Below the pieces are notes generated by a model that saw only the letters and a list, made by a program, of their open reading frames with translations, ran no database searches and had not been told where the DNA came from. From NCBI GenBank assembly GCA_017307915.1, contig JAFKGG010000368.1, positions 1 to 58,152 on the forward strand: a stretch of DNA of 58,152 nt. The letters run 5' to 3'. Source of the stretch: Burkholderiales bacterium (GTDB lineage: Bacteria; Pseudomonadota; Gammaproteobacteria; Burkholderiales; Burkholderiaceae_E). The position numbers and the translations under genes are program-made. Positions 1-58,152 of the stretch are shown here, piece by piece. Each line of letters opens with the position of its first letter. Position 1 is the stretch's first letter.

Positions 1-257
1 TCTTGCAGCACCGAGTCGAGTTCCTCGATCGCGTGCTCGGATCGTTGCAGCAGGCGCGCGCCGGCGTCGGTCAGCGCGACGCGGCGACTGGTCCGGCTGA
101 ACAGCAACAAGCCCACTGCCTGCTCGAGCCGCTGGATGCGTGCAGTGAGCGCCGGCTGCGAAATGCCGAGCTGAAGCGCCGCGCGCCGAAAACCCTCGGC
201 GCGCGCCACCGCGATGAAAGCGCGTAAGTCTCCTGGACCGACGTTGATCAGATTCAT
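1..257 (-). CDS. LysR-family transcriptional regulator, N-terminal part (runs off the left edge)
   Basis: Only the first 85 codons lie in the window. The protein starts MNLINVGPGDLRAFIAVARA and continues into a classic LysR winged helix-turn-helix, with the recognition-helix segment LGISQPALTARIQRLE at about residues 29-44 and the wing segment LLLFSRTSRRVALTDAG at about 50-66. The co-inducer-binding domain is outside the window. It is transcribed divergently from the CoA-transferase-like gene that starts 98 bases away, the usual arrangement for a LysR protein controlling its neighbour. The target and inducer cannot be read from the sequence. Confidence 0.9.
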   Translation of the reverse strand, partial: MNLINVGPGDLRAFIAVARAEGFRRAALQLGISQPALTARIQRLEQAVGLLLFSRTSRRVALTDAGARLLQRSEHAIEELDSVLQ

Positions 258-355
258 TGATCGATCTATTTAATCATTCCGGATTGTAGGGCAGACAGCG
301 GGCTGTTCCAATCGTCGTAGCGGCAATCTGCCTCAAGCTGGCGAACCCATCTGCG
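258..355. promoter_or_regulatory. Divergent intergenic region between LysR and CoA-transferase-like genes
   Basis: These 98 bases separate two divergent starts and should hold both promoters. The segment next to the LysR start is AT-rich and contains the self-complementary GATCGATC, but I could not pick out a convincing T-N11-A operator or sigma-70 boxes. The assignment rests on gene orientation alone. Confidence 0.35.
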
Positions 356-1618
356 ATGAAACGGCTGACTGATCTGGCTGCGGTGCTCCGCGCCCTGCCC
401 TCGCGAGCGACGATCGTCACGCACTCGGCATGCGCCGAGCCGACCGGCTTGCTGCAAGACCTCGCGACGCATGCCGCGTCTGCGTCTGCGCCGCAGCTGT
501 TCAGTCTCATGCCGATGGGCTCGGCCCCCTACGCAGCGGCCGCGATCTCAGGCCGGCTCGAGGTGACGACGTTCTTTTCGGGCAAGGCGCTGCGGCGCCC
601 CATCGATGAAGGCCACGTTCGAACGGAACGCCAGCCGCTGTCCCGGATTCCCGCGCTGTTCGCGCCGCCGAGCGGCCGGCGCGTCGATCTGCTGCTGCTC
701 CGATTGTCGCCGCCCGATGCCGCCGGCCGATTCTCGCTCGGCGTCTCGGTCGACTACATGCGCGCCGTGCTCGATCAACGACCACTGGTGATCGCTGAAA
801 TCGATCCGCTGACACCGCGCACGACCGGCGACACCTGGGTCACGCCGGCGCAGATCGACTACCTGGTCGACGCGATCGACGGGCCCGTGAACGTGCAGCG
901 CAGTGAGCCCTCGGACGTCGATCGACGCATCGCCGATCACGTCGCCACGCTGGTGCACGACGGCGCGGTCATCCAGACCGGCATCGGTGCGATCCCCGAT
1001 CAAGTGGCCCTAAGACTGGGTCACTTGCGTAATCTGGGCGTGCACAGCGGCACGCTGACCGATGCGCTGGTGCCCTTGATACGCAGCGGTGTCGTCACGA
1101 ACGCCGCCAAGCGCCAGTTCGCCGGACGTTCGGTCGCCACCATGGCGACCGGTTCCAGCGTGCTCTATGACTTCCTGAACGACAACCCCGAGATTGCGCT
1201 TCACCCGTGTTCGCTGACGCACGACCGATCCTTGCTGTCGTCGATCACCGGATTGTGTGCGATCAACAGCGCACTGGAAGTCGATCTGAGCGGCGCCGTC
1301 AACGCCGAGCACATGGACGGCAGGATCATCGCCGGTCCGGGCGGCTTGCCGGATTTCGCGTTCGGCGCCGCGCGGGCGCCAAACGGCATGAGCATCATCG
1401 CGCTGCGCGCCACCTCTCGCGATGCGCAGCGCAGCAACGTGCGGCCGCGCCTCGATCCCTCGTACCCGGCCACTGCCGAAGGCGACGCGGTCGACTTCAT
1501 CGTCACCGAATTCGGCATCGCATCGATCAAAGGCCTGCGGGGCCGATCGCGCGCGCGGGCGATCGCCCTCGTCGCCCACCCGGCGTTTCGCGACGCCTTG
1601 CTCGACGCCGTGGACTAG
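356..1618 (+). CDS. Acetyl-CoA hydrolase/4-hydroxybutyrate CoA-transferase family protein
   Basis: This 420-residue protein has the full length and both halves of the class I CoA-transferase fold. The conserved TGIGAIPDQVA segment lies at about residues 208-218, the LGVHSG segment at 227-232, and a C-terminal VDFIVTEFGIASIKGLRG block near 380-397. Family members move CoA between carboxylic acids through a glutamyl-CoA intermediate. The catalytic Glu normally follows the His-Ser/Thr pair (HTE or HSE), but here that residue is Gly232. The protein may therefore belong to a divergent subgroup with different chemistry. It lies divergent from a LysR gene and faces a Bug receptor gene. The substrate is unknown. 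Confidence 0.8.
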   Translation: MKRLTDLAAVLRALPSRATIVTHSACAEPTGLLQDLATHAASASAPQLFSLMPMGSAPYAAAAISGRLEVTTFFSGKALRRPIDEGHVRTERQPLSRIPALFAPPSGRRVDLLLLRLSPPDAAGRFSLGVSVDYMRAVLDQRPLVIAEIDPLTPRTTGDTWVTPAQIDYLVDAIDGPVNVQRSEPSDVDRRIADHVATLVHDGAVIQTGIGAIPDQVALRLGHLRNLGVHSGTLTDALVPLIRSGVVTNAAKRQFAGRSVATMATGSSVLYDFLNDNPEIALHPCSLTHDRSLLSSITGLCAINSALEVDLSGAVNAEHMDGRIIAGPGGLPDFAFGAARAPNGMSIIALRATSRDAQRSNVRPRLDPSYPATAEGDAVDFIVTEFGIASIKGLRGRSRARAIALVAHPAFRDALLDAVD

Positions 1619-1649
1619 GATCAGGCCAAGCCCACGGGTATTGGCGCTC

Positions 1650-2627
1650 TTAGTCCAGCGTCAGGCCGCGCTCTTTGATGAGCTGATGCCACAGCTTGGT
1701 CTCGCTGGCCAGGTACGCGCCCATTTCGTCCGGCGTGCTCGGCGTCAGTTCCAGCCCGAACTCGACCAGCTTGCCGGCGATTTCCGGTGCCTGAATGGCT
1801 TTCACCATTTCGGTGTTCAGCTTCGCGACGACGTCTTTCGGCGTTCCCGCGGGCGCCACCAGACCTTGCCAGCCGTAGGCCTCGACGTCACGATAGCCCA
1901 GCTCGACGAAAGTCGGCGTGTCGGGCAACGCGGCGACGCGGTTCTTGGAGAACACCGCAACCGGCTTGAGCTTCTTGGCGCGGATCATCGGCAGCGCCGC
2001 GGCAGAGTCGGCGACGAACAGCGGAATCTGCCCGCTGATCAGATCCTGGATCGCGCCTGCGCTGCCGCGATAGGGCACGTGCACCACGAACAGCCCGGCC
2101 CGCTGCTTGAACAGTTCCATCGCCAGGTGATGCGGGCTGCCCACGCCGGGCGATGCATAGCTCAGCTTGGCCGGGTTGCGCTTGATCTGCTCGATCAGCG
2201 CCTGCGCGTTGGCAAACGGTGCGTCGTTGTTGGCCAGCAAAATCAACGGGAAACGCGCCATCAGGCCGACCGGCGCGAAATCGTTCAAGGGCGCATAGGG
2301 GATCTTCTTGAACAGTGCCGCGTTGTACACCAGCGTTCCGTTGTCGCCGGTGAAGACCGTGTAACCGTCGCCCGGCGAGCGGGCCACGGTTTCCGAGGCG
2401 ATCACGCCTGCGCCGCCCGGCCGGTTGTCGATCACCACCGATTGCGAGATCTGCTTGGCGATCTGGTTGCCGACCGTCCGGGCCAGGAAGTCGGTGCCGC
2501 CGCCGGGCGGATAAGACACCACCCACCGGATCTGCCGGGCGGGATAAGTCTGGGCCACGGCGTTGACGGCTAGCGCCGCGAACCAGATCGCAAGCGCATG
2601 AATGGCTATTTTCCTGATGGTCTTCAT
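1650..2627 (-). CDS. Bug/TctC-family periplasmic solute receptor
   Basis: This is a 325-residue extracytoplasmic receptor of the Bug (tripartite tricarboxylate receptor) family, which binds carboxylates and some amides or aromatic acids in the periplasm. An N-terminal signal peptide of about 26 residues ends near VAQ. It is followed by YPARQIRWVV, the YPPGGGTD loop, NRPGGAGV and VPYRGSAGAIQDLISG, all family hallmarks. I chose the Met at 2627 because GAGGAG sits 8 bases upstream; an in-frame Met 15 bases further out lacks such a site. It is the last gene of the leftward run beginning with the alpha/beta hydrolase, although a 40-base gap precedes it. No TctA/TctB membrane genes are nearby. Confidence 0.93.
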   Translation of the reverse strand: MKTIRKIAIHALAIWFAALAVNAVAQTYPARQIRWVVSYPPGGGTDFLARTVGNQIAKQISQSVVIDNRPGGAGVIASETVARSPGDGYTVFTGDNGTLVYNAALFKKIPYAPLNDFAPVGLMARFPLILLANNDAPFANAQALIEQIKRNPAKLSYASPGVGSPHHLAMELFKQRAGLFVVHVPYRGSAGAIQDLISGQIPLFVADSAAALPMIRAKKLKPVAVFSKNRVAALPDTPTFVELGYRDVEAYGWQGLVAPAGTPKDVVAKLNTEMVKAIQAPEIAGKLVEFGLELTPSTPDEMGAYLASETKLWHQLIKERGLTLD

Positions 2628-2667
2628 CGGTGGTCTCCTCATCGATCGGTGGGCCGCCTGAGGGCGG

Positions 2668-4335
2668 TCAGGCGCCCCGTGTCTTATCGATGATCGTTTC
2701 GGCGGCGTCGATCGAATCGGCGCGCCAGGCGATCATCATGTCGGGACGAACCAGCACATACGCGCGGTCGCCGTACAGGTTTCGGATGTCGGGCGAATTC
2801 AGCGCCACCACTTTCAGCGGCATGCCGTGCGATGCGGCGGTCTGCACAAAAGCTTCGACGCAAGCGGGGGCGCCGTCGAAGCACAGCAGCGTGAACCAGT
2901 CGCCCAGCACGTCGAGCACCGACTTGCCCTGGTGTTCGCCATCGCTGATCCAGGCATGCGGCGCCCGGTGTCCGGGGCGCGCCACCGGCGCATACACCAG
3001 CGGATCATCCGGCGGCTCGGGCGTGCCGTCGGCAATGCAGATCGGCGATGACGCATATCGGTAGCCCAGCAATACGCCCGACGACTTCAGCAGCTTTTCC
3101 TGGCTCTTCAGATCGTCTTTGAGCGTTTGCCGCAGCGCATCGGCGGCGCTGCTGTCGGCATCGAGTTCGTCGCCGTACTGCATCACGTGATACAGGCGAT
3201 CGAAGTTGTCGGCGGCTTCCGCGGTGTTCCGGATCCCGACCGGCCGCCGTTCGCATTCATAGCTGCGCAGCAGCTCCGGACCGGCCCAGCCGTCGACGCA
3301 GGCTTGCAGCTTCCAGGCGAGATCGATGGCGTCGGAAACGCCGGTATTCATGCCCAGCCCGCCGGTCGGCGTGAACAGGTGCGCCGCGTCGCCGGCCAGG
3401 AAGACGCGCCCGCCGTCGCTGCGATAGCGCTCGGCGGTCAGCGCGTGCGCCGTCCACGGCTGCACCGAGATCACCTCGATCGGCGTCGAGCACCCGATCA
3501 GCGATTCGATCGCCTGCACCGGGTCCACATCACGCCAATCGGTGTGCTCGTCGAGAATCAGGTGATAGGTCCAGGTCTTGCCGGTGTCCCAGTTCAGCAG
3601 GAAACCGCGATGCTTCAGATGCAGCGGAAAAAAGATGTTGGCCGGGCCGAACGCGTGGCACGACATGAAGTCCGGCGCCTTGAAGAAGATCGATACGAAC
3701 CTCGCCAGGTTGCCGCGCCCCGACAGGCCGATACCGAGCTTTTCCCGCACCAGCGAGCGGCCGCCGTCGCAGCCGACCAGCCAGTCGGCGTGCACGCTGA
3801 GCCTTGCTTCGGTCTGCTGATGCTTGAGCGTTGCAATGACTTTGTCGGACTGCTCCTCGAAGTCTTCCAGGCTCCAGCCGTAGCGGGTCTGCACGCTCGG
3901 CAGGCCGGCGACGTGTTCGCGCAGCACGCGCTCGACCTCGTGCTGCCCGACGATGGTTTTCAGATACGGCGACCAATGCAGTTCGGCGCGCGGATCGACG
4001 ACGCTGTCGGCGCGGATTCGTTCAAGCTCGGCATGGCCGGGCAGCACCAGGCGATGAATCTCGCGCCCATGCAGCGTCGAGACCCAGAAATATGCTGCCG
4101 AATAATCGGCCGGCACGCCGGCGCCGATCAAGGCGCGGTCGATGCCCCAGCGACGGAAATACTCCATCGTGCGGTTGGCCACGGCATTGGCGCGCGGGTG
4201 CGGATTCGGCGCCATGCGCGGCTCGGCGACCAGGCACGCGGCACCGCGCCAGCCGAGCTCGGCGGCCAGCGACAGGCCGACCGAACCGCCGCCGGCGATC
4301 AGGATCGGAGTTTTGACGACCGGCGCCGTGTCCAT
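2668..4335 (-). CDS. FAD-dependent aromatic monooxygenase (PheA/TfdB-type hydroxylase)
   Basis: This 555-residue class A flavoprotein hydroxylase should use NAD(P)H and O2 to hydroxylate an aromatic or heteroaromatic ring. It shows the Rossmann GGGSVG at residues 15-20, the DG motif (VGCDGGRS) at 190-191, and the FAD-ribityl GD motif in FLAGDAAHLFTPTGG at 315-316. The roughly 150-residue C-terminal extension is the thioredoxin-like domain of the phenol-hydroxylase subgroup. It begins 3 bases after the NicX-like gene ends, so the two are almost certainly co-translated. This suggests it makes the dihydroxy ring substrate of that dioxygenase. Exact substrate unknown; a hydroxypyridine or pyridine carboxylate is my inference. 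Confidence 0.88.
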   Translation of the reverse strand: MDTAPVVKTPILIAGGGSVGLSLAAELGWRGAACLVAEPRMAPNPHPRANAVANRTMEYFRRWGIDRALIGAGVPADYSAAYFWVSTLHGREIHRLVLPGHAELERIRADSVVDPRAELHWSPYLKTIVGQHEVERVLREHVAGLPSVQTRYGWSLEDFEEQSDKVIATLKHQQTEARLSVHADWLVGCDGGRSLVREKLGIGLSGRGNLARFVSIFFKAPDFMSCHAFGPANIFFPLHLKHRGFLLNWDTGKTWTYHLILDEHTDWRDVDPVQAIESLIGCSTPIEVISVQPWTAHALTAERYRSDGGRVFLAGDAAHLFTPTGGLGMNTGVSDAIDLAWKLQACVDGWAGPELLRSYECERRPVGIRNTAEAADNFDRLYHVMQYGDELDADSSAADALRQTLKDDLKSQEKLLKSSGVLLGYRYASSPICIADGTPEPPDDPLVYAPVARPGHRAPHAWISDGEHQGKSVLDVLGDWFTLLCFDGAPACVEAFVQTAASHGMPLKVVALNSPDIRNLYGDRAYVLVRPDMMIAWRADSIDAAETIIDKTRGA

Positions 4336-4338
4336 GGC

Positions 4339-5394
4339 TCAACTAGCGGCCTGGGCCGGCGCAACGAGCCGACCTTCGTCGACGACCACCTCGCCGTCCA
4401 GCGCCACCGTACAGTTGCGCATCGGAAAGTCGAAGTGCCCCTCGGTGAAGCGCCCGGCAAAATCGTTCGCACCGGTGGAAATCAGGAAGCTGCCGGCAAA
4501 GGCACGCAGCTCGGTGCCGTTGACCTGCGTCTTGTCGTACATCGTCAAGGCGTCCCAGCGGGCGCCGGGGTTCAGCCCCCAGCCGACGTGCGACACGCCG
4601 TAGGCGATCGGATCGTTCCATGCCGCGTAATAGCTGCGCAGCAGATCCGCATCCAGGCCCTTGCCGCCGATCTCGACGACGAAATCGTTTTCGATGATCA
4701 GCTCGACCGGCTTCTCGATGTATCGCTTGAAGGTGAGGTTCACGTCGCCTTCGTCGAGCACCACGCGGCCGTTGACGCTGCGTTCCAGCGGAAAACACAG
4801 GCACAGGCCCGCCGGCCAGTAGGCGACCTGGCCCGGCTGATCGACGAAGCCTGCCGCGCCGCGCACCGGTGCGCCGGCCACCTTCACGCGCAGGTCGGTG
4901 CCGGCTTGCGAGCGCACCGTCATCTCGGTGGCGCGGGCGAGCCGCTCCTTGGCCGCATCGACGATGGGCCGCAGCGCAGGATCGGGCTGGCAGCGTTCGA
5001 GCACTTCGGGATGCTCGTTGCTGATCATGAACACCCGCGCGCCCTTGCCCAGAATCTGGCGCAGCTCTTTGGCGTGCAGCAGCCCTTCGACGGTGCAGTC
5101 GATCACCGTGTGCGCACCGGCCAGCGCATCGATGACCGGTGCCATGCCGCCGATCACGGGCGACGAACCGGTCGAGCGCACCGGCACCTGGGCGCTGAGC
5201 TTGGGCGTCGGTATCGTCAGATGAAAAGCGCGGGCACCGATCTGGGCCAGCGCCAGTTCCGACAGGCGTACGTTCACGTCACGCGACTGCGTTTCCGAGA
5301 GGATGGCGACGATGTCGCCATCCTGGATCCGGGACAGCCGGAACGTGCGAACGAACATCTCGATCCATTTGCCTTCGATTCTCTCGACCAGCAT
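4339..5394 (-). CDS. nicX: NicX-like 2,5-dihydroxypyridine 5,6-dioxygenase family protein
   Basis: This 351-residue protein matches the length and motif layout of NicX, the mononuclear iron dioxygenase that opens 2,5-dihydroxypyridine to N-formylmaleamate. The three metal ligands of that family are visible: His269 in YGVSHVGWGL, and His320 and Asp322 in GHFDFPMRNC. These sit within a few positions of the NicX numbering I recall (265, 318, 320). The neighbours fit a pyridine pathway: a flavin hydroxylase downstream and an alpha/beta hydrolase, possibly a NicD-type deformylase, upstream. A NicF-type maleamate amidase is not in the operon. The fold assignment is strong; the exact substrate is inferred. 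Confidence 0.8.
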   Translation of the reverse strand: MLVERIEGKWIEMFVRTFRLSRIQDGDIVAILSETQSRDVNVRLSELALAQIGARAFHLTIPTPKLSAQVPVRSTGSSPVIGGMAPVIDALAGAHTVIDCTVEGLLHAKELRQILGKGARVFMISNEHPEVLERCQPDPALRPIVDAAKERLARATEMTVRSQAGTDLRVKVAGAPVRGAAGFVDQPGQVAYWPAGLCLCFPLERSVNGRVVLDEGDVNLTFKRYIEKPVELIIENDFVVEIGGKGLDADLLRSYYAAWNDPIAYGVSHVGWGLNPGARWDALTMYDKTQVNGTELRAFAGSFLISTGANDFAGRFTEGHFDFPMRNCTVALDGEVVVDEGRLVAPAQAAS

Positions 5395-5405
5395 GCCTGC
5401 TCCGT

Positions 5406-5708
5406 TCAGCCGCGGCTGGAAAACCGGTTCATCACGATTTCGTACGGGTGCACGTCGACCTGCCTGAACAGGCCCGCCCGCTTGTACGGTTCATTCGCGA
5501 TGAACGCATCAAGTGCTTGCCGCTCATCGAATTCGACAATGACCAGCACGCCGATCCGTTGGCCGCCGTCGCCGGCAAGCAGCGGCCCGCCGAAGACGAT
5601 CGCCGGCGCGTGCGATCGCATGTAGGCCGCGTGGCTGGGCGCATGCTGGGCACGCAGTGGCTCGGCGCCCTCTTTGTCCAGGCAATGGATGGCGTACAGC
5701 ATGCTCAT
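5406..5708 (-). CDS. YciI-like small protein
   Basis: This 100-residue protein has the ferredoxin-like YCII fold pattern: MSMLYAIHCLDKEG at the start, AHAAYMRSHAPAIVFGGPL-type residues in the middle, and LDAFIANEPYKRAGLFRQVDV with the Asp-Pro/Asn-Pro-like turn typical of the family. YCII proteins often sit in catabolic operons, and some act as lactone or dehalogenating enzymes; the role here is unknown. Its ATG overlaps the TGA of the upstream hydrolase by four bases (ATGA), so the two are translationally coupled. The NicX-like gene follows 11 bases later, placing this protein within the ring-cleavage operon. Confidence 0.8.
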   Translation of the reverse strand: MSMLYAIHCLDKEGAEPLRAQHAPSHAAYMRSHAPAIVFGGPLLAGDGGQRIGVLVIVEFDERQALDAFIANEPYKRAGLFRQVDVHPYEIVMNRFSSRG

Positions 5709-6646
5709 GCCTTGTGGATCGGGTGCTCGCGGATGAACTTCAGCACAACGTCATTGAACGCGCGCGGCGCCTCGATGTTGATCAGATGGCCGACGCCGGG
5801 CACCACGACGTAGGTCGAGTTGCGGATCGCGGCGTGCACCTGCAGGCCGAGCGCCGGAGTGACCAGCCGGTCGTGCTCGCCGTAGATCAGCAGCACCGGT
5901 GCCGTGATCTGCTTGATCTCTTCGCTCTTGTCGAAGCCGAGCGTGGCCTGCAGCGTCTTCAGATAGGAACCGGCACGCAGCTGTTCGATGCTGCGGGTGA
6001 GCGCGCGCCGGTCGCCGTCGCTGGCGGCGGGCCCGAGCAATGCCTGTACCAGTTCGGGGGCCAGCTCTCTGAACGAGCGGCCGGATTCCAGCGGCTGGCG
6101 CCGCAGCCGCATGTATTCGTCCTGCTGCGCCGGCGTCAATGCCTTGCCGAAGCTGGGAAACGAACCGGCGAGCACCAAGGATCCGATCTTGTCCGGGTAC
6201 CTGGCGGCAAAATCCATCAGGATTCGTCCGCCCATCGACAAGCCGATCAGATGCGCCTTGTCGATGCCGAGGTGATCGAGCAGCCGCTTCAGGTCGCTGC
6301 TGAAGTCTTCGAAGCGGCACGGGCCGTCGTAGTCCTCTGAATCGAGATAGCCGCGGGCGTCCCAGGCGATGACCCGGTGCGTGGCCGAGAACGGCTCGAT
6401 CTGTGCGTCCCAGTTGTGCCGGTTGCCGCCGACGCCGTGCAGAAACACCACCGGCTCGCCGGTGCCTGCCTGCACGTAGGCGATTCTGGGCGAACCGGGA
6501 ACGTAGCTGACTTCCTGGGCTGCGGCGTTCCCGGCTTCATCGATCGTCATCGAGGGCATGAACTCAGCGACACGGTTGAAGGGGCCGGCGGCGCGCCGGC
6601 GTTTGCGGGCATTGTCCATCGTGATCGTTGACGCTGCCATAATCAA
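5705..6646 (-). CDS. Alpha/beta-hydrolase, candidate N-formylmaleamate deformylase or ring-fission hydrolase
   Basis: This is a single-domain alpha/beta hydrolase of up to 313 residues. It shows the oxyanion segment FLHGVGGNRHNWD at residues 68-80, the nucleophile elbow GLSMGG with Ser137, Asp259 in YGEHDRL, and His287 in GVGHLIN, so the triad is complete. It is the first gene of the leftward NicX-like operon, and NicD of the nicotinate pathway belongs to the same fold, so a deformylase role is plausible. The start is uncertain: Met at 6646, 6640 or 6619 are all in frame, and the conserved part begins near residue 46. It lies divergent from a LysR gene only 45 bases away. Confidence 0.85.
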   Translation of the reverse strand: MIMAASTITMDNARKRRRAAGPFNRVAEFMPSMTIDEAGNAAAQEVSYVPGSPRIAYVQAGTGEPVVFLHGVGGNRHNWDAQIEPFSATHRVIAWDARGYLDSEDYDGPCRFEDFSSDLKRLLDHLGIDKAHLIGLSMGGRILMDFAARYPDKIGSLVLAGSFPSFGKALTPAQQDEYMRLRRQPLESGRSFRELAPELVQALLGPAASDGDRRALTRSIEQLRAGSYLKTLQATLGFDKSEEIKQITAPVLLIYGEHDRLVTPALGLQVHAAIRNSTYVVVPGVGHLINIEAPRAFNDVVLKFIREHPIHKA

Positions 6647-6691
6647 AAGGTTAAATATCCATAGCTTTTTGGCAACTCAGGGCCACTGTCG
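6647..6691. promoter_or_regulatory. Divergent promoter region, hydrolase operon / LysR
   Basis: Forty-five AT-rich bases lie between the outermost hydrolase start and the LysR start, and they include GGTTAAATATCC, an imperfect inverted repeat. The region is so short that the two promoters must overlap if the outer hydrolase start is used; a more internal start would leave more room. The operator assignment is tentative. Confidence 0.35.
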
Positions 6692-7636
6692 ATGGCGCAG
6701 GATCTGTTCGAATTCTCCGATCTGGACAAGTTCGCCCGCATCGCGGAACTGGGAAGCTTCGTGCGGGCGGCCACCGAACTGGGCATCAGCCAGCCGGCGC
6801 TCTCCAAGTCGATCGCCAAGCTGGAGCGAAAGGTCGGCGTCAAGCTGCTCGAACGCAGGGCCCGCGGCGTGGTGCCCAGCGCCTATGGCGAGGTTCTGCT
6901 CAAGAGCCTGCTACCCGCCTTGGCCGACCTGAATTCGGCGATGCAGGACATCGATTCGATGAAGGGCGGCAAAGGGGGCGTGGTCTCGATCGGCGCGTCG
7001 CCATCGGTCGCCGGCTATTTCCTGCCCAAGGTGGTCGAGCGAATCCTGCGCTCGAAGCGGCAGATCAGCCTGAGCGTCACCGAAGGGCTGGTCGAAGAGC
7101 TGCTGGAAAAAGTCATGTCGGGCAAGTTCGACTTCGCCATCACCACCAAGACGCTGACGGAACAGCCCGATGAGCTGATCTTCCAGAATCTGTTCCGCGA
7201 CACCTTCGTCGTGTGCTGCGGGGCCGCTCACCCGCTGGCCCGCAGGAAGGAAGTCACGGCGCGTGAACTCTGCGATCGCCCCTGGGTGCTGGCGCCGCGC
7301 CGCGGCGTGCAGCGGCGTGAATTCGAAAAAAGCTTCAGAAAGCAGGGCGTCAATCCGCCGTCGGCCGTCATCGAGACTTCATCGGGTTCCCTGTCCAAGA
7401 GCCTGGTCATCGAACAGGGATTTCTCAGCCTGCTGCCGCGGGAACTGATCGCCTACGAGCAAAGCAAGGGCGACATCGTCGAAGTGCGGGTGGCCTGGCT
7501 TGCCTGGGATCGCCAGATCTCGCTGGTCAGGCGGCGCGGCAAGGTGCTGTCGGGCGCAGAAAATTTCGTCATCGGGCTGCTGGGCAGCGCGGCGAAGAGC
7601 CTGCCGCGCGCGCAGGGACGGGCCGTCACGGCTTGA
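6692..7636 (+). CDS. LysR-family transcriptional regulator of the NicX-like operon
   Basis: This 314-residue LysR protein has an N-terminal helix-turn-helix (FVRAATELGISQPALSKSIA, about residues 21-40), a linker helix, and a periplasmic-binding-protein-like co-inducer domain beginning around residue 90 (GGVVSIGASPSVAGYFLP). It is divergent from the hydrolase-YciI-NicX-monooxygenase operon, so it most likely controls that operon in response to the substrate or an intermediate. The ATG at 6692 puts the helix-turn-helix at the usual distance from the N-terminus. It converges with the epimerase-like gene 39 bases further on. Confidence 0.92.
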   Translation: MAQDLFEFSDLDKFARIAELGSFVRAATELGISQPALSKSIAKLERKVGVKLLERRARGVVPSAYGEVLLKSLLPALADLNSAMQDIDSMKGGKGGVVSIGASPSVAGYFLPKVVERILRSKRQISLSVTEGLVEELLEKVMSGKFDFAITTKTLTEQPDELIFQNLFRDTFVVCCGAAHPLARRKEVTARELCDRPWVLAPRRGVQRREFEKSFRKQGVNPPSAVIETSSGSLSKSLVIEQGFLSLLPRELIAYEQSKGDIVEVRVAWLAWDRQISLVRRRGKVLSGAENFVIGLLGSAAKSLPRAQGRAVTA

Positions 7637-7675
7637 AACCGCCGTGCGGCCACGCTGGGCGGCGGCAGGCAGGCC

Positions 7676-8764
7676 TCACTGGCCATCAGCCGCCTGAGCA
7701 GCCTTGGGATGGTGGTAGGGATGCCGGTACTCCGCGCCGAGGCTGCTGGCATCGAGCCGTTCGAGCTGGCTGTCGTATTGTTCGAGAAAGCGGTCTTCGG
7801 CCGCGTAGTCGAACGCATCGCCCAGCGTCTTTTCGATCTCGCCCCCCGCCGGCGGCGGGTTGTTCAAATACCAGTCCACGGTTTCAGACATCGCCGCATC
7901 GAAATCCCACGGACATTCGTAGCCAAGCAGCGCCTGCGCCTTGGCCACCGAAACGATCTCGTGTTCGGATCGAGGCTCGCCGATGCCTTTGACGCGCAGC
8001 GAACGGCTGATACCCGGATAGAACGCCGGCAGCCGCGCGCGCGCGGGTACGCTGACCAATTCGATCTCAACGCCCATTTTCTCGGCGATCTTGCGTACCC
8101 GATCGGCATCGGACGGAACGAAGGTATCGGCCACGTTGAACACCTGGCCGTCGGACGCCTGCGCTTGATGGATCGCCAGCAGAACCGCGTGCGCGGCGTT
8201 GGCCGCATAGGCACGGCTGCGCAGCATCAGACCGCCGTCGACGACCAGCAAACGCCGGCGGCCGTCGCGTAGCCGGCGGATCGTCGACCAGTCGTTCGGC
8301 GCGAGCTGGCGCGGCCCATAGATGTTCGGATAGCGCATGTGCGTCAGCGAATACCAGCCGGCGGCATGCCCTTCGAGCAAGGCCTCTTCGGTTTCGTTCA
8401 TGCGGTCATACAGCTTCATGCCGCTGATCCGCGGGTCATCTTCGGTCGCCGCGCGCGACTCGATCGGGTAATACGTGGCCCCGCCCACCGTCACCAGCCG
8501 CTGCGTCTTGTCGCGCAACAGCTTGGGCATCAGCCGGATGCGGCCGTAAGTGGCCACCACGGTGTCGAAGCGCCTGCCCGACAGCGCGGCCGCCAGCGGC
8601 TCTTCGAAGTGCGGGTCGGTATGGATATGCTCGATCTCCGTGATGTAGGGCACTTCGTGCGTGCCTCGATGCAATACGGAAACCGTATGCCCGGCTTCGA
8701 TCAGACCATTGACGATGTAGGGGCCGGTGGGGCCGGTGCCCCCGATGACGAGAATATTGGCCAT
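7676..8764 (-). CDS. NAD-dependent epimerase/dehydratase-like protein (atypical SDR)
   Basis: This 362-residue extended short-chain dehydrogenase/reductase begins MANILVIGGTGPTGPYIVNG, with the nucleotide-binding GGTGPTG at residues 8-14. A conserved SLTHMRYPNIYGPRQ segment lies near 160-174, typical of nucleotide-sugar epimerases and CSP41-like proteins. The usual catalytic YxxxK is not obvious: the best candidate is KLYDRMNETE, with Asn where Lys is expected, so it may bind NAD(P) without standard SDR catalysis. It is the last gene of the long leftward operon, 60 bases after the rhodanese gene. What it does with the acyl-CoA and sulfur-type partners is not clear. Confidence 0.8.
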   Translation of the reverse strand: MANILVIGGTGPTGPYIVNGLIEAGHTVSVLHRGTHEVPYITEIEHIHTDPHFEEPLAAALSGRRFDTVVATYGRIRLMPKLLRDKTQRLVTVGGATYYPIESRAATEDDPRISGMKLYDRMNETEEALLEGHAAGWYSLTHMRYPNIYGPRQLAPNDWSTIRRLRDGRRRLLVVDGGLMLRSRAYAANAAHAVLLAIHQAQASDGQVFNVADTFVPSDADRVRKIAEKMGVEIELVSVPARARLPAFYPGISRSLRVKGIGEPRSEHEIVSVAKAQALLGYECPWDFDAAMSETVDWYLNNPPPAGGEIEKTLGDAFDYAAEDRFLEQYDSQLERLDASSLGAEYRHPYHHPKAAQAADGQ

Positions 8765-8824
8765 GTGTTTCTACCTTTCCGAGAAGAGTCGATCGACCCG
8801 CTATGACAATCGATCAAAGAGTGG

Positions 8825-10399
8825 TCAGCGCGCCGGCGCAGTGCCGTGCGCAAGCGCCTGCTCCCACGCCAGGTACTCGCGCGATTCCTGCGCCGATTGG
8901 CGCAATGCCCCGCGCCGCCGAAACGGATCGACGTCGGCCTTGGCATCGTCCAGACTGGCCTCGGCGCCATCGACTCCTTCCTGCAAGGCCGCGCCAAGCG
9001 CATTGACGTCGGTACCCAGCGCGATCGCGTCCACGCCCAGATGCCGCAGGCGGACGGCACCGCGATGAGCCTTGCGTGCGTCGCCGTCGGCCACCACCAG
9101 ACAGGCATGGCCCTGCAAACGGGCCTGCGCCTGCATTTCGAGCAGCCCCAACGGCAGGTTCAGCGATCCGGCCAGGTGCCCCAGCGCGAATTCGCCGAGC
9201 GGCCGAACATCGACGATGACGCGCCCTGCGGCGGCGGCCTCTTGCCAGGTACCGTGCCAAGCGGCGATGCCCGCGAGCTCTTGGGCCGCGGCCTGGGGCT
9301 CATCCCAGGTCTCACTGCCATAGGCGCAAGCCGACCCGGCCGCCTGCCAGGCCGGCTGCCCGCCGCTCAGCACCTGCGCGCCATAGCCCAGCTCGCGCAG
9401 CAGTGAAGCGGCGGCGATCGCATCGGCATCGCCCTGCCCCACCACGGTGATCGGCAAGCAGCGCACGGCAAAACGTTCCTCGGCGAGAAACTGCAATACG
9501 CTGCCTTCGACGTGGAACGCACCGGGAATGTGCCCGCGGCGGAACTGCTCCACGTCCCTGATGTCGACGATGTAGCCGGCCGCGCCGTGCAGCGCGGCCG
9601 CGAGATCGCCGGCAGCAATCAGCCCGATGCCGATGCTGCGCGCCCGATCATGAAAAAGAGCCTGTGCAGCGGCGACCGACGCAGACGAAGGCTCGGGCAG
9701 GCGCAAGCCCGGACCGCGCTCGAGCTTGTGTCCGGCATGCACCCAGGCCCAGGTGCCGTTTTCGACGGCGAACACGTTGCCATGCCCCATTGCCCGGAGC
9801 AGGCGGGTCATCAACAGGCTGCGCGTGCGCCCGGCGCAGTTGACGAAGACCCGTTCGTACCGGCCGCACAGATCCGCGGCCAGCGCGACGTTGGCGAATG
9901 GCGGCGCCCATGCCGCGCCCGGCAGATGCCCCTTCAGGAACTCCGCCTCGGTGCGCGAGTCGAGCAGCAGGACGCGCGAATCCCCGATGGCCGTCGCCAC
10001 TTCGTCTACGTCGACCGACGGTATCGCCTCGGCGGCCGCGAGCTGTTCGCCCAGCAGCTTGCCCTCGTAGCCCCAGCCGGTGGCCACTTCGCGCTGGTCG
10101 CGCTGCCACGCTGCGATGCCGCCACCGAGCACCGACACGTCGGAATAGCCCAGCGCCCGCAGCGTGCCCGCGGCCAATTCGTCACGCAGATCATCGGCAC
10201 CGCAAAGGATGATAGGAATCGCGGCATCGGGTACCAAGCGGCCCACTCTCGACTCGAGATCGCCGCGCGGCAGCGGCGTGCATCCGGGCAGATGGCATTG
10301 CCGGTATTCGCGCATCTCGCGAATGTCGAGCAAAGCCACCCGTGCCAGGCCGGCGCGGATGCGATCGACCTCGTCGGGCGTGCGCCGCGGCAGGTTCAT
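8825..10399 (-). CDS. Four-domain rhodanese-like protein
   Basis: This 524-residue cytoplasmic protein is made of four tandem rhodanese modules, at roughly residues 10-105, 125-225, 255-355 and 375-470. Each module has the LLDIRE/LLDSRT/IVDIRD/IVDVRP strand and the GHLPGA-type helix start. Modules 1 and 2 keep a Cys at the active-site loop (Cys66 in CGADD, Cys188 in CAGRTRS). Modules 3 and 4 have GQGDAD and ADGDAR loops without Cys and are probably catalytically dead. Rhodaneses carry sulfane sulfur as a Cys persulfide. The start codon overlaps the crotonase stop (ATGA). A sulfur relay or thiol-handling role in this acyl-CoA operon is inference. Confidence 0.9.
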   Translation of the reverse strand: MNLPRRTPDEVDRIRAGLARVALLDIREMREYRQCHLPGCTPLPRGDLESRVGRLVPDAAIPIILCGADDLRDELAAGTLRALGYSDVSVLGGGIAAWQRDQREVATGWGYEGKLLGEQLAAAEAIPSVDVDEVATAIGDSRVLLLDSRTEAEFLKGHLPGAAWAPPFANVALAADLCGRYERVFVNCAGRTRSLLMTRLLRAMGHGNVFAVENGTWAWVHAGHKLERGPGLRLPEPSSASVAAAQALFHDRARSIGIGLIAAGDLAAALHGAAGYIVDIRDVEQFRRGHIPGAFHVEGSVLQFLAEERFAVRCLPITVVGQGDADAIAAASLLRELGYGAQVLSGGQPAWQAAGSACAYGSETWDEPQAAAQELAGIAAWHGTWQEAAAAGRVIVDVRPLGEFALGHLAGSLNLPLGLLEMQAQARLQGHACLVVADGDARKAHRGAVRLRHLGVDAIALGTDVNALGAALQEGVDGAEASLDDAKADVDPFRRRGALRQSAQESREYLAWEQALAHGTAPAR

Positions 10400-11223
10400 C
10401 GCGGCGACTCGCTGCGGTACTGTTCGTCGCGCATCTGCACGCCTTCGCGCCAGTTGCCGGAGAACATCTTCTCGCGAACGCTCTGGCTTTCCTTGGAAAG
10501 AAAGCCGACCGCGCGAATCGCTTCGGAATGTTCGATCGCCACGGGCACGCCCATCTGATCGAAACAGAGGTTGCAGGCGCGCTTTTCGAGCGCCAGCAGC
10601 GTCACCGGAACCTTGGCGATGCGTTGCGCAATTTCACGCACGTGCTCGTCAAGCCGCTCCAGCGGCACCGCTGCGTTGACCATGCCCAGTTCAGCAGCCT
10701 CCTTGCCTGAGATCTGCGCGCCCATGAACAGCAGCTCTTTCGCTTTTCGCACGCCGATCAGCCACGGCCACATATGAACCAGGAAGCTGGCGCCGCCCAG
10801 CGAGCGCACCGTGATCTTGGCATCGTCGGCGGCGATCACCAGATCGCACTGCATCGCCAGCTCCAGTCCGATCGTGAACAGATTGCCCTGTATCTGCGCG
10901 ATGATCGGCTGCGGCGCCCGCCACATCACTTCGCGATAGCTGTGCCAACGATCATGCAGCCGATCGACTTCCTCGAACCATGGCGATTCGGTCGCGCTCG
11001 GAAAAACCTCGAGCGGTTCGTGCATGTCGTGGCCGACGCAGAACGACTTGCCCGCGCCCTTCAGGATGATGACGCTCACGTCGGTACGCGCACGCAGGGA
11101 ACGGATCATCTCGAAGATTCCATCCCACATCACGTTGGTCACGGCGTTGTGCTTGTCCGGCCGGTTCAGGGTGATCGTCGCGATCTTGTCGGAGACCTCG
11201 AGTTGCAACAGCTCGCTGCTCAT
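10396..11223 (-). CDS. Enoyl-CoA hydratase/isomerase (crotonase) family protein
   Basis: This is a 275-residue crotonase-fold protein. It shows ITLNRPDKHNAV at residues 17-28, the first oxyanion-hole segment SFCVGHDM at 60-67, and IGLELAMQCDLVIAADDAK at 118-136. Glu121 corresponds to Glu144 of rat enoyl-CoA hydratase. The position matching Glu164 aligns with an Ile in my manual alignment, so ordinary water addition is doubtful. Relatives use the fold for thioester cleavage, isomerisation or thiol elimination. It sits between the ABC receptor gene and the rhodanese gene, overlapping the latter by four bases, and shares the operon with an acyl-CoA ligase that could supply its substrate. Confidence 0.88.
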   Translation of the reverse strand: MSSELLQLEVSDKIATITLNRPDKHNAVTNVMWDGIFEMIRSLRARTDVSVIILKGAGKSFCVGHDMHEPLEVFPSATESPWFEEVDRLHDRWHSYREVMWRAPQPIIAQIQGNLFTIGLELAMQCDLVIAADDAKITVRSLGGASFLVHMWPWLIGVRKAKELLFMGAQISGKEAAELGMVNAAVPLERLDEHVREIAQRIAKVPVTLLALEKRACNLCFDQMGVPVAIEHSEAIRAVGFLSKESQSVREKMFSGNWREGVQMRDEQYRSESPR

Positions 11224-11281
11224 GGCTTGCCTTTCGTTTCGTATGCAGTCAATGCTCGGGGGAGCCGGTAACGCGCGGCCA

Positions 11282-12391
11282 TCAGGGGCGCCATGCGGCG
11301 GCGGTCCGCTTCAGGGCGTCGACGTCGGTTCGCCGCGCCGCCTCGTCCGCCATGCTCAGGTCGAACACGCGATCGATGTCGATCGCCTTCTTCGTGATGC
11401 CGTGGCGCAGATACAGGTCCTGCAGCTTGGCCAGCGCTTCCCGGTTCGCGATGCCCAAGCGGCCATCCGCCGACGGCGTGGCGAAGGCCCCCCAACTGCG
11501 CGTCAAGCCTTCGGCGGTTTCGGCGATCGCCTCCGGCAGCGGCGTGCCGCTCGGACGCTGATTGGGAAAGGCATTCCAATGCAGGGTCACGCCCATCGCA
11601 GGATTGGCCGCGCTCAGCACGATGCCTTCGTTGTAGCTCTTCAGGAAAGCCACCAGCGCGGGCCGGTTCTTCTGGATCTGCTCGGCCGACACCACCACTG
11701 CGAAGCCGTTGGGCAATTCGTCGAAGGCCGACGGCAGAAAGCGCATCCCCTGCGACACGCGGCGGGCGAACTGCGCGGTGATGCCGTAGTTCGCGCCATA
11801 GGCATCGATCTCGCCGGAACGGATCGCCGATGCCGCTTGTGCGCCAACGCCGACCGGCACCCAGCGAACATCGGCATCGGGATCGAGGCCGGCGGCCGCG
11901 ACGATGCCGCGGGCGAACAGATAACCCGCGGCAGCCAATGCCTGCACACCGATCCGCTTGCCCTTGAGTTCGGCGATCGTCTTGATCCGGCTGTCACCCG
12001 GCACGGCGATGTTCCAGACATTGGCCGCATCCAGCCGGATGATTCGCGCGTTCGGCGCGCTTGCGGCAACCAGGAACGCGGCTGAGGTGCCGCCGACGGC
12101 CACGTCGACCGATCCGGCAAGCGCCGCCTGCATCGACAGCGTGGCCCCCTGGGTGCCGGTCCACTTGGCCTGAATGCCGTTGCGCTCGTACAGCCCGCCG
12201 GCGATCGGCACGCCGATGATGTTGCCGTTATGGACACTGAGGATCGGGTCGCCGATCGAAACCGATAGCGTCTGCTTCGGCAGCGTCTGCGCCTGCGCCT
12301 GCGCCTCAAGGCCAGGCAAGGCGGCCGAACCGAGCACCGCAAGCATCCATCCGATCAGCGCACGCGTCGATGCATGAATCAAGTTCATCAC
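11282..12391 (-). CDS. ABC transporter substrate-binding protein (NitT/TauT, NMT1/SsuA type)
   Basis: This is a 369-residue secreted binding protein with an N-terminal signal peptide of about 30 residues ending near AQAQAQ. The mature part begins TLSVSIGDPILSVHNGNI and carries GSVDVAVGGTSAAFL and IAELKGKRIGVQALAAAGY, the pattern of SsuA/TauA/ThiY-like receptors for sulfonates, aromatic acids or pyrimidine-like solutes. The permease and ATPase genes lie immediately upstream in the same direction, giving a complete importer. Because acyl-CoA ligase, crotonase and rhodanese genes share the operon, an organic acid, perhaps sulfur-containing, is a reasonable guess for the ligand. Confidence 0.9.
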   Translation of the reverse strand: MMNLIHASTRALIGWMLAVLGSAALPGLEAQAQAQTLPKQTLSVSIGDPILSVHNGNIIGVPIAGGLYERNGIQAKWTGTQGATLSMQAALAGSVDVAVGGTSAAFLVAASAPNARIIRLDAANVWNIAVPGDSRIKTIAELKGKRIGVQALAAAGYLFARGIVAAAGLDPDADVRWVPVGVGAQAASAIRSGEIDAYGANYGITAQFARRVSQGMRFLPSAFDELPNGFAVVVSAEQIQKNRPALVAFLKSYNEGIVLSAANPAMGVTLHWNAFPNQRPSGTPLPEAIAETAEGLTRSWGAFATPSADGRLGIANREALAKLQDLYLRHGITKKAIDIDRVFDLSMADEAARRTDVDALKRTAAAWRP

Positions 12392-12421
12392 GATTCCTCC
12401 AAGGTAAGAATCCGCCCGCCG

Positions 12422-13210
12422 CTAGACACGGCTGCCGGAACGTTGCAGACCGCGAGTGATCATGCTCATCGTCAGATGCAGCACCATTCCCAGCGCCGAT
12501 AGCAGGATCAGCACGCCATACACCGCGGCCATGTCGCCATAGGTGGTGTTCAATGCGATCAGATAGCCCAGCCCATGACGGGCGCTGACCAGCTCGCCGA
12601 CGAGCGCTCCCAGAAACGCCAGCACCAGCGCCACGTCGAGGCTCGGCACGACGTAGGTGGTGGCGTTGGGAAAGCGCAGATGGCGCAGCTCCTGCCATTT
12701 GCGCGCTTCCATCATCCGCATCAGCGCGAGTTGATCCGGATTGATCGTGGTCAGCCCGGCCACCGTCGCCGAGTACACCGGAAAGAACGCCAGGAACGCC
12801 GCCAACGCGATCTTCGGCGCCAGCCCGTAGCCCAGCCAGGTCATCAGCAGCGGCGCGATCGCCACCTTCGGAAAAGTCTGGATGCCGAGAATGAACGGGT
12901 GAATGCCGCGACGCACGGTGGTCATGAACGCGAGCACGCCACCCAGCGCCAGCGCGATCACCACGCCGACCACGAAGCCGACGATCGTTTCGAGCAGCGT
13001 GACGCCGACGTGCAGCCACCAGCCGCGCTGCGTCAGCAGTCCGGCCACGAGCTGGCCGGCAATGTCTTCGAGCCGCGGCAGGATCAGCGGCGACACCAGC
13101 GCCAGGCGCGTCGCCGCTTCCCACAGGCCGATCAGCAGCAACAACGCGATCGCAAAGACCGCCACCGGCGGAACACCGCCGCCGGCGCTGCGAGCAAAGA
13201 CGAAAGCCAT
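12422..13210 (-). CDS. ABC transporter permease (NitT/TauT type)
   Basis: This 262-residue inner-membrane protein starts MAFVFARSAGGG and has about six hydrophobic segments. The ATPase-contacting EAA-like loop, near PDQLALMRMMEARKWQELRH, is followed by LRFPNATTYVVPSLDVALVLAFLGALVGEL, typical of SsuC/TauC permeases. I chose the Met at 13210, just 2 bases beyond the ATPase stop. A longer in-frame reading adds an arginine-rich, non-membrane-like stretch that is only antisense to the ATPase gene. It forms the transport channel of the importer together with the adjacent ATPase and receptor. Confidence 0.92.
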   Translation of the reverse strand: MAFVFARSAGGGVPPVAVFAIALLLLIGLWEAATRLALVSPLILPRLEDIAGQLVAGLLTQRGWWLHVGVTLLETIVGFVVGVVIALALGGVLAFMTTVRRGIHPFILGIQTFPKVAIAPLLMTWLGYGLAPKIALAAFLAFFPVYSATVAGLTTINPDQLALMRMMEARKWQELRHLRFPNATTYVVPSLDVALVLAFLGALVGELVSARHGLGYLIALNTTYGDMAAVYGVLILLSALGMVLHLTMSMITRGLQRSGSRV

Positions 13211-13212
13211 GG

Positions 13213-14070
13213 TCAGACTCCTGCGGTGGCCAAGGGCCCCGACGCGCTCGCGCTCGCCGGCTCGGCGTCGTCGGTGCCGAATGCCCGCCGCACCGCGGTG
13301 ATGGTTTCGTAGTAGGCATCGCCGGTTCGGCAAGCGGCGTGCCGCGGCCTGGGCACGCGCGAGGGCAGAATGCTGCGGATGCGCCCCGGGTGCGAGTCCA
13401 TCACCGCGATGCGGTCTGACAGGTAGACGGCCTCGGCAATGTTGTGCGTCACGAACAGAATCGTGGTGCGGCTTTCCGACCAGATCCGCAGCAGCTCGTC
13501 GTTGAGCGTCTCGCGGGTGAATTCATCCAGCGCCGAGAACGGCTCGTCCATCAACAGCAGATCGGGTGAAGTCACCAGCGCACGGGCGATCGACGCGCGC
13601 TGCTGCATGCCGCCCGACAATTCGCGGGGAAACTTCTTCTGATGCCCGCTCAAACCGGTGATCTCGAGCAATTCACCGGCGCGTTGACGAGCGGCGCGAT
13701 CGAGCGTGCCGGCGATCCGGTGCGGCAGCAGGATGTTGTCGAGCAACGAGTACCACGGCAGCAAGGTGGCGCTCTGGAACACGAAGCCCACTCGCCGCGT
13801 CGGCCGGGTCACCGGCTGCCCGTCGATCAGCACGCTGCCCGAGGTCGGCGCGAGCAGGCCGGCGACGATCCTGAGCAGCGTGCTCTTGCCGCATCCGCTT
13901 CGGCCCAGCAGGCTGACGAACTCGCAGCGCTGCACTTCCAGGCTGACGTCGCGCAATGCCAGATAGTCGGAGTCGGATCCCTGCGTGCCGAAACGCATGG
14001 TCACCGAACGGATGCTGATGCCGGCGGAATCGCGCGGCAAGGGCGCTGGAATGGGCATCGGTTCGCGCAT
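13213..14070 (-). CDS. ABC transporter ATPase (NitT/TauT type)
   Basis: This 285-residue ATP-binding subunit contains Walker A GRSGCGKST at about residues 56-64, the Q-loop VFQSATLLPWYS, the signature ELSGGMQQR, Walker B LLLMDEPFSALD, and the switch His in FVTHNIAEAV. All catalytic elements are intact. It energises uptake through the adjacent permease. The gene starts 9 bases after the acyl-CoA ligase stop, so transport and substrate activation are co-expressed. The final 20 or so residues are a low-complexity Ala/Ser-rich tail (AEPASASASGPLATAGV) beyond the conserved domain. Confidence 0.94.
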   Translation of the reverse strand: MREPMPIPAPLPRDSAGISIRSVTMRFGTQGSDSDYLALRDVSLEVQRCEFVSLLGRSGCGKSTLLRIVAGLLAPTSGSVLIDGQPVTRPTRRVGFVFQSATLLPWYSLLDNILLPHRIAGTLDRAARQRAGELLEITGLSGHQKKFPRELSGGMQQRASIARALVTSPDLLLMDEPFSALDEFTRETLNDELLRIWSESRTTILFVTHNIAEAVYLSDRIAVMDSHPGRIRSILPSRVPRPRHAACRTGDAYYETITAVRRAFGTDDAEPASASASGPLATAGV

Positions 14071-14079
14071 GTCGGTCGC

Positions 14080-15711
14080 CTATCGCGCTTCGGCGTCCAG
14101 GCCGAGCAATGCCATCGCGCGTCCGACCAGCGCGGGCTTCTGGATCTTCTCGCTGCCGGTGCGCGGCCATTCATCGATCGCGATCAGGTGGCGCGGTATC
14201 TTGAAGCTGGCCACGTCGGCGCGCAGCCGCGCCCGCAATGCCTCGACCGTCAACGATGTGCCGGGGAAGAACTCGACGAACGCGCACGGCACTTCGCCCA
14301 GCCGCGGGTCGGGGATCGGGACCACCGCGGCTTCGCGGATCTCGGGCTGCGCGCGCAGCAGGTTCTCGATTTCTCCCGCAGAGACGTTGAACCCGCCCAC
14401 GCGGACGATGTCCTTCTGCCGGCCATGGAAGTGCAGAAAGCCGGCTTCGTCGAGCCAACCGAGGTCGCCGGTGCACAAGCGTCCCTGCTCGTCCAGCAGC
14501 TCGCGGCTCGCATCGGGCCGCTTGTAATAGCCCGGCGTCACGACGTAGCCGCCCACGCGAATCTCGCCCAAGGCCCCGCAGGCACATGGCCCGCCGCCAT
14601 CGGGATCGACGATGTCCACGCTGACCCCCGGCAAGGGCCGGCCGACCGAAGCGTCGCACAAAGCCGGATCGTCGTCGGGCGAACACAGCGTCGTCATATG
14701 CGAGGTTTCCGACAGACCGTAGTGGCTCAGCACATGCGCCACGCCCAGCTGCCGCCGCAGAAAATCCTGCTTCGACGCCACGCCGGGCTGGAACAAGCCG
14801 AGCACCACCCGCAGCATCAGCGGCGGCAAGGCCGGGGTCTGCGCAAGCTCGTCGATCAGGTCGAGAACGTTGGTGTCGCTGAGCGCCGTGGCGGTGACGC
14901 GCTGCTCGGAGGCCACTTGCAGAAACTCGCGCGCGGCGAAACCTTCCTGCAGCACCAGCGTCGAGCCGCCGATCAGGCAGGCGGTTGCGCGGCCCAGACC
15001 CGCCGACGTGAACAGCGGCGCGCACAGCATGAACCGGTCGTCGGCCCGCTGGCCCCAGCGTTCGTTGATGCGCAACATGTTCAGCGTGGCGGCACCGTTG
15101 CGGATCATCGCGCCCTTCGGTAAAGACGTGGTGCCGGAAGTGAAGATGATGTTCAGCACGTCGTCGGAGCTCGCCTGCACCGGTTCGGCACCATCGGCCG
15201 GGCGCCGCATCAGCGTATGCAGCCCGATCGTTCCCGGCGACGGTTCGCGGGCCGCCGAGATCACCAGCGGTGTCGGCGACTTGCGCTCGCCGATCAATCC
15301 GAGCGCCGCGAGCAGGGCCGTATAGTCGATGTCCTTGAAACGTTCCGCGACGATCAGCGCCTTGGCGTCCGACAGATGCAGCAGTTGCGACAGATCCTGG
15401 CTGCGCAGACGCGTATTCAGCGGCACCAGCACCATGCCCGCGAGCGCGACGGCGAAGCGGCTCAGGATCCATTCGTAGCAGTTCGGCATCCATAGGCCGA
15501 CGTGGTCGCCGGCACGCAGGCCGCAAGTCCGCAGGCCGCACGCCAGCGCTTGCGCGTCATCGAACAGTTGCGCGAACGTGTGCCGTTCAGCGTGTCCATC
15601 GGCGTGGAAAACGACGGCATCCTTGTCGGCGAAGCGCCGGCAAACGTCGCCAAAGGTCTGCTGCAAGGTCGGATGCGTCAGCGATGCATCGAATGGCGTT
15701 GGTCGAGTCAA
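14080..15711 (-). CDS. AMP-forming acyl-CoA ligase
   Basis: This adenylate-forming enzyme activates a carboxylic acid with ATP and CoA. It has the P-loop IIFTSGTTSLPKG at about residues 188-200, YGLSETSH, the TGDLGWLDEAGFLHFHGR block, the hinge KDIVRVGGFNVSAGEIE, and the C-terminal catalytic Lys in GSEKIQK. No ATG is placed to give a full N-terminus. A TTG at 15711 overlaps the upstream TGA (TTGA), has AGGGAAG just upstream, and yields 543 residues, normal for the family, so I chose it. Longer readings in this frame run antisense-like through the MmgE/PrpD gene. The substrate is probably the acid brought in by the co-transcribed transporter. Confidence 0.9.
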   Translation of the reverse strand: MTRPTPFDASLTHPTLQQTFGDVCRRFADKDAVVFHADGHAERHTFAQLFDDAQALACGLRTCGLRAGDHVGLWMPNCYEWILSRFAVALAGMVLVPLNTRLRSQDLSQLLHLSDAKALIVAERFKDIDYTALLAALGLIGERKSPTPLVISAAREPSPGTIGLHTLMRRPADGAEPVQASSDDVLNIIFTSGTTSLPKGAMIRNGAATLNMLRINERWGQRADDRFMLCAPLFTSAGLGRATACLIGGSTLVLQEGFAAREFLQVASEQRVTATALSDTNVLDLIDELAQTPALPPLMLRVVLGLFQPGVASKQDFLRRQLGVAHVLSHYGLSETSHMTTLCSPDDDPALCDASVGRPLPGVSVDIVDPDGGGPCACGALGEIRVGGYVVTPGYYKRPDASRELLDEQGRLCTGDLGWLDEAGFLHFHGRQKDIVRVGGFNVSAGEIENLLRAQPEIREAAVVPIPDPRLGEVPCAFVEFFPGTSLTVEALRARLRADVASFKIPRHLIAIDEWPRTGSEKIQKPALVGRAMALLGLDAEAR

Positions 15712-17075
15712 CGTGAGGCTTCCCTGAATCGATGGACATGGAGCCGGTCGACGCCAGGCAGCGAGTCGAGGCGATCCACGGCCTGAATCACTTGCAGGGC
15801 TTCGTCCGGCGCGAGCGGATGCACGCCTTGCGACAGGCAGTCGTGCGCCTTGGCGAGCAGTTCCTCGTTCGACAACGGCGATGGCGGATCGCCGGGGGCA
15901 TGGTCGGCACGCAGCGCAAATTCGGCGCCGGCCGTCGTGCGCAGCGTCACGGTGCAGGCGCGCGGACTGTCGTTCGACGGATCGACCTCGACCGATACTC
16001 GCTCGGCCAGCCGGCGCACGGCCGGGTCGGCAATGGCCGCGGGTTCGAGATCGGCCACCCGCATGCCGCCGCGCTGGATCGCGCAGGCGATCGCGTAACG
16101 AATGCTGAACTGCGCGCCGACCTGGTCGCCGGGGGCGACGTCGAAAGGCGCGCCCACCAAGCCCGCAACGTAAGCCGATACCGAAACGCGCACGCTTGCA
16201 ACGTCGACCGGATGCAGCCCTTGCTGCCGCATCAATTGCTGCGCGGCCCAGATCGCGGCATGCGTGCAAGCGCAGCTCGGGTAGGCCTTCATGCTGCCGC
16301 CTTCGACCGCAAAGCGCGTGCCCAGTTCTTCCAGCAGCGCCGGCCCCTGGTCGGCTTGATACATCCGGAATAGGCCGTAGCGCCCTTCAAATATCTCGCG
16401 CGGCGCCGTCACCCCGGCAGCGGCCAGCAGAGCGGCCTCGATGCCTGCGGCAGCGGCCATACCCGAGGCGATCCGTTTGGCCAGGCTACGTTCCATGTTC
16501 AACTGCATCGTGCCGCCGGCCCTGGCAAACACGAGGCCGAAGGCGTGCGCGCCTTGCGTCGTATCCAGCCGCAGCAGGCTGATGGCCGCAGCGCAGGCAC
16601 CGAACGCGCCGAACAGCGGCGTATCCCACCAGCCGTCGCGGCCCAGGCCGGTGGCCGCGACCAGCCTGCAACCGATATCCGTGCCGACGACCTGAGCGGT
16701 GAGCAGCTCGGCGCCGGTCGCTCGCTGCTGCTCTGCCATCGCCAGCGCCGCCGGCACCACGCAAGCGTCGCTGTGAAAGCCGCCATGCAGCCCGTCGTAT
16801 TCCAGCGCCGCCGCGCTCATCCCATTGATCAATGCCGCCGACGACGCAGGCAAATAGCCGCCGAATCCCCAGACCGTGCTCTCGGCAGCGCCGCCACGAT
16901 CATGCTGCAACTGCCATACGGCCTGGCAACCCGGTGCCTGCGATCCTGCCCATCCCACCGCCAGCGTATCGAGCAGCGCGCGCTTGGCCGCGGCCCGCGC
17001 CGATGCCGGAATGTCGCCGAAGCGGACACGGCTCGCGTGCTGCGCAAGGCGTTCGGAAATGCTCATCGCTCGCAT
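15708..17075 (-). CDS. MmgE/PrpD family protein
   Basis: This 455-residue protein belongs to the family that includes 2-methylcitrate dehydratase PrpD and cis-aconitate decarboxylase. It shows the N-terminal helical domain with AKRALLDTLAVGWAGSQ, LINGMSAAALEYDGLHGGFHSDA near residues 85-107, and the MKAYPSCACTHAAIWAA block near 265-281 where PrpD proteins have their active-site region. A four-base overlap (TTGA) couples it to the acyl-CoA ligase. Members act on tricarboxylates and related acids as dehydratases, decarboxylases or isomerases, and the reaction here is unknown. An alternative start at MSISERLAQ, nine bases in, is equally possible. Confidence 0.88.
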   Translation of the reverse strand: MRAMSISERLAQHASRVRFGDIPASARAAAKRALLDTLAVGWAGSQAPGCQAVWQLQHDRGGAAESTVWGFGGYLPASSAALINGMSAAALEYDGLHGGFHSDACVVPAALAMAEQQRATGAELLTAQVVGTDIGCRLVAATGLGRDGWWDTPLFGAFGACAAAISLLRLDTTQGAHAFGLVFARAGGTMQLNMERSLAKRIASGMAAAAGIEAALLAAAGVTAPREIFEGRYGLFRMYQADQGPALLEELGTRFAVEGGSMKAYPSCACTHAAIWAAQQLMRQQGLHPVDVASVRVSVSAYVAGLVGAPFDVAPGDQVGAQFSIRYAIACAIQRGGMRVADLEPAAIADPAVRRLAERVSVEVDPSNDSPRACTVTLRTTAGAEFALRADHAPGDPPSPLSNEELLAKAHDCLSQGVHPLAPDEALQVIQAVDRLDSLPGVDRLHVHRFREASR

Positions 17076-17114
17076 CGCAGACTGCGCTCAGGAGTAGGCC
17101 GCGAGAAGGCGCCG

Positions 17115-18083
17115 TCAATCGGCCTTGGCGCCGGACAAGGCCACGATGCGGCCGTACTTGTCCAGTTCCTCGTTCAGGAAGGTGCGCAGCGCCTCAGGCG
17201 TGCTGCCGACCGATTCGGCGCCCAGTTCCTTGAAGCGTTCGCGAATCTTTTCGCTACGCACGATGCGCACGATCGTGTCGTTCAACTTGGCGACGATAGG
17301 CGCCGGCGTGCCGGCGGGCGCAAAGACCGCCACCCAGGAAGTCAGCGCGAAACCGGGCAACCCGGCTTCGCCGATCGTCGGCACGTCGGGCAACAGCGGC
17401 GAGCGCTGGGAAGCGATCGTCGCCAGCGGGATCACCTTGCCCGCCTTGATCTGCGCCAGTGCGGGAGCGATAGGCGAGAACAACAGTTTCGATTCGCCGC
17501 CGATCACCGCCGTCATCGCAGGACCGACCCCGCGATAGGGAACGTGCAACAGGTTGACCTGCGCCTGGCTGCGCAGCATCTCGCCCATCAGATGCGTCTC
17601 GCTGCCGACGCCAGCGGATGCGTAGTTGTAGGCCGAGGGCTCGGCCTTGGCGCGCTGGATCAGCGCCTTCAGCGAATCGATGCCGCTGCCGGGGCTGGCC
17701 ACCAGCACGTAGGCCACCTTCGACACCAGCGCGATCGGCGTGAAGTCCTTGACCGGGTCGTAGGGCAGGCTCGACGAAATGTGCGGCAGGATCGCGTGCG
17801 TCGCCGGGATGCCCAGCATCAGCGTATAGCCGTCAGGCTCGGCGCGCGCAGCGCTGGCGGTGCCGATGCTGCCGCCACCGCCGGTGCGGCTCTCCACGAC
17901 GACCGGTTGCTTCAGGAACTCGGTCATGCCCTGAGCGATCATCCGCGCCCACACGTCCGACGCGCCGCCGGGTGGGAATGCGTTGATCATCTTGATCGGG
18001 CGATCCGGATACGTCTGCGCGGCAGCGGGCCCACCGAGCAATGCCGTCAACGCAACGGCGGCCAAGGCTATGAACACCTTCAC
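17115..18083 (-). CDS. Bug/TctC-family periplasmic solute receptor
   Basis: This 322-residue receptor starts MKVFIALAAVALTALLGGPA and has a clear signal peptide cleaved near AAAQ. Family marks follow: TYPDRPIKM, FPPGGASDVWAR at about 37-48, SRTGGGGSIG, and VPYRGVGPAMTAVIGGE. It is the first gene of the ten-kb leftward operon that also encodes a complete ABC importer, so the operon has two uptake systems, or this receptor serves as a sensor. The upstream 197 bases hold the likely promoter. Confidence 0.92.
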   Translation of the reverse strand: MKVFIALAAVALTALLGGPAAAQTYPDRPIKMINAFPPGGASDVWARMIAQGMTEFLKQPVVVESRTGGGGSIGTASAARAEPDGYTLMLGIPATHAILPHISSSLPYDPVKDFTPIALVSKVAYVLVASPGSGIDSLKALIQRAKAEPSAYNYASAGVGSETHLMGEMLRSQAQVNLLHVPYRGVGPAMTAVIGGESKLLFSPIAPALAQIKAGKVIPLATIASQRSPLLPDVPTIGEAGLPGFALTSWVAVFAPAGTPAPIVAKLNDTIVRIVRSEKIRERFKELGAESVGSTPEALRTFLNEELDKYGRIVALSGAKAD

Positions 18084-18280
18084 GGCTGATCTCCTCTGGA
18101 TGATTTCTGTCGCCGTTCACGAAACCGCCGGCCCCTTGCGGGCTTGGGCGTTCGATCGGCTCACCAGTGTCATGCCAGATTGCAGCAGCCTGAAGCGCGA
18201 TTAACAAGCCTCAATGATTCGAATGATCGATAGCCTATTCCGATCAATAAAAATTGGCGGACCAGGCCGTGGAACGAAGG
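18084..18280. promoter_or_regulatory. Intergenic region upstream of the ten-kb operon
   Basis: No convincing gene is seen here. Positions 18200-18262 are AT-rich and should hold the promoter of the leftward operon starting at 18083. On the minus strand a TTGATC hexamer is followed after 17 bases by ATTCGA, only a weak sigma-70 fit. GGAGAT lies 8 bases ahead of the Bug start. Confidence 0.35.
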
Positions 18281-19474
18281 TCAGACCAGGTCGACCCGGA
18301 ATCGCTGCAACTTCTCTTCATCGAGCTCGATGCCCAGGCCCGGCCCATCCCCCGCGTGCATGTGTTTGCCGACGCGACGGATAGGCTCGGTCAGCACATC
18401 CTCGGCGAGAATCTCGTTGACCCCGACCGCCATCGGCCCCTCCAGAAGCGGGCCGGGCCACGCCGTCGCCAGATGCAAGGCGGCCGCGGTCACCACGCTG
18501 GCGCCGGGATGGTTGCCGGGAAAAATCCTGAGCCCCGCGGCACTGCCGATTTCCCAGAGCGCCTTGCAGCGCCATGCACCGCCGTTCTTGGCGATCTTCG
18601 TCTGAAAGACCGATGCCGCACGCTTGCGGATGACAGCCAGCAGATCTTCGGGCGCAGATACGCACTCGTCCGCCATCATCGGAATGTCATAGCGCAACGC
18701 CAATTCGGCCATGCCGTCCAGATCCCAGGGCGGCAGCGGCTGTTCGATGGCATCGAGGGGCAGATCCTTGACGCGGTTCATGAACTTCATGGCGGCGGCA
18801 AGATCCATTCCGGAGTTTCCGTCTGCCCGGATCGTCGCCGCTTCGCCCAATCCTTCACATAGCGCTCTGACTGCTTCGGCATCGCGAACGAGATCTTCGC
18901 CAACCTTCACGGTAAAACTGGTGAAGCCTTCCTCGAATCGGCTGCGTGCTTCCGCGACCAGCGCGCCCAGGTCCTTCTTGATCCCGAGCGTGATGCCCAC
19001 GGCAACCGACTCCCGCGCACGCCCGCCGAGCAATTCATAGGCAGGCACGCCGAGAATCTTGCCCTGCAGGTCGAGCATCGCATCGGCGATCGGCGCAATC
19101 GCATAGTTCGAATGCCACACCGCTTCTTCCAGATCGCTCAGAATGGCTGCAGCATCGAAAGCGCTGCGCCCGATGACGCGCGCCGCAAAATGGCCATGAA
19201 TGATCGAGTTCAAACTGGCCAGGGTCTCTCGGCTGCCCTGGCGCAACCAGGCCTGTGTTTCACCGATTCCGACCAAACCGGATCGGCTGTGCAGGCGAAC
19301 GATCAGAATGTCGATGCCAAGCCGCACGCCGCCGCTGGCGATCTTGAAGTCGCCTTTGAACGGCAAGCGGATCGGAATCGTCTCGATGCGGGAGATCTCC
19401 GCGTCGATGCGATGATGGCTCGCGCGGCGGACGCCATCGGCGGCAGGCAGGCTGCCGTGCTTCTTGTCAGACAT
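18281..19474 (-). CDS. Mandelate racemase/muconate lactonizing enzyme superfamily protein (MLE subgroup)
   Basis: This 397-residue enolase-superfamily enzyme should abstract a proton alpha to a carboxylate. The barrel motifs are visible: Lys190 in FTVKVG, metal ligands Asp218 (RADGN), Glu244 (IEQP) and Asp269 (MADE), and the second acid/base Lys293 in TKIAKNGG. In the usual KxK motif the first Lys is Thr here, leaving only the second. The layout fits cycloisomerase or racemase members of the MLE subgroup. Its ATG lies inside the end of the upstream MmgE/PrpD gene (8-base overlap), so the two are coupled. Likely partners are acidic C5-type compounds handled by the operon; the exact reaction is unknown. 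Confidence 0.88.
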   Translation of the reverse strand: MSDKKHGSLPAADGVRRASHHRIDAEISRIETIPIRLPFKGDFKIASGGVRLGIDILIVRLHSRSGLVGIGETQAWLRQGSRETLASLNSIIHGHFAARVIGRSAFDAAAILSDLEEAVWHSNYAIAPIADAMLDLQGKILGVPAYELLGGRARESVAVGITLGIKKDLGALVAEARSRFEEGFTSFTVKVGEDLVRDAEAVRALCEGLGEAATIRADGNSGMDLAAAMKFMNRVKDLPLDAIEQPLPPWDLDGMAELALRYDIPMMADECVSAPEDLLAVIRKRAASVFQTKIAKNGGAWRCKALWEIGSAAGLRIFPGNHPGASVVTAAALHLATAWPGPLLEGPMAVGVNEILAEDVLTEPIRRVGKHMHAGDGPGLGIELDEEKLQRFRVDLV

Positions 19475-20855
19475 CGAGTTCCTCCAATTGCCGGGTCAGC
19501 ACGCCGACGTCGTCGAGCCGGTCAAAGCCGACGACCGTGTCGAGAAGTTGCATCTGCCGCTCATGGCTCAAGATATCCGCGGTGATGGACAGGAACTTCT
19601 CGACGATCTGCTCGCGCCCCATCGGCCTTTCCCGGGTGCCCACGGAATCCGTCACGACGCATCGAAGTTCCCGGCCGTCTTTGAGCCTGACCTCGAATCC
19701 GGCCGGAAACTTCTTCGGAAACATGGCGTCGAGTTCCGGATCGATGCGCGCGTCAACCCGATCAGCCAACCCCAGAAGACCCGGATCATGCATCGCTGAA
19801 TCGGAAAAAGACGCCGGGTCGCGCGCATTACCGGTGATGGCCACGGCGACCGTATAAGGCAATGAATACTGCGCCGCCATGACCGATTTCGGCCGATACT
19901 CGAGGTGGCCATCGACCATCATGCGAGGGCCGAAGGCGGTGAGGCTTGCCACGTCATTGCCCGCCCACCGATCGTTGCGCCGACTTTCTTCGAGCGCATC
20001 GATCAATGCATGAAAGAATCGGCAGCACGCATAAGGCTTGATGCTGATCTCATCCAAGGCCCAGCGCTCGCCAAGCGATCGCGTCAGGCCGGTTCTGTCC
20101 GGCGCGGGACTGAACATCGAGATGAAACCGGTCTTGCTGTCGAGCGTGTTCTGCGGCCCCGTGAACCCCAGCCGAACCAGCTGCGATGCCAGAACCCCGC
20201 TATACGCCGGCCATCCGGCATGCAGCCGCTTGACCATGGTCCCGCTCGCATCCTCGGTGAACGCCATGCTGCCGGACGCCATCGAAGTCACGATTCCCCA
20301 GGTCGATCGAAGCTGCTCCGCTGACATTCCCAGCAGCACCGCCGCCGCCGTGCTGGAACCGAACACGCCGGACAACGCCGTCGGGTGAAAACCGCGGCTC
20401 ATCAGTTCGCGATTCAGCGCGGCGCCGATCCTTGTCATGGCTTCGTATCCGGCAATCGCCGCGGTCAATACATCGGTGCCGGAGCGCCAGCTCGACTGCG
20501 CCTGCGCGAGAGCCGCGGAGAAAACCACGGCACCGGGATGCGACATCGATTCATCGTGCGTGTCGTCGAGCTCGATGCCGTGGGCGATGGTGCCATTGGC
20601 CAGGGCGGCCAGCGCCGCCGATGCGCGCTGAGCGCCATAGACGACCGCTTCCGGTTTCGATGCCTCTGCCTGCACGTAGCGCGAGATCGACTTCGACCAA
20701 GGCGTTTTCAGTCCTTGAATCGAAACCGCAAGATGATCGATCAGCAGATCCTTGGCGCGCTCCCGGGTGGCCGAACTCATCGACCCCCGATCGATGCCGA
20801 CCAGAAATCCGGCCAACTCTTCCGTTTTAAGCATATCGAAGCCCTCGTCGCTCAT
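19467..20855 (-). CDS. MmgE/PrpD family protein
   Basis: This 462-residue member of the PrpD/cis-aconitate decarboxylase family shows LANGTIAHGIELDDTHDESMSHPG near residues 86-109 (His-rich active-site segment), MVKRLHAGWPAYSGVLAS near 205-222, and SIKPYACCRFFHALIDAL near 270-287. Possible reactions are dehydration, decarboxylation or isomerisation of a branched polycarboxylate. It overlaps the Bug receptor upstream by four bases (ATGA) and the MLE-type gene downstream by eight. It is clearly diverged from the second PrpD-like protein encoded 3 kb upstream, so the two probably do different steps. Confidence 0.88.
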   Translation of the reverse strand: MSDEGFDMLKTEELAGFLVGIDRGSMSSATRERAKDLLIDHLAVSIQGLKTPWSKSISRYVQAEASKPEAVVYGAQRASAALAALANGTIAHGIELDDTHDESMSHPGAVVFSAALAQAQSSWRSGTDVLTAAIAGYEAMTRIGAALNRELMSRGFHPTALSGVFGSSTAAAVLLGMSAEQLRSTWGIVTSMASGSMAFTEDASGTMVKRLHAGWPAYSGVLASQLVRLGFTGPQNTLDSKTGFISMFSPAPDRTGLTRSLGERWALDEISIKPYACCRFFHALIDALEESRRNDRWAGNDVASLTAFGPRMMVDGHLEYRPKSVMAAQYSLPYTVAVAITGNARDPASFSDSAMHDPGLLGLADRVDARIDPELDAMFPKKFPAGFEVRLKDGRELRCVVTDSVGTRERPMGREQIVEKFLSITADILSHERQMQLLDTVVGFDRLDDVGVLTRQLEELDV

Positions 20856-21844
20856 TCCGGCGTGATGCCGGCCTTTCTGGCGACGGCGGTATACAGTTTT
20901 GTCCGTTCGAGAATCGAAGCGGCGTATTCGTCAGGCGTGTTGGCCACCAGTATCGCGCCCAGCTTTTCCAGGCGATCGCGCGTCTCCGGGCTTTTGATGA
21001 TCGTCCTGAGTTCGGCGCTGAGCTTGTCGACGACGGGCCTGGGCGTTCCCGACGGCGCGAGCAAACCGACGATCTCGCTGATGTCGAACGCGGAAAGCCC
21101 CGCTTCGGCCATGGTGGGCACGTCGGGAAGCAACGACGAGCGATTGCTGGTCGTCACCGCCAGCACTCTGACGCGCCCGGATCGGGCGTGTTCGATCAAC
21201 GCAGCGATATGGCCGAAGGCAAACGTCAGACGCCCGCCGATCAGATCGACCGCCATCGGTGCGCCGCCTTTGTAGACCACGACCTGGGTATCCACCCCGG
21301 CTTGCTGCTTGAGCATTTCGGCAGCCAGATGCCCGGCACCGCCGAACACCGTTACGCCGACTGTCGCAGCATCCCGCTGCTTCTTCAGTAGTGCGAGCAG
21401 TTCCGCAACGGATTTGACCGGCGAGTCAGGGGTCACGGCAACCACCAACGGATATTCCATCAACAGCGAGACCGGTGCGAGGTCAGCCTGGCTGTCGAAG
21501 CCGGGGTTCTTGAACATCACCGGAAAGGTGTAGAAGCTGAATACGCTGGTCACGAAGGTGTAGCCGTCGGGTTTGGACCTTGCCACCTGCCGGGCACCGA
21601 TCATGCCGCCAGCGCCTTCACGATTCTCCACGATCACCGGCTGTTTCCAGACGTCTTCGAGCCCCTTACCCAGCAGACGGGCCGTGATATCGGCGCCGCC
21701 GCCCGGCGGAAACGGCACGACGATCCGAATCGGCTTGTTGGGATAGTCGTCCTTTGCGTGAACGGACCCGGCAAACGAGGTCGCGAGCGTCGCCCCGAGC
21801 AGGGCGATCAGGCTTCTTCGGGTCTGGATCGATCGATGCATCAT
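20852..21844 (-). CDS. Bug/TctC-family periplasmic solute receptor
   Basis: This 330-residue receptor starts MMHRSIQTRRSLIALLGATL, with a signal peptide ending near SVHA and a TRRSL run that could be Tat-like. Family motifs are YPNKPIRIVV, FPPGGGADITAR, NREGAGGMIGARQVA and VVYKGGAPMAVDLIGG. The Met at 21844 is preceded by AAGGAGG with 6-base spacing, a near-perfect ribosome-binding site. A reading extended by about 39 residues is arginine-rich, overlaps nothing useful and is rejected. It is translated just before a MmgE/PrpD protein, suggesting a branched di- or tricarboxylate ligand. Confidence 0.93.
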   Translation of the reverse strand: MMHRSIQTRRSLIALLGATLATSFAGSVHAKDDYPNKPIRIVVPFPPGGGADITARLLGKGLEDVWKQPVIVENREGAGGMIGARQVARSKPDGYTFVTSVFSFYTFPVMFKNPGFDSQADLAPVSLLMEYPLVVAVTPDSPVKSVAELLALLKKQRDAATVGVTVFGGAGHLAAEMLKQQAGVDTQVVVYKGGAPMAVDLIGGRLTFAFGHIAALIEHARSGRVRVLAVTTSNRSSLLPDVPTMAEAGLSAFDISEIVGLLAPSGTPRPVVDKLSAELRTIIKSPETRDRLEKLGAILVANTPDEYAASILERTKLYTAVARKAGITPE

Positions 21845-21923
21845 GAGTGGCCTCCTTGGTTGCCCTGTATGGGCTTTCTGTTGCTGCGCAGATGCGTGTC
21901 CGAACGTCGAAGCCCACACGGAA

Positions 21924-22778
21924 CTACGTGAAGGCGTCGGCCTGCATCGAAACGCTCCCATCCGCCAGAAGGCACCGTAATTCGACGGCGCCTGTCTTCA
22001 GCTCCCCGCATAGACTCAGCGACTGCCCCAGAATCGCCGGCTGCAAGCCGCGATAGACGAAACGGCTCAGCGGCCGATCGGCGATCTCGGCGCCGAACCC
22101 CGCCAACAGCGTTGCGATCAGCGGGCCATGGATCACGAGATTCGGGTAACCCTCGACGCCCCGGCAGTAATCCTGGTCGTAATGGATGCGATGACCGTTG
22201 AACGTCAACGCCGAATAGCGAAACAACATCGTCGAATCGGGCGTGACGGTTCGGCGTTGCGCCGTCGTTGCAATGGCGTCGCCCGCCGCCGGCACGGCGC
22301 GAGCGGTGCCCGAGCTGGCGCCCTTGTAGACGATGTCGTGCTCTTCGCGCAAGCAGCAGCGACCCTGTGTGAACACTTCGTGCAGCACGGTCACGAACAC
22401 CAGGTCGCCGCTACGCCCGCTCTTGTGTTCGACGCGCGTGACTTGTGAACGCCTTTCGGCCACCGAGCCCAGCGCTATCGGCTCGATGAACTCGACACGC
22501 CCCCCGGCCCACATCCGGTTCGGCAAGGGCACCGGCGGCAGGAAGCCGCCTCTGGCCGGATGGCCATCGCGCCCGAGACTCGCAGGAGGCTGTCCCTCCA
22601 GGAAATAGAGCCAGTGCCACAGCGGCGGCAAGGGCGCGCCCTCTTCCAGGCGCGGCCGCTCCAGGCCCAGCGTGGCCGCCATCAGATTGGCATGGCGAGT
22701 CGACAGGGTATCGCGCTCGACCTGCGAACGGCCGATCCAGGAACGCAAGTGAGCAAGATCCAAGGGAACAGTCCCCAT
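21924..22778 (-). CDS. Mesaconyl-CoA/itaconyl-CoA hydratase-like protein (double hotdog, MaoC-type)
   Basis: This 284-residue protein has two hotdog halves. The N-terminal half is FAS1-dehydratase-like, and the C-terminal half carries the hydratase-2 motif: FNGHRIHYDQDY at residues 193-204 (His199, Asp201) and EGYPNLVIHGPL at 209-220 (His217). This arrangement is that of 3-methylfumaryl-, mesaconyl-C4- and related CoA hydratases. The adjacent CaiB-type CoA-transferase could make the CoA ester. I start at 22778, where AAGGA precedes by 8-10 bases; a longer frame runs antisense through the CoA-transferase. Substrate class is inferred from family and context. Confidence 0.85.
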   Translation of the reverse strand: MGTVPLDLAHLRSWIGRSQVERDTLSTRHANLMAATLGLERPRLEEGAPLPPLWHWLYFLEGQPPASLGRDGHPARGGFLPPVPLPNRMWAGGRVEFIEPIALGSVAERRSQVTRVEHKSGRSGDLVFVTVLHEVFTQGRCCLREEHDIVYKGASSGTARAVPAAGDAIATTAQRRTVTPDSTMLFRYSALTFNGHRIHYDQDYCRGVEGYPNLVIHGPLIATLLAGFGAEIADRPLSRFVYRGLQPAILGQSLSLCGELKTGAVELRCLLADGSVSMQADAFT

Positions 22779-22806
22779 GTGGAATTCCTTGTCCGGGTAA
22801 AACGGC

Positions 22807-23934
22807 TCAGCCCAGGAACTCGCGGCGAACGGCTTGCGTATGCTCTCCAAGCCGCGGCGCCGCCGCGAATGCACCCCGATCCCACTCGGCTCGAACCGCC
22901 GGCGCAATCATCTCGACGTCGGTTTCACGCACCGGCATCGGCCACGTGCGCAGGGCTGGATGCTCGATCAACTCCGCCACCGATCGCACCTGCCCGTAGG
23001 CAGTTCCGCTGGCGTCCAAGACCCCGCGCATCTCGACCAAGGTCGATCTGCCGAAGCGATCCGATATCAACGTATCCACTTCATCGCGATGAGCCACGCG
23101 CTGCTTGTTGGTCGCGAACCGCGCATCGTCGGTCAAGCTCGCGTTCTCCAGCACCCGTTCAGCAAAGGCGGCCCACTCGCGATCGTTCTGAATACTGATC
23201 ACGACCGTTTTGCCATCGCGGCAGGTGAACGCCCCATAGGGCGCAATCGACGGATGCTTGAGCCCCGCCGGCCCTGGCGCGCCCGCACCATAGCGCTCGT
23301 GCAGATAAGGAACCGCCATCCAGTCGGCAGCCCCATCGAACAGCGAGACGGCGACGCCGCTGCCGCGACCGGTGCGCGTTCGCTGTGCCAGCGCGCTCAG
23401 GATCGCGATCGTGGCATTCATGCCGGCGCCGATGTCGCAAATCGAGACGCCGATGCGCCCGATCGCGCCCGGGGCGCCGCTGATGCCCGCCAGTCCTGAT
23501 TCGCATTGCACCAGGAGGTCGTAGGCCTTGAGCTGACGCGCGCCTTCGGCATCACCGTAGCCGGTGATGTCGCAGGTGATCAACTGCGGGTAGCGTTCGC
23601 GCAACGCGGCGCTGCCGTAGCCGGCGCGCTCCAGCGCGCCGGGCGCCAGATTCTGGATGAACACATCCGCCTTGGCCAGCAACCGATCGAGCAGCGCCGC
23701 ATCATCGGGTTTCTTGTAGTCGAGGACGATGGATTCCTTGCCTCGATTGGCCCAGACGAAGTAAGACGATTCGCCGTGAACGGCGCCGTCGTAGCCGCGG
23801 CCGAAGTCGCCCTCGGCGCGCTCGATCTTGATGACGCGCGCCCCGGCGTCCGCGAGCCGGCAGCTCGCGATCGGAGCAGCGACGGCCTGCTCGATACTCA
23901 CCACCAGCAGACCCGACAGTGGAGCGCTAGACAT
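22807..23934 (-). CDS. CaiB/BaiF-family (class III) CoA-transferase
   Basis: This 375-residue class III CoA-transferase shows the N-terminal LSGLLVVSIEQAVAAPIASCRLADAG region, IKIERAEGD, SIVLDYKKPD and FIQNLAPGALER. The likely catalytic Asp167 lies in GVSICDIGAG, the position of formyl-CoA transferase Asp169. The enzyme moves CoA between dicarboxylic acids through an aspartyl-CoA anhydride. It lies between a MmgE/PrpD gene (12-base gap) and the mesaconyl-CoA-hydratase-like gene (28-base gap). Together they suggest activation and hydration of an unsaturated C5 dicarboxylate such as itaconate or mesaconate. No citramalyl-CoA lyase was found in the window. Confidence 0.9.
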   Translation of the reverse strand: MSSAPLSGLLVVSIEQAVAAPIASCRLADAGARVIKIERAEGDFGRGYDGAVHGESSYFVWANRGKESIVLDYKKPDDAALLDRLLAKADVFIQNLAPGALERAGYGSAALRERYPQLITCDITGYGDAEGARQLKAYDLLVQCESGLAGISGAPGAIGRIGVSICDIGAGMNATIAILSALAQRTRTGRGSGVAVSLFDGAADWMAVPYLHERYGAGAPGPAGLKHPSIAPYGAFTCRDGKTVVISIQNDREWAAFAERVLENASLTDDARFATNKQRVAHRDEVDTLISDRFGRSTLVEMRGVLDASGTAYGQVRSVAELIEHPALRTWPMPVRETDVEMIAPAVRAEWDRGAFAAAPRLGEHTQAVRREFLG

Positions 23935-23946
23935 GGTGTCCTCGGA

Positions 23947-25308
23947 TCACTTGTCGGCGACTTCGATCGCGTAAGCCGAAGCATCGAATTTCTTCGACGC
24001 CTGCAGCTGATCGACCTGCTGCACGAGCCGGTTGACCTGGTCGTCGGCAATCACGCCTTTCATGATGCGAACGAATTTCTTGGAGACGAGATCCCACTTC
24101 TGCTGGGCGCTCTTCATCCGCTCCTCGAGGTCGACGCCATTCTTCAGCGTCTTGCCGTCGACGGTGTCGATTTCGACGTAGGCCATCGGCCAGCGCAAGT
24201 CTTCGCGCGCTTGCACCACGGTCTTCGCGCGGATCTTCTGGATGACATCCTCGGCAACGCGTTCATCCGTGTAGTCGTGCTGCGTTGCCTGGCCATAGGC
24301 CAGTGCCTGCGCCGCGGCGAAGGTATGGCTGAATTTGGCCTCCAGACCGGTTTTCGGATTGCCGATCACAGCGTTGTTGAACGACATCTGGCTCACGAAG
24401 CCGCGGATCTTGGCGACATTGTCCGGAGTCAATCCATGCTGGCCACGCAACTCGATCACGCTCTCGATCAGCGCCTGCGTGCAGAACGAGGTGGCGTGCG
24501 GCTTGTACAGGATGTCCAGCGTCGTCCAGCGCTGGCCCCACTCGCCCACGACCTTCTCCCAGTCCGGGTTCTTCGACATCACCGCGCCGAAGGCGGTCTT
24601 GCCTTCCAGAATTTCTTCGGTGCAGGTAAAGCCGCGCGACGCCAGCATGGCGGCCACCACGCCGTTGCGCGCCGCGTGCCCGGCATGCAGCGGCTTGGTC
24701 ATCGTTCCGAACGGCGCTTTCAATCCGGCGGCCTGCGTTCCCGCAATGCCGAGTGCATGAACCATCTGCTGCGGCGTCAACCCGAGCAAGACGCTGGCGG
24801 CCGTCACCGAACCGAAGTGTCCGAGCGTCGCGGTGGCGTGCCAACCGCCGCTGTAGTGCGCGGGATTCACCGCGTCGCCGATCCGGGTGCACACTTCGAG
24901 ACCCAGCGCCGAGGCGCGCAGCATCTCCAGCCCGCTGGCGCCGACGTGCTCGGCCACCGCCATCGCAGCGCCGAACACCGGAGCGCTCGGATGCATCGAC
25001 GATGCCAGGTGCATGTCATCGAAATCGAAGGTGTGGATGATGACGCCGTTCAACAAGGCCGCATCGGCCATCGAGAACTTGCGGCGCCGGCCGATGACGG
25101 ACGACTGCTCGGCCCCACCCAGATCGGACACGACCGATTCGAGGATGGACACCAGCTCGTCGACGGACCCCGCGAGCCCGACGCCGATCGAGTCCAGCAG
25201 GCAGGCTTGGGTCGTCAGATAGACGTCGTCGGGAATCGCATCGGCCCGGGTGCCCAGAACCAGTTGCGCGAGTTCCTGGGTATAGCGCTTGGTCAAGATA
25301 GTCTCCAC
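23947..25308 (-). CDS. MmgE/PrpD family protein
   Basis: This 453-residue MmgE/PrpD protein shows LLNGVIIHTFDFDDMHLASSMHPS near residues 84-107, the TMTKPLHAGHAARNGVVAAML block near 200-220, and ILYKPHATSFCTQALIESV near 261-279. It is the second copy in this operon and differs strongly in sequence from the one at 19467. Given the CoA-transferase and mesaconyl-CoA-hydratase-like genes that follow, one of the two could make or isomerise an unsaturated C5 dicarboxylate, as cis-aconitate decarboxylase does, but this cannot be decided from sequence alone. Confidence 0.88.
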   Translation of the reverse strand: METILTKRYTQELAQLVLGTRADAIPDDVYLTTQACLLDSIGVGLAGSVDELVSILESVVSDLGGAEQSSVIGRRRKFSMADAALLNGVIIHTFDFDDMHLASSMHPSAPVFGAAMAVAEHVGASGLEMLRASALGLEVCTRIGDAVNPAHYSGGWHATATLGHFGSVTAASVLLGLTPQQMVHALGIAGTQAAGLKAPFGTMTKPLHAGHAARNGVVAAMLASRGFTCTEEILEGKTAFGAVMSKNPDWEKVVGEWGQRWTTLDILYKPHATSFCTQALIESVIELRGQHGLTPDNVAKIRGFVSQMSFNNAVIGNPKTGLEAKFSHTFAAAQALAYGQATQHDYTDERVAEDVIQKIRAKTVVQAREDLRWPMAYVEIDTVDGKTLKNGVDLEERMKSAQQKWDLVSKKFVRIMKGVIADDQVNRLVQQVDQLQASKKFDASAYAIEVADK

Positions 25309-25346
25309 GAAAAAAGAAGGGGGTTACGCATACGAACGTCGAGCGC

Positions 25347-26339
25347 TCATTGACGCGGCACGCCAACGCGGGTCAATACCTCGCGGATCTGATCGATCTG
25401 CGACTTGACGAATCCTTGCCACTCTTGCGGCGAGCTCAGGTCGGCGGCCAGTGCGCGCCCCTGCAAGCGCTCCTGGAACGCCGGATCGGCCATGACCTTG
25501 CGCACCGCGTCGGCGATTTTTTTGACGATCGGCTCAGGCGTGCTGGCCGGCGCCAGCACCCCGCCCCAACCGTAGGCGTTGAAACCGGGAAACCCCAGCT
25601 CGGCGACGGTCGGCACGTTGGGAAGCTGCGGAACACGTTGCGCTGACGTCACCGCGAGCGGCACGACGCGGCCGGATTCGATCAGCGACAGCGAGGCGCT
25701 GAGCGAATCGGTCATCAACATGACCTGCCCGCCGATCAGATCCTGCAGCGCCGGCCCGCTGCCTTTGTAGGAGACGCGTTGCAGCGCGATCCCGGCCTGC
25801 TGGAACAGACGCTCGCCGGCGATGTGCTGCGCCGAACCGCTGCCCGGAATCGCCCAGGTCACGGTGTCAGGACGGCGCTTAGCGAACTCGGTCAACTCGC
25901 GCAGCGTCTTGAACGGTGCGGCCGGGCTGGCGATGACCACCAGCGGCGCCGTGAAGAACGGGGCCACCAGCGTATAGTCGGCCAGCGGCGAATACGGCAG
26001 ATCCTTCAGCAGATAGGCATTGGTTGCCATCGTGCCGGTGGTGCCGATACCCAGCGTGTAGCCGTCGCCCGGCGCGTTCTTCAGCGCCAGCATCGCGGGC
26101 ACGCCAAGCCCGCCGGCCTGGTTCTGCACGACGACCGGAGCGTTCCATTCCTTGGCCAGCGCATCGGCCAGCAAGCGAGCCGCGACATCGGTGGCTTGCC
26201 CCGCCGGAAACGACGCGATCACCTTGACGGGCCGCTCGGGGTATTTCGGATCGGCCTGCGCAGGCATGGCCCACAGCAGCGCCGCAGCGGCCAACGCACT
26301 GGCGCATCGCGCCAACGCCTGGCTCGTTCGTTTGGGCAT
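25347..26339 (-). CDS. Bug/TctC-family periplasmic solute receptor
   Basis: This 330-residue receptor has a signal peptide ending near MPAQA, then KYPERPVKVIASFPAGQATDVAAR; the usual PGG is PAG here. It also has NQAGGLGVPAM, DGYTLGIGTTG and VSYKGSGPALQDLIGGQV. It is the first gene of the leftward operon that encodes two PrpD proteins, a CoA-transferase, a hydratase and the MLE-type enzyme, and is divergent from a LysR gene. The ligand is probably the acid degraded by that operon. Confidence 0.92.
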   Translation of the reverse strand: MPKRTSQALARCASALAAAALLWAMPAQADPKYPERPVKVIASFPAGQATDVAARLLADALAKEWNAPVVVQNQAGGLGVPAMLALKNAPGDGYTLGIGTTGTMATNAYLLKDLPYSPLADYTLVAPFFTAPLVVIASPAAPFKTLRELTEFAKRRPDTVTWAIPGSGSAQHIAGERLFQQAGIALQRVSYKGSGPALQDLIGGQVMLMTDSLSASLSLIESGRVVPLAVTSAQRVPQLPNVPTVAELGFPGFNAYGWGGVLAPASTPEPIVKKIADAVRKVMADPAFQERLQGRALAADLSSPQEWQGFVKSQIDQIREVLTRVGVPRQ

Positions 26340-26389
26340 CTCCCCCTCCTTCTGGCTTGACTTTCGACCGGGCCAGTATGGAGTAGGGG

Positions 26390-26431
26390 TTCTGAAACCA
26401 GAATGGCGTTTTTCTGGAGAATTATTCAGAA
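26390..26431. promoter_or_regulatory. Paired inverted repeats, candidate LysR operator
   Basis: Between divergent Bug and LysR genes lie two dyads sharing the same arms. TTCTG-4-CAGAA spans 26390-26403 and contains a T-N11-A frame. TTCTG-10-CAGAA spans 26412-26431. The left arms begin 22 bases apart, about two helical turns, so both face one side of the DNA. This fits the recognition and activation sites of a LysR tetramer, here the regulator starting at 26540. Confidence 0.45.
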
Positions 26432-26539
26432 TTTACGCATAATCAACCAGAGCGCAGCCAACATGTCACGGCGAACCTCTATTTTTTCGGGTAGCGAAAA
26501 TCGGTTCGATCCCCACCGACAAGCATTAGATAAAAAATC

Positions 26540-27430
26540 ATGATCAATCCCAAGCTGCTCACCGCCTTCGCCGAAGTGGCCGAACTGCGCAGTTTTCGCG
26601 CCGCGGCAGAACGCCTGAATCGATCGCAATCGGCCTTGAGCATGCAGATTCGCGACCTGGAGGAGCAGCTCGGCGTGGTGCTTTTTCATCGCAGCACGCG
26701 CAGCGTGGCGGTTACTGCCGAAGGAGAATGCCTGCTCGAATACGTCAAACGCGCGGTTCGGGAACTGGACAACGGCCTGAGCCACATCAAGGTCCTGAGC
26801 AAGCAGCAACGCGGGCGCGTTCGCGTCGCGTGCGTGCCCAGCGTGGCCGGAACGCGATTGCCGAAAGTCATCTCGCGTTTCCAGCAAGACTATCCGTCGG
26901 TTCAGATCGAAGTCTTCGAGCTACTGGCCAAGCGCGTGCACGAAGCGGTTCTGAAGAAAGTCGCCGACCTGGGCATCGGCCCGATTGGCCCGCACATCGA
27001 GCGCATGAACAGCCATGCCCTGTTCGTCGAACCCGTCTGCGCGGTCTTTTCGCCGGCCACGCCGGTGCGCAGCTCGCGGGCCATCGCGCTGAAGGATCTG
27101 CAAGGCTTTCCGATCATGACGGTAGGCACCGACACCATCCAGCGCGACATGCTCGAAAGCGCGCAGATCGCAGCCGGCGTGCGCCTGAGGATCACGCACC
27201 AGGTGGCACAAGCCCAGACCTTGCTGAGGATGGTCTCGGCAGGCCTGGGCGTGGCGATCGTGCCCGAGATCGCCATGGAAGCACCGGGCTACGATGCTTT
27301 GCATGCGTACCCGATCGTCAGTCCGCCGATGAACCGCGAGCTGGCGATACTCACCCGCAAGGAAGAATCGCTGACCAGCGCGGCCTTGCGTTTCACGCAG
27401 GCCCTGAAGGAAACGCTCGGCGTGTACTGA
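26540..27430 (+). CDS. LysR-family transcriptional regulator
   Basis: This 296-residue LysR protein starts MINPKLLTAFAEVAELRSFR, with the helix-turn-helix in AAAERLNRSQSALSMQIRDLE (about residues 21-41). The co-inducer domain runs from about 90 (GRVRVACVPSVAGTRLPKVI). It lies 200 bases from the divergent operon encoding Bug, PrpD, CoA-transferase, hydratase and MLE-type genes, and is its likely regulator. The intervening DNA contains two TTCTG/CAGAA dyads. It converges with a GntR gene 25 bases downstream. Confidence 0.93.
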   Translation: MINPKLLTAFAEVAELRSFRAAAERLNRSQSALSMQIRDLEEQLGVVLFHRSTRSVAVTAEGECLLEYVKRAVRELDNGLSHIKVLSKQQRGRVRVACVPSVAGTRLPKVISRFQQDYPSVQIEVFELLAKRVHEAVLKKVADLGIGPIGPHIERMNSHALFVEPVCAVFSPATPVRSSRAIALKDLQGFPIMTVGTDTIQRDMLESAQIAAGVRLRITHQVAQAQTLLRMVSAGLGVAIVPEIAMEAPGYDALHAYPIVSPPMNRELAILTRKEESLTSAALRFTQALKETLGVY

Positions 27431-27455
27431 TCGGGATGGCGACGGGCGCGGGCCG

Positions 27456-28193
27456 CTATTGAAGCGTCTTGTTCGCCGACAGCAGGGCGGCGGTGACGTT
27501 GCGCTCGGTCGCTGAGATGTGCTGCCTCAGCAGCTCGGCCGCCTTGTCCTGATCGCGGGACAGAATCGCGTTCAGCAGACGCTGGTGCTCGGTGCTCTTG
27601 TGGCGCGGCGCCTTGCGAAACCGGGCCGAATACCGGCGATAGCGCTCGGCACGATCGAAAAGCTGCACCACGAGGCCAGCCATCAGCGGCGAGCTACAGG
27701 CGGCGTAGGTTGCCATGTGAAACTCGCGATGCCGGGCCGACCAGTTGTCGTCCAGAACCGGCGCGACACTGGCCAGGCGCTGTTCCGATAGCGACAGCGC
27801 GTGCGCGGCCGCCACCAGCGCCACTTCCCAGCGATCGTCGCCATGGGCCATCGAGTCGCGCAGCGCCTCGACCTCGATCAGCAAGCGCATCCGCGTCAGG
27901 TCGGTGATGCCCTCGACCGTCAGCGGCGCAACGCGGAATCCGCGATTTTCGAAGGCATTGACCAAGCCCTGCTCGACGAGCCGGTTCAGGGCTTCCCGCA
28001 GCGGGCTGCTACTGACGTCGAACCGGTGGCTGAGCTCTTCGACCCGCAGCCGTTCACCGGGCTCGAACTCGCATTTCACGATCGCCGAACGCAGCGAGGA
28101 ATAGGCCTTGTCGGTTTGCGTGAAGCCGGAAGGGATGGGTAGGGCTTGCATGGGATTGGGGGACGCAGCCGTCGCATTGGCGGGATTCGACAT
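27456..28193 (-). CDS. GntR-family regulator, FCD (FadR) subfamily
   Basis: This 245-residue regulator has an N-terminal winged helix (AYSSLRSAIVKCEFEPGERL, then LSHRFDVSSSPLREALNRL at about residues 54-72) and an all-helical FCD ligand domain. The domain's metal-binding residues are recognisable in RHREFHMA, STEHQRLLNA and LLRQHI. Most members repress an adjacent catabolic operon until a carboxylic acid binds. It is divergent from the FAH-family hydrolase gene, and the shared 115-base intergenic region contains repeated GTG-ATATTCA elements that are good operator candidates. Confidence 0.92.
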   Translation of the reverse strand: MSNPANATAASPNPMQALPIPSGFTQTDKAYSSLRSAIVKCEFEPGERLRVEELSHRFDVSSSPLREALNRLVEQGLVNAFENRGFRVAPLTVEGITDLTRMRLLIEVEALRDSMAHGDDRWEVALVAAAHALSLSEQRLASVAPVLDDNWSARHREFHMATYAACSSPLMAGLVVQLFDRAERYRRYSARFRKAPRHKSTEHQRLLNAILSRDQDKAAELLRQHISATERNVTAALLSANKTLQ

Positions 28194-28227
28194 ATTTTAT
28201 CCGGCGGCGGCTGGCTTCATCATTTAC

Positions 28228-28275
28228 GCACAATTTCTAGTTTTGTGCATATTCAATGAAGTCGTGTATATTCAC
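28228..28275. promoter_or_regulatory. Candidate GntR operator cluster
   Basis: In the region between the divergent GntR and FAH-family genes, GTGNATATTCA occurs twice, at 28245-28255 and 28264-28274, 19 bases apart. The second copy is a dyad GTG-N-ATAT-N-CAC (28264-28275), close in shape to FCD-type GntR operators. An additional GCACAA/TTGTGC inverted repeat spans 28228-28248. Binding is inferred, not shown. Confidence 0.45.
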
Positions 28276-28308
28276 CCTACCGTCCATGATGATTTGGAAA
28301 GTGCAACG

Positions 28309-29169
28309 ATGAAACTGCTTTCATTCCAGCTTGCCGGCAAGGACACATGGGGCGCCGTCGTCGGCGACCACGTCGTCGATCTGGCCGCCGCCACCGGCAT
28401 TCCCACCCTGGCCGAGTTCATCGCCAGCCCCCGTTTCGCCGAACGCGAATCGATCGTCGCGCAGGCGGCCCCCGCCGCCCGGCTGTCCGACGTCAAGTAC
28501 CTGCCGGTCATTCCGCACGCCGAGAAGATCGTCTGCGCCGTGCGCAACTATCTCGACCATCACCAGGAAGTGCTGGCCGCGGGCATGCAGCGCGAACTCT
28601 CCGAACAGCCGCCGATCTTCCTGCGCACCTGGCGCTCGCAGTGCGCGCACGAACAAGCGATCATCCGGCCCCACGTGTCCGAATCGCTGGACTGGGAAGG
28701 CGAGCTGGCGGTCATCATCGGCAAGCAAGGCCGTTGCATCGCCGAAGCGCAGGCCTGGGATCACGTCGCCGGATATTCCATCTACAACGACGCCAGCGTG
28801 CGCGAGTGGCAGTTCCATGCCAAGCAGATCACCTCGGGCAAGAACTTCGAGTCGACCGGCGGCTTCGGTCCGTGGATGGTGACCGCCGACGAGATCGCCC
28901 CCGGTCGCCAGTTGAAGCTGGAAACCCGCCTGAACGGCGAGGTGGTGCAGTCCAGCCATACCGGCCACATGATCTTTTCGATTCCCAAACTGATCGCCTA
29001 TGCGTCGACCATCTTCACGCTGGTGCCGGGCGACGTCATCGTGACCGGCACGCCGGCCGGCGTGGGCTGGAGCCGCAAGCCGCCGCGCTTCATGAAGCCC
29101 GGCGACGTCTGCGAAGTCGAGATCGAGGCCGTCGGCACGCTGCGCAACCCGATCGCCCAGCAGAACTGA
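28309..29169 (+). CDS. Fumarylacetoacetate hydrolase (FAH) family protein
   Basis: This 286-residue FAH-fold enzyme shows KIVCAVRNYLDH at residues 73-84, metal ligands Glu130, Glu132 (LDWEGELAVIIG) and Asp161 (YNDASVREWQ), then SGKNFESTGGFGPW and PGDVIVTGTPAGVG. FAH members hydrolyse or tautomerise acylpyruvates and 2-hydroxymuconate-type products of ring cleavage. The Met at 28309 has GGAAAG 7 bases upstream and matches the usual N-terminus; a longer frame runs back into the divergent GntR gene. It is first in the rightward operon with an extradiol-dioxygenase-like protein and an MhpA-like hydroxylase, so a late step of meta-cleavage is likely. Confidence 0.9.
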   Translation: MKLLSFQLAGKDTWGAVVGDHVVDLAAATGIPTLAEFIASPRFAERESIVAQAAPAARLSDVKYLPVIPHAEKIVCAVRNYLDHHQEVLAAGMQRELSEQPPIFLRTWRSQCAHEQAIIRPHVSESLDWEGELAVIIGKQGRCIAEAQAWDHVAGYSIYNDASVREWQFHAKQITSGKNFESTGGFGPWMVTADEIAPGRQLKLETRLNGEVVQSSHTGHMIFSIPKLIAYASTIFTLVPGDVIVTGTPAGVGWSRKPPRFMKPGDVCEVEIEAVGTLRNPIAQQN

Positions 29170-29193
29170 GCACCGGCCAAAACGGAGGCAGAC

Positions 29194-30165
29194 GTGAATC
29201 AACGACGCACACTGCTGCTGGGGGCGGCCGGCGCAGCCGCACTCATCTGCACGCCACTGAGCGCACAGGGATTTCCCGAGCGCCCCATCAAGATCCTGCA
29301 GGGATTCGCGCCCGGCGGTAACGCGGATACGATCGCGCGCCTGATCGGCGCCGAGATGCAGAAGGTTCTCGGCCAGCCGATCGTCGTCGAGACCATGAGC
29401 GGCGCCGGCGGCACGATCGCCTCCACCGCCGTGGCGCGGGCCAAACCCGACGGCTACACGCTGCTGCTGGCGACGGCGGGGCACGTGGTGGCCGCGGCCA
29501 TGCTCGCCAAGCCGCCCTACCGGCCCGCGGCCGACTATGAAGCGGTTTCGACGATCACTTACTTCCCGTTCCTGATCGTCACCGCCGAGTCATCGAAATA
29601 CACCAGCCTGCCGCAGTTGCTCGCCGCCGCCCGCTCGGCTCCCGGCACCGTCTCGTTCGGCAGCGCGGGAATCGGCACCACCCATCATCTGGCGGGCGAG
29701 CTGCTGGGCCGGATGGCCAATACCCGGCTGCTGCACGTGCCCTACCGCGGCGACAGCGCGTCGGTGACCGGCCTGCTGTCGGGCGACGTCGCATTCGTGA
29801 TCGCGCCGCCGACGGCGGTGATGGCACAGGTAAAAGCCGGCAAGGTGCGCGCGATCGCAACGACCGGCCCGCAACGCTGGCCTGGCCTTCCCGACGTGCC
29901 GACGGTTGCCGAGCAAGGGGTGTCGGGCTACGACGTGCGTTCCTGGGCCGGCTTGCTCGCGCCGGCCGGTACGCCGCCATCCGTGGTCGAACGCCTGAAC
30001 GCCGAAGCGCTGAAGGCCCTGCAGGAACCGGGCGTGCGGCAGAAACTGGCCGACATCGGCGGCGAAGCGCGCGGCAGCACGCCGAAAGAGATGGGCACGA
30101 TGCTCGCGGCCGAGTACGACAAGTGGTCCAAACTCGTTGCGGACGCAAGCATTCCGAAAGAATGA
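29194..30165 (+). CDS. Bug/TctC-family periplasmic solute receptor (GTG start)
   Basis: This 323-residue receptor uses a GTG start with GGAGG 6 bases upstream. The signal peptide ends near TPLSAQ, followed by GFPERPIKILQGFAPGGNADTIAR, SGAGGTIASTAVA and VPYRGDSASVTGLLSGDV. It follows the FAH-family gene by 24 bases and precedes the PF06684-type gene by 13, so it is embedded in the aromatic operon and probably binds its growth substrate, an aromatic or heteroaromatic acid by inference. Confidence 0.93.
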   Translation: MNQRRTLLLGAAGAAALICTPLSAQGFPERPIKILQGFAPGGNADTIARLIGAEMQKVLGQPIVVETMSGAGGTIASTAVARAKPDGYTLLLATAGHVVAAAMLAKPPYRPAADYEAVSTITYFPFLIVTAESSKYTSLPQLLAAARSAPGTVSFGSAGIGTTHHLAGELLGRMANTRLLHVPYRGDSASVTGLLSGDVAFVIAPPTAVMAQVKAGKVRAIATTGPQRWPGLPDVPTVAEQGVSGYDVRSWAGLLAPAGTPPSVVERLNAEALKALQEPGVRQKLADIGGEARGSTPKEMGTMLAAEYDKWSKLVADASIPKE

Positions 30166-30178
30166 ACGGAGCCCCCCC

Positions 30179-30757
30179 ATGAACCTGATCGAGATCCGCA
30201 AGCGTTCGCTGAGCATCGAGACCGTCTTCCACGAGGGCGGCCCGCCGGCCTCCGAGCCCTTGCGCATCGCCGCGGCATGCGCGGTGATTCGCAATCCTTA
30301 TGCAGGCCGCTATGAACCCGACCTGCTGCCCTTCATGGCCGAGCTGCGCACGCTGGGCAAGTCGCTGGCCGACGAGTTGACGGCAACGCTGGGCAAGGAG
30401 CGCGTCGAGGTCTATGGCAAGGCCGCCATCGTCGGCGTCGACGGCGAGCTCGAACATGGTGCGGTCTGGCACGAAGCCGGCGGCTGGGCGATGCGCGCGG
30501 CGCTGGGCGAACCCAAGGCGATCGTGCCCGCCGCCAAGGCCGTCGCCGCCACCGGCTATCGCTTGATGATGCCGCTGCACTACATCCATGCCTGCTATGT
30601 CCGCAGCCACTTCAGCGCGGTCGAAGTGGGATTGCAGGATGCGCCGCGGCCGAAAGAGATTCTGTTCGCCCTGGCGATGGGCACCGGCGGCCGCATCCAT
30701 GCCCGCCTGGGCGGGCTGACCAAGGAACAAGTGTCCGTTCACGACGGACAGCGCTGA
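30179..30757 (+). CDS. PF06684-type "amino acid synthesis" family protein of unknown function
   Basis: This 192-residue protein starts MNLIEIRKRSLSIETVFHEG and shows ACAVIRNPYAGRYEPDL near residues 41-57, AAIVGVDGELEHGAVWHEAGG near 83-103, PLHYIHACYVRSHFSAVEV near 138-156, and ILFALAMGTGGRIHARLGG near 167-185. This is the pattern of the family labelled amino acid synthesis, whose biochemical function is not established. These genes recur next to Bug receptors and aromatic or heterocycle catabolic genes, so a role as a hydrolase or isomerase of a ring-cleavage intermediate is possible. GGAG lies 8 bases before the chosen ATG. Confidence 0.75.
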   Translation: MNLIEIRKRSLSIETVFHEGGPPASEPLRIAAACAVIRNPYAGRYEPDLLPFMAELRTLGKSLADELTATLGKERVEVYGKAAIVGVDGELEHGAVWHEAGGWAMRAALGEPKAIVPAAKAVAATGYRLMMPLHYIHACYVRSHFSAVEVGLQDAPRPKEILFALAMGTGGRIHARLGGLTKEQVSVHDGQR

Positions 30758-30774
30758 CCCCTGGCGAGAATCAG

Positions 30775-31344
30775 ATGAGCGAGACAAACTCCTTTGCGCC
30801 CACCCTCGCCCACTGCGGCGTGTATTGCTGGGACGTGGACAAGATCGCGAAGTTCTACTGCACGGTCTTCGACATGCAGGAGACCGACCGCGGCGTCGGC
30901 AACACGTTCCCCATGACCTTGGTGTTCCTCAGCGCCCGCAGCGATCAGCATCATCAGCTCGCCCTCGCTTCCGGGCGTGCCGAAGGCGCGCCCAGCACGG
31001 TGATGCAATTGTCTTTCAAGGTTCGCGCGATCGACCATTTGCGCGAAGCGCGGCGCCGGGCCCTCGCTTGCGGCGCCACCGGCATGCGCGGATTGAATCA
31101 CGGCAACGCCTTGTCGATCTACTTCAAGGATCCCGAGGACAATCTGGTCGAGGTCTATCTCGATACGCCGTGGCAGGTGAAGCAGCCGCACGGCGATCCG
31201 CTCGACCTGGAACGCGCCGATGCCGACATCTGGGCCGAGACCGAGCGCATCTGCCGCGCCGACGCCACTTTCGAACCTGCCGGCGATTGGGCCGCTCGCT
31301 TCGAGCAGAAGCAGCACAGCCTGCGCACCGCCAAGCGTTCCTGA
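30775..31344 (+). CDS. VOC-superfamily protein, one-domain extradiol-dioxygenase-like
   Basis: This 189-residue vicinal-oxygen-chelate protein shows LAHCGVYCWDVDKIAKFY at residues 11-28 (His13), a candidate second ligand at His59/His60 in DQHHQL, and the C-terminal HGNALSIYFKDPEDNLVEVY at 109-128 with Glu126. These are the metal-ligand positions of one-domain relatives of 2,3-dihydroxybiphenyl dioxygenase. It would open a catechol made by the downstream MhpA-like hydroxylase, with the FAH-family protein acting on the product. A glyoxalase-type function cannot be excluded. The C-terminal 50 residues beyond the motif are not part of the usual domain. Confidence 0.82.
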   Translation: MSETNSFAPTLAHCGVYCWDVDKIAKFYCTVFDMQETDRGVGNTFPMTLVFLSARSDQHHQLALASGRAEGAPSTVMQLSFKVRAIDHLREARRRALACGATGMRGLNHGNALSIYFKDPEDNLVEVYLDTPWQVKQPHGDPLDLERADADIWAETERICRADATFEPAGDWAARFEQKQHSLRTAKRS

Positions 31345-31413
31345 GGCGCGCTCCTCGAATCGATCCGCACGGAAGCAGCCCGGACCAGCCGGGCGCTCCC
31401 CAGGAGACCCACC

Positions 31414-32970
31414 ATGCAAGACTTCGACGCGATCGTCGTCGGCGTCGGGCCGACCGGCGCGACGCTGGCCGGGCTGCTGGCGCAGCGCGGCCTGCGAGTC
31501 GCCGCCTTCGATCAGCTCCCCGGCCTGTATCCGCTGCCGCGCGCCATCGGCTTCGACCACGAAACGATGCGCATCGTGCAGGAACTGGGCATCGCCGAGC
31601 GCGTGCTGCCCTTCACCGCCGAATACCGGCCCAGCGAATATCGCGGCATCGATGGCGGATTGATCAAGCGGCTCGACATGGCGCCGCCGCCGCACCGCCT
31701 CGGCTGGGCACCGAACTACGTGTTCGACCAGCCCGCATTCGAGCACGAGCTGCGCCGGCGGCTCGCCGAACTGCCGGGCGTTCATGCGGCTTATTCGACC
31801 GAAGTGCTGTCGTTCGTCGATCACGGCGACATGGTCTCCATCGATACCCGCGCCGGCGACGGCCGAACTTCCCGCTTCCGGGCCAAATACCTGATCGCCT
31901 GCGACGGCGGCTCCAGCCCGATCCGCAAGGCATTGGGCATCGAACTGGAAGATCTCGGTTTCGACGAGCCCTGGCTGGTCGTCGATGCCAGCATCAACGA
32001 CGACAAGCTGGCCGAGCTTCCCCACACGCAGGTGCAGTACTGCGAGCCGGAGCGGCCATGCACCTTCGTCATCGGCCCGGGCAATCACCGGCGCTGGGAG
32101 ATCACGCTGCTGCCCGGCGACAGCCTGTCCGAGTCGTTCCCCGATGAAGAGCTGTGGCCACTGCTATCGCGCTGGATCAAACCCGGCGACGGCAAGCTGC
32201 GCCGGGCCGCTGCCTATCGCTTCCATGGCCTGATCGCCCGGCAATGGCGCAAGGGCCGCGTGCTGCTCGCCGGCGACGCCGCGCACATGACGCCGCCGTT
32301 CATGGCGCAAGGCATGGTGCAGGGCCTGCGCGATGCGCAGAATCTGGCGTGGAAGCTTGCGCGGGTGCTTCGCGGCGAGTCTTCCGACGCGCTGCTCGAC
32401 ACCTATGGCAGCGAGCGGCGCCCGCACGTCGAGACCACGACGCGCGGCGCGATCTCGCTCGGACGCGTGATCTGCGAGCGCGACCCGGTGAAGGCTCGCG
32501 AACGCGACGCTGCGATGCGTGCCGAATCCGGCGGCGAAATCCGCACCACCATCCGGCAGACCATGGTGCCGGGTCTGCTGCAAGGCTCGCTGGTCAGCGA
32601 GACACCCGGGGCCGGGCAGCTTTGCCCGCAGCCTCGCGTGCGCAGCGCCGATGGCGGCGCCGCGTTGCTCGACGACCTGACTGGCGCTTGCGTGCGCGTG
32701 ATCTCGATCGCACCGCTGGACAACGCCGATGCTGCCGCGCTGGCCGAGCAGTTGGCCCCGCTGCACGGCCGCGTCATCGCCGTCGATACCGCCGCACCGC
32801 CGCAGCGCTGCCTGGCGGTGCAGGAACTGCAGCCGGTCATGAGGCCGTGGCTGCACAGCCTGCAGCGCGGCATCGCGATCGTCAGGCCGGATCACTACGT
32901 ATACGGCACCGCCGCGTCGATCGGCGAGGCGGTGGCGCTGCTGGATCGCTTGCGCACCCAGCTCGACTGA
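31414..32970 (+). CDS. FAD-dependent hydroxylase, MhpA-like
   Basis: This 518-residue class A flavin monooxygenase contains the Rossmann motif GVGPTG at residues 10-15, a DG motif in LIACDGGSSPIRK, and VLLAGDAAHMTPPFMAQGM, the ribityl-binding GD segment with the wording typical of 3-(3-hydroxyphenyl)propionate hydroxylase (MhpA). The C-terminal thioredoxin-like domain is present. It should add an ortho hydroxyl to a phenolic acid, giving a catechol for extradiol cleavage. The preceding VOC protein gene and the leading FAH gene complete a short meta-cleavage set. CAGGAGACCCACC precedes the ATG. Confidence 0.9.
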   Translation: MQDFDAIVVGVGPTGATLAGLLAQRGLRVAAFDQLPGLYPLPRAIGFDHETMRIVQELGIAERVLPFTAEYRPSEYRGIDGGLIKRLDMAPPPHRLGWAPNYVFDQPAFEHELRRRLAELPGVHAAYSTEVLSFVDHGDMVSIDTRAGDGRTSRFRAKYLIACDGGSSPIRKALGIELEDLGFDEPWLVVDASINDDKLAELPHTQVQYCEPERPCTFVIGPGNHRRWEITLLPGDSLSESFPDEELWPLLSRWIKPGDGKLRRAAAYRFHGLIARQWRKGRVLLAGDAAHMTPPFMAQGMVQGLRDAQNLAWKLARVLRGESSDALLDTYGSERRPHVETTTRGAISLGRVICERDPVKARERDAAMRAESGGEIRTTIRQTMVPGLLQGSLVSETPGAGQLCPQPRVRSADGGAALLDDLTGACVRVISIAPLDNADAAALAEQLAPLHGRVIAVDTAAPPQRCLAVQELQPVMRPWLHSLQRGIAIVRPDHYVYGTAASIGEAVALLDRLRTQLD

Positions 32971-33000
32971 TTCCATAACGCCGTATCAAGGAGACCTTTC

Positions 33001-33990
33001 ATGACGTTTGCCTTTTCACGCCGACGCTTCCTCGCCTCGACGGCTTCTGCCGGATTGGGTCTGGCAGCCGCGCCCACCGTGCTGGCCCAGGGAACGCCCG
33101 TTTCGCGCATCGTGGTCGGCTTCGCGCCGGGCGGCATGGCCGATGCCGTGGCCCGGATGATCGCTGCGGCGATGTCGAGCGCCAGCCACAGCATCGTCGT
33201 CGAAAACAAGCCCGGTGCATCGGGGCAACTGGCCGTCGAAACCGTTCGCCTCGCCGCGCCTGACGGCAATACCCTGCTGGTAACGCCGTCGTCGATCCTG
33301 TCGCTGGTGCCCCAGCTCTACAGCAAGCGAGCCTTCGACAGTTTCAAGGATCTGTCGCCGGTAGCCTGCGTCTGCGATCATTCATTCGGTCTTGCCGTTG
33401 CGGGGAATTCTCCGATCAAGACCTTCGCGGATTTCGTCGCCGCCGTGAAGGCCAATCCCAGCCAGGCCGCCTACGCTCAGGGCGGCGGCGGTCCGGGCTC
33501 GGCGATGCATTTCCTCGGCATGACGCTGAGCCGCGAGATCGGCGTACCGATGACGCACGTCGCTTACAAGGGCACCTCGCTCGCCTTGCAGGATGTGATC
33601 GGCGGCCAGGTGCTGTCCACGGTCAGCCCCTATCCGACGATGATCGAGATGCACAAGGCCGGCCGGCTGCGGATTCTGGCGGTTTCCAATCCGACCCGGG
33701 TGTCGTCGCTGCCCGACGTGCCGACGTTCGCCGAGCTGCGCCTGCCAGCGATGGAGCTGGTCGAATGGTACGGCGTGTTCACGTCGTCGAAGGTGCCGGC
33801 CGAGGCCATCGCAAAATGGGAGCAGCGCGTGCAACAAGCGATGAAACGCCCCGAGGTCATCAACACCTCGTCGAAGCTCGAAATCGAGCGGCGGCCGCTG
33901 GGGGCGCAGCGGCTGGGGCAGATGCTGGCCAGCGATTACACGCGTTGGGCCAAGGAAGTGAAGGAAACTGGCCTGTCGCTCGATAGCTGA
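33001..33990 (+). CDS. Bug/TctC-family periplasmic solute receptor with Tat-like signal
   Basis: This 329-residue receptor begins MTFAFSRRRFLASTASAG. The twin-arginine SRRRFLA fits a Tat signal, with cleavage near VLAQ. The mature part shows RIVVGFAPGGMADAVAR, NKPGASGQLAVE and VAYKGTSLALQDVIGGQV. It follows the MhpA-like gene by 30 bases with AAGGAG upstream, so it is the second Bug receptor of this operon. A broken ketopantoate-reductase fragment follows it directly. Confidence 0.92.
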   Translation: MTFAFSRRRFLASTASAGLGLAAAPTVLAQGTPVSRIVVGFAPGGMADAVARMIAAAMSSASHSIVVENKPGASGQLAVETVRLAAPDGNTLLVTPSSILSLVPQLYSKRAFDSFKDLSPVACVCDHSFGLAVAGNSPIKTFADFVAAVKANPSQAAYAQGGGGPGSAMHFLGMTLSREIGVPMTHVAYKGTSLALQDVIGGQVLSTVSPYPTMIEMHKAGRLRILAVSNPTRVSSLPDVPTFAELRLPAMELVEWYGVFTSSKVPAEAIAKWEQRVQQAMKRPEVINTSSKLEIERRPLGAQRLGQMLASDYTRWAKEVKETGLSLDS

Positions 33991-34023
33991 TCCTTGCGTT
34001 CAAGACATGCCAGGCAACGCGCC

Positions 34024-34143
34024 ATGAAGATACTGATTCTGGGCCATGGTGCCGTCGGCTGCTCTGTCGGCGCCCTGCTGTCGGCAGGGGGCTTCGACGT
34101 TCGCATCGCCGCACGAGGTCGGCGCCGGCAGCGTGCGCCGTGA
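34024..34143 (+). pseudogene. Truncated 2-dehydropantoate 2-reductase (ApbA/PanE) N-terminal fragment
   Basis: A 39-codon reading starts MKILILGHGAVGCSVGALLS and continues GGFDVRIAARG, which is the beta-alpha-beta nucleotide-binding start (GxGxxG as GHGAVG) of ApbA/PanE-type ketopantoate reductases. It then breaks into RRRQRAP and a stop two bases before the end of the convergent maleylacetate reductase gene. A full-length member has about 300 residues, so only the first tenth survives. The rest was probably deleted when the neighbouring cassette was joined here. It is not expected to be functional. Confidence 0.7.
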
Positions 34144-34144
34144 T

Positions 34145-35221
34145 TCAACGCGGCCGCACGCCGTCGAAAGCGTTCTGCAGCAGTTGCCGGATCTCGCCGC
34201 GCTGCGCAGCGCCCACTTCGCGCGGGTTCCAGTAAGGGTTGCCCACTGCGATATCGGCGGCGCGGTCGAGATCGGCTTCCTTCATGCCGATGTCGCGCAG
34301 TGCCACCGGTGCGCCGCTGTTGCGCGCCAGATCGAACAAGCCCGCTGCCGCTCTGGCTTGCCCGGTGACACCCAGCGCCCGCTGGATGCGCGCCATGGCT
34401 TCGGGGACGGCCTGGGCGTTGAAATCGATCGCCTGCGGCAAGACCACCGTATGGACCTCGGCATGCGGCAGATTGAAGCTGCCGCCCAGCACGTGGCACA
34501 GCTTGTGATGCAAGGCCATGCCCACGTTGCCCAGCACCGTGCCGCACAGCCAGGCGCCGTACAGCGCATCGCCGCGCGCATCGACGTCGTCGCTGCGAGC
34601 ATGGATCGCGGGCAGCGCCTGCGCCAGGGCGCGAATGCCCTCTTCGGCCATCAGGTTCATCACCGGATTGCTGTCGAGCGCATACAAACCCTCGGCCGCG
34701 TGCGCGATGGCATTCATGCCGCTGGTGATGCTCAGCGGCACCGGCAGCGTCAGCGTCAGCTCGGGGTCATAGATGACGGTGCGCGGCAGCACGCGAGGGT
34801 CTTTGCCGGTTTTTTTCAGGCCGGCCTCGGTGATGCCGTAGATCGGCGTCATCTCGCTGCCGGCGTAGGTGGTCGGAATCGCCAGGATCGGCAAGCCGGA
34901 ATCGAGCGCGATCGCCTTGCCCAGGCCGGTGGTCGAGCCGCCGCCGATGGCCACTGCACAATCGGCACCGAGCCTGCGCGCCTCGTCACGCGCTTCGCGC
35001 GCGGTTTCGATCGGCACGTGCATGACGGCGCGGGCAAAGATGCCGGCAGCACGGGCCCCCAGCCGATCGGCCACCCTCTGCGCCTGATGCTGCTGTTCCG
35101 GGGTCGACAGCACCAATGCGCGCTGCGCGCCGAGCAGATCGATTTCGCGCTCGAGATGCGCCAACGCCCCAGCCCCGAAGACCACGCGCGACGGCTGACC
35201 GTTATAGACGAACTCCTTCAT
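34145..35221 (-). CDS. Maleylacetate reductase (iron-type alcohol dehydrogenase family)
   Basis: This 358-residue member of the Fe-ADH superfamily has the subgroup pattern of maleylacetate reductase: VVFGAGAL at residues 13-20, the NAD(P)-binding AIGGGSTTGLGKAIAL at 91-106, IPTTYAGSEMTPIYGIT at 115-131, and the LHHKLCHVLGGSFNLPHAEVH segment at 238-258. The enzyme reduces maleylacetate to 3-oxoadipate in hydroxyquinol, resorcinol and chloroaromatic pathways. It is downstream of a flavin hydroxylase gene in the same direction, 21 bases apart. No intradiol hydroxyquinol dioxygenase gene is in the window, so the pathway is incomplete here. Confidence 0.9.
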   Translation of the reverse strand: MKEFVYNGQPSRVVFGAGALAHLEREIDLLGAQRALVLSTPEQQHQAQRVADRLGARAAGIFARAVMHVPIETAREARDEARRLGADCAVAIGGGSTTGLGKAIALDSGLPILAIPTTYAGSEMTPIYGITEAGLKKTGKDPRVLPRTVIYDPELTLTLPVPLSITSGMNAIAHAAEGLYALDSNPVMNLMAEEGIRALAQALPAIHARSDDVDARGDALYGAWLCGTVLGNVGMALHHKLCHVLGGSFNLPHAEVHTVVLPQAIDFNAQAVPEAMARIQRALGVTGQARAAAGLFDLARNSGAPVALRDIGMKEADLDRAADIAVGNPYWNPREVGAAQRGEIRQLLQNAFDGVRPR

Positions 35222-35242
35222 GCAGACCTTCTCCTTTGGGCG

Positions 35243-36928
35243 CTACTTGCCGATGACGCGCGATAGTATGCCGGAGGCTTCACGCGCTGTATCACCGCGC
35301 CAGGCAACGATCTGGTCGGGACGGATCAGCGCCAGCGGCGCCTCGTAGAGCTCGCGCAGCGAGGGCTGCGGCAGCTGCACGACGCGCAGGTCGATCCCCA
35401 GCGCTGTTGCCGCGGCCTCGAAGGCCTCGGTGGCAGGCGGCTCGGCCCCTAGCGCCAGCAGGGTCCATTCCGAATGGAACAGGTCGAACAGCGAGCGCCC
35501 GTCGTCCAGCCAGGCGTGCGGCGGGCGGCCGCCGGGACTGGCCGTCGGCGTGTAGGCGTTCGGCTCGTCGGGCGGCAGCACGGCACCGTCGCCGATGATG
35601 ATCGGCGAGCCGTCATAACGGCCGCCGAAGGTCACGCCGGGAATGTTGAATTCGAGGCGGGCATGCTCGTTCAGATGCCGGCTCGCCAGTTCGCGCTCCG
35701 CCTCGCCGCGCGCCGACTCTTCTTCCAGCTCGGGCTTGGCGGTGAACAGGCCGACCGAATCGGCGAACTTGCGCGCATAGCCGGTATTGCGCTCGGCCAA
35801 CGGCTTGCGCTCGGCCTCGTAGCTGTCGAGCAGCGACACCGGCGCCAGACCGTGAATGACGCTCGCCAGCTTCCAGCTCAGGTTCACGGCGTCTTCGACG
35901 GCCGTGTTATAGCCCAGGCCGCCGGTGGGCGTGAACAGATGGGCGGCATCGCCGGCGATGAACACGCGCCCCTGCTGGAAACGCTGGGCGTACAGCGCGT
36001 GCCCGGCCAGCCAGGTGCCCATCGACAGGATTTCCATCGGCACCTCGACGCCCGTCGCCTCGGTGAAGACGCGGCGCGCATCGGCCTCGGTCCAGCTATC
36101 GGCGTCTTCGCCGGGGCGCAGCGCGGCGTGGAACGCGTATTCGGCGACGCCATCGACCGAGGCCATGAACGCGCGGCGCTGATGATTGACAGCGACATAC
36201 ATCCAGGCCTTGGGATGGCGCAGCACCGACAGGAACTGCGGCGCGCGCAGGTAGATGGCGAACATCTTGCCGCCCATGAACTCGCGCTGGATGCCGGTGA
36301 CGCCGCCCCAGTCGATGCCGAGCTGCTGCCGCACGAAGCTGCGCGCCCCGTCGGCGCCGATCAGGAATCGGGCCTTCACTGCCTGCGCCGGGCCGCCCTG
36401 GGTCGGGCGCACGGTGGCACTCACCGAGGTGCCGTCGTCGTGGAAGCGTTCCAGCGTCCAACCGTATCGCACGTTGGCCGTGGGCCAGGACTGAGCGTGG
36501 CGGCGCATCGTCGCCTCGACGAATTTTTGCGATACGCGATGCGGCAGTTCGGCCGCGCTCCATGAACCGCTCATCGTCTTGATCTTGACGATGGCCTCGG
36601 CGGCCGTCGGCAGACTGATGCGCGCCAGCTCGTGCCCGGCGTAGCGGGTCAGGTACACGATATCGGTCGGGTGGTCGGGCGGCAGGCCCAAGGCACGGAT
36701 CTCGTGCGCAAAGCCCAGGCGGCGGAAGTGCTCCATCGTGCGCGCCTGCGTCGCGTTGGCCTGCGGATTGAAGGCCGTGCTGGGCTTGCTGTCGACCACC
36801 AGGCAGCGGATGCCGCGGCGGCCGAGCTCGTTGGCGAACATCAGGCCGCACGGGCCGCCGCCGGCGACCAGAACATCCGTTTCGATGGCAGCTTGCGTGG
36901 CGTCGGCGGGCCCGGGCTGAGCATTCAT
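35243..36928 (-). CDS. FAD-dependent aromatic hydroxylase (PheA/TfdB-type)
   Basis: This 561-residue flavin hydroxylase shows the dinucleotide motif VAGGGPCG at about residues 21-28, the DG motif in FLIGADGARSFVRQ, and FIAGDAAHLFTPTGGLGYNT for the FAD ribityl. A thioredoxin-like C-terminal domain follows. It resembles phenol- and resorcinol-type hydroxylases and, paired with maleylacetate reductase, suggests formation of a hydroxyquinol-type intermediate. The Met at 36928 is chosen because AAGGAAG lies 7-8 bases ahead; a Met 21 bases further upstream lacks a good site. It is divergent from a MarR gene that probably represses it. Confidence 0.9.
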   Translation of the reverse strand: MNAQPGPADATQAAIETDVLVAGGGPCGLMFANELGRRGIRCLVVDSKPSTAFNPQANATQARTMEHFRRLGFAHEIRALGLPPDHPTDIVYLTRYAGHELARISLPTAAEAIVKIKTMSGSWSAAELPHRVSQKFVEATMRRHAQSWPTANVRYGWTLERFHDDGTSVSATVRPTQGGPAQAVKARFLIGADGARSFVRQQLGIDWGGVTGIQREFMGGKMFAIYLRAPQFLSVLRHPKAWMYVAVNHQRRAFMASVDGVAEYAFHAALRPGEDADSWTEADARRVFTEATGVEVPMEILSMGTWLAGHALYAQRFQQGRVFIAGDAAHLFTPTGGLGYNTAVEDAVNLSWKLASVIHGLAPVSLLDSYEAERKPLAERNTGYARKFADSVGLFTAKPELEEESARGEAERELASRHLNEHARLEFNIPGVTFGGRYDGSPIIIGDGAVLPPDEPNAYTPTASPGGRPPHAWLDDGRSLFDLFHSEWTLLALGAEPPATEAFEAAATALGIDLRVVQLPQPSLRELYEAPLALIRPDQIVAWRGDTAREASGILSRVIGK

Positions 36929-36960
36929 CGGATATCTTCCTTCATTCATGTTCTAATTTA

Positions 36961-36974
36961 TTTAGGTTACCAAA
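36961..36974. promoter_or_regulatory. Candidate MarR operator
   Basis: The 77-base gap between the divergent hydroxylase and MarR genes is AT-rich and contains TTTAGGTTACCAAA. This is an imperfect dyad with GGT/ACC inner arms, TT/AA outer bases and one central T. MarR proteins bind dyads of this kind over the divergent promoters. Confidence 0.4.
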
Positions 36975-37005
36975 GTATTTGGCTGGACGCCAGCAGGAAT
37001 TCCCC

Positions 37006-37473
37006 ATGGCAAACCCGAACGACCCGCACGCCTATCGCTGGCGCCTTCACAACCCGGGCCGCGCACTCAGCAAGGCTCTGCACCACTTCGAAGAACGGGT
37101 GCTGGCCCTGATGAGCGAGGCAGGCCACGCGCAGACCAGGCGTTCACACGTGAACCTGACGCGTCATCTGGATCTGGAGGGCACGCGTATCACCGAGCTG
37201 GCCAAGCGCGCCGCGATGACCAACGCGGCGATGAGCGAATTGATCGATCAATGCACGGCGCTGGGTCTGGTCGAACGCGTGCCCGACCCCAGCGACAAGC
37301 GGGTGCGCATCGTGCGCTTCACCGCGGCTGGTCTGCGCTGGCTGGACGCCTTCGGCCGCGCGGTGGCCGAGGCCGAAGCGGAAATGGCGCAAGAGATCGG
37401 CGAGCGCCGGCTGTCCGGCCTGGTGAGCGACCTGGAACGCTACACGGCGGCAATGGAGCCTGGCGAGGCCTGA
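37006..37473 (+). CDS. MarR-family transcriptional regulator
   Basis: This 155-residue winged-helix regulator shows LDLEGTRITELAKRAAMTN and AAMSELIDQCTALGLVERV for the helix-turn-helix (about residues 55-90). The beta-wing DPSDKRVRIVRFTAAG lies at about 93-108, with the Asp-Lys-Arg typical of MarR, and terminal helices serve dimerisation. AGGAAT lies 7 bases before the ATG at 37006; a start 27 bases earlier is less likely. It is divergent from the flavin hydroxylase/maleylacetate reductase pair, so phenolic-ligand-controlled repression of that pair is likely. Its last 34 bases overlap the end of the convergent LysR gene. Confidence 0.92.
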   Translation: MANPNDPHAYRWRLHNPGRALSKALHHFEERVLALMSEAGHAQTRRSHVNLTRHLDLEGTRITELAKRAAMTNAAMSELIDQCTALGLVERVPDPSDKRVRIVRFTAAGLRWLDAFGRAVAEAEAEMAQEIGERRLSGLVSDLERYTAAMEPGEA

Positions 37474-38429
37474 GACGCCGCGATGGGCCCCAGTCGACCG
37501 TCTGTACTGGAAGCCACTGCCTGCGCCGCGGCGATGAACGCGCCCCGCGTTGCCGAGCCTTCCTCCTGTTGCACCAGTATCGCAACGGGCGCGGAAGAAA
37601 CAGGAAAGGTAATGGGCAGTATGCCGATCAATCCCAGCGAAGCCAGATACTGGGCCGTGAGATTCGGCAGGAGGGCCAGCGCAGAGCTTCGCTGCAGTAT
37701 CGATACGTTGGTGAGCGTCGACACCGATTCCAGCATCAGCCGCGGCCTTGGCAGGCCTAGTACGGTGAACTGCGCTTCGAGCGTATTTCTCAGCGGGTGA
37801 TGCTGCGGGGGCAGGATCCATTCGGACTTTGACAGGCCGCTGAACTCCAGCCCCTCCAGCCTCAGCAGCTCATGATGAGGACCGCAAACCACCACCACCG
37901 ATTCCGGGAACAGCGGAATCCGTTTGATATCTGCCGGGACATCCTGAGTGTCCCGTCCGATGACGCAGTCCAGGTCGCCGCGTTGGAGGCCTGGTATCAG
38001 AGCCGCATTGGTGCCTTCCTCGACCATGACCAGCACTTTGGGATGGGTCGTGCGCAGCCTCATGATCGTCAGCGGTAACAGCAGCGGCGTTGCCACCACA
38101 TAGGTGCCGACCGCCACACGCCCGCCGATGTTCTCGTCGGCTGGGACTGCTTCATCGCGCATCAGCTGCAGATCGCGAAGTACGGCCCTTGCCCTGGCTA
38201 CCAGGGCTATTCCCGTCTGGTTCGGCGCGATTCCTTTTGCAGTGCGATCGAAGAGAACGACCCCGAAGGCCTCTTCCGTCTCACGCAGAAGCTTGCTTGC
38301 AGCCGGCTGCGAAAGGTTCAGTTGCAGAGCCGCCTTGTGGATACTCCCGGCATCGGCAATCGCTGCCAGAACCAGAAGATGCTTGGCCCTCAGGCGGTTC
38401 AGCAGTTGCAGGTGTCGTGCTTCCGTCAT
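37440..38429 (-). CDS. LysR-family transcriptional regulator of the Rieske oxygenase operon
   Basis: This 329-residue LysR protein has the helix-turn-helix in SIHKAALQLNLSQPAASKLLRETE (about residues 29-52) and a co-inducer domain from about 100. The N-terminal RLRAKHLLVLAAIADAGS resembles the GbpR/CbsR-like subgroup. It is divergent from the seven-gene ABC-transporter/oxygenase/ring-cleavage operon, and the 140-base gap contains a perfect T-N11-A palindrome. It probably activates that operon when the substrate or an intermediate is present. The 3' end overlaps the convergent MarR gene by 34 bases. Confidence 0.93.
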   Translation of the reverse strand: MTEARHLQLLNRLRAKHLLVLAAIADAGSIHKAALQLNLSQPAASKLLRETEEAFGVVLFDRTAKGIAPNQTGIALVARARAVLRDLQLMRDEAVPADENIGGRVAVGTYVVATPLLLPLTIMRLRTTHPKVLVMVEEGTNAALIPGLQRGDLDCVIGRDTQDVPADIKRIPLFPESVVVVCGPHHELLRLEGLEFSGLSKSEWILPPQHHPLRNTLEAQFTVLGLPRPRLMLESVSTLTNVSILQRSSALALLPNLTAQYLASLGLIGILPITFPVSSAPVAILVQQEEGSATRGAFIAAAQAVASSTDGRLGPIAASQASPGSIAAV

Positions 38430-38436
38430 TGCAAAG

Positions 38437-38468
38437 TAATGGTGTTTTCACCAATAACGATTCGTTAT
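38437..38468. promoter_or_regulatory. LysR operator with perfect T-N11-A palindrome
   Basis: Two dyads lie side by side between the divergent LysR and ABC ATPase genes. ATAACGA-T-TCGTTAT at 38454-38468 is a perfect 7-base-arm palindrome containing the LysR T-N11-A signature. TAATGGTG-TTTT-CACCAATA at 38437-38456 has 8-base arms with one mismatch. The first is the probable recognition site and the second may regulate LysR itself, whose start is only 8 bases away. Confidence 0.55.
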
Positions 38469-38569
38469 CGCTGATCCTAAGACTGGAATCAACGCATAGC
38501 AAGTGCGCAATTAATATCCCTGCAGACATAGAGAGCCGCGAGACGCAGCAGGTCCGTTTAGGAAACTGG

Positions 38570-39424
38570 ATGAAGATCGACAAAACAGTCATGTTCGAGC
38601 AGGCCAAGGCGGGAGGTACGCCAGCGCAGAACTTCAAGGAAGCGGAGCCGCCCAAGGCTGCGGCGCCGAGAATTCGCATCGAAGGTCTCGGTTTTACGTA
38701 CCCGGGCTCTGGCGCCCGTCCCGCGACGAACGTACTCGACGGCGTGACTCTTTCGGTTCGCGAGGGCGAGTTCGTCTGTCTGATCGGGCCCAGCGGCTGC
38801 GGCAAGAGCTCTCTGATCACCCTCGTTGCAGGATACGCAGAACAGACCACAGGCACGCTCCTGATCGACAACAAGAAGATCGATGGGCCAGGCCCGGAGA
38901 GGGTGATGGTGTTCCAGAGCCCCTCGCTCTTTCCCTGGTACACGGTCCGCGAGAACATCGCCTTTGGCATGAAACTCGCCGCAAACCGCGCGAGATTCGC
39001 TGAACCAGATGTTAGGGTCGAAGAGCTCATCCGGCTCGTCGGACTTGAAGGTTTCGGCGAGCACCTGCCATACGAATTGTCCGGCGGGATGCGTCAGCGC
39101 GTCGAAATCGCGAGAGCGCTTGCCGTCGATCCGTCCATTCTGTTGATGGACGAGCCTTTCGGTGCGCTCGATGCCCTGACACGGCTCACCTTGCAGCGGG
39201 AAATGCTCCACATCTGGGAGGCCACGCGCAAGACCATTCTCTTCGTCACCCACGACATCATAGAAGCGGTGCTGCTGGCCGATACGGTCGTGGTCTTCAC
39301 CCCCCGGCCAGCGAAGATAAGAGAGGCCATGCGCATCGATCTGCCGAGGCCTCGGCACAGAGACAGCATCGAGGTCGCGCAGGTCGCCCGGCGCATCGCC
39401 GACTTGCTGGAGGTGACACTGTGA
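38570..39424 (+). CDS. ABC transporter ATPase (NitT/TauT type)
   Basis: This 284-residue ATPase has an about 34-residue leader before the domain. It shows Walker A GPSGCGKSS, Q-loop MVFQSPSLFPWYT, signature ELSGGMRQR, Walker B LLMDEPFGALD, and the switch His in FVTHDIIEAV. It powers import for the adjacent permease and the receptor encoded at the far end of the operon. I start at 38570 (MKIDKTVMFEQ), with AGGAAA a few bases upstream; longer readings run antisense into the LysR gene. Its TGA overlaps the permease GTG (GTGA). Confidence 0.92.
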   Translation: MKIDKTVMFEQAKAGGTPAQNFKEAEPPKAAAPRIRIEGLGFTYPGSGARPATNVLDGVTLSVREGEFVCLIGPSGCGKSSLITLVAGYAEQTTGTLLIDNKKIDGPGPERVMVFQSPSLFPWYTVRENIAFGMKLAANRARFAEPDVRVEELIRLVGLEGFGEHLPYELSGGMRQRVEIARALAVDPSILLMDEPFGALDALTRLTLQREMLHIWEATRKTILFVTHDIIEAVLLADTVVVFTPRPAKIREAMRIDLPRPRHRDSIEVAQVARRIADLLEVTL

Positions 39425-40182
39425 GCGCCGCCAGAATCGTGCGACGGGCCGTATCGCCGTTGATCGTCCTGCTCAGCTGGGAGCTTGTCAGCCGCAGCGG
39501 CTTCGTCAATCCCCTGCTTTTGCCGCCACCGTCGCAGGTGCTTCGCGATCTCTACGGCCTGATTGCTTCAACGCAACTCTTCTCGGCCCTGTGGGCCAGC
39601 ATGAAGCGCGTGCTCAGCGGGTTCGCGATCGCGGTCGTCGTCGGCATCGCCATCGGAGTGCTGATGGCCAGTTCGAAGATCGCCGAGGATTTCATCGATC
39701 CACTGGTGGAGCTTCTCCGCCCGATTTCGCCGCTGGCCCTGTTCCCCCTGGCAATCCTCTGGTTCGGGATTGGCGACGCATCGAAGGTCTTCCTGATTGC
39801 GCTGTCGTGCTCGTTCCCCATCTTGTTGAACACCTATGCGGGCGTGAAGAGCGTCGATGCTGCCTTGATCCGGGCGGCCAGATCGCTTGGCGCAAGCCGG
39901 CTGGAAATCATCAAACAGGTGATCCTGCCCGGCAGCATTCCCAGCATGTTGACGGGCGTGCGGATCTCGTGGGGCATCGCGTTGATCGTGATCATCGCGA
40001 GCGAAATGGTCGGAGCGGTCAATGGTCTGGGCTTCATGGTTCTCGATGCGCAGCAGACGTTCCAGACCGAACGGCTGTTCTCCGGAATCATCGTGATCGC
40101 ACTGCTCGGTTATGGAACCGACCAGGGGCTGAGATGGCTGCGCAAGCGACTGGTTCCCTGGCATCAGGAATACCGCGTCTGA
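39421..40182 (+). CDS. ABC transporter permease (NitT/TauT type, GTG start)
   Basis: This is a 253-residue permease with about six membrane segments. It includes VVVGIAIGVLMASS, PISPLALFPLAILWFGIGDASKV, and the ATPase-contact loop AALIRAARSLGASRLEIIKQVILPGSIPSMLTG near residues 142-174, which contains the conserved Gly of the EAA region. The GTG start overlaps the ATPase stop by four bases, so the two subunits are made together. It forms the channel for the substrate of the Rieske oxygenase encoded next. Confidence 0.93.
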   Translation: MSAARIVRRAVSPLIVLLSWELVSRSGFVNPLLLPPPSQVLRDLYGLIASTQLFSALWASMKRVLSGFAIAVVVGIAIGVLMASSKIAEDFIDPLVELLRPISPLALFPLAILWFGIGDASKVFLIALSCSFPILLNTYAGVKSVDAALIRAARSLGASRLEIIKQVILPGSIPSMLTGVRISWGIALIVIIASEMVGAVNGLGFMVLDAQQTFQTERLFSGIIVIALLGYGTDQGLRWLRKRLVPWHQEYRV

Positions 40183-40236
40183 TCTGGTCGGGCCGATAGA
40201 CCCGTTAACTCACCCCATCTGTCAAAGAGTACATCG

Positions 40237-41433
40237 ATGTCTCGCAACGTCATTCAGTTCTATACCCCGCAGGATGTCCCGAAAACCCACTATCTGGACA
40301 ATCGGGTCTACTGGGACGAACAGCTCTTTCGCGAAGAGCAGGACAAGATCTTCTCGAAGGTCTGGAAGTTCGTTTGCCACGAGAGCGAGCTGCCCGAGAT
40401 CTACGACTACCGCACCGCGAGCGTGGCGAATACGTCTCTAGTGCTGGTTCGCGGCAAGGACCGGAAAGTTCGGGCCTTCGTCAATGCCTGTTCGCACCGG
40501 GGAATCGAAATCGTCCGCCAACCGCGAGGCAATGCGAGGCTGCTGGAGTGCATCTTCCATCGGTGGACCTACGACCCCACGACGGGCGAGCTGACGGGCG
40601 CGCCGCGCAAGGAGGCCTACGAGCAATGCAGCTTCGACCTGAAGAAGTGCGGGCTGCGGGAGATCCGGACCGAGAGCTACCTCGGGTTGGTCTTCGTCAA
40701 TCTGGACGACTCCGCCATTTCCCTGGCGGACTTCATCGGTAAAGGCCTGGAACTGCAAGAAGAGATTCTGGGGACGAGTGAGCTCGAGGTTTTCGACTAC
40801 TACGAGCAGATCCTGGATACGAACTGGAAGAACTGGCAAGAGACCAATATGGATCTCTATCATGAGTTCATGCACTTCGCAAACAGAAGGACCGGCCTCG
40901 CCGTCAAGGACTACTATCTGCGCCCCTGGCGGACCTACCCTCATGGTCACGTCGCGATCGAACGCTATCGCGCCGAGTACAGCAAGTACGCCGGATGGCA
41001 GGACCGGGATCAATCGATTCGGCTGCCGGGGCTCGACCCCAACGAGTTCCAACTGGTCAATATCTTTCCGGATCTGGCGATCAACGCGCGCGGCACGGTG
41101 ATCCGCATCGACTCGCAGATACCGATTTCCCCCGGCAAGACACTAGTTCAGTACCGCGGCCTCGGCGTCAAGGGAGACGACGCGCGCGAGCGCAGGCAGC
41201 GGGTCAGGGACTACACCTCGATATGGGGCCCCTTTGGCACGAACCTGGCCGAAGACACCTTGGCCACATCGCTGCACGCCAGGTCGATCGGGGGCGGCAA
41301 GGTGCCGTTCACTTATCTCACGCGCGAGGAGGGCGGCATGACTCAGGATGATCTGGGCATGCGAAGTTTCTATCGAGAGTGGGAACGACTGATGGGAAGA
41401 ATGGCGAGTGCGCCGATCGAGGAAGGCAGGTGA
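40237..41433 (+). CDS. Rieske aromatic-ring-hydroxylating oxygenase, alpha subunit
   Basis: This 398-residue catalytic subunit has the Rieske cluster ligands Cys85-X-His87 and Cys105-X2-His108 (ACSHRG and LECIFHRW). The mononuclear iron site is in NMDLYHEFMHF, with Asp206, His209 and His213. The two His are spaced HX3H; many relatives have HX4H or HX5H. The third, acidic ligand is probably in LAEDTLA near residue 345. The enzyme inserts O2 into an aromatic ring using electrons from a separate reductase, which is not encoded nearby. The beta subunit gene follows directly, then an extradiol dioxygenase, so the product should be, or become, a catechol. Confidence 0.92.
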   Translation: MSRNVIQFYTPQDVPKTHYLDNRVYWDEQLFREEQDKIFSKVWKFVCHESELPEIYDYRTASVANTSLVLVRGKDRKVRAFVNACSHRGIEIVRQPRGNARLLECIFHRWTYDPTTGELTGAPRKEAYEQCSFDLKKCGLREIRTESYLGLVFVNLDDSAISLADFIGKGLELQEEILGTSELEVFDYYEQILDTNWKNWQETNMDLYHEFMHFANRRTGLAVKDYYLRPWRTYPHGHVAIERYRAEYSKYAGWQDRDQSIRLPGLDPNEFQLVNIFPDLAINARGTVIRIDSQIPISPGKTLVQYRGLGVKGDDARERRQRVRDYTSIWGPFGTNLAEDTLATSLHARSIGGGKVPFTYLTREEGGMTQDDLGMRSFYREWERLMGRMASAPIEEGR

Positions 41434-41434
41434 A

Positions 41435-41896
41435 ATGAGTATGAAAAGCACACAACTGACCGAGTTCCTCTATCGGAACGCGGAACTCCTCGATCAGGAG
41501 CGATTCGATGACTGGCTCGCCCAGTGCGCGGAGAATTTCCACTATCGGATCACGACATTCAGCGACGAACTCGGACGCCAGATGGACTGGATGGACAAGG
41601 ACAAGGCCGGGATGACGCAGGTTCTCACGAACGCGAACAAGCATGAGCGATACACCGGCCGGCTCAGGCGGCATCTTTCGATGCCCCGGATCGATGTCGA
41701 GCCGGGCGGCCAGGGCCTGCACGTGAGCACGGCTCTGGCCACCTATCACACCGAGGTGAATGGCGTGACCTCGCTCTACGCCATCGGTTCCTACATTGAC
41801 GAGATCAGGGAAATCGACGGGCGGTTCGCACTGGCCAGCCGGGTCGTGCAACTCGACACGCGCAGGCTCGCATTCGGCCCCCACGTTCCGCTCTGA
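41435..41896 (+). CDS. Rieske oxygenase small (beta) subunit
   Basis: This 153-residue protein starts MSMKSTQLTEFLYRNAELLD and shows DDWLAQCAENFHYRI near residues 25-39. RLRRHLSMPRIDVE lies mid-protein, and the C-terminal FALASRVVQLDTRRLAF is the NTF2-like beta-subunit pattern (usually about 160-190 residues, so slightly short). It is structural and may tune substrate specificity of the alpha3beta3 complex. The ATG lies one base after the alpha TGA; a second Met two codons on is possible. The typical C-terminal RRxxLD element is present as TRRLAF. Confidence 0.88.
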   Translation: MSMKSTQLTEFLYRNAELLDQERFDDWLAQCAENFHYRITTFSDELGRQMDWMDKDKAGMTQVLTNANKHERYTGRLRRHLSMPRIDVEPGGQGLHVSTALATYHTEVNGVTSLYAIGSYIDEIREIDGRFALASRVVQLDTRRLAFGPHVPL

Positions 41897-41906
41897 TTGA
41901 ACCGCG

Positions 41907-42866
41907 ATGACTGTCGCCGCCATTTGCTGTTCACACAGCCCGCTCATGCTCGGTTTCTATGAACCGTCCGACAAGCATGCGGAGTTCAGCGTTCGCGCCT
42001 CCTTCGCCCGGCTTGCGGACTGGGTGAGCGCGCTCGACCCCGAGCTTGTCGTCGTCTTCGGGCCCGATCACTACAACGGATTCTTCTACGAGCTGATGCC
42101 GCCTTTCTGTCTCGGCATTCGGGCCGAGGCGTCGAGCGACTGGGACATTCAGCCTGGCCCGTTGCAGGTGCCGGAAGCTCTGGCGGTGGCTTGCCTCGAG
42201 CATGTCCGCGCAGCCGATGTCGACCTGGCCGCTTCCTGGAAGATGACCGTCGACCACGGCACGACGATTCCGCTGAACTATCTGGCTGGCGCCCTAGACC
42301 GGTATCCGGTGCTGCCGATCGTCGTCAACTGTGTGGCGCCGCCGCTGCCTTCGTTCAGGCGCTGCCGCGCACTGGGGCAGGCGGTCGGCTCTTTTCTGGC
42401 GAAGACCGGAAAGCGGGTGCTCATCCTCGGCTCCGGCGGCTTGTCGCACGACCCGCCAACCCCCAGGCTGGCCGAGTTGCCGCCTGGCGACGCTCATCTA
42501 CTGATCGAGCGACGCAGGCCGACCCGCAACGAGTACGACCAGCGGCAGGCGCGCGTGGTTCGGATGACGCAGGCGATGCTGGTCGGCCAAGGGCACTGCC
42601 TGCCGCCGGACCCGGACTGGGATCTCGCCGTGCTCGACCATCTGCGCGACAAGGATCTCGCCTGGTTCGATGGCCTGCAAGACAAGGAGGTCTGGCGCCT
42701 GGGCGGGCATGGCGGCGGCGAGGTGCGCTGCTGGGTGGCCGCAGCCGCGGCCATGGCCGCCTGCGGCGACTATCAGCCGACCGTCGAGTGCTATCAAACG
42801 ATCCCGGAGTGGCTGACCGGAATGGGCCTGATGAGATTCGAGTCCATTCGGGGAGAAGCGTCTTGA
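41907..42866 (+). CDS. mhpB: MhpB-like type II extradiol (LigB-family) dioxygenase
   Basis: This 319-residue protein matches 2,3-dihydroxyphenylpropionate 1,2-dioxygenase (MhpB) in length and motifs. CCSHSPLM lies at residues 7-14 and FGPDHYNGFF at 51-60. His117 in TVDHGTTIPL and His181 in SGGLSHDPP are close to the MhpB catalytic His positions I recall (115 and 179). It opens a catechol ring next to the hydroxyls using Fe(II). It follows the Rieske beta gene by 10 bases and its stop overlaps the start of the hydrolase gene. The catechol need not be the phenylpropionate one; the substrate is set by the oxygenase, which is uncharacterised. Confidence 0.87.
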   Translation: MTVAAICCSHSPLMLGFYEPSDKHAEFSVRASFARLADWVSALDPELVVVFGPDHYNGFFYELMPPFCLGIRAEASSDWDIQPGPLQVPEALAVACLEHVRAADVDLAASWKMTVDHGTTIPLNYLAGALDRYPVLPIVVNCVAPPLPSFRRCRALGQAVGSFLAKTGKRVLILGSGGLSHDPPTPRLAELPPGDAHLLIERRRPTRNEYDQRQARVVRMTQAMLVGQGHCLPPDPDWDLAVLDHLRDKDLAWFDGLQDKEVWRLGGHGGGEVRCWVAAAAAMAACGDYQPTVECYQTIPEWLTGMGLMRFESIRGEAS

Positions 42867-43735
42867 AATCGAATACCGACATGACCGGCTACGCACGGTC
42901 GGGCGAACTGAAGATCTTCTACCGGCGCTTTGGCGGCAACCGGGGCATGCCGATCGTGATCGTCCACGGCTTGTCCTATTTCTCGTATGACTGGATCGGC
43001 ATCGCCAGCGCGCTCGCGTCCAAGCGGCCCGTGGTGGCCATCGATATGAGGGGATTCGGCGAATCCGACTGGTCCGTACCGGGCAACTATTCTCCCGAGG
43101 CCAACAGCGCTGACCTGATTGCGGTTCTGGATGCGCTGGGCTGGCAGCAAGCGGCTCTGCTCGGGCATTCGATGGGCGGCAGGCACTGCACCTACTGCGC
43201 TTTCGCCAACAAGGAGCGAGTCGCCGGCCTGATCTCCGTCGACTTCGCGCCGGCCGTAGCACCGGCAGGAAGTGCCCGCGTGGCCAGTTTCGTCGGCAAC
43301 ACACCGGACCACTTTCGAACGGTGGAAGACGCCATGACCTACCTCAACGAGGACTCGCACACCTCAGTCAGCGAGCAGGCGCGGTCTCGTTTGGGGATGT
43401 ATCTGAAAGAGACCGACAAGGGCCTCGCGATAAAGCGGGATCCCTACTTCAAGGCGTACTTCAAGCAAATCCTGGAAACCGGAAAAAGACCGCCTCAGGC
43501 CATCGATTTCTGGGCTGTGCTGCGCTCGGTGAGCTGTCCAACGCTGATCGTGCGTGGGACGGAGTCGGACATGTTCTCTGCCGACATCGCCGCCAAGTTG
43601 CGGAGCGATGTTCCGGCTGCACAACTGGTGGAGATCACGGCGGGACACAACATCCCTGGCGAGGCTCCTGAACAGTTGATCGAGGTCGTGGATTCTTTCA
43701 TGGCTGATGTCGATCATCGGTCGAATTCCCACTAA
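42863..43735 (+). CDS. MhpC-like meta-fission product hydrolase (TTG start)
   Basis: This is an alpha/beta hydrolase with VIVHGLSYFSYDW at residues 32-44, nucleophile Ser103 in GHSMGG, Asp236 in GTESDMF and His262 in AGHNIPGE, a complete triad. It probably cleaves the C-C bond of the ring-fission product made by the MhpB-like enzyme, or an ester or amide bond. The start is interesting: a TTG overlaps the upstream stop (TTGA) with GGGGAGAAG just before it, giving 290 residues. An ATG six codons later is the alternative. Longer readings pass through the MhpB-like gene in another frame and are not real. Confidence 0.85.
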   Translation: MKSNTDMTGYARSGELKIFYRRFGGNRGMPIVIVHGLSYFSYDWIGIASALASKRPVVAIDMRGFGESDWSVPGNYSPEANSADLIAVLDALGWQQAALLGHSMGGRHCTYCAFANKERVAGLISVDFAPAVAPAGSARVASFVGNTPDHFRTVEDAMTYLNEDSHTSVSEQARSRLGMYLKETDKGLAIKRDPYFKAYFKQILETGKRPPQAIDFWAVLRSVSCPTLIVRGTESDMFSADIAAKLRSDVPAAQLVEITAGHNIPGEAPEQLIEVVDSFMADVDHRSNSH

Positions 43736-43745
43736 GGAAAAGCGA

Positions 43746-44873
43746 ATGGATAACCAGATCAGTGATCCGGGCCGGCGAGAGGCCATGAAGAGAACGCTGG
43801 CCGCCGCGGTGGGAACGGCGGGTTACGCCGCCTGGCCGGCCGCGCACGCTGCCGATTCCCTCAAGATCGGGTATCTGCCGGTGAACGTCATGCTGCCTTT
43901 GTACAGCGAAAAGGCCCGCTTCTGGTCTGATGCGGGCCTCGACGTGGAGTTGTTCCGTGCGCAGGGCGGCCCGGCGATCCTGCAGGCGCTCCTCGCCGGC
44001 GCCATTCCTGTTGGCGACATCGGAATCGCACCCGCCGTTGTCGCGGCAAGCCGCAAGTTGCCGCTCTATTTTCTGACGATGGCGAGTGTCTGTACGCCGG
44101 ATCACCCGCTGGACCGGATCATGGTGAGGAAGGACTCGCCGATCAAGCATTTTCGCGATCTCAAGGGAAAGACGCTGGCCATCGTGCAGAAAGGTACCCA
44201 GCCGGACGCCGCGCTGGTGGCCGCGGAGAAGGTCTACGGGCTGAAGAAATCCGATATCAACCTGCTGCCGGTTCCGTATCCGAACATGGCACAGGTGCTC
44301 GATCAGAAGCAGGTGGATGCGATCTACCCGTTTCCTCCGGCCGATACGATGGCCGAAGTTCAGTTCGAAGCAAGAACGATTGCGGAGACCACGGATTTCA
44401 TTCCCTACGTCGGATTCACCACCCTGGCGGTTCGCCGGGACTATGCGGACGCCAACCCCGCAATCATCCGCAAACTGGTCAAGGGCGCAATCCTGGGGCA
44501 GCGCTGGATCAACAACAACGCCAAGGACGCGCTGGCCGTAGCCAATGCGGCATTGAACATTCCGCCGCCGATTGCCGGCCGCGTGCGTTCAGCCTATTGG
44601 TCACTCAATGCGCTGCCGGTCATGGCCAACGTCTGGCACTTCTACGAACTGCAAGTGGCAGGCGGAATCATCCAGCCGGTGCCGGATGTCGAAGCCATGA
44701 TGAAGTCCTACTTCGTGGACCCGGTCCTGAAATTCACCCTGCCTGCGGCCCAGGAGCTCGGAATGCTGCCGGACCCCGTCGTCAAACGCATGCTGACCGC
44801 GAGCTATCCCATGCTGAAGAATCCGGCCGAGGCCTATCACATGGCCTGGGACAAGGAGTTGCTGAAGGGCTGA
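43746..44873 (+). CDS. ABC transporter substrate-binding protein (NitT/TauT, NMT1 type)
   Basis: This 375-residue secreted binding protein starts MDNQISDPGRREAMKRTLAA, with a signal region ending near HAAD. It shows LKIGYLPVNVMLPLYSEKARFWSDAGLDVEL near the start of the mature protein, and the domain-2 segment KHFRDLKGKTLAIVQKGT. AAGGAAAAG lies upstream of the ATG at 43746; the GTG-less longer frame is inside the hydrolase gene. It completes the importer whose ATPase and permease are encoded first in the operon, five genes away. The ligand is expected to be the aromatic acid or amide attacked by the Rieske oxygenase. Confidence 0.9.
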   Translation: MDNQISDPGRREAMKRTLAAAVGTAGYAAWPAAHAADSLKIGYLPVNVMLPLYSEKARFWSDAGLDVELFRAQGGPAILQALLAGAIPVGDIGIAPAVVAASRKLPLYFLTMASVCTPDHPLDRIMVRKDSPIKHFRDLKGKTLAIVQKGTQPDAALVAAEKVYGLKKSDINLLPVPYPNMAQVLDQKQVDAIYPFPPADTMAEVQFEARTIAETTDFIPYVGFTTLAVRRDYADANPAIIRKLVKGAILGQRWINNNAKDALAVANAALNIPPPIAGRVRSAYWSLNALPVMANVWHFYELQVAGGIIQPVPDVEAMMKSYFVDPVLKFTLPAAQELGMLPDPVVKRMLTASYPMLKNPAEAYHMAWDKELLKG

Positions 44874-44879
44874 CGCGCG

Positions 44880-45383
44880 CTATGCGGGAGCGATGGTGCC
44901 GGTTTTCAGCAGCTCGTCCCGAAGTTCATTGAGAATTGCGCAGAAGACTGACGCAGGCAGGGAGGTTGTCGGCAGTTCAACCCCGATGCTATGCGTCAGT
45001 CGAAGCCCGTCGGTTGCGCGCAGGGCGAGTTGCAGTCCGCCGTTCTGAGCAAACTTGGCCCGAATGGCGCGACCGATCATCCGGTGGTGTGCATCAGACC
45101 CATAAGCCACCTGCTCGCCGTTCCACCAGGCGAACGCTCTGTCGGCCTTGTCGCCAAAGTGCTTCGCCTCCCAGCCGTGAGCGAGAAACGCCTCCGCTCT
45201 GTCCGCCGTTCCCGGGGGGAACTTGATACCCTGGACGAACCCTTCGACGGATGCGAGCGTCACACCGTCCAGGACGAACGGGAAGAGCGGGAAATTCGCA
45301 AGTGCACAAGCTCGCCAATCCGCAGACGTGGCGTGAACGTTCAGTTCGGTCTGCGCTTCGTCCTGGGGCGGATATGTGGTCAT
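44880..45383 (-). CDS. NADAR/YbiA-like protein
   Basis: This 167-residue protein resembles the NADAR (YbiA, DUF1768) family. LANFPLFPFVLDGVTLASVEGF at residues 28-49 corresponds to the SNF..F.LDG..Y.SVEH segment, with Glu47 at the position of the conserved Glu. IGRAIRAKFAQNGGLQLALRAT at 103-124 and FCAILNELRDEL near the C-terminus match the last helices. NADAR proteins are N-glycosidases that act on riboflavin intermediates or remove ADP-ribose from guanine. The region between residues 80 and 102 has an unusual WWNGEQVAYGSDAHH insertion. It is convergent with the ABC receptor gene. Family assignment is by motif only. Confidence 0.65.
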   Translation of the reverse strand: MTTYPPQDEAQTELNVHATSADWRACALANFPLFPFVLDGVTLASVEGFVQGIKFPPGTADRAEAFLAHGWEAKHFGDKADRAFAWWNGEQVAYGSDAHHRMIGRAIRAKFAQNGGLQLALRATDGLRLTHSIGVELPTTSLPASVFCAILNELRDELLKTGTIAPA

Positions 45384-45493
45384 GCTTCGAATTGATGGGG
45401 TGGTTGCCGAGACTCAAGCATATATCGGCGACAAGCCTTGCACCTGAACGATTCTGATTGCGAACGGAACTATTGCGCGTCTGGCACGGACCA

Positions 45494-45808
45494 CTAGTCG
45501 AAGCGGGTAACGGTTCCGGTTTGGTTGTCCAGCATCACCACCAGATCGTAGTACGTGATCGTGACGGACGCCCCGGTCTGCCGCTCCTTTTCGGCAATCC
45601 ATTCCGCGTTGTGCGCCGCACGGGCCGCTTCACGGTTGGGCCAGATATAGAAACCGGCGCCGTGGCGATTGTCTTCACTGACGAGAAAGTGCTTGCGGAT
45701 CAGATCCGGGTCCGCCTGCCAGCGCGGGACGACCGCCATCGCGCCTTCCATGACCTCGGTGCGCGTGGTTCCCGGAACATGGGTGAATGTGACCAACTCG
45801 GCAATCAT
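45494..45808 (-). CDS. Small YdhR/antibiotic-biosynthesis-monooxygenase-like protein
   Basis: This 104-residue protein has a ferredoxin-like alpha+beta barrel pattern: MIAELVTFTHVPGTTRTEV, then DLIRKHFLVSEDNRHGAGFYIWPNREAARAAHN with the typical aromatic-rich strand, and VTITYYDLVVMLDNQTG at the end. YdhR-like proteins are small dimers with no cofactor; the function is unknown. AGGTGG lies before the Met at 45808. The Bug gene upstream stops 35 bases away, so this gene may belong to that leftward run (decarboxylase, dehydrogenase, Bug, this gene). The 110 bases between it and the NADAR-like gene hold nothing recognisable. Confidence 0.7.
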   Translation of the reverse strand: MIAELVTFTHVPGTTRTEVMEGAMAVVPRWQADPDLIRKHFLVSEDNRHGAGFYIWPNREAARAAHNAEWIAEKERQTGASVTITYYDLVVMLDNQTGTVTRFD

Positions 45809-45843
45809 GTGTGTCCACCTGAAAGATTTAGACTTCGGACCCA

Positions 45844-46812
45844 CTACTCGATCTTGATGCCGCGGCTGCGAATGACCGCCCCGAAGCGTTTCAGATCGTC
45901 GGCCCCCTTCTTCCCGAACTGTTCAGGCGTCATGGGTACCGGCACGTTGCCCATCTTGAGGATGCCATCGCGGATGGAAGGCATGCTCAGCGCCTTGCGC
46001 ACCTCTGCATTCAAGCGCAGGATGATTTCCTGCGGCGTGCCTGCCGGCGCGTAAAGGCCGAACACGGCATCGGCGTCCAGGCCCTTCAATCCCAGTTCTT
46101 CCAATGTCGGCGTGTCCGGCAACAAAGGAGAACGCTGCGGGCTCGCGACGGCCAGCATGCGCAGCTTGCCGCTCTGTACGTAGGGGATGCTGATCCCCGG
46201 GTCGAACAGGAACTGCACCTCTCCCCCGATCAGTCCGGTCAGTGCGGGGGCGCCGCCGCGATAGGGCACGTGCACCGACGGAGCGCCGACCATGTCGAGC
46301 ATCATTTCCGCGGCCAGATGGGGCGAGCTGCCGTTGCCCGGTGAGCCGAACGACCATCTGCTGCCGCTGTCCTTGAGCTTGTCGACCAGGCTCTTGAAGT
46401 CGCGCACGCCGCTCTCGGCATTCACCACCAGGTAGAACGGAACGCGGGCGACGGCAGCGACCGGCACGATGTCCTTGGCCGGATCGAATGGCATCTTCGC
46501 GTACAGGTGCGGATTGATCGACACCATGCCGCCCGAACCCATCAACAGCGTATAGCCATCGGGGGATGACTTGGCGACGATGCTGCCGCCGATGTTGCCG
46601 CCGGCACCCGCCTTGTTCTCGACCACGACGGGTTGCCCAAGGGCTTCCTGCAATGGAGCGCTGATGAGGCGCGCCAGCAGATCGGCAACCCCTCCGGGCG
46701 GGAAGCTGACGACGATCCGGATCGGACGATCGGGCCAGTGCTGCGCCTGCGCCGAGGCGGTCGGCATCCATGCAGCCAGGAGTGCTGCCAATGCAGCAAG
46801 AAGGAATCTCAT
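45844..46812 (-). CDS. Bug/TctC-family periplasmic solute receptor
   Basis: This 322-residue receptor starts MRFLLAALAALLAAWMPTA, with a signal peptide ending near SAQAQ. Then come HWPDRPIRIVVSFPPGGVADLLAR, NKAGAGGNIGGSIVAK and VPYRGGAPALTGLIGGEV. It lies 15 bases after the aldehyde dehydrogenase gene, with a GGGAGACGAGAG-like ribosome-binding site before its ATG. It probably binds the aromatic alpha-keto or hydroxy acid handled by the decarboxylase and dehydrogenase. Confidence 0.93.
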   Translation of the reverse strand: MRFLLAALAALLAAWMPTASAQAQHWPDRPIRIVVSFPPGGVADLLARLISAPLQEALGQPVVVENKAGAGGNIGGSIVAKSSPDGYTLLMGSGGMVSINPHLYAKMPFDPAKDIVPVAAVARVPFYLVVNAESGVRDFKSLVDKLKDSGSRWSFGSPGNGSSPHLAAEMMLDMVGAPSVHVPYRGGAPALTGLIGGEVQFLFDPGISIPYVQSGKLRMLAVASPQRSPLLPDTPTLEELGLKGLDADAVFGLYAPAGTPQEIILRLNAEVRKALSMPSIRDGILKMGNVPVPMTPEQFGKKGADDLKRFGAVIRSRGIKIE

Positions 46813-46827
46813 CTCTCGTCTCCCTGC

Positions 46828-48279
46828 TCAGAACGGATAGTGGCGTTCGGTGGTTTGCACGGTGATCCAGCGCAGCTCGGTGAAGGCATCGATGCCGGCC
46901 TTGCCGCCGAAGCGGCCATAGCCCGAATCCTTCACGCCGCCGAACGGCATCTGCGCTTCGTCGTGCACGGTCGGGCCGTTGATGTGGCAGATGCCGGAGT
47001 CGATGCGGTTGGCCACCTCCCAGGCGCGCGCGAAGTCGCGTCCGAACACCGCGGCCGACAGGCCATACGGGTTGTCGTTGGCCACGCGCACGGCTGCCTC
47101 GACACCGTTGACGCGCACGATCGGCTTGACCGGGCCGAAGCTTTCCTCATGATAGATACGCATCTTCGGCGTCACGTGATCGAGCAGCGTTGCCGGCATC
47201 AGCGTGTTCTCGGCCTTGCCGCCGCAGATCAGCTTGGCGCCCTGGGCAAGCGCGTCATCGATCAGCGCGTTGCAGCGTTCGACGGTGCTGGCATCGGCCA
47301 CTGAGCCCAGCACGACCGGCCCTTTGCGCGGATCGCCCAGCGGCAGCTTCGATGCCTTGGCAGCCAGTTTCTCCACGAAGGCATCGGCGATGCTGGCATC
47401 GACGACGATTCGTTCGGTGCTCATGCAGATCTGGCCGCTGTTGGCGAAGGCGCCGAACGCGGCGGCATTTACCACTGCATCGAGATCGGCATCGTCGAGC
47501 ACGACCAGCGGCGCCTTGCCGCCGAGTTCGAGCACCACCGGCTTCAGGTACTTCGCGCAGGTCAACGCGATCAGCTTGCCGACGCGCGTCGAACCGGTGA
47601 AGTTCACGCGGCGCAGCGCCGGATGCGCAACCATCGCTTCGACCACGCTCGCCGCATCGGCCGGCGCGTTGGTCACGAAGTTGACGACGCCCGGCGGAAA
47701 GCCCGCGTCCTTGAACGCTTCCACGATCAGGCCGTGCGTGGCCGGGCTGAGCTCCGAGCCTTTGAACACCACCGTATTGCCGCAGGCCAGCGGGGTGGCG
47801 ATCGCGCGCACGCCCAGAATCACCGGTGCGTTCCACGGCGCGATGCCCAGCACCACGCCGGCCGGGCGGCGCACGGCCAGCGCCAGGCTGCCGGGCACGT
47901 CGGAGGGGATCATCTCGCCGCCGATCTGCGTCGTGATGCCGGCTGCTTCTTGCAGCATGCCTGCCGCCAGATGCACGTTGAAGCCGGCCCACGGCGCGGC
48001 AGCGCCGGTTTCCGCTGCCATCGCGGCGATCAGCGCCGGTGCCTTGGCCTCGATGGCCTGCGCCACCTTCAGCAGCAGCGCCCGGCGTTCACCGGGGCCG
48101 GTGCGCGACCACGCCGGAAAAGCGGCGGCCGCAGCCTCGACCGCCGCCACAGCGTCGGCCTCAGTGGCCGCGGGCGCGGTAGTAGCCACCGTGCCGTCGA
48201 GCGGATTGCGGCGCTCGAAGGTGGCACCGTTGCTGGCGTATCGCGCCTCGCCGTTGATCAGCATCGCTATCGTGCCCAT
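46828..48279 (-). CDS. Aldehyde dehydrogenase, aromatic (benzaldehyde/salicylaldehyde type)
   Basis: This 483-residue NAD(P)-dependent aldehyde dehydrogenase contains Asn150 in IAPWNAPV, the general base Glu251 in LELGGKAPL, and nucleophile Cys285 in ANSGQICMSTERI. The C-terminal HINGPTVHDEAQMPFGGVKDSGYGRFGG is the block seen in salicylaldehyde, vanillin and benzaldehyde dehydrogenases. It follows the benzoylformate decarboxylase gene and should oxidise the released aromatic aldehyde to the acid. I start at 48279 (MGTIAML), with GAGGAGA 7 bases upstream; the longer reading is antisense to the decarboxylase gene. Confidence 0.92.
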   Translation of the reverse strand: MGTIAMLINGEARYASNGATFERRNPLDGTVATTAPAATEADAVAAVEAAAAAFPAWSRTGPGERRALLLKVAQAIEAKAPALIAAMAAETGAAAPWAGFNVHLAAGMLQEAAGITTQIGGEMIPSDVPGSLALAVRRPAGVVLGIAPWNAPVILGVRAIATPLACGNTVVFKGSELSPATHGLIVEAFKDAGFPPGVVNFVTNAPADAASVVEAMVAHPALRRVNFTGSTRVGKLIALTCAKYLKPVVLELGGKAPLVVLDDADLDAVVNAAAFGAFANSGQICMSTERIVVDASIADAFVEKLAAKASKLPLGDPRKGPVVLGSVADASTVERCNALIDDALAQGAKLICGGKAENTLMPATLLDHVTPKMRIYHEESFGPVKPIVRVNGVEAAVRVANDNPYGLSAAVFGRDFARAWEVANRIDSGICHINGPTVHDEAQMPFGGVKDSGYGRFGGKAGIDAFTELRWITVQTTERHYPF

Positions 48280-48334
48280 GGAGTCGTCTCCTCGATCGTT
48301 GGGAAATAAAAAAGGGTCAGGTCGGGCCGCGTCG

Positions 48335-49963
48335 TCAGGCCACTTCGACCTCGACCAGCATCGGCGCCGGCGATTGCAAGGCCTGCAACAACGCCGGGCG
48401 CAACTGTTCAGCGATTTCGACGCGCAGCCCGCGCACGCCTTGTGCGGCGGCCAGCGCGATGAAATCCAGATCGGGCAGGTCGGTGCCCGGCACTGGCTCA
48501 TCCGCCCGGTAACCGAAAATGCGAGCGAACTCGTACAGCGCCGCGTAGCGGCGATTCTTCAGAATCACGATCGTCACCGGCAAAGCCAGTTGCGCCGCGC
48601 TCCACAGCGCCTGAATCGCATACATCGCCGAGCCGTCGCCGATCAGGGCGACGACTCGCGCCCCCGGCTTGCCCAATGCCACGCCGACCGCAGCCGGCAG
48701 GCCATAGCCCAGGCCGCCGCTGCTCATGGTGTAGAAGGTTTCCGCTTCGAGAATCGGCAGATGGCCATGCATGATCGGCCGCGCGCTGGGCGCCTCTTCG
48801 ACGACGATGCTGTCGCGTGCGCGTACGTCGGCCAGCGTCTGCAGCACCCATGCCACGGGCAGCCGTTCGCCCGGCGCAGGTTCCTCGATGCGCGGCGGGC
48901 GCTGATGAGGAGGCGGCTCGGTGCGCGGCCGCGGCTTGCTGCGCTCCAGCAGATCGAGCAAGCCGAGCCGGATGCTGCCGATCACCGACGTACCGATTGG
49001 CGCCCAGGCCGCGACTTGCGGGTCGTCGGTCAACTGCACCAGTGCCGCTCCGGCAGGCAGGTGCGGCCCGTAGCCTTCGACGTGATAGGTGAAGGCTGGC
49101 GCACCCAGCGCAAACACCAGGTCATGGCCAGCGAGCCGCTCGACGATGCGCTCACGCATCGGCGGCAGAAAGCCGGCCCACAACGGATGATCTTCGGGGA
49201 AACTGCAGCGGCCCGACATCGGCGCGACATAGACGCGCGCATTGTGCCGTTCGGCAAGCTGGATGGCCTCGTGCCAGGCGCCGTCGCGATCGACCGCGGC
49301 GCCGACCACCAGGGCCGGTGAACGGGCGCCGTCGAGCGCCTTGCCAATGCGCGCCAACAGATCCGGCTCGGCACGCAACTGGCGGCTGACGTCGCGTGCA
49401 TCGACCGGCACCGTCTGCGCGTCCCAGTCATCCGACGGAAGCGATACCAGGACAGGACCACAGGGCGGCGTCATCGCGACGTAGTAGGCGCGTGCGATCG
49501 CCAGCGGCACGTCTTGCGCGCGCGCCGGCTCGACGCTCCACTTCACGTAGGGCCTGGGCAGCTCGGGGGCCTGCGTGGATCCGAGGAAGGGCTCGAAGGG
49601 CAGGATCGAACGCGCCTGCTGGCCGGCGGTGATCACCAGTGGCGTGTGGTTCCGAAATGCCGTGAAGATGTTGCCCATCGCGTGGCCAACGCCGGCAGCC
49701 GAGTGCAGGTTCACGAACGCCGCGTTGCGCGTCGCCTGCGCATAGCCGTCGGCCATGCCCACCACCACCGACTCCTGCAAGCCGAGCACGTAACGAAAAT
49801 CTTCGGGGAAATCGACGAACATCGGCAGCTCGGTCGAACCGGGGTTGCCGAAGATGCTGGTCATGCCGAACGCGCGCAGCAGCCCGAATACGGCCTGCCG
49901 AACACTGACGGTGTCTTCTGCCCCGATCGTGTCTTCGGCGATGGTCGTGAGGCGGTGATCCAT
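48335..49963 (-). CDS. mdlC: Benzoylformate decarboxylase (thiamine diphosphate enzyme)
   Basis: This 542-residue ThDP enzyme converts benzoylformate-type aryl-glyoxylates to aldehydes. Residues matching the catalytic set of Pseudomonas benzoylformate decarboxylase are visible: Ser43 in FGNPGSTELP, Glu64 in GLQESVVVG, His87 in NLHSAAG and His294 in FTYHVEG. They keep a near-constant offset from the known 26, 47, 70 and 281. The ThDP motif begins GDGSAMYAIQALWS and ends ILKNRRYAAL. GGGAG precedes the Met at 49963. Together with the aldehyde dehydrogenase it forms the lower mandelate pathway; no mandelate dehydrogenase gene is present. Confidence 0.92.
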   Translation of the reverse strand: MDHRLTTIAEDTIGAEDTVSVRQAVFGLLRAFGMTSIFGNPGSTELPMFVDFPEDFRYVLGLQESVVVGMADGYAQATRNAAFVNLHSAAGVGHAMGNIFTAFRNHTPLVITAGQQARSILPFEPFLGSTQAPELPRPYVKWSVEPARAQDVPLAIARAYYVAMTPPCGPVLVSLPSDDWDAQTVPVDARDVSRQLRAEPDLLARIGKALDGARSPALVVGAAVDRDGAWHEAIQLAERHNARVYVAPMSGRCSFPEDHPLWAGFLPPMRERIVERLAGHDLVFALGAPAFTYHVEGYGPHLPAGAALVQLTDDPQVAAWAPIGTSVIGSIRLGLLDLLERSKPRPRTEPPPHQRPPRIEEPAPGERLPVAWVLQTLADVRARDSIVVEEAPSARPIMHGHLPILEAETFYTMSSGGLGYGLPAAVGVALGKPGARVVALIGDGSAMYAIQALWSAAQLALPVTIVILKNRRYAALYEFARIFGYRADEPVPGTDLPDLDFIALAAAQGVRGLRVEIAEQLRPALLQALQSPAPMLVEVEVA

Positions 49964-50047
49964 TGATGCTCCCGATGAAGTCGTACAGTGTTGCAAGCAC
50001 ATCGAAATTCATCAATAAGATAAAGTTACTAAAGTAGAATTAGATTC
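49964..50047. promoter_or_regulatory. Divergent promoter region, decarboxylase operon / LysR
   Basis: Eighty-four bases, AT-rich from about 50018 on, separate the divergent decarboxylase and LysR starts. They must hold both promoters and the LysR operator, but no symmetric site stands out strongly; ATC-AATAA-GAT around 50013 is only a short dyad. Confidence 0.3.
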
Positions 50048-50953
50048 ATGGATAAAGATCACCTCGATCTGAACTTGCTGCGACTGTTCGACGCCGTGTA
50101 TCGCTTGCGCAGCGTCAGCCTGGCGGCCGATGCACTGGGGTTGTCGCAACCGGCCGCCAGCCAGGGTTTGACGCGCTTGCGGCTGGCACTGGGCGATCCG
50201 CTGTTCGTGCGCGCCAGTGGGCGCATGCGCCCGACGCTGCGGGCCGAGCGGCTGGCCAGCGTCGTGCAGCCGGCGGTGGCGGCCATTCAAGACGTGCTGA
50301 AGGACGAAGACACTTTCGATCCCTCGCGTTCGAAGATGACGCTGCGGCTGCACATGAGCGACATCGGCGAAGCACGGCTGCTACCCGAGCTGATGGCCGC
50401 GCTGCATCGTGATGCACCCGGCATGCAGGTGCATACGGTGCCGCTGCCGCATGCGGAGATTCCCGATGCGCTCGAAACCGGCTCAATCCACTTCGCGCTG
50501 GGCTTCCTGCCCTCGGTGAGCGGCACCGAGCGGATCGAGTTACTGCACGATCGATATGCGGTCGTCGTGCGCGCCGGGCATCCGATGACCTCGTCCGCAA
50601 AGGGGCGCACGACGATCAAGGATCTGCGTCGCCTGGAATACGTGGCCGTGCGCTCGCACTCCGAGACCTTTCGCATCCTGCAGCAGTTGGGTCTCGATGG
50701 GCGGCTGGTGCTGACTTCGGCTCACTTTCTTGCGTTGCCCGCGATCATCGCGCGCACCAACCTGGCCGTGGTGATGCCCGAGGCGATCGTGCACCGTTTC
50801 GTCGACACGGAACGTTACGCGCTGCTACCTGCGGAGCTGCCGCGCAGCACGTTCACGGTGTCGCTGCACTGGAGCCGGCGCTTCGAGGGGGATCCGGCGC
50901 ATCGGTGGATGCGGCGGCTGTTTGTGAGTTTGTTCAAGGGGGATGGTAGGTAA
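50048..50953 (+). CDS. LysR-family transcriptional regulator (NodD/NahR-like)
   Basis: This 301-residue LysR protein opens MDKDHLDLNLLRLFDAVYRL, the N-terminal wording of the NodD/NahR/LinR branch. The helix-turn-helix lies in SVSLAADALGLSQPAASQGLTRLR (about residues 23-46), and the DPLFVRASGRMRPT wing follows. NahR-type proteins respond to aromatic carboxylates. It is divergent from the benzoylformate decarboxylase/aldehyde dehydrogenase/Bug run and is its likely activator. Its end lies 24 bases from the end of the convergent IclR gene. Confidence 0.93.
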   Translation: MDKDHLDLNLLRLFDAVYRLRSVSLAADALGLSQPAASQGLTRLRLALGDPLFVRASGRMRPTLRAERLASVVQPAVAAIQDVLKDEDTFDPSRSKMTLRLHMSDIGEARLLPELMAALHRDAPGMQVHTVPLPHAEIPDALETGSIHFALGFLPSVSGTERIELLHDRYAVVVRAGHPMTSSAKGRTTIKDLRRLEYVAVRSHSETFRILQQLGLDGRLVLTSAHFLALPAIIARTNLAVVMPEAIVHRFVDTERYALLPAELPRSTFTVSLHWSRRFEGDPAHRWMRRLFVSLFKGDGR

Positions 50954-50977
50954 GGGTGATTTGATGCCGAAACCACG

Positions 50978-51772
50978 TTACCGCTTGCGAGCTATTGCGG
51001 CGAACGCAGTGTCCAACTCACGGGTGGGAAGCGAACCGGCAAGCGAGGCGCTGATGTCGGACGCCACCGACGTAAGCAGGAGTCCGATCGACTTGACGAG
51101 CGAGCGCTTGACTCGCTCAGTCGGTGCCGAGAGCCCGATCGAGGCAATCACCGTGCCGAAATTATCGCGAATGGGAGCGGCAATTCCTATTACGCTTTCT
51201 CGAAGCTGGCCTCTGCTCACGGAGTAGCCACGCTGCCGCACCCGCTTCATTTCCTCAATAAACTCGCTTGGATTGGTTACCGTTAGCGGGCTGCAACACT
51301 CCAGTTTCTTTGAAAACTCGGCGAGTCTCTTCGAATCATAGAAGGCTACGATCGCCATCCCGGTGGCCAGGCAATTCGCAGGGCCCCGGCCACCGAGGCG
51401 CGTCTGCGGCCGAACCGGCTCCAGGCTGTCCAGCTTTTCCACGTAAACGACATGAGTCCCGTCGAGCACCGCAAGATGCACGTTCTCGCGGGTCCTGTCC
51501 CTGACAAGCTGCATGAACGGCATGGCCAGCCGAGCTAGGTCGAAGTGGGCCCGCGTAGCGGTTCCCAGCGACCACATGCGAATCGATGGCTTGTATTTGC
51601 CTGAAACCAAATCCTTGGTCACGTAGTCCAGCGCCACGAGAGCCTGCAATATGCGATGAACGTTGCTCTTCGGAATACGCGTCTGCTCGGAAAGTTCGGT
51701 GATTCCGAGTGGATTCGGACTGTGAGCCAATGCCTCGAGCAAACTCAGTCCTTTGATGAGCGTGTTATTCAT
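50978..51772 (-). CDS. IclR-family transcriptional regulator
   Basis: This 264-residue IclR protein has an N-terminal winged helix (TLIKGLSLLEALAHS, then GITELSEQTRIPKSNVHRILQAL at about residues 23-45) and a GAF-like effector domain. That domain includes ENVHLAVLDGTHVVYVEKLDS and the conserved RGYSVSRGQLRESVIGIAAPI, where IclR proteins usually have E/D in place of some polar residues. It is divergent from the CoA-transferase/acyl-CoA dehydrogenase/Bug genes and likely controls them. The 227-base gap contains a TTCTC-TATTT-GAGAA dyad, a possible IclR site. Confidence 0.93.
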   Translation of the reverse strand: MNNTLIKGLSLLEALAHSPNPLGITELSEQTRIPKSNVHRILQALVALDYVTKDLVSGKYKPSIRMWSLGTATRAHFDLARLAMPFMQLVRDRTRENVHLAVLDGTHVVYVEKLDSLEPVRPQTRLGGRGPANCLATGMAIVAFYDSKRLAEFSKKLECCSPLTVTNPSEFIEEMKRVRQRGYSVSRGQLRESVIGIAAPIRDNFGTVIASIGLSAPTERVKRSLVKSIGLLLTSVASDISASLAGSLPTRELDTAFAAIARKR

Positions 51773-51883
51773 GTGCGGCAGTGTCGATGATCGTTATTGC
51801 AGATGTCGGAGAAACCCATCCAGCAGATGCCTGCGACGATAGTCGAAGCGAGGACTGCTCACAAGAGCACAACGAGGTAGCCG

Positions 51884-51898
51884 TTCTCTATTTGAGAA
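51884..51898. promoter_or_regulatory. Candidate IclR operator
   Basis: A 15-base palindrome, TTCTC-TATTT-GAGAA, lies in the 227 bases between divergent IclR and CoA-transferase genes. It has the size and form of IclR-family operators, and the surrounding DNA has no other gene-like content. Binding is inferred. Confidence 0.4.
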
Positions 51899-51999
51899 AG
51901 CTTCGCCTTATTTCGGAACGACCTTACCATCGCTGCAGCTCGCGGCTCACGGCTCGCACCGTCGCGTAGCACTTCCAGAAATACGCAGCGAGAGAATCG

Positions 52000-53217
52000 A
52001 TGACAACTACGGCAGCGGCGCCACCCGATAGAGATGCGATGGCAGGAATTCGCGTAGTGGATTTCACCATCGTGATGTCCGGACCGCTATGCACCAGGAT
52101 GCTGGCGGACCTCGGGGCAGATGTCATCAAGGTAGAGACGCCGCAAGGTGACAGCGTGCGGCAGAGGCCGCCGATGCGAGGCTCTTCGAGCACATACTTC
52201 GCATCGCTGAATTGCGGCAAACGAAGTGTCGTGCTCGACCTGAAATCCCCTGCGGGATTGGAAGCCGCCAGGTTGCTGTGTCTGAAGGCCGACATCGTTG
52301 TCGAGAATTTTCGCCCAGGCGTCATGAAGCGCTTCGGCCTCGACTATGAGTCGCTATCGCCGCAACGCCCTCGGCTGATCTACGCCTCTCTGTCGGGCTT
52401 CGGGCAGAGCGGGCCGTTCGCGGGGCGTCCTGCCTACGCACCGGTGATTCATGCGAGCTCAGGGTATGACTCTGCGCACATGGAACAGCAGGAAGATGCA
52501 CAACACCCCGCCAACAACGGCATCTTCGTGGCCGATGTGCTGGGTGGCATTCACGCTGCTTCGGCAATCCATCTCGCGCTGTACGATCGCGAGCGAACCG
52601 GTCTTGGCCAGCACATCGACCTGGCGTTGATGGACGGTGTGCTTGGCATGCTCGTCTACGAACTCCAGTTGGCCCAGTTCCCGCGCGACGTCCCGAGGCT
52701 GCTCTATCGGCCGGTCCGTGCGAAAGACGGTTTCGTGATGGTTGCGCCGGTGAGCCGGAAAAATCTGGCCGCCCTCAGCGCGGTGATTGGCGACCCGGAT
52801 GTCGATCTGGAGGCGAAGTTCGGCAGCGTGCGCCAGCGCGAGGACAACTGGAAAGATCTGCTCGCGGTCATCTCGAAGTGGACCGCGGAGCGCACCGCAG
52901 CGGAGTGCGAGGAGATCCTCATGGCCGCCGGCGTGCCATGCGCACGCTACAGGTCCGTCACCGAGGTCCTCGACGACCCGCAACTGGCCGCGAGGGGCAC
53001 CTTCCAGCGCCTCGGCGAGAAGGACGACACCTTCCTCGTGACCAATCTGCCCTACCGCCTGTCGCGCGCGCGGACGCAGGCGCGTTCGCTGCTGGCCACG
53101 CTCGGCCAGCACACGCGCGAAGTCCTCCGCGACGTACTGGGATATTCGCCTGAACGCGCTGAATCGACCGCCAAGGCTCGATCGCAGAGCCGAGCGCCGC
53201 TGGAAGGCGGCGCATAA
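52000..53217 (+). CDS. CaiB/BaiF-family (class III) CoA-transferase
   Basis: This 405-residue class III CoA-transferase shows MAGIRVVDFTIVMSGPLCTRMLADLGADVIKVE in the first 46 residues, then NCGKRSVVLDLKSPAGL and VENFRPGVMKRFGLDY. The likely catalytic Asp179 lies in GIFVADVLGG. The C-terminal CARYRSVTEVLDDPQLAARGTF block and GQHTREVL are standard. It would activate a carboxylic acid to its CoA ester for the acyl-CoA dehydrogenase encoded next. An alternative start at MAGIRVV is possible, since the first 13 residues are not conserved in type. Confidence 0.92.
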   Translation: MTTTAAAPPDRDAMAGIRVVDFTIVMSGPLCTRMLADLGADVIKVETPQGDSVRQRPPMRGSSSTYFASLNCGKRSVVLDLKSPAGLEAARLLCLKADIVVENFRPGVMKRFGLDYESLSPQRPRLIYASLSGFGQSGPFAGRPAYAPVIHASSGYDSAHMEQQEDAQHPANNGIFVADVLGGIHAASAIHLALYDRERTGLGQHIDLALMDGVLGMLVYELQLAQFPRDVPRLLYRPVRAKDGFVMVAPVSRKNLAALSAVIGDPDVDLEAKFGSVRQREDNWKDLLAVISKWTAERTAAECEEILMAAGVPCARYRSVTEVLDDPQLAARGTFQRLGEKDDTFLVTNLPYRLSRARTQARSLLATLGQHTREVLRDVLGYSPERAESTAKARSQSRAPLEGGA

Positions 53218-53232
53218 GCAAGATCCCCACAG

Positions 53233-53257
53233 CCGCTGTCGCGGCCCGCGACAGCGG
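53233..53257. other. Strong GC stem-loop between CoA-transferase and acyl-CoA dehydrogenase genes
   Basis: CCGCTGTCGC and GCGACAGCGG form a perfect 10-base-pair stem around a GGCCC loop, 16 bases after the CoA-transferase stop. No T-tract follows, so it is not a standard intrinsic terminator. It may stabilise the upstream message or cause partial termination within the operon. Confidence 0.5.
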
Positions 53258-53340
53258 ATCCGGACGAGGCGACGCCTTTCTTTGACCACCGCCCGCGCGT
53301 GCGAAGTCTGTGGGCGTACTTGATTGCATGGAAACCTTCG

Positions 53341-55596
53341 ATGCTGAACTCTGAAAGGGCTTTGGGCGAAACCATCGCGTTGCCGTCGGAAGAAGAGCGC
53401 CAGTTGTTGCGTGACTCGGTGCGCGGATTCCTGGGTGAGCATTGGCCTGCTGCAAGCGCAGTCGAACGCTCGACCCGGGCGTCGGCGCGGCGCGAGATAT
53501 GGAAGGGGCTGGCGAATCAAGGTTTGGCTTCGCTGGGCAGCCAGCCGCTCGAAGGGGGTTTGCATGAGACGGTAGTTGCGATGCAGGAAATGGGGCGCGC
53601 AGCCTGCCCAGCGCCATTGGCGGATGCGGTGCTGGTCAACTTGCTGCTTCGCGGATCGCGGGAATTCCTGGAGCTCGTGCATCGTGGGGACGCATATCCC
53701 TGCTTCTGCCTGGCTGAAGCCGATCCGGAACCCGCAGCGGGCGTGATCAGGCTGGATGGCTCGCGCGCATCGGGTCGGGTGGCATTCGTCGAAGGCGCCG
53801 ACTCGGCTACGCATTTCGTGCTGTTGGCCAACGGGGGCTCTGCCTTGGCCGTGATCAGCGCCGATGCGCCCGGGGTGCATGTCAGGCCGACGCCTGCAAT
53901 GGGCATAGACGGATTGTTCGAAATCGATTTCGACGCATCAACGGCATGGAGCGTCCCGATAGATCCTGCCATCCTTCCCGAAATCGTTGCCGTCTCGCGC
54001 CTGCTGGTCGGCGCGCGCGCATGGGGCGCTGCGGACAGATCTTTCGAGCTGGTGGTCGATTACGTGAAGCAGCGACGCCAGTTCGGCCAGCCCGTAGGCC
54101 GCTTCCAGGCCCTGCAGCATAAGCTTGCCAACAATCTCATCGCGCTCACCGGCATCCGCCTTGGCCTGGAAGCAGCAGCAAGGCACTTCGACCGAGGGGT
54201 TGCCCAATGGCATCTGTTCTCGTCCGCCGTCTGGGCATATGAAAGCAACGTACTTCGCAAGGTGAGCCTCGAGACTCATCATGCATTCGGCGCAATCGGC
54301 TACGCGGAAGAGCACGAAGCGCCTCGGCACTTTCGGCGCGTGCATTTCGACATGAGCCGACACGGCGGCCCGCGGGCCGCGAGAGAAGATCTCGCCGATC
54401 GCTATCTCGGCGAACAGCCCCAGGGATTTCCGGAGTTCGACCTCGGTGAGGCCGGCAATGCGTTTCGGCGCGACGTGCGTCTATGGTTGTCGGAGCACTG
54501 GCCGGCCGAGCGCCGCAGAGCCTACGAGGCGACGGATCAGACCCACCGGGAGTTCGATGCCGATTTCGCGCGAGAACTGGGCGCTACCGGTTGGCTAGGC
54601 CTGACTTGGCCGAAGCGCTTCGGAGGCATGGAACGGACTCCATACGAAATGCTGGCCTTGCTCGAAGAGCTCGAGCGCTTCGAAGCTCCCCGGGCAGGTG
54701 CACCGATTCAGGCCGCTGCCTGGATGATTCACGGCTCGCCGGAGCAACAAGCCCGCTATCTTCCGGGTCTGCTGAGCGGCGAGGCCTTCTATGGCATGTG
54801 GTACAGCGAGCCTGATTCAGGATCGGACCTGGCATCGCTGAGAACCACTGCGGTCCGCGACGGCGAGCACTGGATCATCAACGGCCAGAAGATCTGGACC
54901 ACGACCTACTGGGCCGAGTACATGTGGCTGGCGGCTCGAACCGATGCGACCGCCAAGCCGGCGCATGCCGGCATCAGCATGTTTCTCGTGCGCAGCGACA
55001 CTCCCGGCATCGTGCGCAAGCCGATGCGCACGATGTATGGCGGCGAGTTCTGCAACACCTTCCTCGACAACGTGCGTGTACCGGCCGATGCGCTTGTCGG
55101 AAAGGAGAACGGCGGCTGGCAGGTATTGACCGGCTCGCTCGGAACGGAACGCGCCTATGTCGGCTCCCGCATCACCGCGCGGCTGGCCCGTGACTTCGAG
55201 CAGGTATGCAACTACATCAGAACGCTTGAGATCGACGGCAAGCCCGCTCGGCTGGATCCGGTCGTTCGCAACATGATCGGCGACGTCGCTGCTCATATCG
55301 AGATCGGACGGCAACTGGCGCTCTACAGCATCGACCTGTATGCCCGGGGTATCGAACCGACCTGGGAAGCGGCCATGGCAAAGGTGTTCGCGGGCGAGCT
55401 GATGGAGCGGTTCTGCGAAGAGACCTTCGACATCATCGGCATGCGCGCCACGCTTTCGAGCGGCAATCCGGATGCTCCCATGTTGGGCAAGCTTGAACAG
55501 AAGCTGCGGCATTCGCTGATGTGGGTCATCAGCATAGGGACGAACGAAATCCAGCGGACGCTGATCGCCCAGCGTGGGCTCGGCCTACCTCGCTAG
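53341..55596 (+). CDS. Double-module acyl-CoA dehydrogenase
   Basis: This 751-residue chain holds two complete acyl-CoA dehydrogenase modules; a normal member has about 390 residues. Module 1 (about 1-350) ends in YVKQRRQFGQPVGRFQALQH and HHAFGAIGYAEEHEAPRHFRR. Module 2 (about 365-751) has LGLTWPKRFGG, YSEPDSGSDLASLRT, INGQKIWTTTYW and the final ISIGTNEIQRTLIAQRGLGLP. This resembles the two subunits of alpha2beta2 FadE pairs from steroid degraders, joined in one gene. FAD-dependent alpha,beta-desaturation of a CoA ester is expected, perhaps with only one working site. I start at MLNSERALGE, with GGAAA upstream; a GTG 42 bases earlier is possible. Confidence 0.88.
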   Translation: MLNSERALGETIALPSEEERQLLRDSVRGFLGEHWPAASAVERSTRASARREIWKGLANQGLASLGSQPLEGGLHETVVAMQEMGRAACPAPLADAVLVNLLLRGSREFLELVHRGDAYPCFCLAEADPEPAAGVIRLDGSRASGRVAFVEGADSATHFVLLANGGSALAVISADAPGVHVRPTPAMGIDGLFEIDFDASTAWSVPIDPAILPEIVAVSRLLVGARAWGAADRSFELVVDYVKQRRQFGQPVGRFQALQHKLANNLIALTGIRLGLEAAARHFDRGVAQWHLFSSAVWAYESNVLRKVSLETHHAFGAIGYAEEHEAPRHFRRVHFDMSRHGGPRAAREDLADRYLGEQPQGFPEFDLGEAGNAFRRDVRLWLSEHWPAERRRAYEATDQTHREFDADFARELGATGWLGLTWPKRFGGMERTPYEMLALLEELERFEAPRAGAPIQAAAWMIHGSPEQQARYLPGLLSGEAFYGMWYSEPDSGSDLASLRTTAVRDGEHWIINGQKIWTTTYWAEYMWLAARTDATAKPAHAGISMFLVRSDTPGIVRKPMRTMYGGEFCNTFLDNVRVPADALVGKENGGWQVLTGSLGTERAYVGSRITARLARDFEQVCNYIRTLEIDGKPARLDPVVRNMIGDVAAHIEIGRQLALYSIDLYARGIEPTWEAAMAKVFAGELMERFCEETFDIIGMRATLSSGNPDAPMLGKLEQKLRHSLMWVISIGTNEIQRTLIAQRGLGLPR

Positions 55597-55625
55597 TCGA
55601 ACGAACTATTCCCAGGAGACAAACC

Positions 55626-56591
55626 ATGAAGCGCCGTCAGATCTTGAAATCCCTTTCAGCAGCGACCGCTTCCGCGGTCTGCGCTCCACTGCTTGCGAAC
55701 GACGATCAGCCGCTCAAGCTGGTCGTTCCCTATGCCGCCGGCGGGCTCACCGACATGATGTCGCGGCTGCTCACCAAATCGATGGGGGAATCGCTTAAAC
55801 GTCCCGTGCTGGTCGAGAACCGCCCCGGTGCTGCGGGTCTCATCGCCACCAACCTGGTGATGAACCAGGGCAAGGACGGGAGCATGCTGATGCTGATCAA
55901 CAACGGCTTCGTCAGCCTTCCTTTGCTTACGCAGGGCGCCCGCTACGATCCGATCAAGGACTTCAAGGCGGTAGCGGGCATTTGCGCCGGTGCCAGCATG
56001 TTGATGATAAATGCCAGCGTACCTGCGACAACGCTGCCCGAGTTCATCGCTTGGGCCAAGACGGTTCCGGGCGGGATCAATGCGGCCAACTCGGGCATTG
56101 GTTCGAGTGGACACCTGGCCACCATGATGTTCGCGAAGCGAACCGGAATCACCGTCACTCACATCCCGTACAAGGGCTCGGCGGAAACGGCCAACGCCTT
56201 GCTCAGCGGGCAGGTTCACATGCAGCTTACGGCGACCACGGCGTACCTCAATGAACAGGTGAAGGCCGGCAAGGTTCGCATCCTCGCGACGTCCGGCGCG
56301 GAGCGCAGCGCCCTGCAGCCCGACTTGCCCACGATCTCGAGCGTGGTGCCCGATTTCGCTACGGAGGGGTGGTACGGCATGGTCACCAATGCCGCGGTGG
56401 ACGATGCGAGAGTCGAGCAGTATGGCGCGTCGATTCAGAAGGCGCTGGAAGAGCCGGGCGTGGCCGAGAAGTACGCCGCGATCTTCATGGAAGTCCAATA
56501 TCGCGCTCCGCAGGCGTTCAGGCGGCAGATGGAGAAATCGACCGACTATTGGAAGGGCATCATCGCGGAACTGAATCTGGTCAGGACTTGA
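55626..56591 (+). CDS. Bug/TctC-family periplasmic solute receptor
   Basis: This 321-residue receptor starts MKRRQILKSLSAATASAVCA, with a short signal sequence ending near LLAN. Then come QPLKLVVPYAAGGLTDMMSR (PGG is AGG here), NRPGAAGLIATNL and IPYKGSAETANALLSGQV. CAGGAG lies 9 bases before its ATG. It is the last gene of the operon with CoA-transferase and acyl-CoA dehydrogenase, so it probably binds the acid that operon consumes. Confidence 0.93.
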   Translation: MKRRQILKSLSAATASAVCAPLLANDDQPLKLVVPYAAGGLTDMMSRLLTKSMGESLKRPVLVENRPGAAGLIATNLVMNQGKDGSMLMLINNGFVSLPLLTQGARYDPIKDFKAVAGICAGASMLMINASVPATTLPEFIAWAKTVPGGINAANSGIGSSGHLATMMFAKRTGITVTHIPYKGSAETANALLSGQVHMQLTATTAYLNEQVKAGKVRILATSGAERSALQPDLPTISSVVPDFATEGWYGMVTNAAVDDARVEQYGASIQKALEEPGVAEKYAAIFMEVQYRAPQAFRRQMEKSTDYWKGIIAELNLVRT

Positions 56592-56605
56592 GCGCCTGAA
56601 TCCCT

Positions 56606-56626
56606 CGCCCGCTGATGCCGCGGGCG
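56606..56626. terminator. GC-rich hairpin after the Bug gene, terminator without T-tract
   Basis: CGCCCGC-TGATGCC-GCGGGCG forms a 7-base-pair stem 15 bases after the Bug stop. Its 5' arm can instead pair with CGGGCGAG at 56649-56656 (8 pairs with CTCGCCCG at 56604-56611). No T-run follows. The remaining 170 bases up to the PEP-CTERM start are AT-rich from about 56665 and should hold its promoter, but no clear -35/-10 pair was found. Confidence 0.4.
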
Positions 56627-56794
56627 TACATGGCAATGATGCGATCGTCGGGCGAGCCACGTCGAAAAATTTAACACTGACAGATGCTCAATTCCAACAC
56701 GAGTCTCTAACCACTTGAAATATATGAAATCTTTAGAAAAAATCCATCCGGCATGATTTGTGCTCCCCTGCTGAGCATTCTCAGAAGGGTGAAC

Positions 56795-57454
56795 ATGAAA
56801 ATCCTGAATCTACTGAACGCTGCCGTCATCGGCACCCTCATGTCAGTTGCAAGCTTCGGCGCCCAGGCTGCTCCCTGTGCGCTGACGGACGTTTCGCTGA
56901 CGATCAACGGCGTCGTCTATGCGCCCACAGCCTGTGCCGACAGCGTCAGCCAAGGCGGCGGCCCGCTGTCCGAGACCAATTCGTTGAGCAGCAAGCTCGG
57001 CTACGGTTCGAATGGATTGACATACCTTGACAAATCCGACGACGCGGGCACACCGACCGGTATCGGCGGGGTTGTGTTCACCGTAAGCGCTAGCGGCGGC
57101 AATGACGGCACCTGGAGTGTCTCGTGGGCCGAGGCCCCCGGCACACCGAACCTGCCGCTCTACATCGATTTCGCAGTCGCACTGTTTGGCGGCAACAATG
57201 GCGCCGGATACTACTTTGAGGACGTTCTGCTGACGAGCAGCCCGACCTCTGGCAGCGGCACCTACGATATCAATTTCCTCAACAATGGCGGCCAGCAGCC
57301 GAAGCTGTCGCACCTTCTGCTCGCCGGCCGCGATGCACGGGAATGCACGACCTGTGGCTCGACGGATGTGCCGCTTCCGGGAACGGCACTCTTGCTCGGC
57401 CTGGGATTGGGTGCTCTTGGGTTCACGGGTGCGCGCCGCGGCCGCAAGGCATAG
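56795..57454 (+). CDS. PEP-CTERM sorting-domain protein
   Basis: This 219-residue exported protein has a signal peptide (MKILNLLNAAVIGTLMSVAS, cleavage near AQA) and a C-terminal sorting signal. The signal consists of VPLPGTALLLGLGLGALG (the Pro-Glu-Pro position reads PLP), a hydrophobic helix and a basic end, ARRGRKA. Such tails are recognised by an EpsH-type exosortase and mark surface or biofilm-matrix proteins. The body is low in charged residues and rich in Gly, Ser and Asn, with four Cys (CALTDV, ACADS, ECTTC). No exosortase gene is in the window. AAGGGT precedes the ATG. Confidence 0.85.
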   Translation: MKILNLLNAAVIGTLMSVASFGAQAAPCALTDVSLTINGVVYAPTACADSVSQGGGPLSETNSLSSKLGYGSNGLTYLDKSDDAGTPTGIGGVVFTVSASGGNDGTWSVSWAEAPGTPNLPLYIDFAVALFGGNNGAGYYFEDVLLTSSPTSGSGTYDINFLNNGGQQPKLSHLLLAGRDARECTTCGSTDVPLPGTALLLGLGLGALGFTGARRGRKA

Positions 57455-57470
57455 ATCCTCGGTCTGTGAA

Positions 57471-57507
57471 AGCATAAAGCCCGCCGAAGCGGGCTTTATG
57501 CTTTTTT
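57471..57507 (+). terminator. Rho-independent terminator of the PEP-CTERM gene
   Basis: AGCATAAAGCCCGC pairs perfectly with GCGGGCTTTATGCT (14 base pairs) around a CGAA tetraloop, followed at once by six T. It starts 17 bases after the PEP-CTERM stop. It is the clearest terminator in the window. Confidence 0.95.
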
Positions 57508-57561
57508 GCTCTCGAAGAAAGAGACTGCCTTTTACCCATCGGGTAAGGCACAGCGCAGCCG

Positions 57562-57860
57562 TCAAGCCGGCATCGGCGCCAGCCGAATCCGCAGCTTCGC
57601 TTTCTTCAGCTTCTGCTCGGCATGCCACATGTCCTAGGCCATCTGCTGACCGAGCCACACGCGCGCATCGCCGCCGCGCTCCTTACCCAGCCACGCCTCG
57701 ATGCGCAACGCCATCTCCGGCGAAATCCCGGCATGGCCGTTCGCGCAGCGCCAGACCCATCGGATGTGAAGGTCAGGCGCCAGTTCCCGTGCACCCATAC
57801 CGACCAGTGGTCGCTCAGATCGCGCCCGCTTTCTGGCTTCGAATCGCCAACGCCGCCAGC
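57562..57860 (-). pseudogene. Decayed higBA toxin-antitoxin remnant
   Basis: Read leftwards, a RelE/HigB-type toxin piece comes first: SGRDLSDHWSVWVHGNWRL is the C-terminal strand region of HigB (about 57757-57835). It runs into the middle of a HigA antitoxin in another frame: ANGHAGISPEMALRIEAWLG (about 57682-57744), then DARVWLGQQMA. The toxin's end and the antitoxin's N-terminal DNA-binding half are missing, as if one deletion joined the two genes. After QMA an in-frame TAG (57634-57636) replaces the usual Tyr of the AYDLW-type segment, and DMWHAEQKLKKAKLRIRLAP continues to a stop at 57562. Neither protein can be functional. Confidence 0.75.
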
Positions 57861-58102
57861 CGCGAATGCGAAGTGGTGCCACCCTCCACTGCTCGGGCGT
57901 CAAGAGGCGCCCGTGCGCCTCGGTTGCTGTCAGAGTCGACGCCCCCGAAAGGATCTGAGATGAGCCGAGAGGGATGTTTGGTGCGCTTATCTGACTCGAA
58001 GGGTGGCTTGAAAACCGCTTAGATATTGGCGTAAGCTCCCCCGGTCGGTAGACACGAAGAAGTGGACTTTTCTGGCAGGATAGTCTGTCGAGAGGAAGTC
58101 CG

Positions 58103-58152
58103 ATGAAGAAGTCGAAGTTCACCGAGTCGCAGATCGTGGCGATCCTGGCCGA
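58103..58152 (+). CDS. IS3-family transposase OrfA, first codons (runs off the right edge)
   Basis: The window ends 50 bases into a gene that begins MKKSKFTESQIVAILA, the near-invariant N-terminus of IS3-family OrfA proteins (helix-turn-helix DNA-binding subunit). GAGAGGAAG lies about 7 bases upstream. The left end of the element must lie within the preceding roughly 100 bases; CTCCCCCGGTCGG-type sequence near 58036-58048 may be close to it, but I could not fix an inverted repeat. The DNA between 57861 and about 58030 shows no recognisable gene. Confidence 0.85.
   Translation, partial: MKKSKFTESQIVAILA

Follow-up and report, generated by a model that had tools for sequence, protein, structure and literature searches.

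Demethylation of dimethylsulfoniopropionate (DMSP) employs DmdB, an AMP-forming CoA ligase, DmdC, an acyl-CoA dehydrogenase, and DmdD, a crotonase with two catalytic glutamates. Proteins with four rhodanese domains form a known family with a solved member, 1yt8, which we take to be PA2603, and no physiological role is assigned to this family in the searchable literature. Rhodanese genes also accompany thiol dioxygenases: published clusters have one beside mercaptosuccinate dioxygenase (PMC5373536), a PA2603 homologue is clustered with 3mdo (PMC12947264), and the Msdo/Mdo clusters of Variovorax, Advenella and Pseudomonas share a rhodanese-type sulfurtransferase gene with the operon described here, that of Advenella having a LysR regulator and an ABC importer as well (PMC5373536, PMC12947264). 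Unlike these clusters, the window (the whole 58,152-nucleotide stretch of DNA analysed) gave no profile match to the cysteine dioxygenase family of thiol dioxygenases among its ORFs (E ≤ 1e-3), and the operon has no desulfinase-type acyl-CoA dehydrogenase.

CoA-dependent acid catabolism is already known, and the operon is a new variant of it; its gene set was not recognised as a described pathway in the open-licence literature, judged by titles and the starts of abstracts. We propose, with a probability of about 0.45, that the operon serves the catabolism of a carboxylic acid, probably a sulfur-bearing one, and that its four-rhodanese protein (RHOD4) handles the sulfur that is released.

Layout of the nine-gene run

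The minus strand of 7676-18083 holds nine genes, and Pfam identified the families of all of them (Table 1), including every family that the original prediction had named. The "several" four-base overlaps mentioned there come down to two of the eight joints, MmgE/PrpD-ligase and crotonase-RHOD4, the spacings from Bug to SDR being 39, -4, 9, 2, 30, 58, -4 and 60 bp. For these figures the permease start was corrected to 13210 by reading its frame; the Pfam scan of the ligase used the longer ORF 14080-16269.

Table 1. Genes and other features of the run, listed in the direction of transcription
Feature	Position	Strand	Basis
197-bp gap upstream of first gene (Bug)	18084..18280	.	spacing
Bug/TctC-type periplasmic solute receptor	17115..18083	-	GTG start; Pfam TctC 3.4e-65
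MmgE/PrpD-family protein (PRPD1)	15708..17075	-	Pfam; PDB sequence search
AMP-forming acyl-CoA ligase	14080..15711	-	TTG start; Pfam AMP-binding 8e-72
ABC importer ATPase	13213..14070	-	Pfam ABC_tran 2.8e-34
ABC importer permease	12422..13210	-	Pfam BPD_transp_1 1.7e-23
NMT1/SsuA-like periplasmic binding protein	11282..12391	-	Pfam NMT1 7.2e-14
Crotonase, one catalytic Glu (E121)	10396..11223	-	Pfam ECH_1 2.3e-35; alignments
Four-rhodanese sulfurtransferase (RHOD4)	8825..10399	-	Pfam, 4 stretches, 1.5e-44
Cys188 codon, CAGRTRS loop, rhodanese domain 2	9836..9838	-	alignment; position hand-computed
Extended SDR (NAD-dependent epimerase/dehydratase family)	7676..8764	-	Pfam Epimerase 1.3e-12

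Beyond the gap the same-strand run continues at 18281-26339 with enolase-superfamily, MmgE/PrpD, Bug-like, FAS1_DH-like, CaiB, MmgE/PrpD and Bug-like genes (Pfam, except that the Bug-like genes at 20852 and 25347 were assigned by BLAST only). Judging from spacing, the promoter of the nine genes likely lies in the gap. The site scan found no promoter- or terminator-like consensus site there, so it is strand and spacing that lead us to treat the nine genes as an operon; over the scanned region it returned 2 promoter-like sites against 2.1 expected and 5 terminator-like sites against 12.1 expected.

We consider it very unlikely that the run consists of two or more adjoining transcription units, with the RHOD4/SDR end unrelated to the ligase/PrpD end. 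Such a division would agree with the 58 and 60 bp joints before crotonase and SDR and with a minus-strand promoter-like site inside the RHOD4 gene (10237-10209), in a scan whose site count is at chance level. It would also agree with the searches at strict limits, which yielded no other carrier for a comparison of gene order: RHOD4 (E ≤ 1e-60; 200 relatives and 399 genomes of the order), the crotonase (1e-45; 399 genomes of the order) and the ligase (1e-100; 300 genomes of the order) were each found in their own genome only. Against it, one strand is kept throughout, two joints overlap by four bases, and the sole minus-strand terminator-like site lies within the permease gene (13162-13146).

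RHOD4 and its neighbours in other genomes

RHOD4 is a member of the known four-rhodanese family. Its single chain, of the length class of about 520-540 residues, holds four rhodanese domains, and its predicted structure (pLDDT 89.4) matches 1yt8 over the full length (TM 0.82, 548 columns) at 26% identity. The canonical catalytic loop (CAGRTRS, with Cys188) is kept by domain 2 only, where it aligns with the CxGRTRS loop in domain 2 of 1yt8. C[AS]GRTRS is present in all eight aligned sequences, RHOD4 of the window included, in an alignment that was not selected by motif; 80 loci from our scan had been picked using the catalytic-loop pattern and are not counted as support for loop conservation. 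RHOD4 shares the four domains, the fold and the domain-2 loop with the PA2603/Tst type, and differs from it in sequence, in having no adjoining thiol dioxygenase gene, and in its place in the family tree, where it forms a long branch (2.16, placement unsure) grouped with loci L030, L024 and L019.

The genes around RHOD4 relatives were compared in 88 loci, namely L009-L016, L018 and 79 of the best 80 scan loci. These 80 are the best of at least 597 confirmed stretches, which are relatives at E ≤ 1e-3 and do not necessarily all have four domains; having been selected by catalytic loop, they are not a random sample. More than 380 residues are covered in 79 of them, which come from several phyla, and a length filter removed L017, which ends at a contig edge and adjoins a dioxygenase, as well as L065. 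There is a thiol-dioxygenase-type gene no more than 1.5 kb from RHOD4 in at least 43 of the 88 loci, and in nine of these the two share an ORF; 5 kb on either side are available for just 61 loci, which makes all neighbour counts minimum values. Two further loci (L011, L015) have a TauD-type dioxygenase gene nearby. This part of the original prediction is supported: the window does encode a four-rhodanese protein, and members of its family often stand near organosulfur genes.

A proposed route and its alternatives

The gene set probably imports and degrades an organic acid. From the gene families and their order we infer a route in which the ABC importer would take up the acid, the Bug protein possibly acting as a second receptor, and the MmgE/PrpD protein would isomerise, dehydrate or decarboxylate it. 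The ligase would convert the acid to its CoA thioester, on which the one-glutamate crotonase could catalyse an enolate-type step, and the SDR might contribute a redox or epimerisation step. Through Cys188 of domain 2, RHOD4 would either relay sulfane sulfur from the pathway or convert sulfite to thiosulfate. If RHOD4 handles sulfur that the pathway releases, the substrate is therefore probably sulfur-bearing. Sulfur chemistry in the operon is plausible, if unproven, and RHOD4 hints at a sulfur-containing food source.

The importer was considered as evidence for sulfonate uptake and set aside: its SsuA/TauA scores fall below the cut-offs, and in this genome similar importers also stand where there are no sulfur genes. 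All NCBIfam cut-offs for SsuABC/TauABC were missed (score/cut-off: SsuA_fam, TIGR01728, 83/163.5; TauC, 62.4/342; SsuC, 58.7/347; taurine ATPase, 195.7/357). A paralogous run on contig C83 of this genome (L121:7244-18620) has the same importer type (its ATPase, permease and binding protein are 54%, 46% and 32% identical to those of the operon), a PrpD and a crotonase, with a CoA-transferase and a thiolase in place of the ligase; the 19.9 kb retrieved gave no match to a rhodanese. Because the C83 run has them without a rhodanese, importer, PrpD and crotonase are not evidence for sulfur.

The C83 run also speaks for a different reading that we regard as quite possible, namely that a sulfur-free mono- or dicarboxylic acid is degraded via its CoA thioester while RHOD4 serves sulfite, cyanide or persulfide housekeeping or is a chance passenger. 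In its favour, a second NMT1-family binding protein of the window (43707-44873) has Rieske and LigB aromatic genes in its vicinity, although in BLAST it did not match the operon's binding protein, with which it shares the Pfam family only. Likewise, the nearest solved relatives of PRPD1 in a PDB sequence search are IDS-epimerase (2hp0/2hp3) and cis-aconitate decarboxylases. IDS-epimerase acts on a sulfur-free dicarboxylate. Deletion of tst, the PA2603 homologue of P. protegens, did not significantly change the 3-mercaptopropionate level (PMC12947264). Two observations weigh against a sulfur-free acid: the start codon of RHOD4 and the stop codon of the crotonase overlap, from which we take the two genes to be probably co-translated, and PrpD and RHOD4 genes are neighbours in other genomes too (see below).

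The original prediction had favoured DmdB/DmdD-like logic, in which the combined action of ligase and crotonase would split a thiol or sulfide off a CoA ester, its sulfur passing to RHOD4. The operon and the DMSP enzymes do have an AMP-forming CoA ligase and a crotonase in common, ligase, crotonase and RHOD4 stand in one run, and a crotonase with one glutamate could conceivably support E1cB-type beta-elimination. We nevertheless judge this reading improbable and the analogy weak. In alignments with crotonases other than DmdD the first catalytic glutamate (E121) is present, and the second, together with its loop, is absent. The best-scoring solved crotonases, 3t3w and 3ome, are named enoyl-CoA hydratase only (best 60 of 131 matches). 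Pfam found no acyl-CoA dehydrogenase in the operon, which has no DmdC-like gene, and the single match to that profile among the window's ORFs (53299-55596) is on the other strand. The ligase may or may not be of the DmdB type: its best NCBIfam model is of the FadD3 type (317.8 bits, below the cut-off of 657), its best solved relatives are other ligases, and the name DmdB does not appear among the best 60 of 192 matches. Co-occurrence of ligase, crotonase and four-rhodanese genes, on which the original prediction had itself chosen to be judged, was seen in one of the 88 loci, there with the crotonase on the opposite strand, and the trio stands on one strand in none of them. With the window's lack of a thiol dioxygenase added, the DmdB/DmdD logic is the part of the interpretation that is weakened, whereas RHOD4 and the organosulfur company of its family stand.

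PrpD/four-rhodanese clusters and the origin of the contig

The neighbourhood of PrpD and four-rhodanese genes, a link absent from the original prediction, recurs in other genomes. PRPD1 matched a single NCBIfam model, PrpD 2-methylcitrate dehydratase, at 25.7 against a cut-off of 950. When a PrpD from Candidimonas (L036) was searched against the genome, PRPD1 was the top of 30 matches (303 bits, next 173), and Candidimonas, Variovorax and two further genomes carry a PrpD of this type at no more than 10 kb from a four-rhodanese gene. The only two plasmid matches to PRPD1 at E ≤ 1e-60 are on Variovorax plasmids, which carry RHOD4 as well. A PrpD gene is found within 10 kb in 4/4 PaaK-type RHOD4 loci against 5/83 others (Fisher p = 5.7e-5), a value to be read with the knowledge that the four loci share descent, that two of them gave their PrpDs to the profile and that many of the others are short-flanked.

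Clusters of PaaK, acyl-CoA dehydrogenase, PrpD and four-rhodanese genes are present in L009, L102, L032, L033 and L036, three of them with aconitase X. Their PrpDs share 39-40% identity with PRPD1, the highest values for any locus retrieved. Like the operon, the clusters contain a four-rhodanese gene and a CoA ligase together with Bug receptors, and most have SDRs as well. They differ in having a PaaK-type ligase and acyl-CoA dehydrogenases, and their RHOD4 proteins belong to other branches of the tree; RHOD4 of the window is not an orthologue of the PaaK type, whereas a second copy in the genome, on contig C114, is 57.6% identical to that of L032. We count this against our main reading, as we do the window's lack of a thiol dioxygenase, the C83 run, the tst deletion and the failure of the strict searches to find another carrier. 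A search around the rhodanese genes of L009, L032, L033 and L036 found no crotonase, and L102 has one about 20 kb away.

MmgE/PrpD and four-rhodanese proteins might form the core of an undescribed class of organosulfur-acid pathways with CoA activation, no thiol dioxygenase and at least two versions, although we hold this to be unlikely. Were it true, the PaaK/acyl-CoA dehydrogenase/aconitase X clusters (Variovorax, Candidimonas and others) would be one version and the window's ligase/crotonase operon the other. The four-rhodanese family is widespread. Clusters in which it occurs together with enzymes of CoA activation and a particular type of PrpD, and that have no thiol dioxygenase, could reveal its function and may expose a CoA-dependent way of processing sulfur-containing acids. 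Should the sulfur link not hold, this would be one more importer/PrpD/CoA operon in a genome with 30 PrpD matches.

Within the genus, DNA of 7676-26339 matched 17 other genomes in short patches (at most about 810 bases, 63-81% identity, among the matches listed), and the region is therefore not shared at the DNA level. A RHOD4 contig scan, from which records near the window's genome were possibly left out, gave 21 pattern-matching stretches, none of them confirmed. The contig may be a contaminant of the 521-contig assembly.

Two further observations concern single genes. An acyl-CoA dehydrogenase of L032 (ACAD-A) was tried as a 3-sulfinopropanoyl-CoA desulfinase and rejected, scoring 172.9 against a cut-off of 600 and being outscored by three other models. 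Candidate thiol dioxygenase genes are found elsewhere in the window's genome, on contigs C387 and C230.

Gene content and spacing

Every family claimed for the leftward run was recovered by Pfam (table below), and the joints of the nine genes, from first to last, measure 39, -4, 9, 2, 30, 58, -4 and 60 bp, so that the four-base overlaps described as several number two. Past a 197-bp gap upstream of the nine genes the same-strand run resumes and continues to 26339. A promoter scan found no site in this gap and gave site numbers at chance level or lower, and operon status therefore rests on strand and spacing; we regard a division of the run into separate transcription units as very unlikely. 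Known families are here combined in a new way and, in agreement with the original prediction, we recognised no description of the set in open-licence papers. We consider it best supported, with a probability of roughly 45%, that this is a CoA-dependent acid catabolic operon in which the four-rhodanese protein (RHOD4), a PA2603-type sulfurtransferase, would handle the sulfur released. Elsewhere in the window, a 765-aa ORF carries two apparently tandem sets of acyl-CoA dehydrogenase Pfam stretches.

Features of the window and of compared loci
Feature	Position	Strand	Assignment
Nine-gene run	7676-18083	-	
Gene 1		-	TctC/Bug (Pfam 3.4e-65)
Gene 2		-	MmgE/PrpD (Pfam)
Gene 3		-	AMP-binding ligase (Pfam 8e-72)
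Gene 4		-	ABC ATPase (Pfam)
Gene 5	start read at 13210	-	ABC permease (Pfam)
Gene 6		-	NMT1-type binding protein (Pfam)
Gene 7		-	crotonase (Pfam 2.3e-35)
Gene 8	8825-10399	-	RHOD4, four rhodanese stretches (Pfam 1.5e-44)
Gene 9		-	NAD-dependent epimerase (Pfam)
Upstream genes	18281-26339	-	enolase-superfamily, MmgE/PrpD, Bug-like, FAS1_DH-like, CaiB, MmgE/PrpD, Bug-like
765-aa ORF	53299-55596		acyl-CoA dehydrogenase
Locus L014	1999-2910		PrdB/GrdB-like
Locus L046	15104-16063		PrdB/GrdB-like
Locus L121	7244-18620		paralogous run on contig C83

The four-rhodanese protein

The AlphaFold model of RHOD4 (pLDDT 89.4) resembles 1yt8, a thiosulfate sulfurtransferase of P. aeruginosa that we take to be PA2603, in whole-chain fold (TM 0.82 across the entire chain), and phmmer again matched 1yt8 (3e-42). 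The four predicted modules are present, with one canonical active site, since the loop C[AS]GRTRS occurs in domain 2 only, where it is kept in all eight aligned family members (window included; chosen without regard to the motif); in the window protein, the Cys of domain 1 (C66) sits in a loop of differing length, and domains 3 and 4 lack a Cys there. A genome scan found relatives (E<=1e-3) in at least 597 stretches, and the family profile matched across >380 residues in 79 of the best 80; because the loop itself was the scan pattern, its conservation in scanned loci is by construction. The source genome (G000; 6.11 Mb, 521 contigs) encodes six RHOD4-type proteins, on C115 (the window), C114, C125, C325, C387 (cut by the contig end) and C230. 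It also holds 30 MmgE/PrpD matches and is larger than the 17 genus relatives listed (2.6-4.7 Mb).

Neighbours of RHOD4 in other genomes

We compared 88 RHOD4 loci, comprising 79 of the 80 best scan loci and nine others (two were dropped for length). The predicted co-occurrence of RHOD4 with ligase and crotonase failed to appear beyond one locus (L042, with a FadD-type ligase), where the crotonase lies 4.6 kb off on the opposite strand. At strict limits, RHOD4 (among 200 relatives and 399 genomes of the order), the crotonase (among 399) and the ligase (among 300 genomes of the order) matched the own genome only, which left no second genome to compare at orthologue level; as far as could be seen, the trio is no conserved module. 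The lack of further such loci speaks against a DmdB/DmdD-like route, in which ligase and crotonase would eliminate a thiol or sulfide from a CoA ester for the rhodanese to take up the sulfur. So does the crotonase, rightly called atypical: it keeps E121 but, aligned with proteins such as those of L070 and L082, has no counterpart to their stretch with the second Glu. We consider this route unlikely, and less probable than the broader reading of released sulfur handled by RHOD4.

A thiol-dioxygenase-type gene lies <=1.5 kb from RHOD4 in 43 of the 88 loci, adjacent in 34, of which 32 have a same-strand copy, and within the same ORF in 9. These nine apparent fusions are L043, L045, L046, L058, L060, L063, L067, L087 and L093. 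In outline this agrees with published clusters of Advenella and Variovorax, which pair a rhodanese gene with mercaptosuccinate dioxygenase (PMC5373536); unlike those clusters, the window has no thiol dioxygenase by profile search of its ORFs. The PA2603 homologue likewise clusters with 3mdo; its deletion in P. protegens CHA0 was without significant effect on 3-mercaptopropionate (PMC12947264). Two loci hold genes resembling D-proline/glycine reductase components, below curated cut-offs, adjoining the four-rhodanese gene (L014) or ~3.5 kb from it (L046); both also hold a CaiB gene.

Putative catabolic genes and the PrpD link

The crotonase reached neither cut-off of its best NCBIfam models (PRK08272, 188 of 257 bits; PRK08290, 184 of 280), and its best solved matches among those listed were 3t3w and 3ome. 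Among the solved relatives listed for the ligase, the best were a fatty-acyl-CoA synthase, a malonyl-CoA synthetase/benzoate-CoA ligase chimera, feruloyl-CoA synthetase and malonyl-CoA synthetase. The SsuA/TauA likeness claimed for the importer shows only in NCBIfam scores below the curated cut-offs. The solved proteins closest to PrpD are IDS-epimerase (1e-34) and cis-aconitate decarboxylase, and not methylcitrate dehydratase, for which it reaches 25.7 of 950 bits.

A paralogous run on C83 of the same genome has related genes for ATPase (54%), permease (46%), binding protein (32%) and crotonase (29%), together with PrpD, thiolase, CoA-transferase and an OB-fold protein, and no rhodanese match in the 19.9 kb covered. 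The window holds a second NMT1-family binding protein without BLAST match to the first, and Rieske and LigB genes are near it. Neither the importer nor the crotonase nor PrpD therefore counts as evidence for sulfur, to which RHOD4 alone of the nine genes points. The C83 run favours the main rival, a sulfur-free substrate, which we hold to be a serious if lesser possibility; a sulfur-bearing substrate, DmdB/DmdD-like route included, is about an even bet.

At E<=1e-60 the window PrpD had two matches among 72,556 plasmid records, both Variovorax (SRS16, PBL-E5) with RHOD4 <=10 kb away. At the density of G000 (6.11 Mb, six RHOD4 genes), a given gene would by simple arithmetic have RHOD4 that near in ~2% of cases. 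Conversely, PrpD of Candidimonas nitroreducens (L036) found the window PrpD first of 30 genome matches (303 bits vs 173 for the next). PrpD lies <=10 kb from RHOD4 in 4/4 loci with a PaaK-type ligase vs 5/83 others (L041, 4.5 kb, omitted; Fisher p = 5.7e-5, which overstates the case, as these loci share descent, two supplied PrpD profile sequences and short flanks are common among the 83). What counts against the link is that the RHOD4 proteins of the window and of the PaaK-type clusters are not orthologues; in the tree the window RHOD4 grouped with L030, L024 and L019 (SH-aLRT 99, four rows) on an end branch of 2.16, its placement being unsure, and a copy closer to that of the clusters sits on C114 (57.6% to L032). 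The clusters' acyl-CoA dehydrogenase also lacks a close match in G000 (best 26%).

The conserved cluster of L009/L102 (Variovorax plasmids), L032, L033 and L036 spans alpha- and betaproteobacteria and combines four-rhodanese protein and PrpD with a ligase of the PaaK type (61-65% to the L036 copy), acyl-CoA dehydrogenases (one shared at 66-73%) and Bug receptors, with SDRs in most, aconitase X in three, and flavin reductase and IclR in some.
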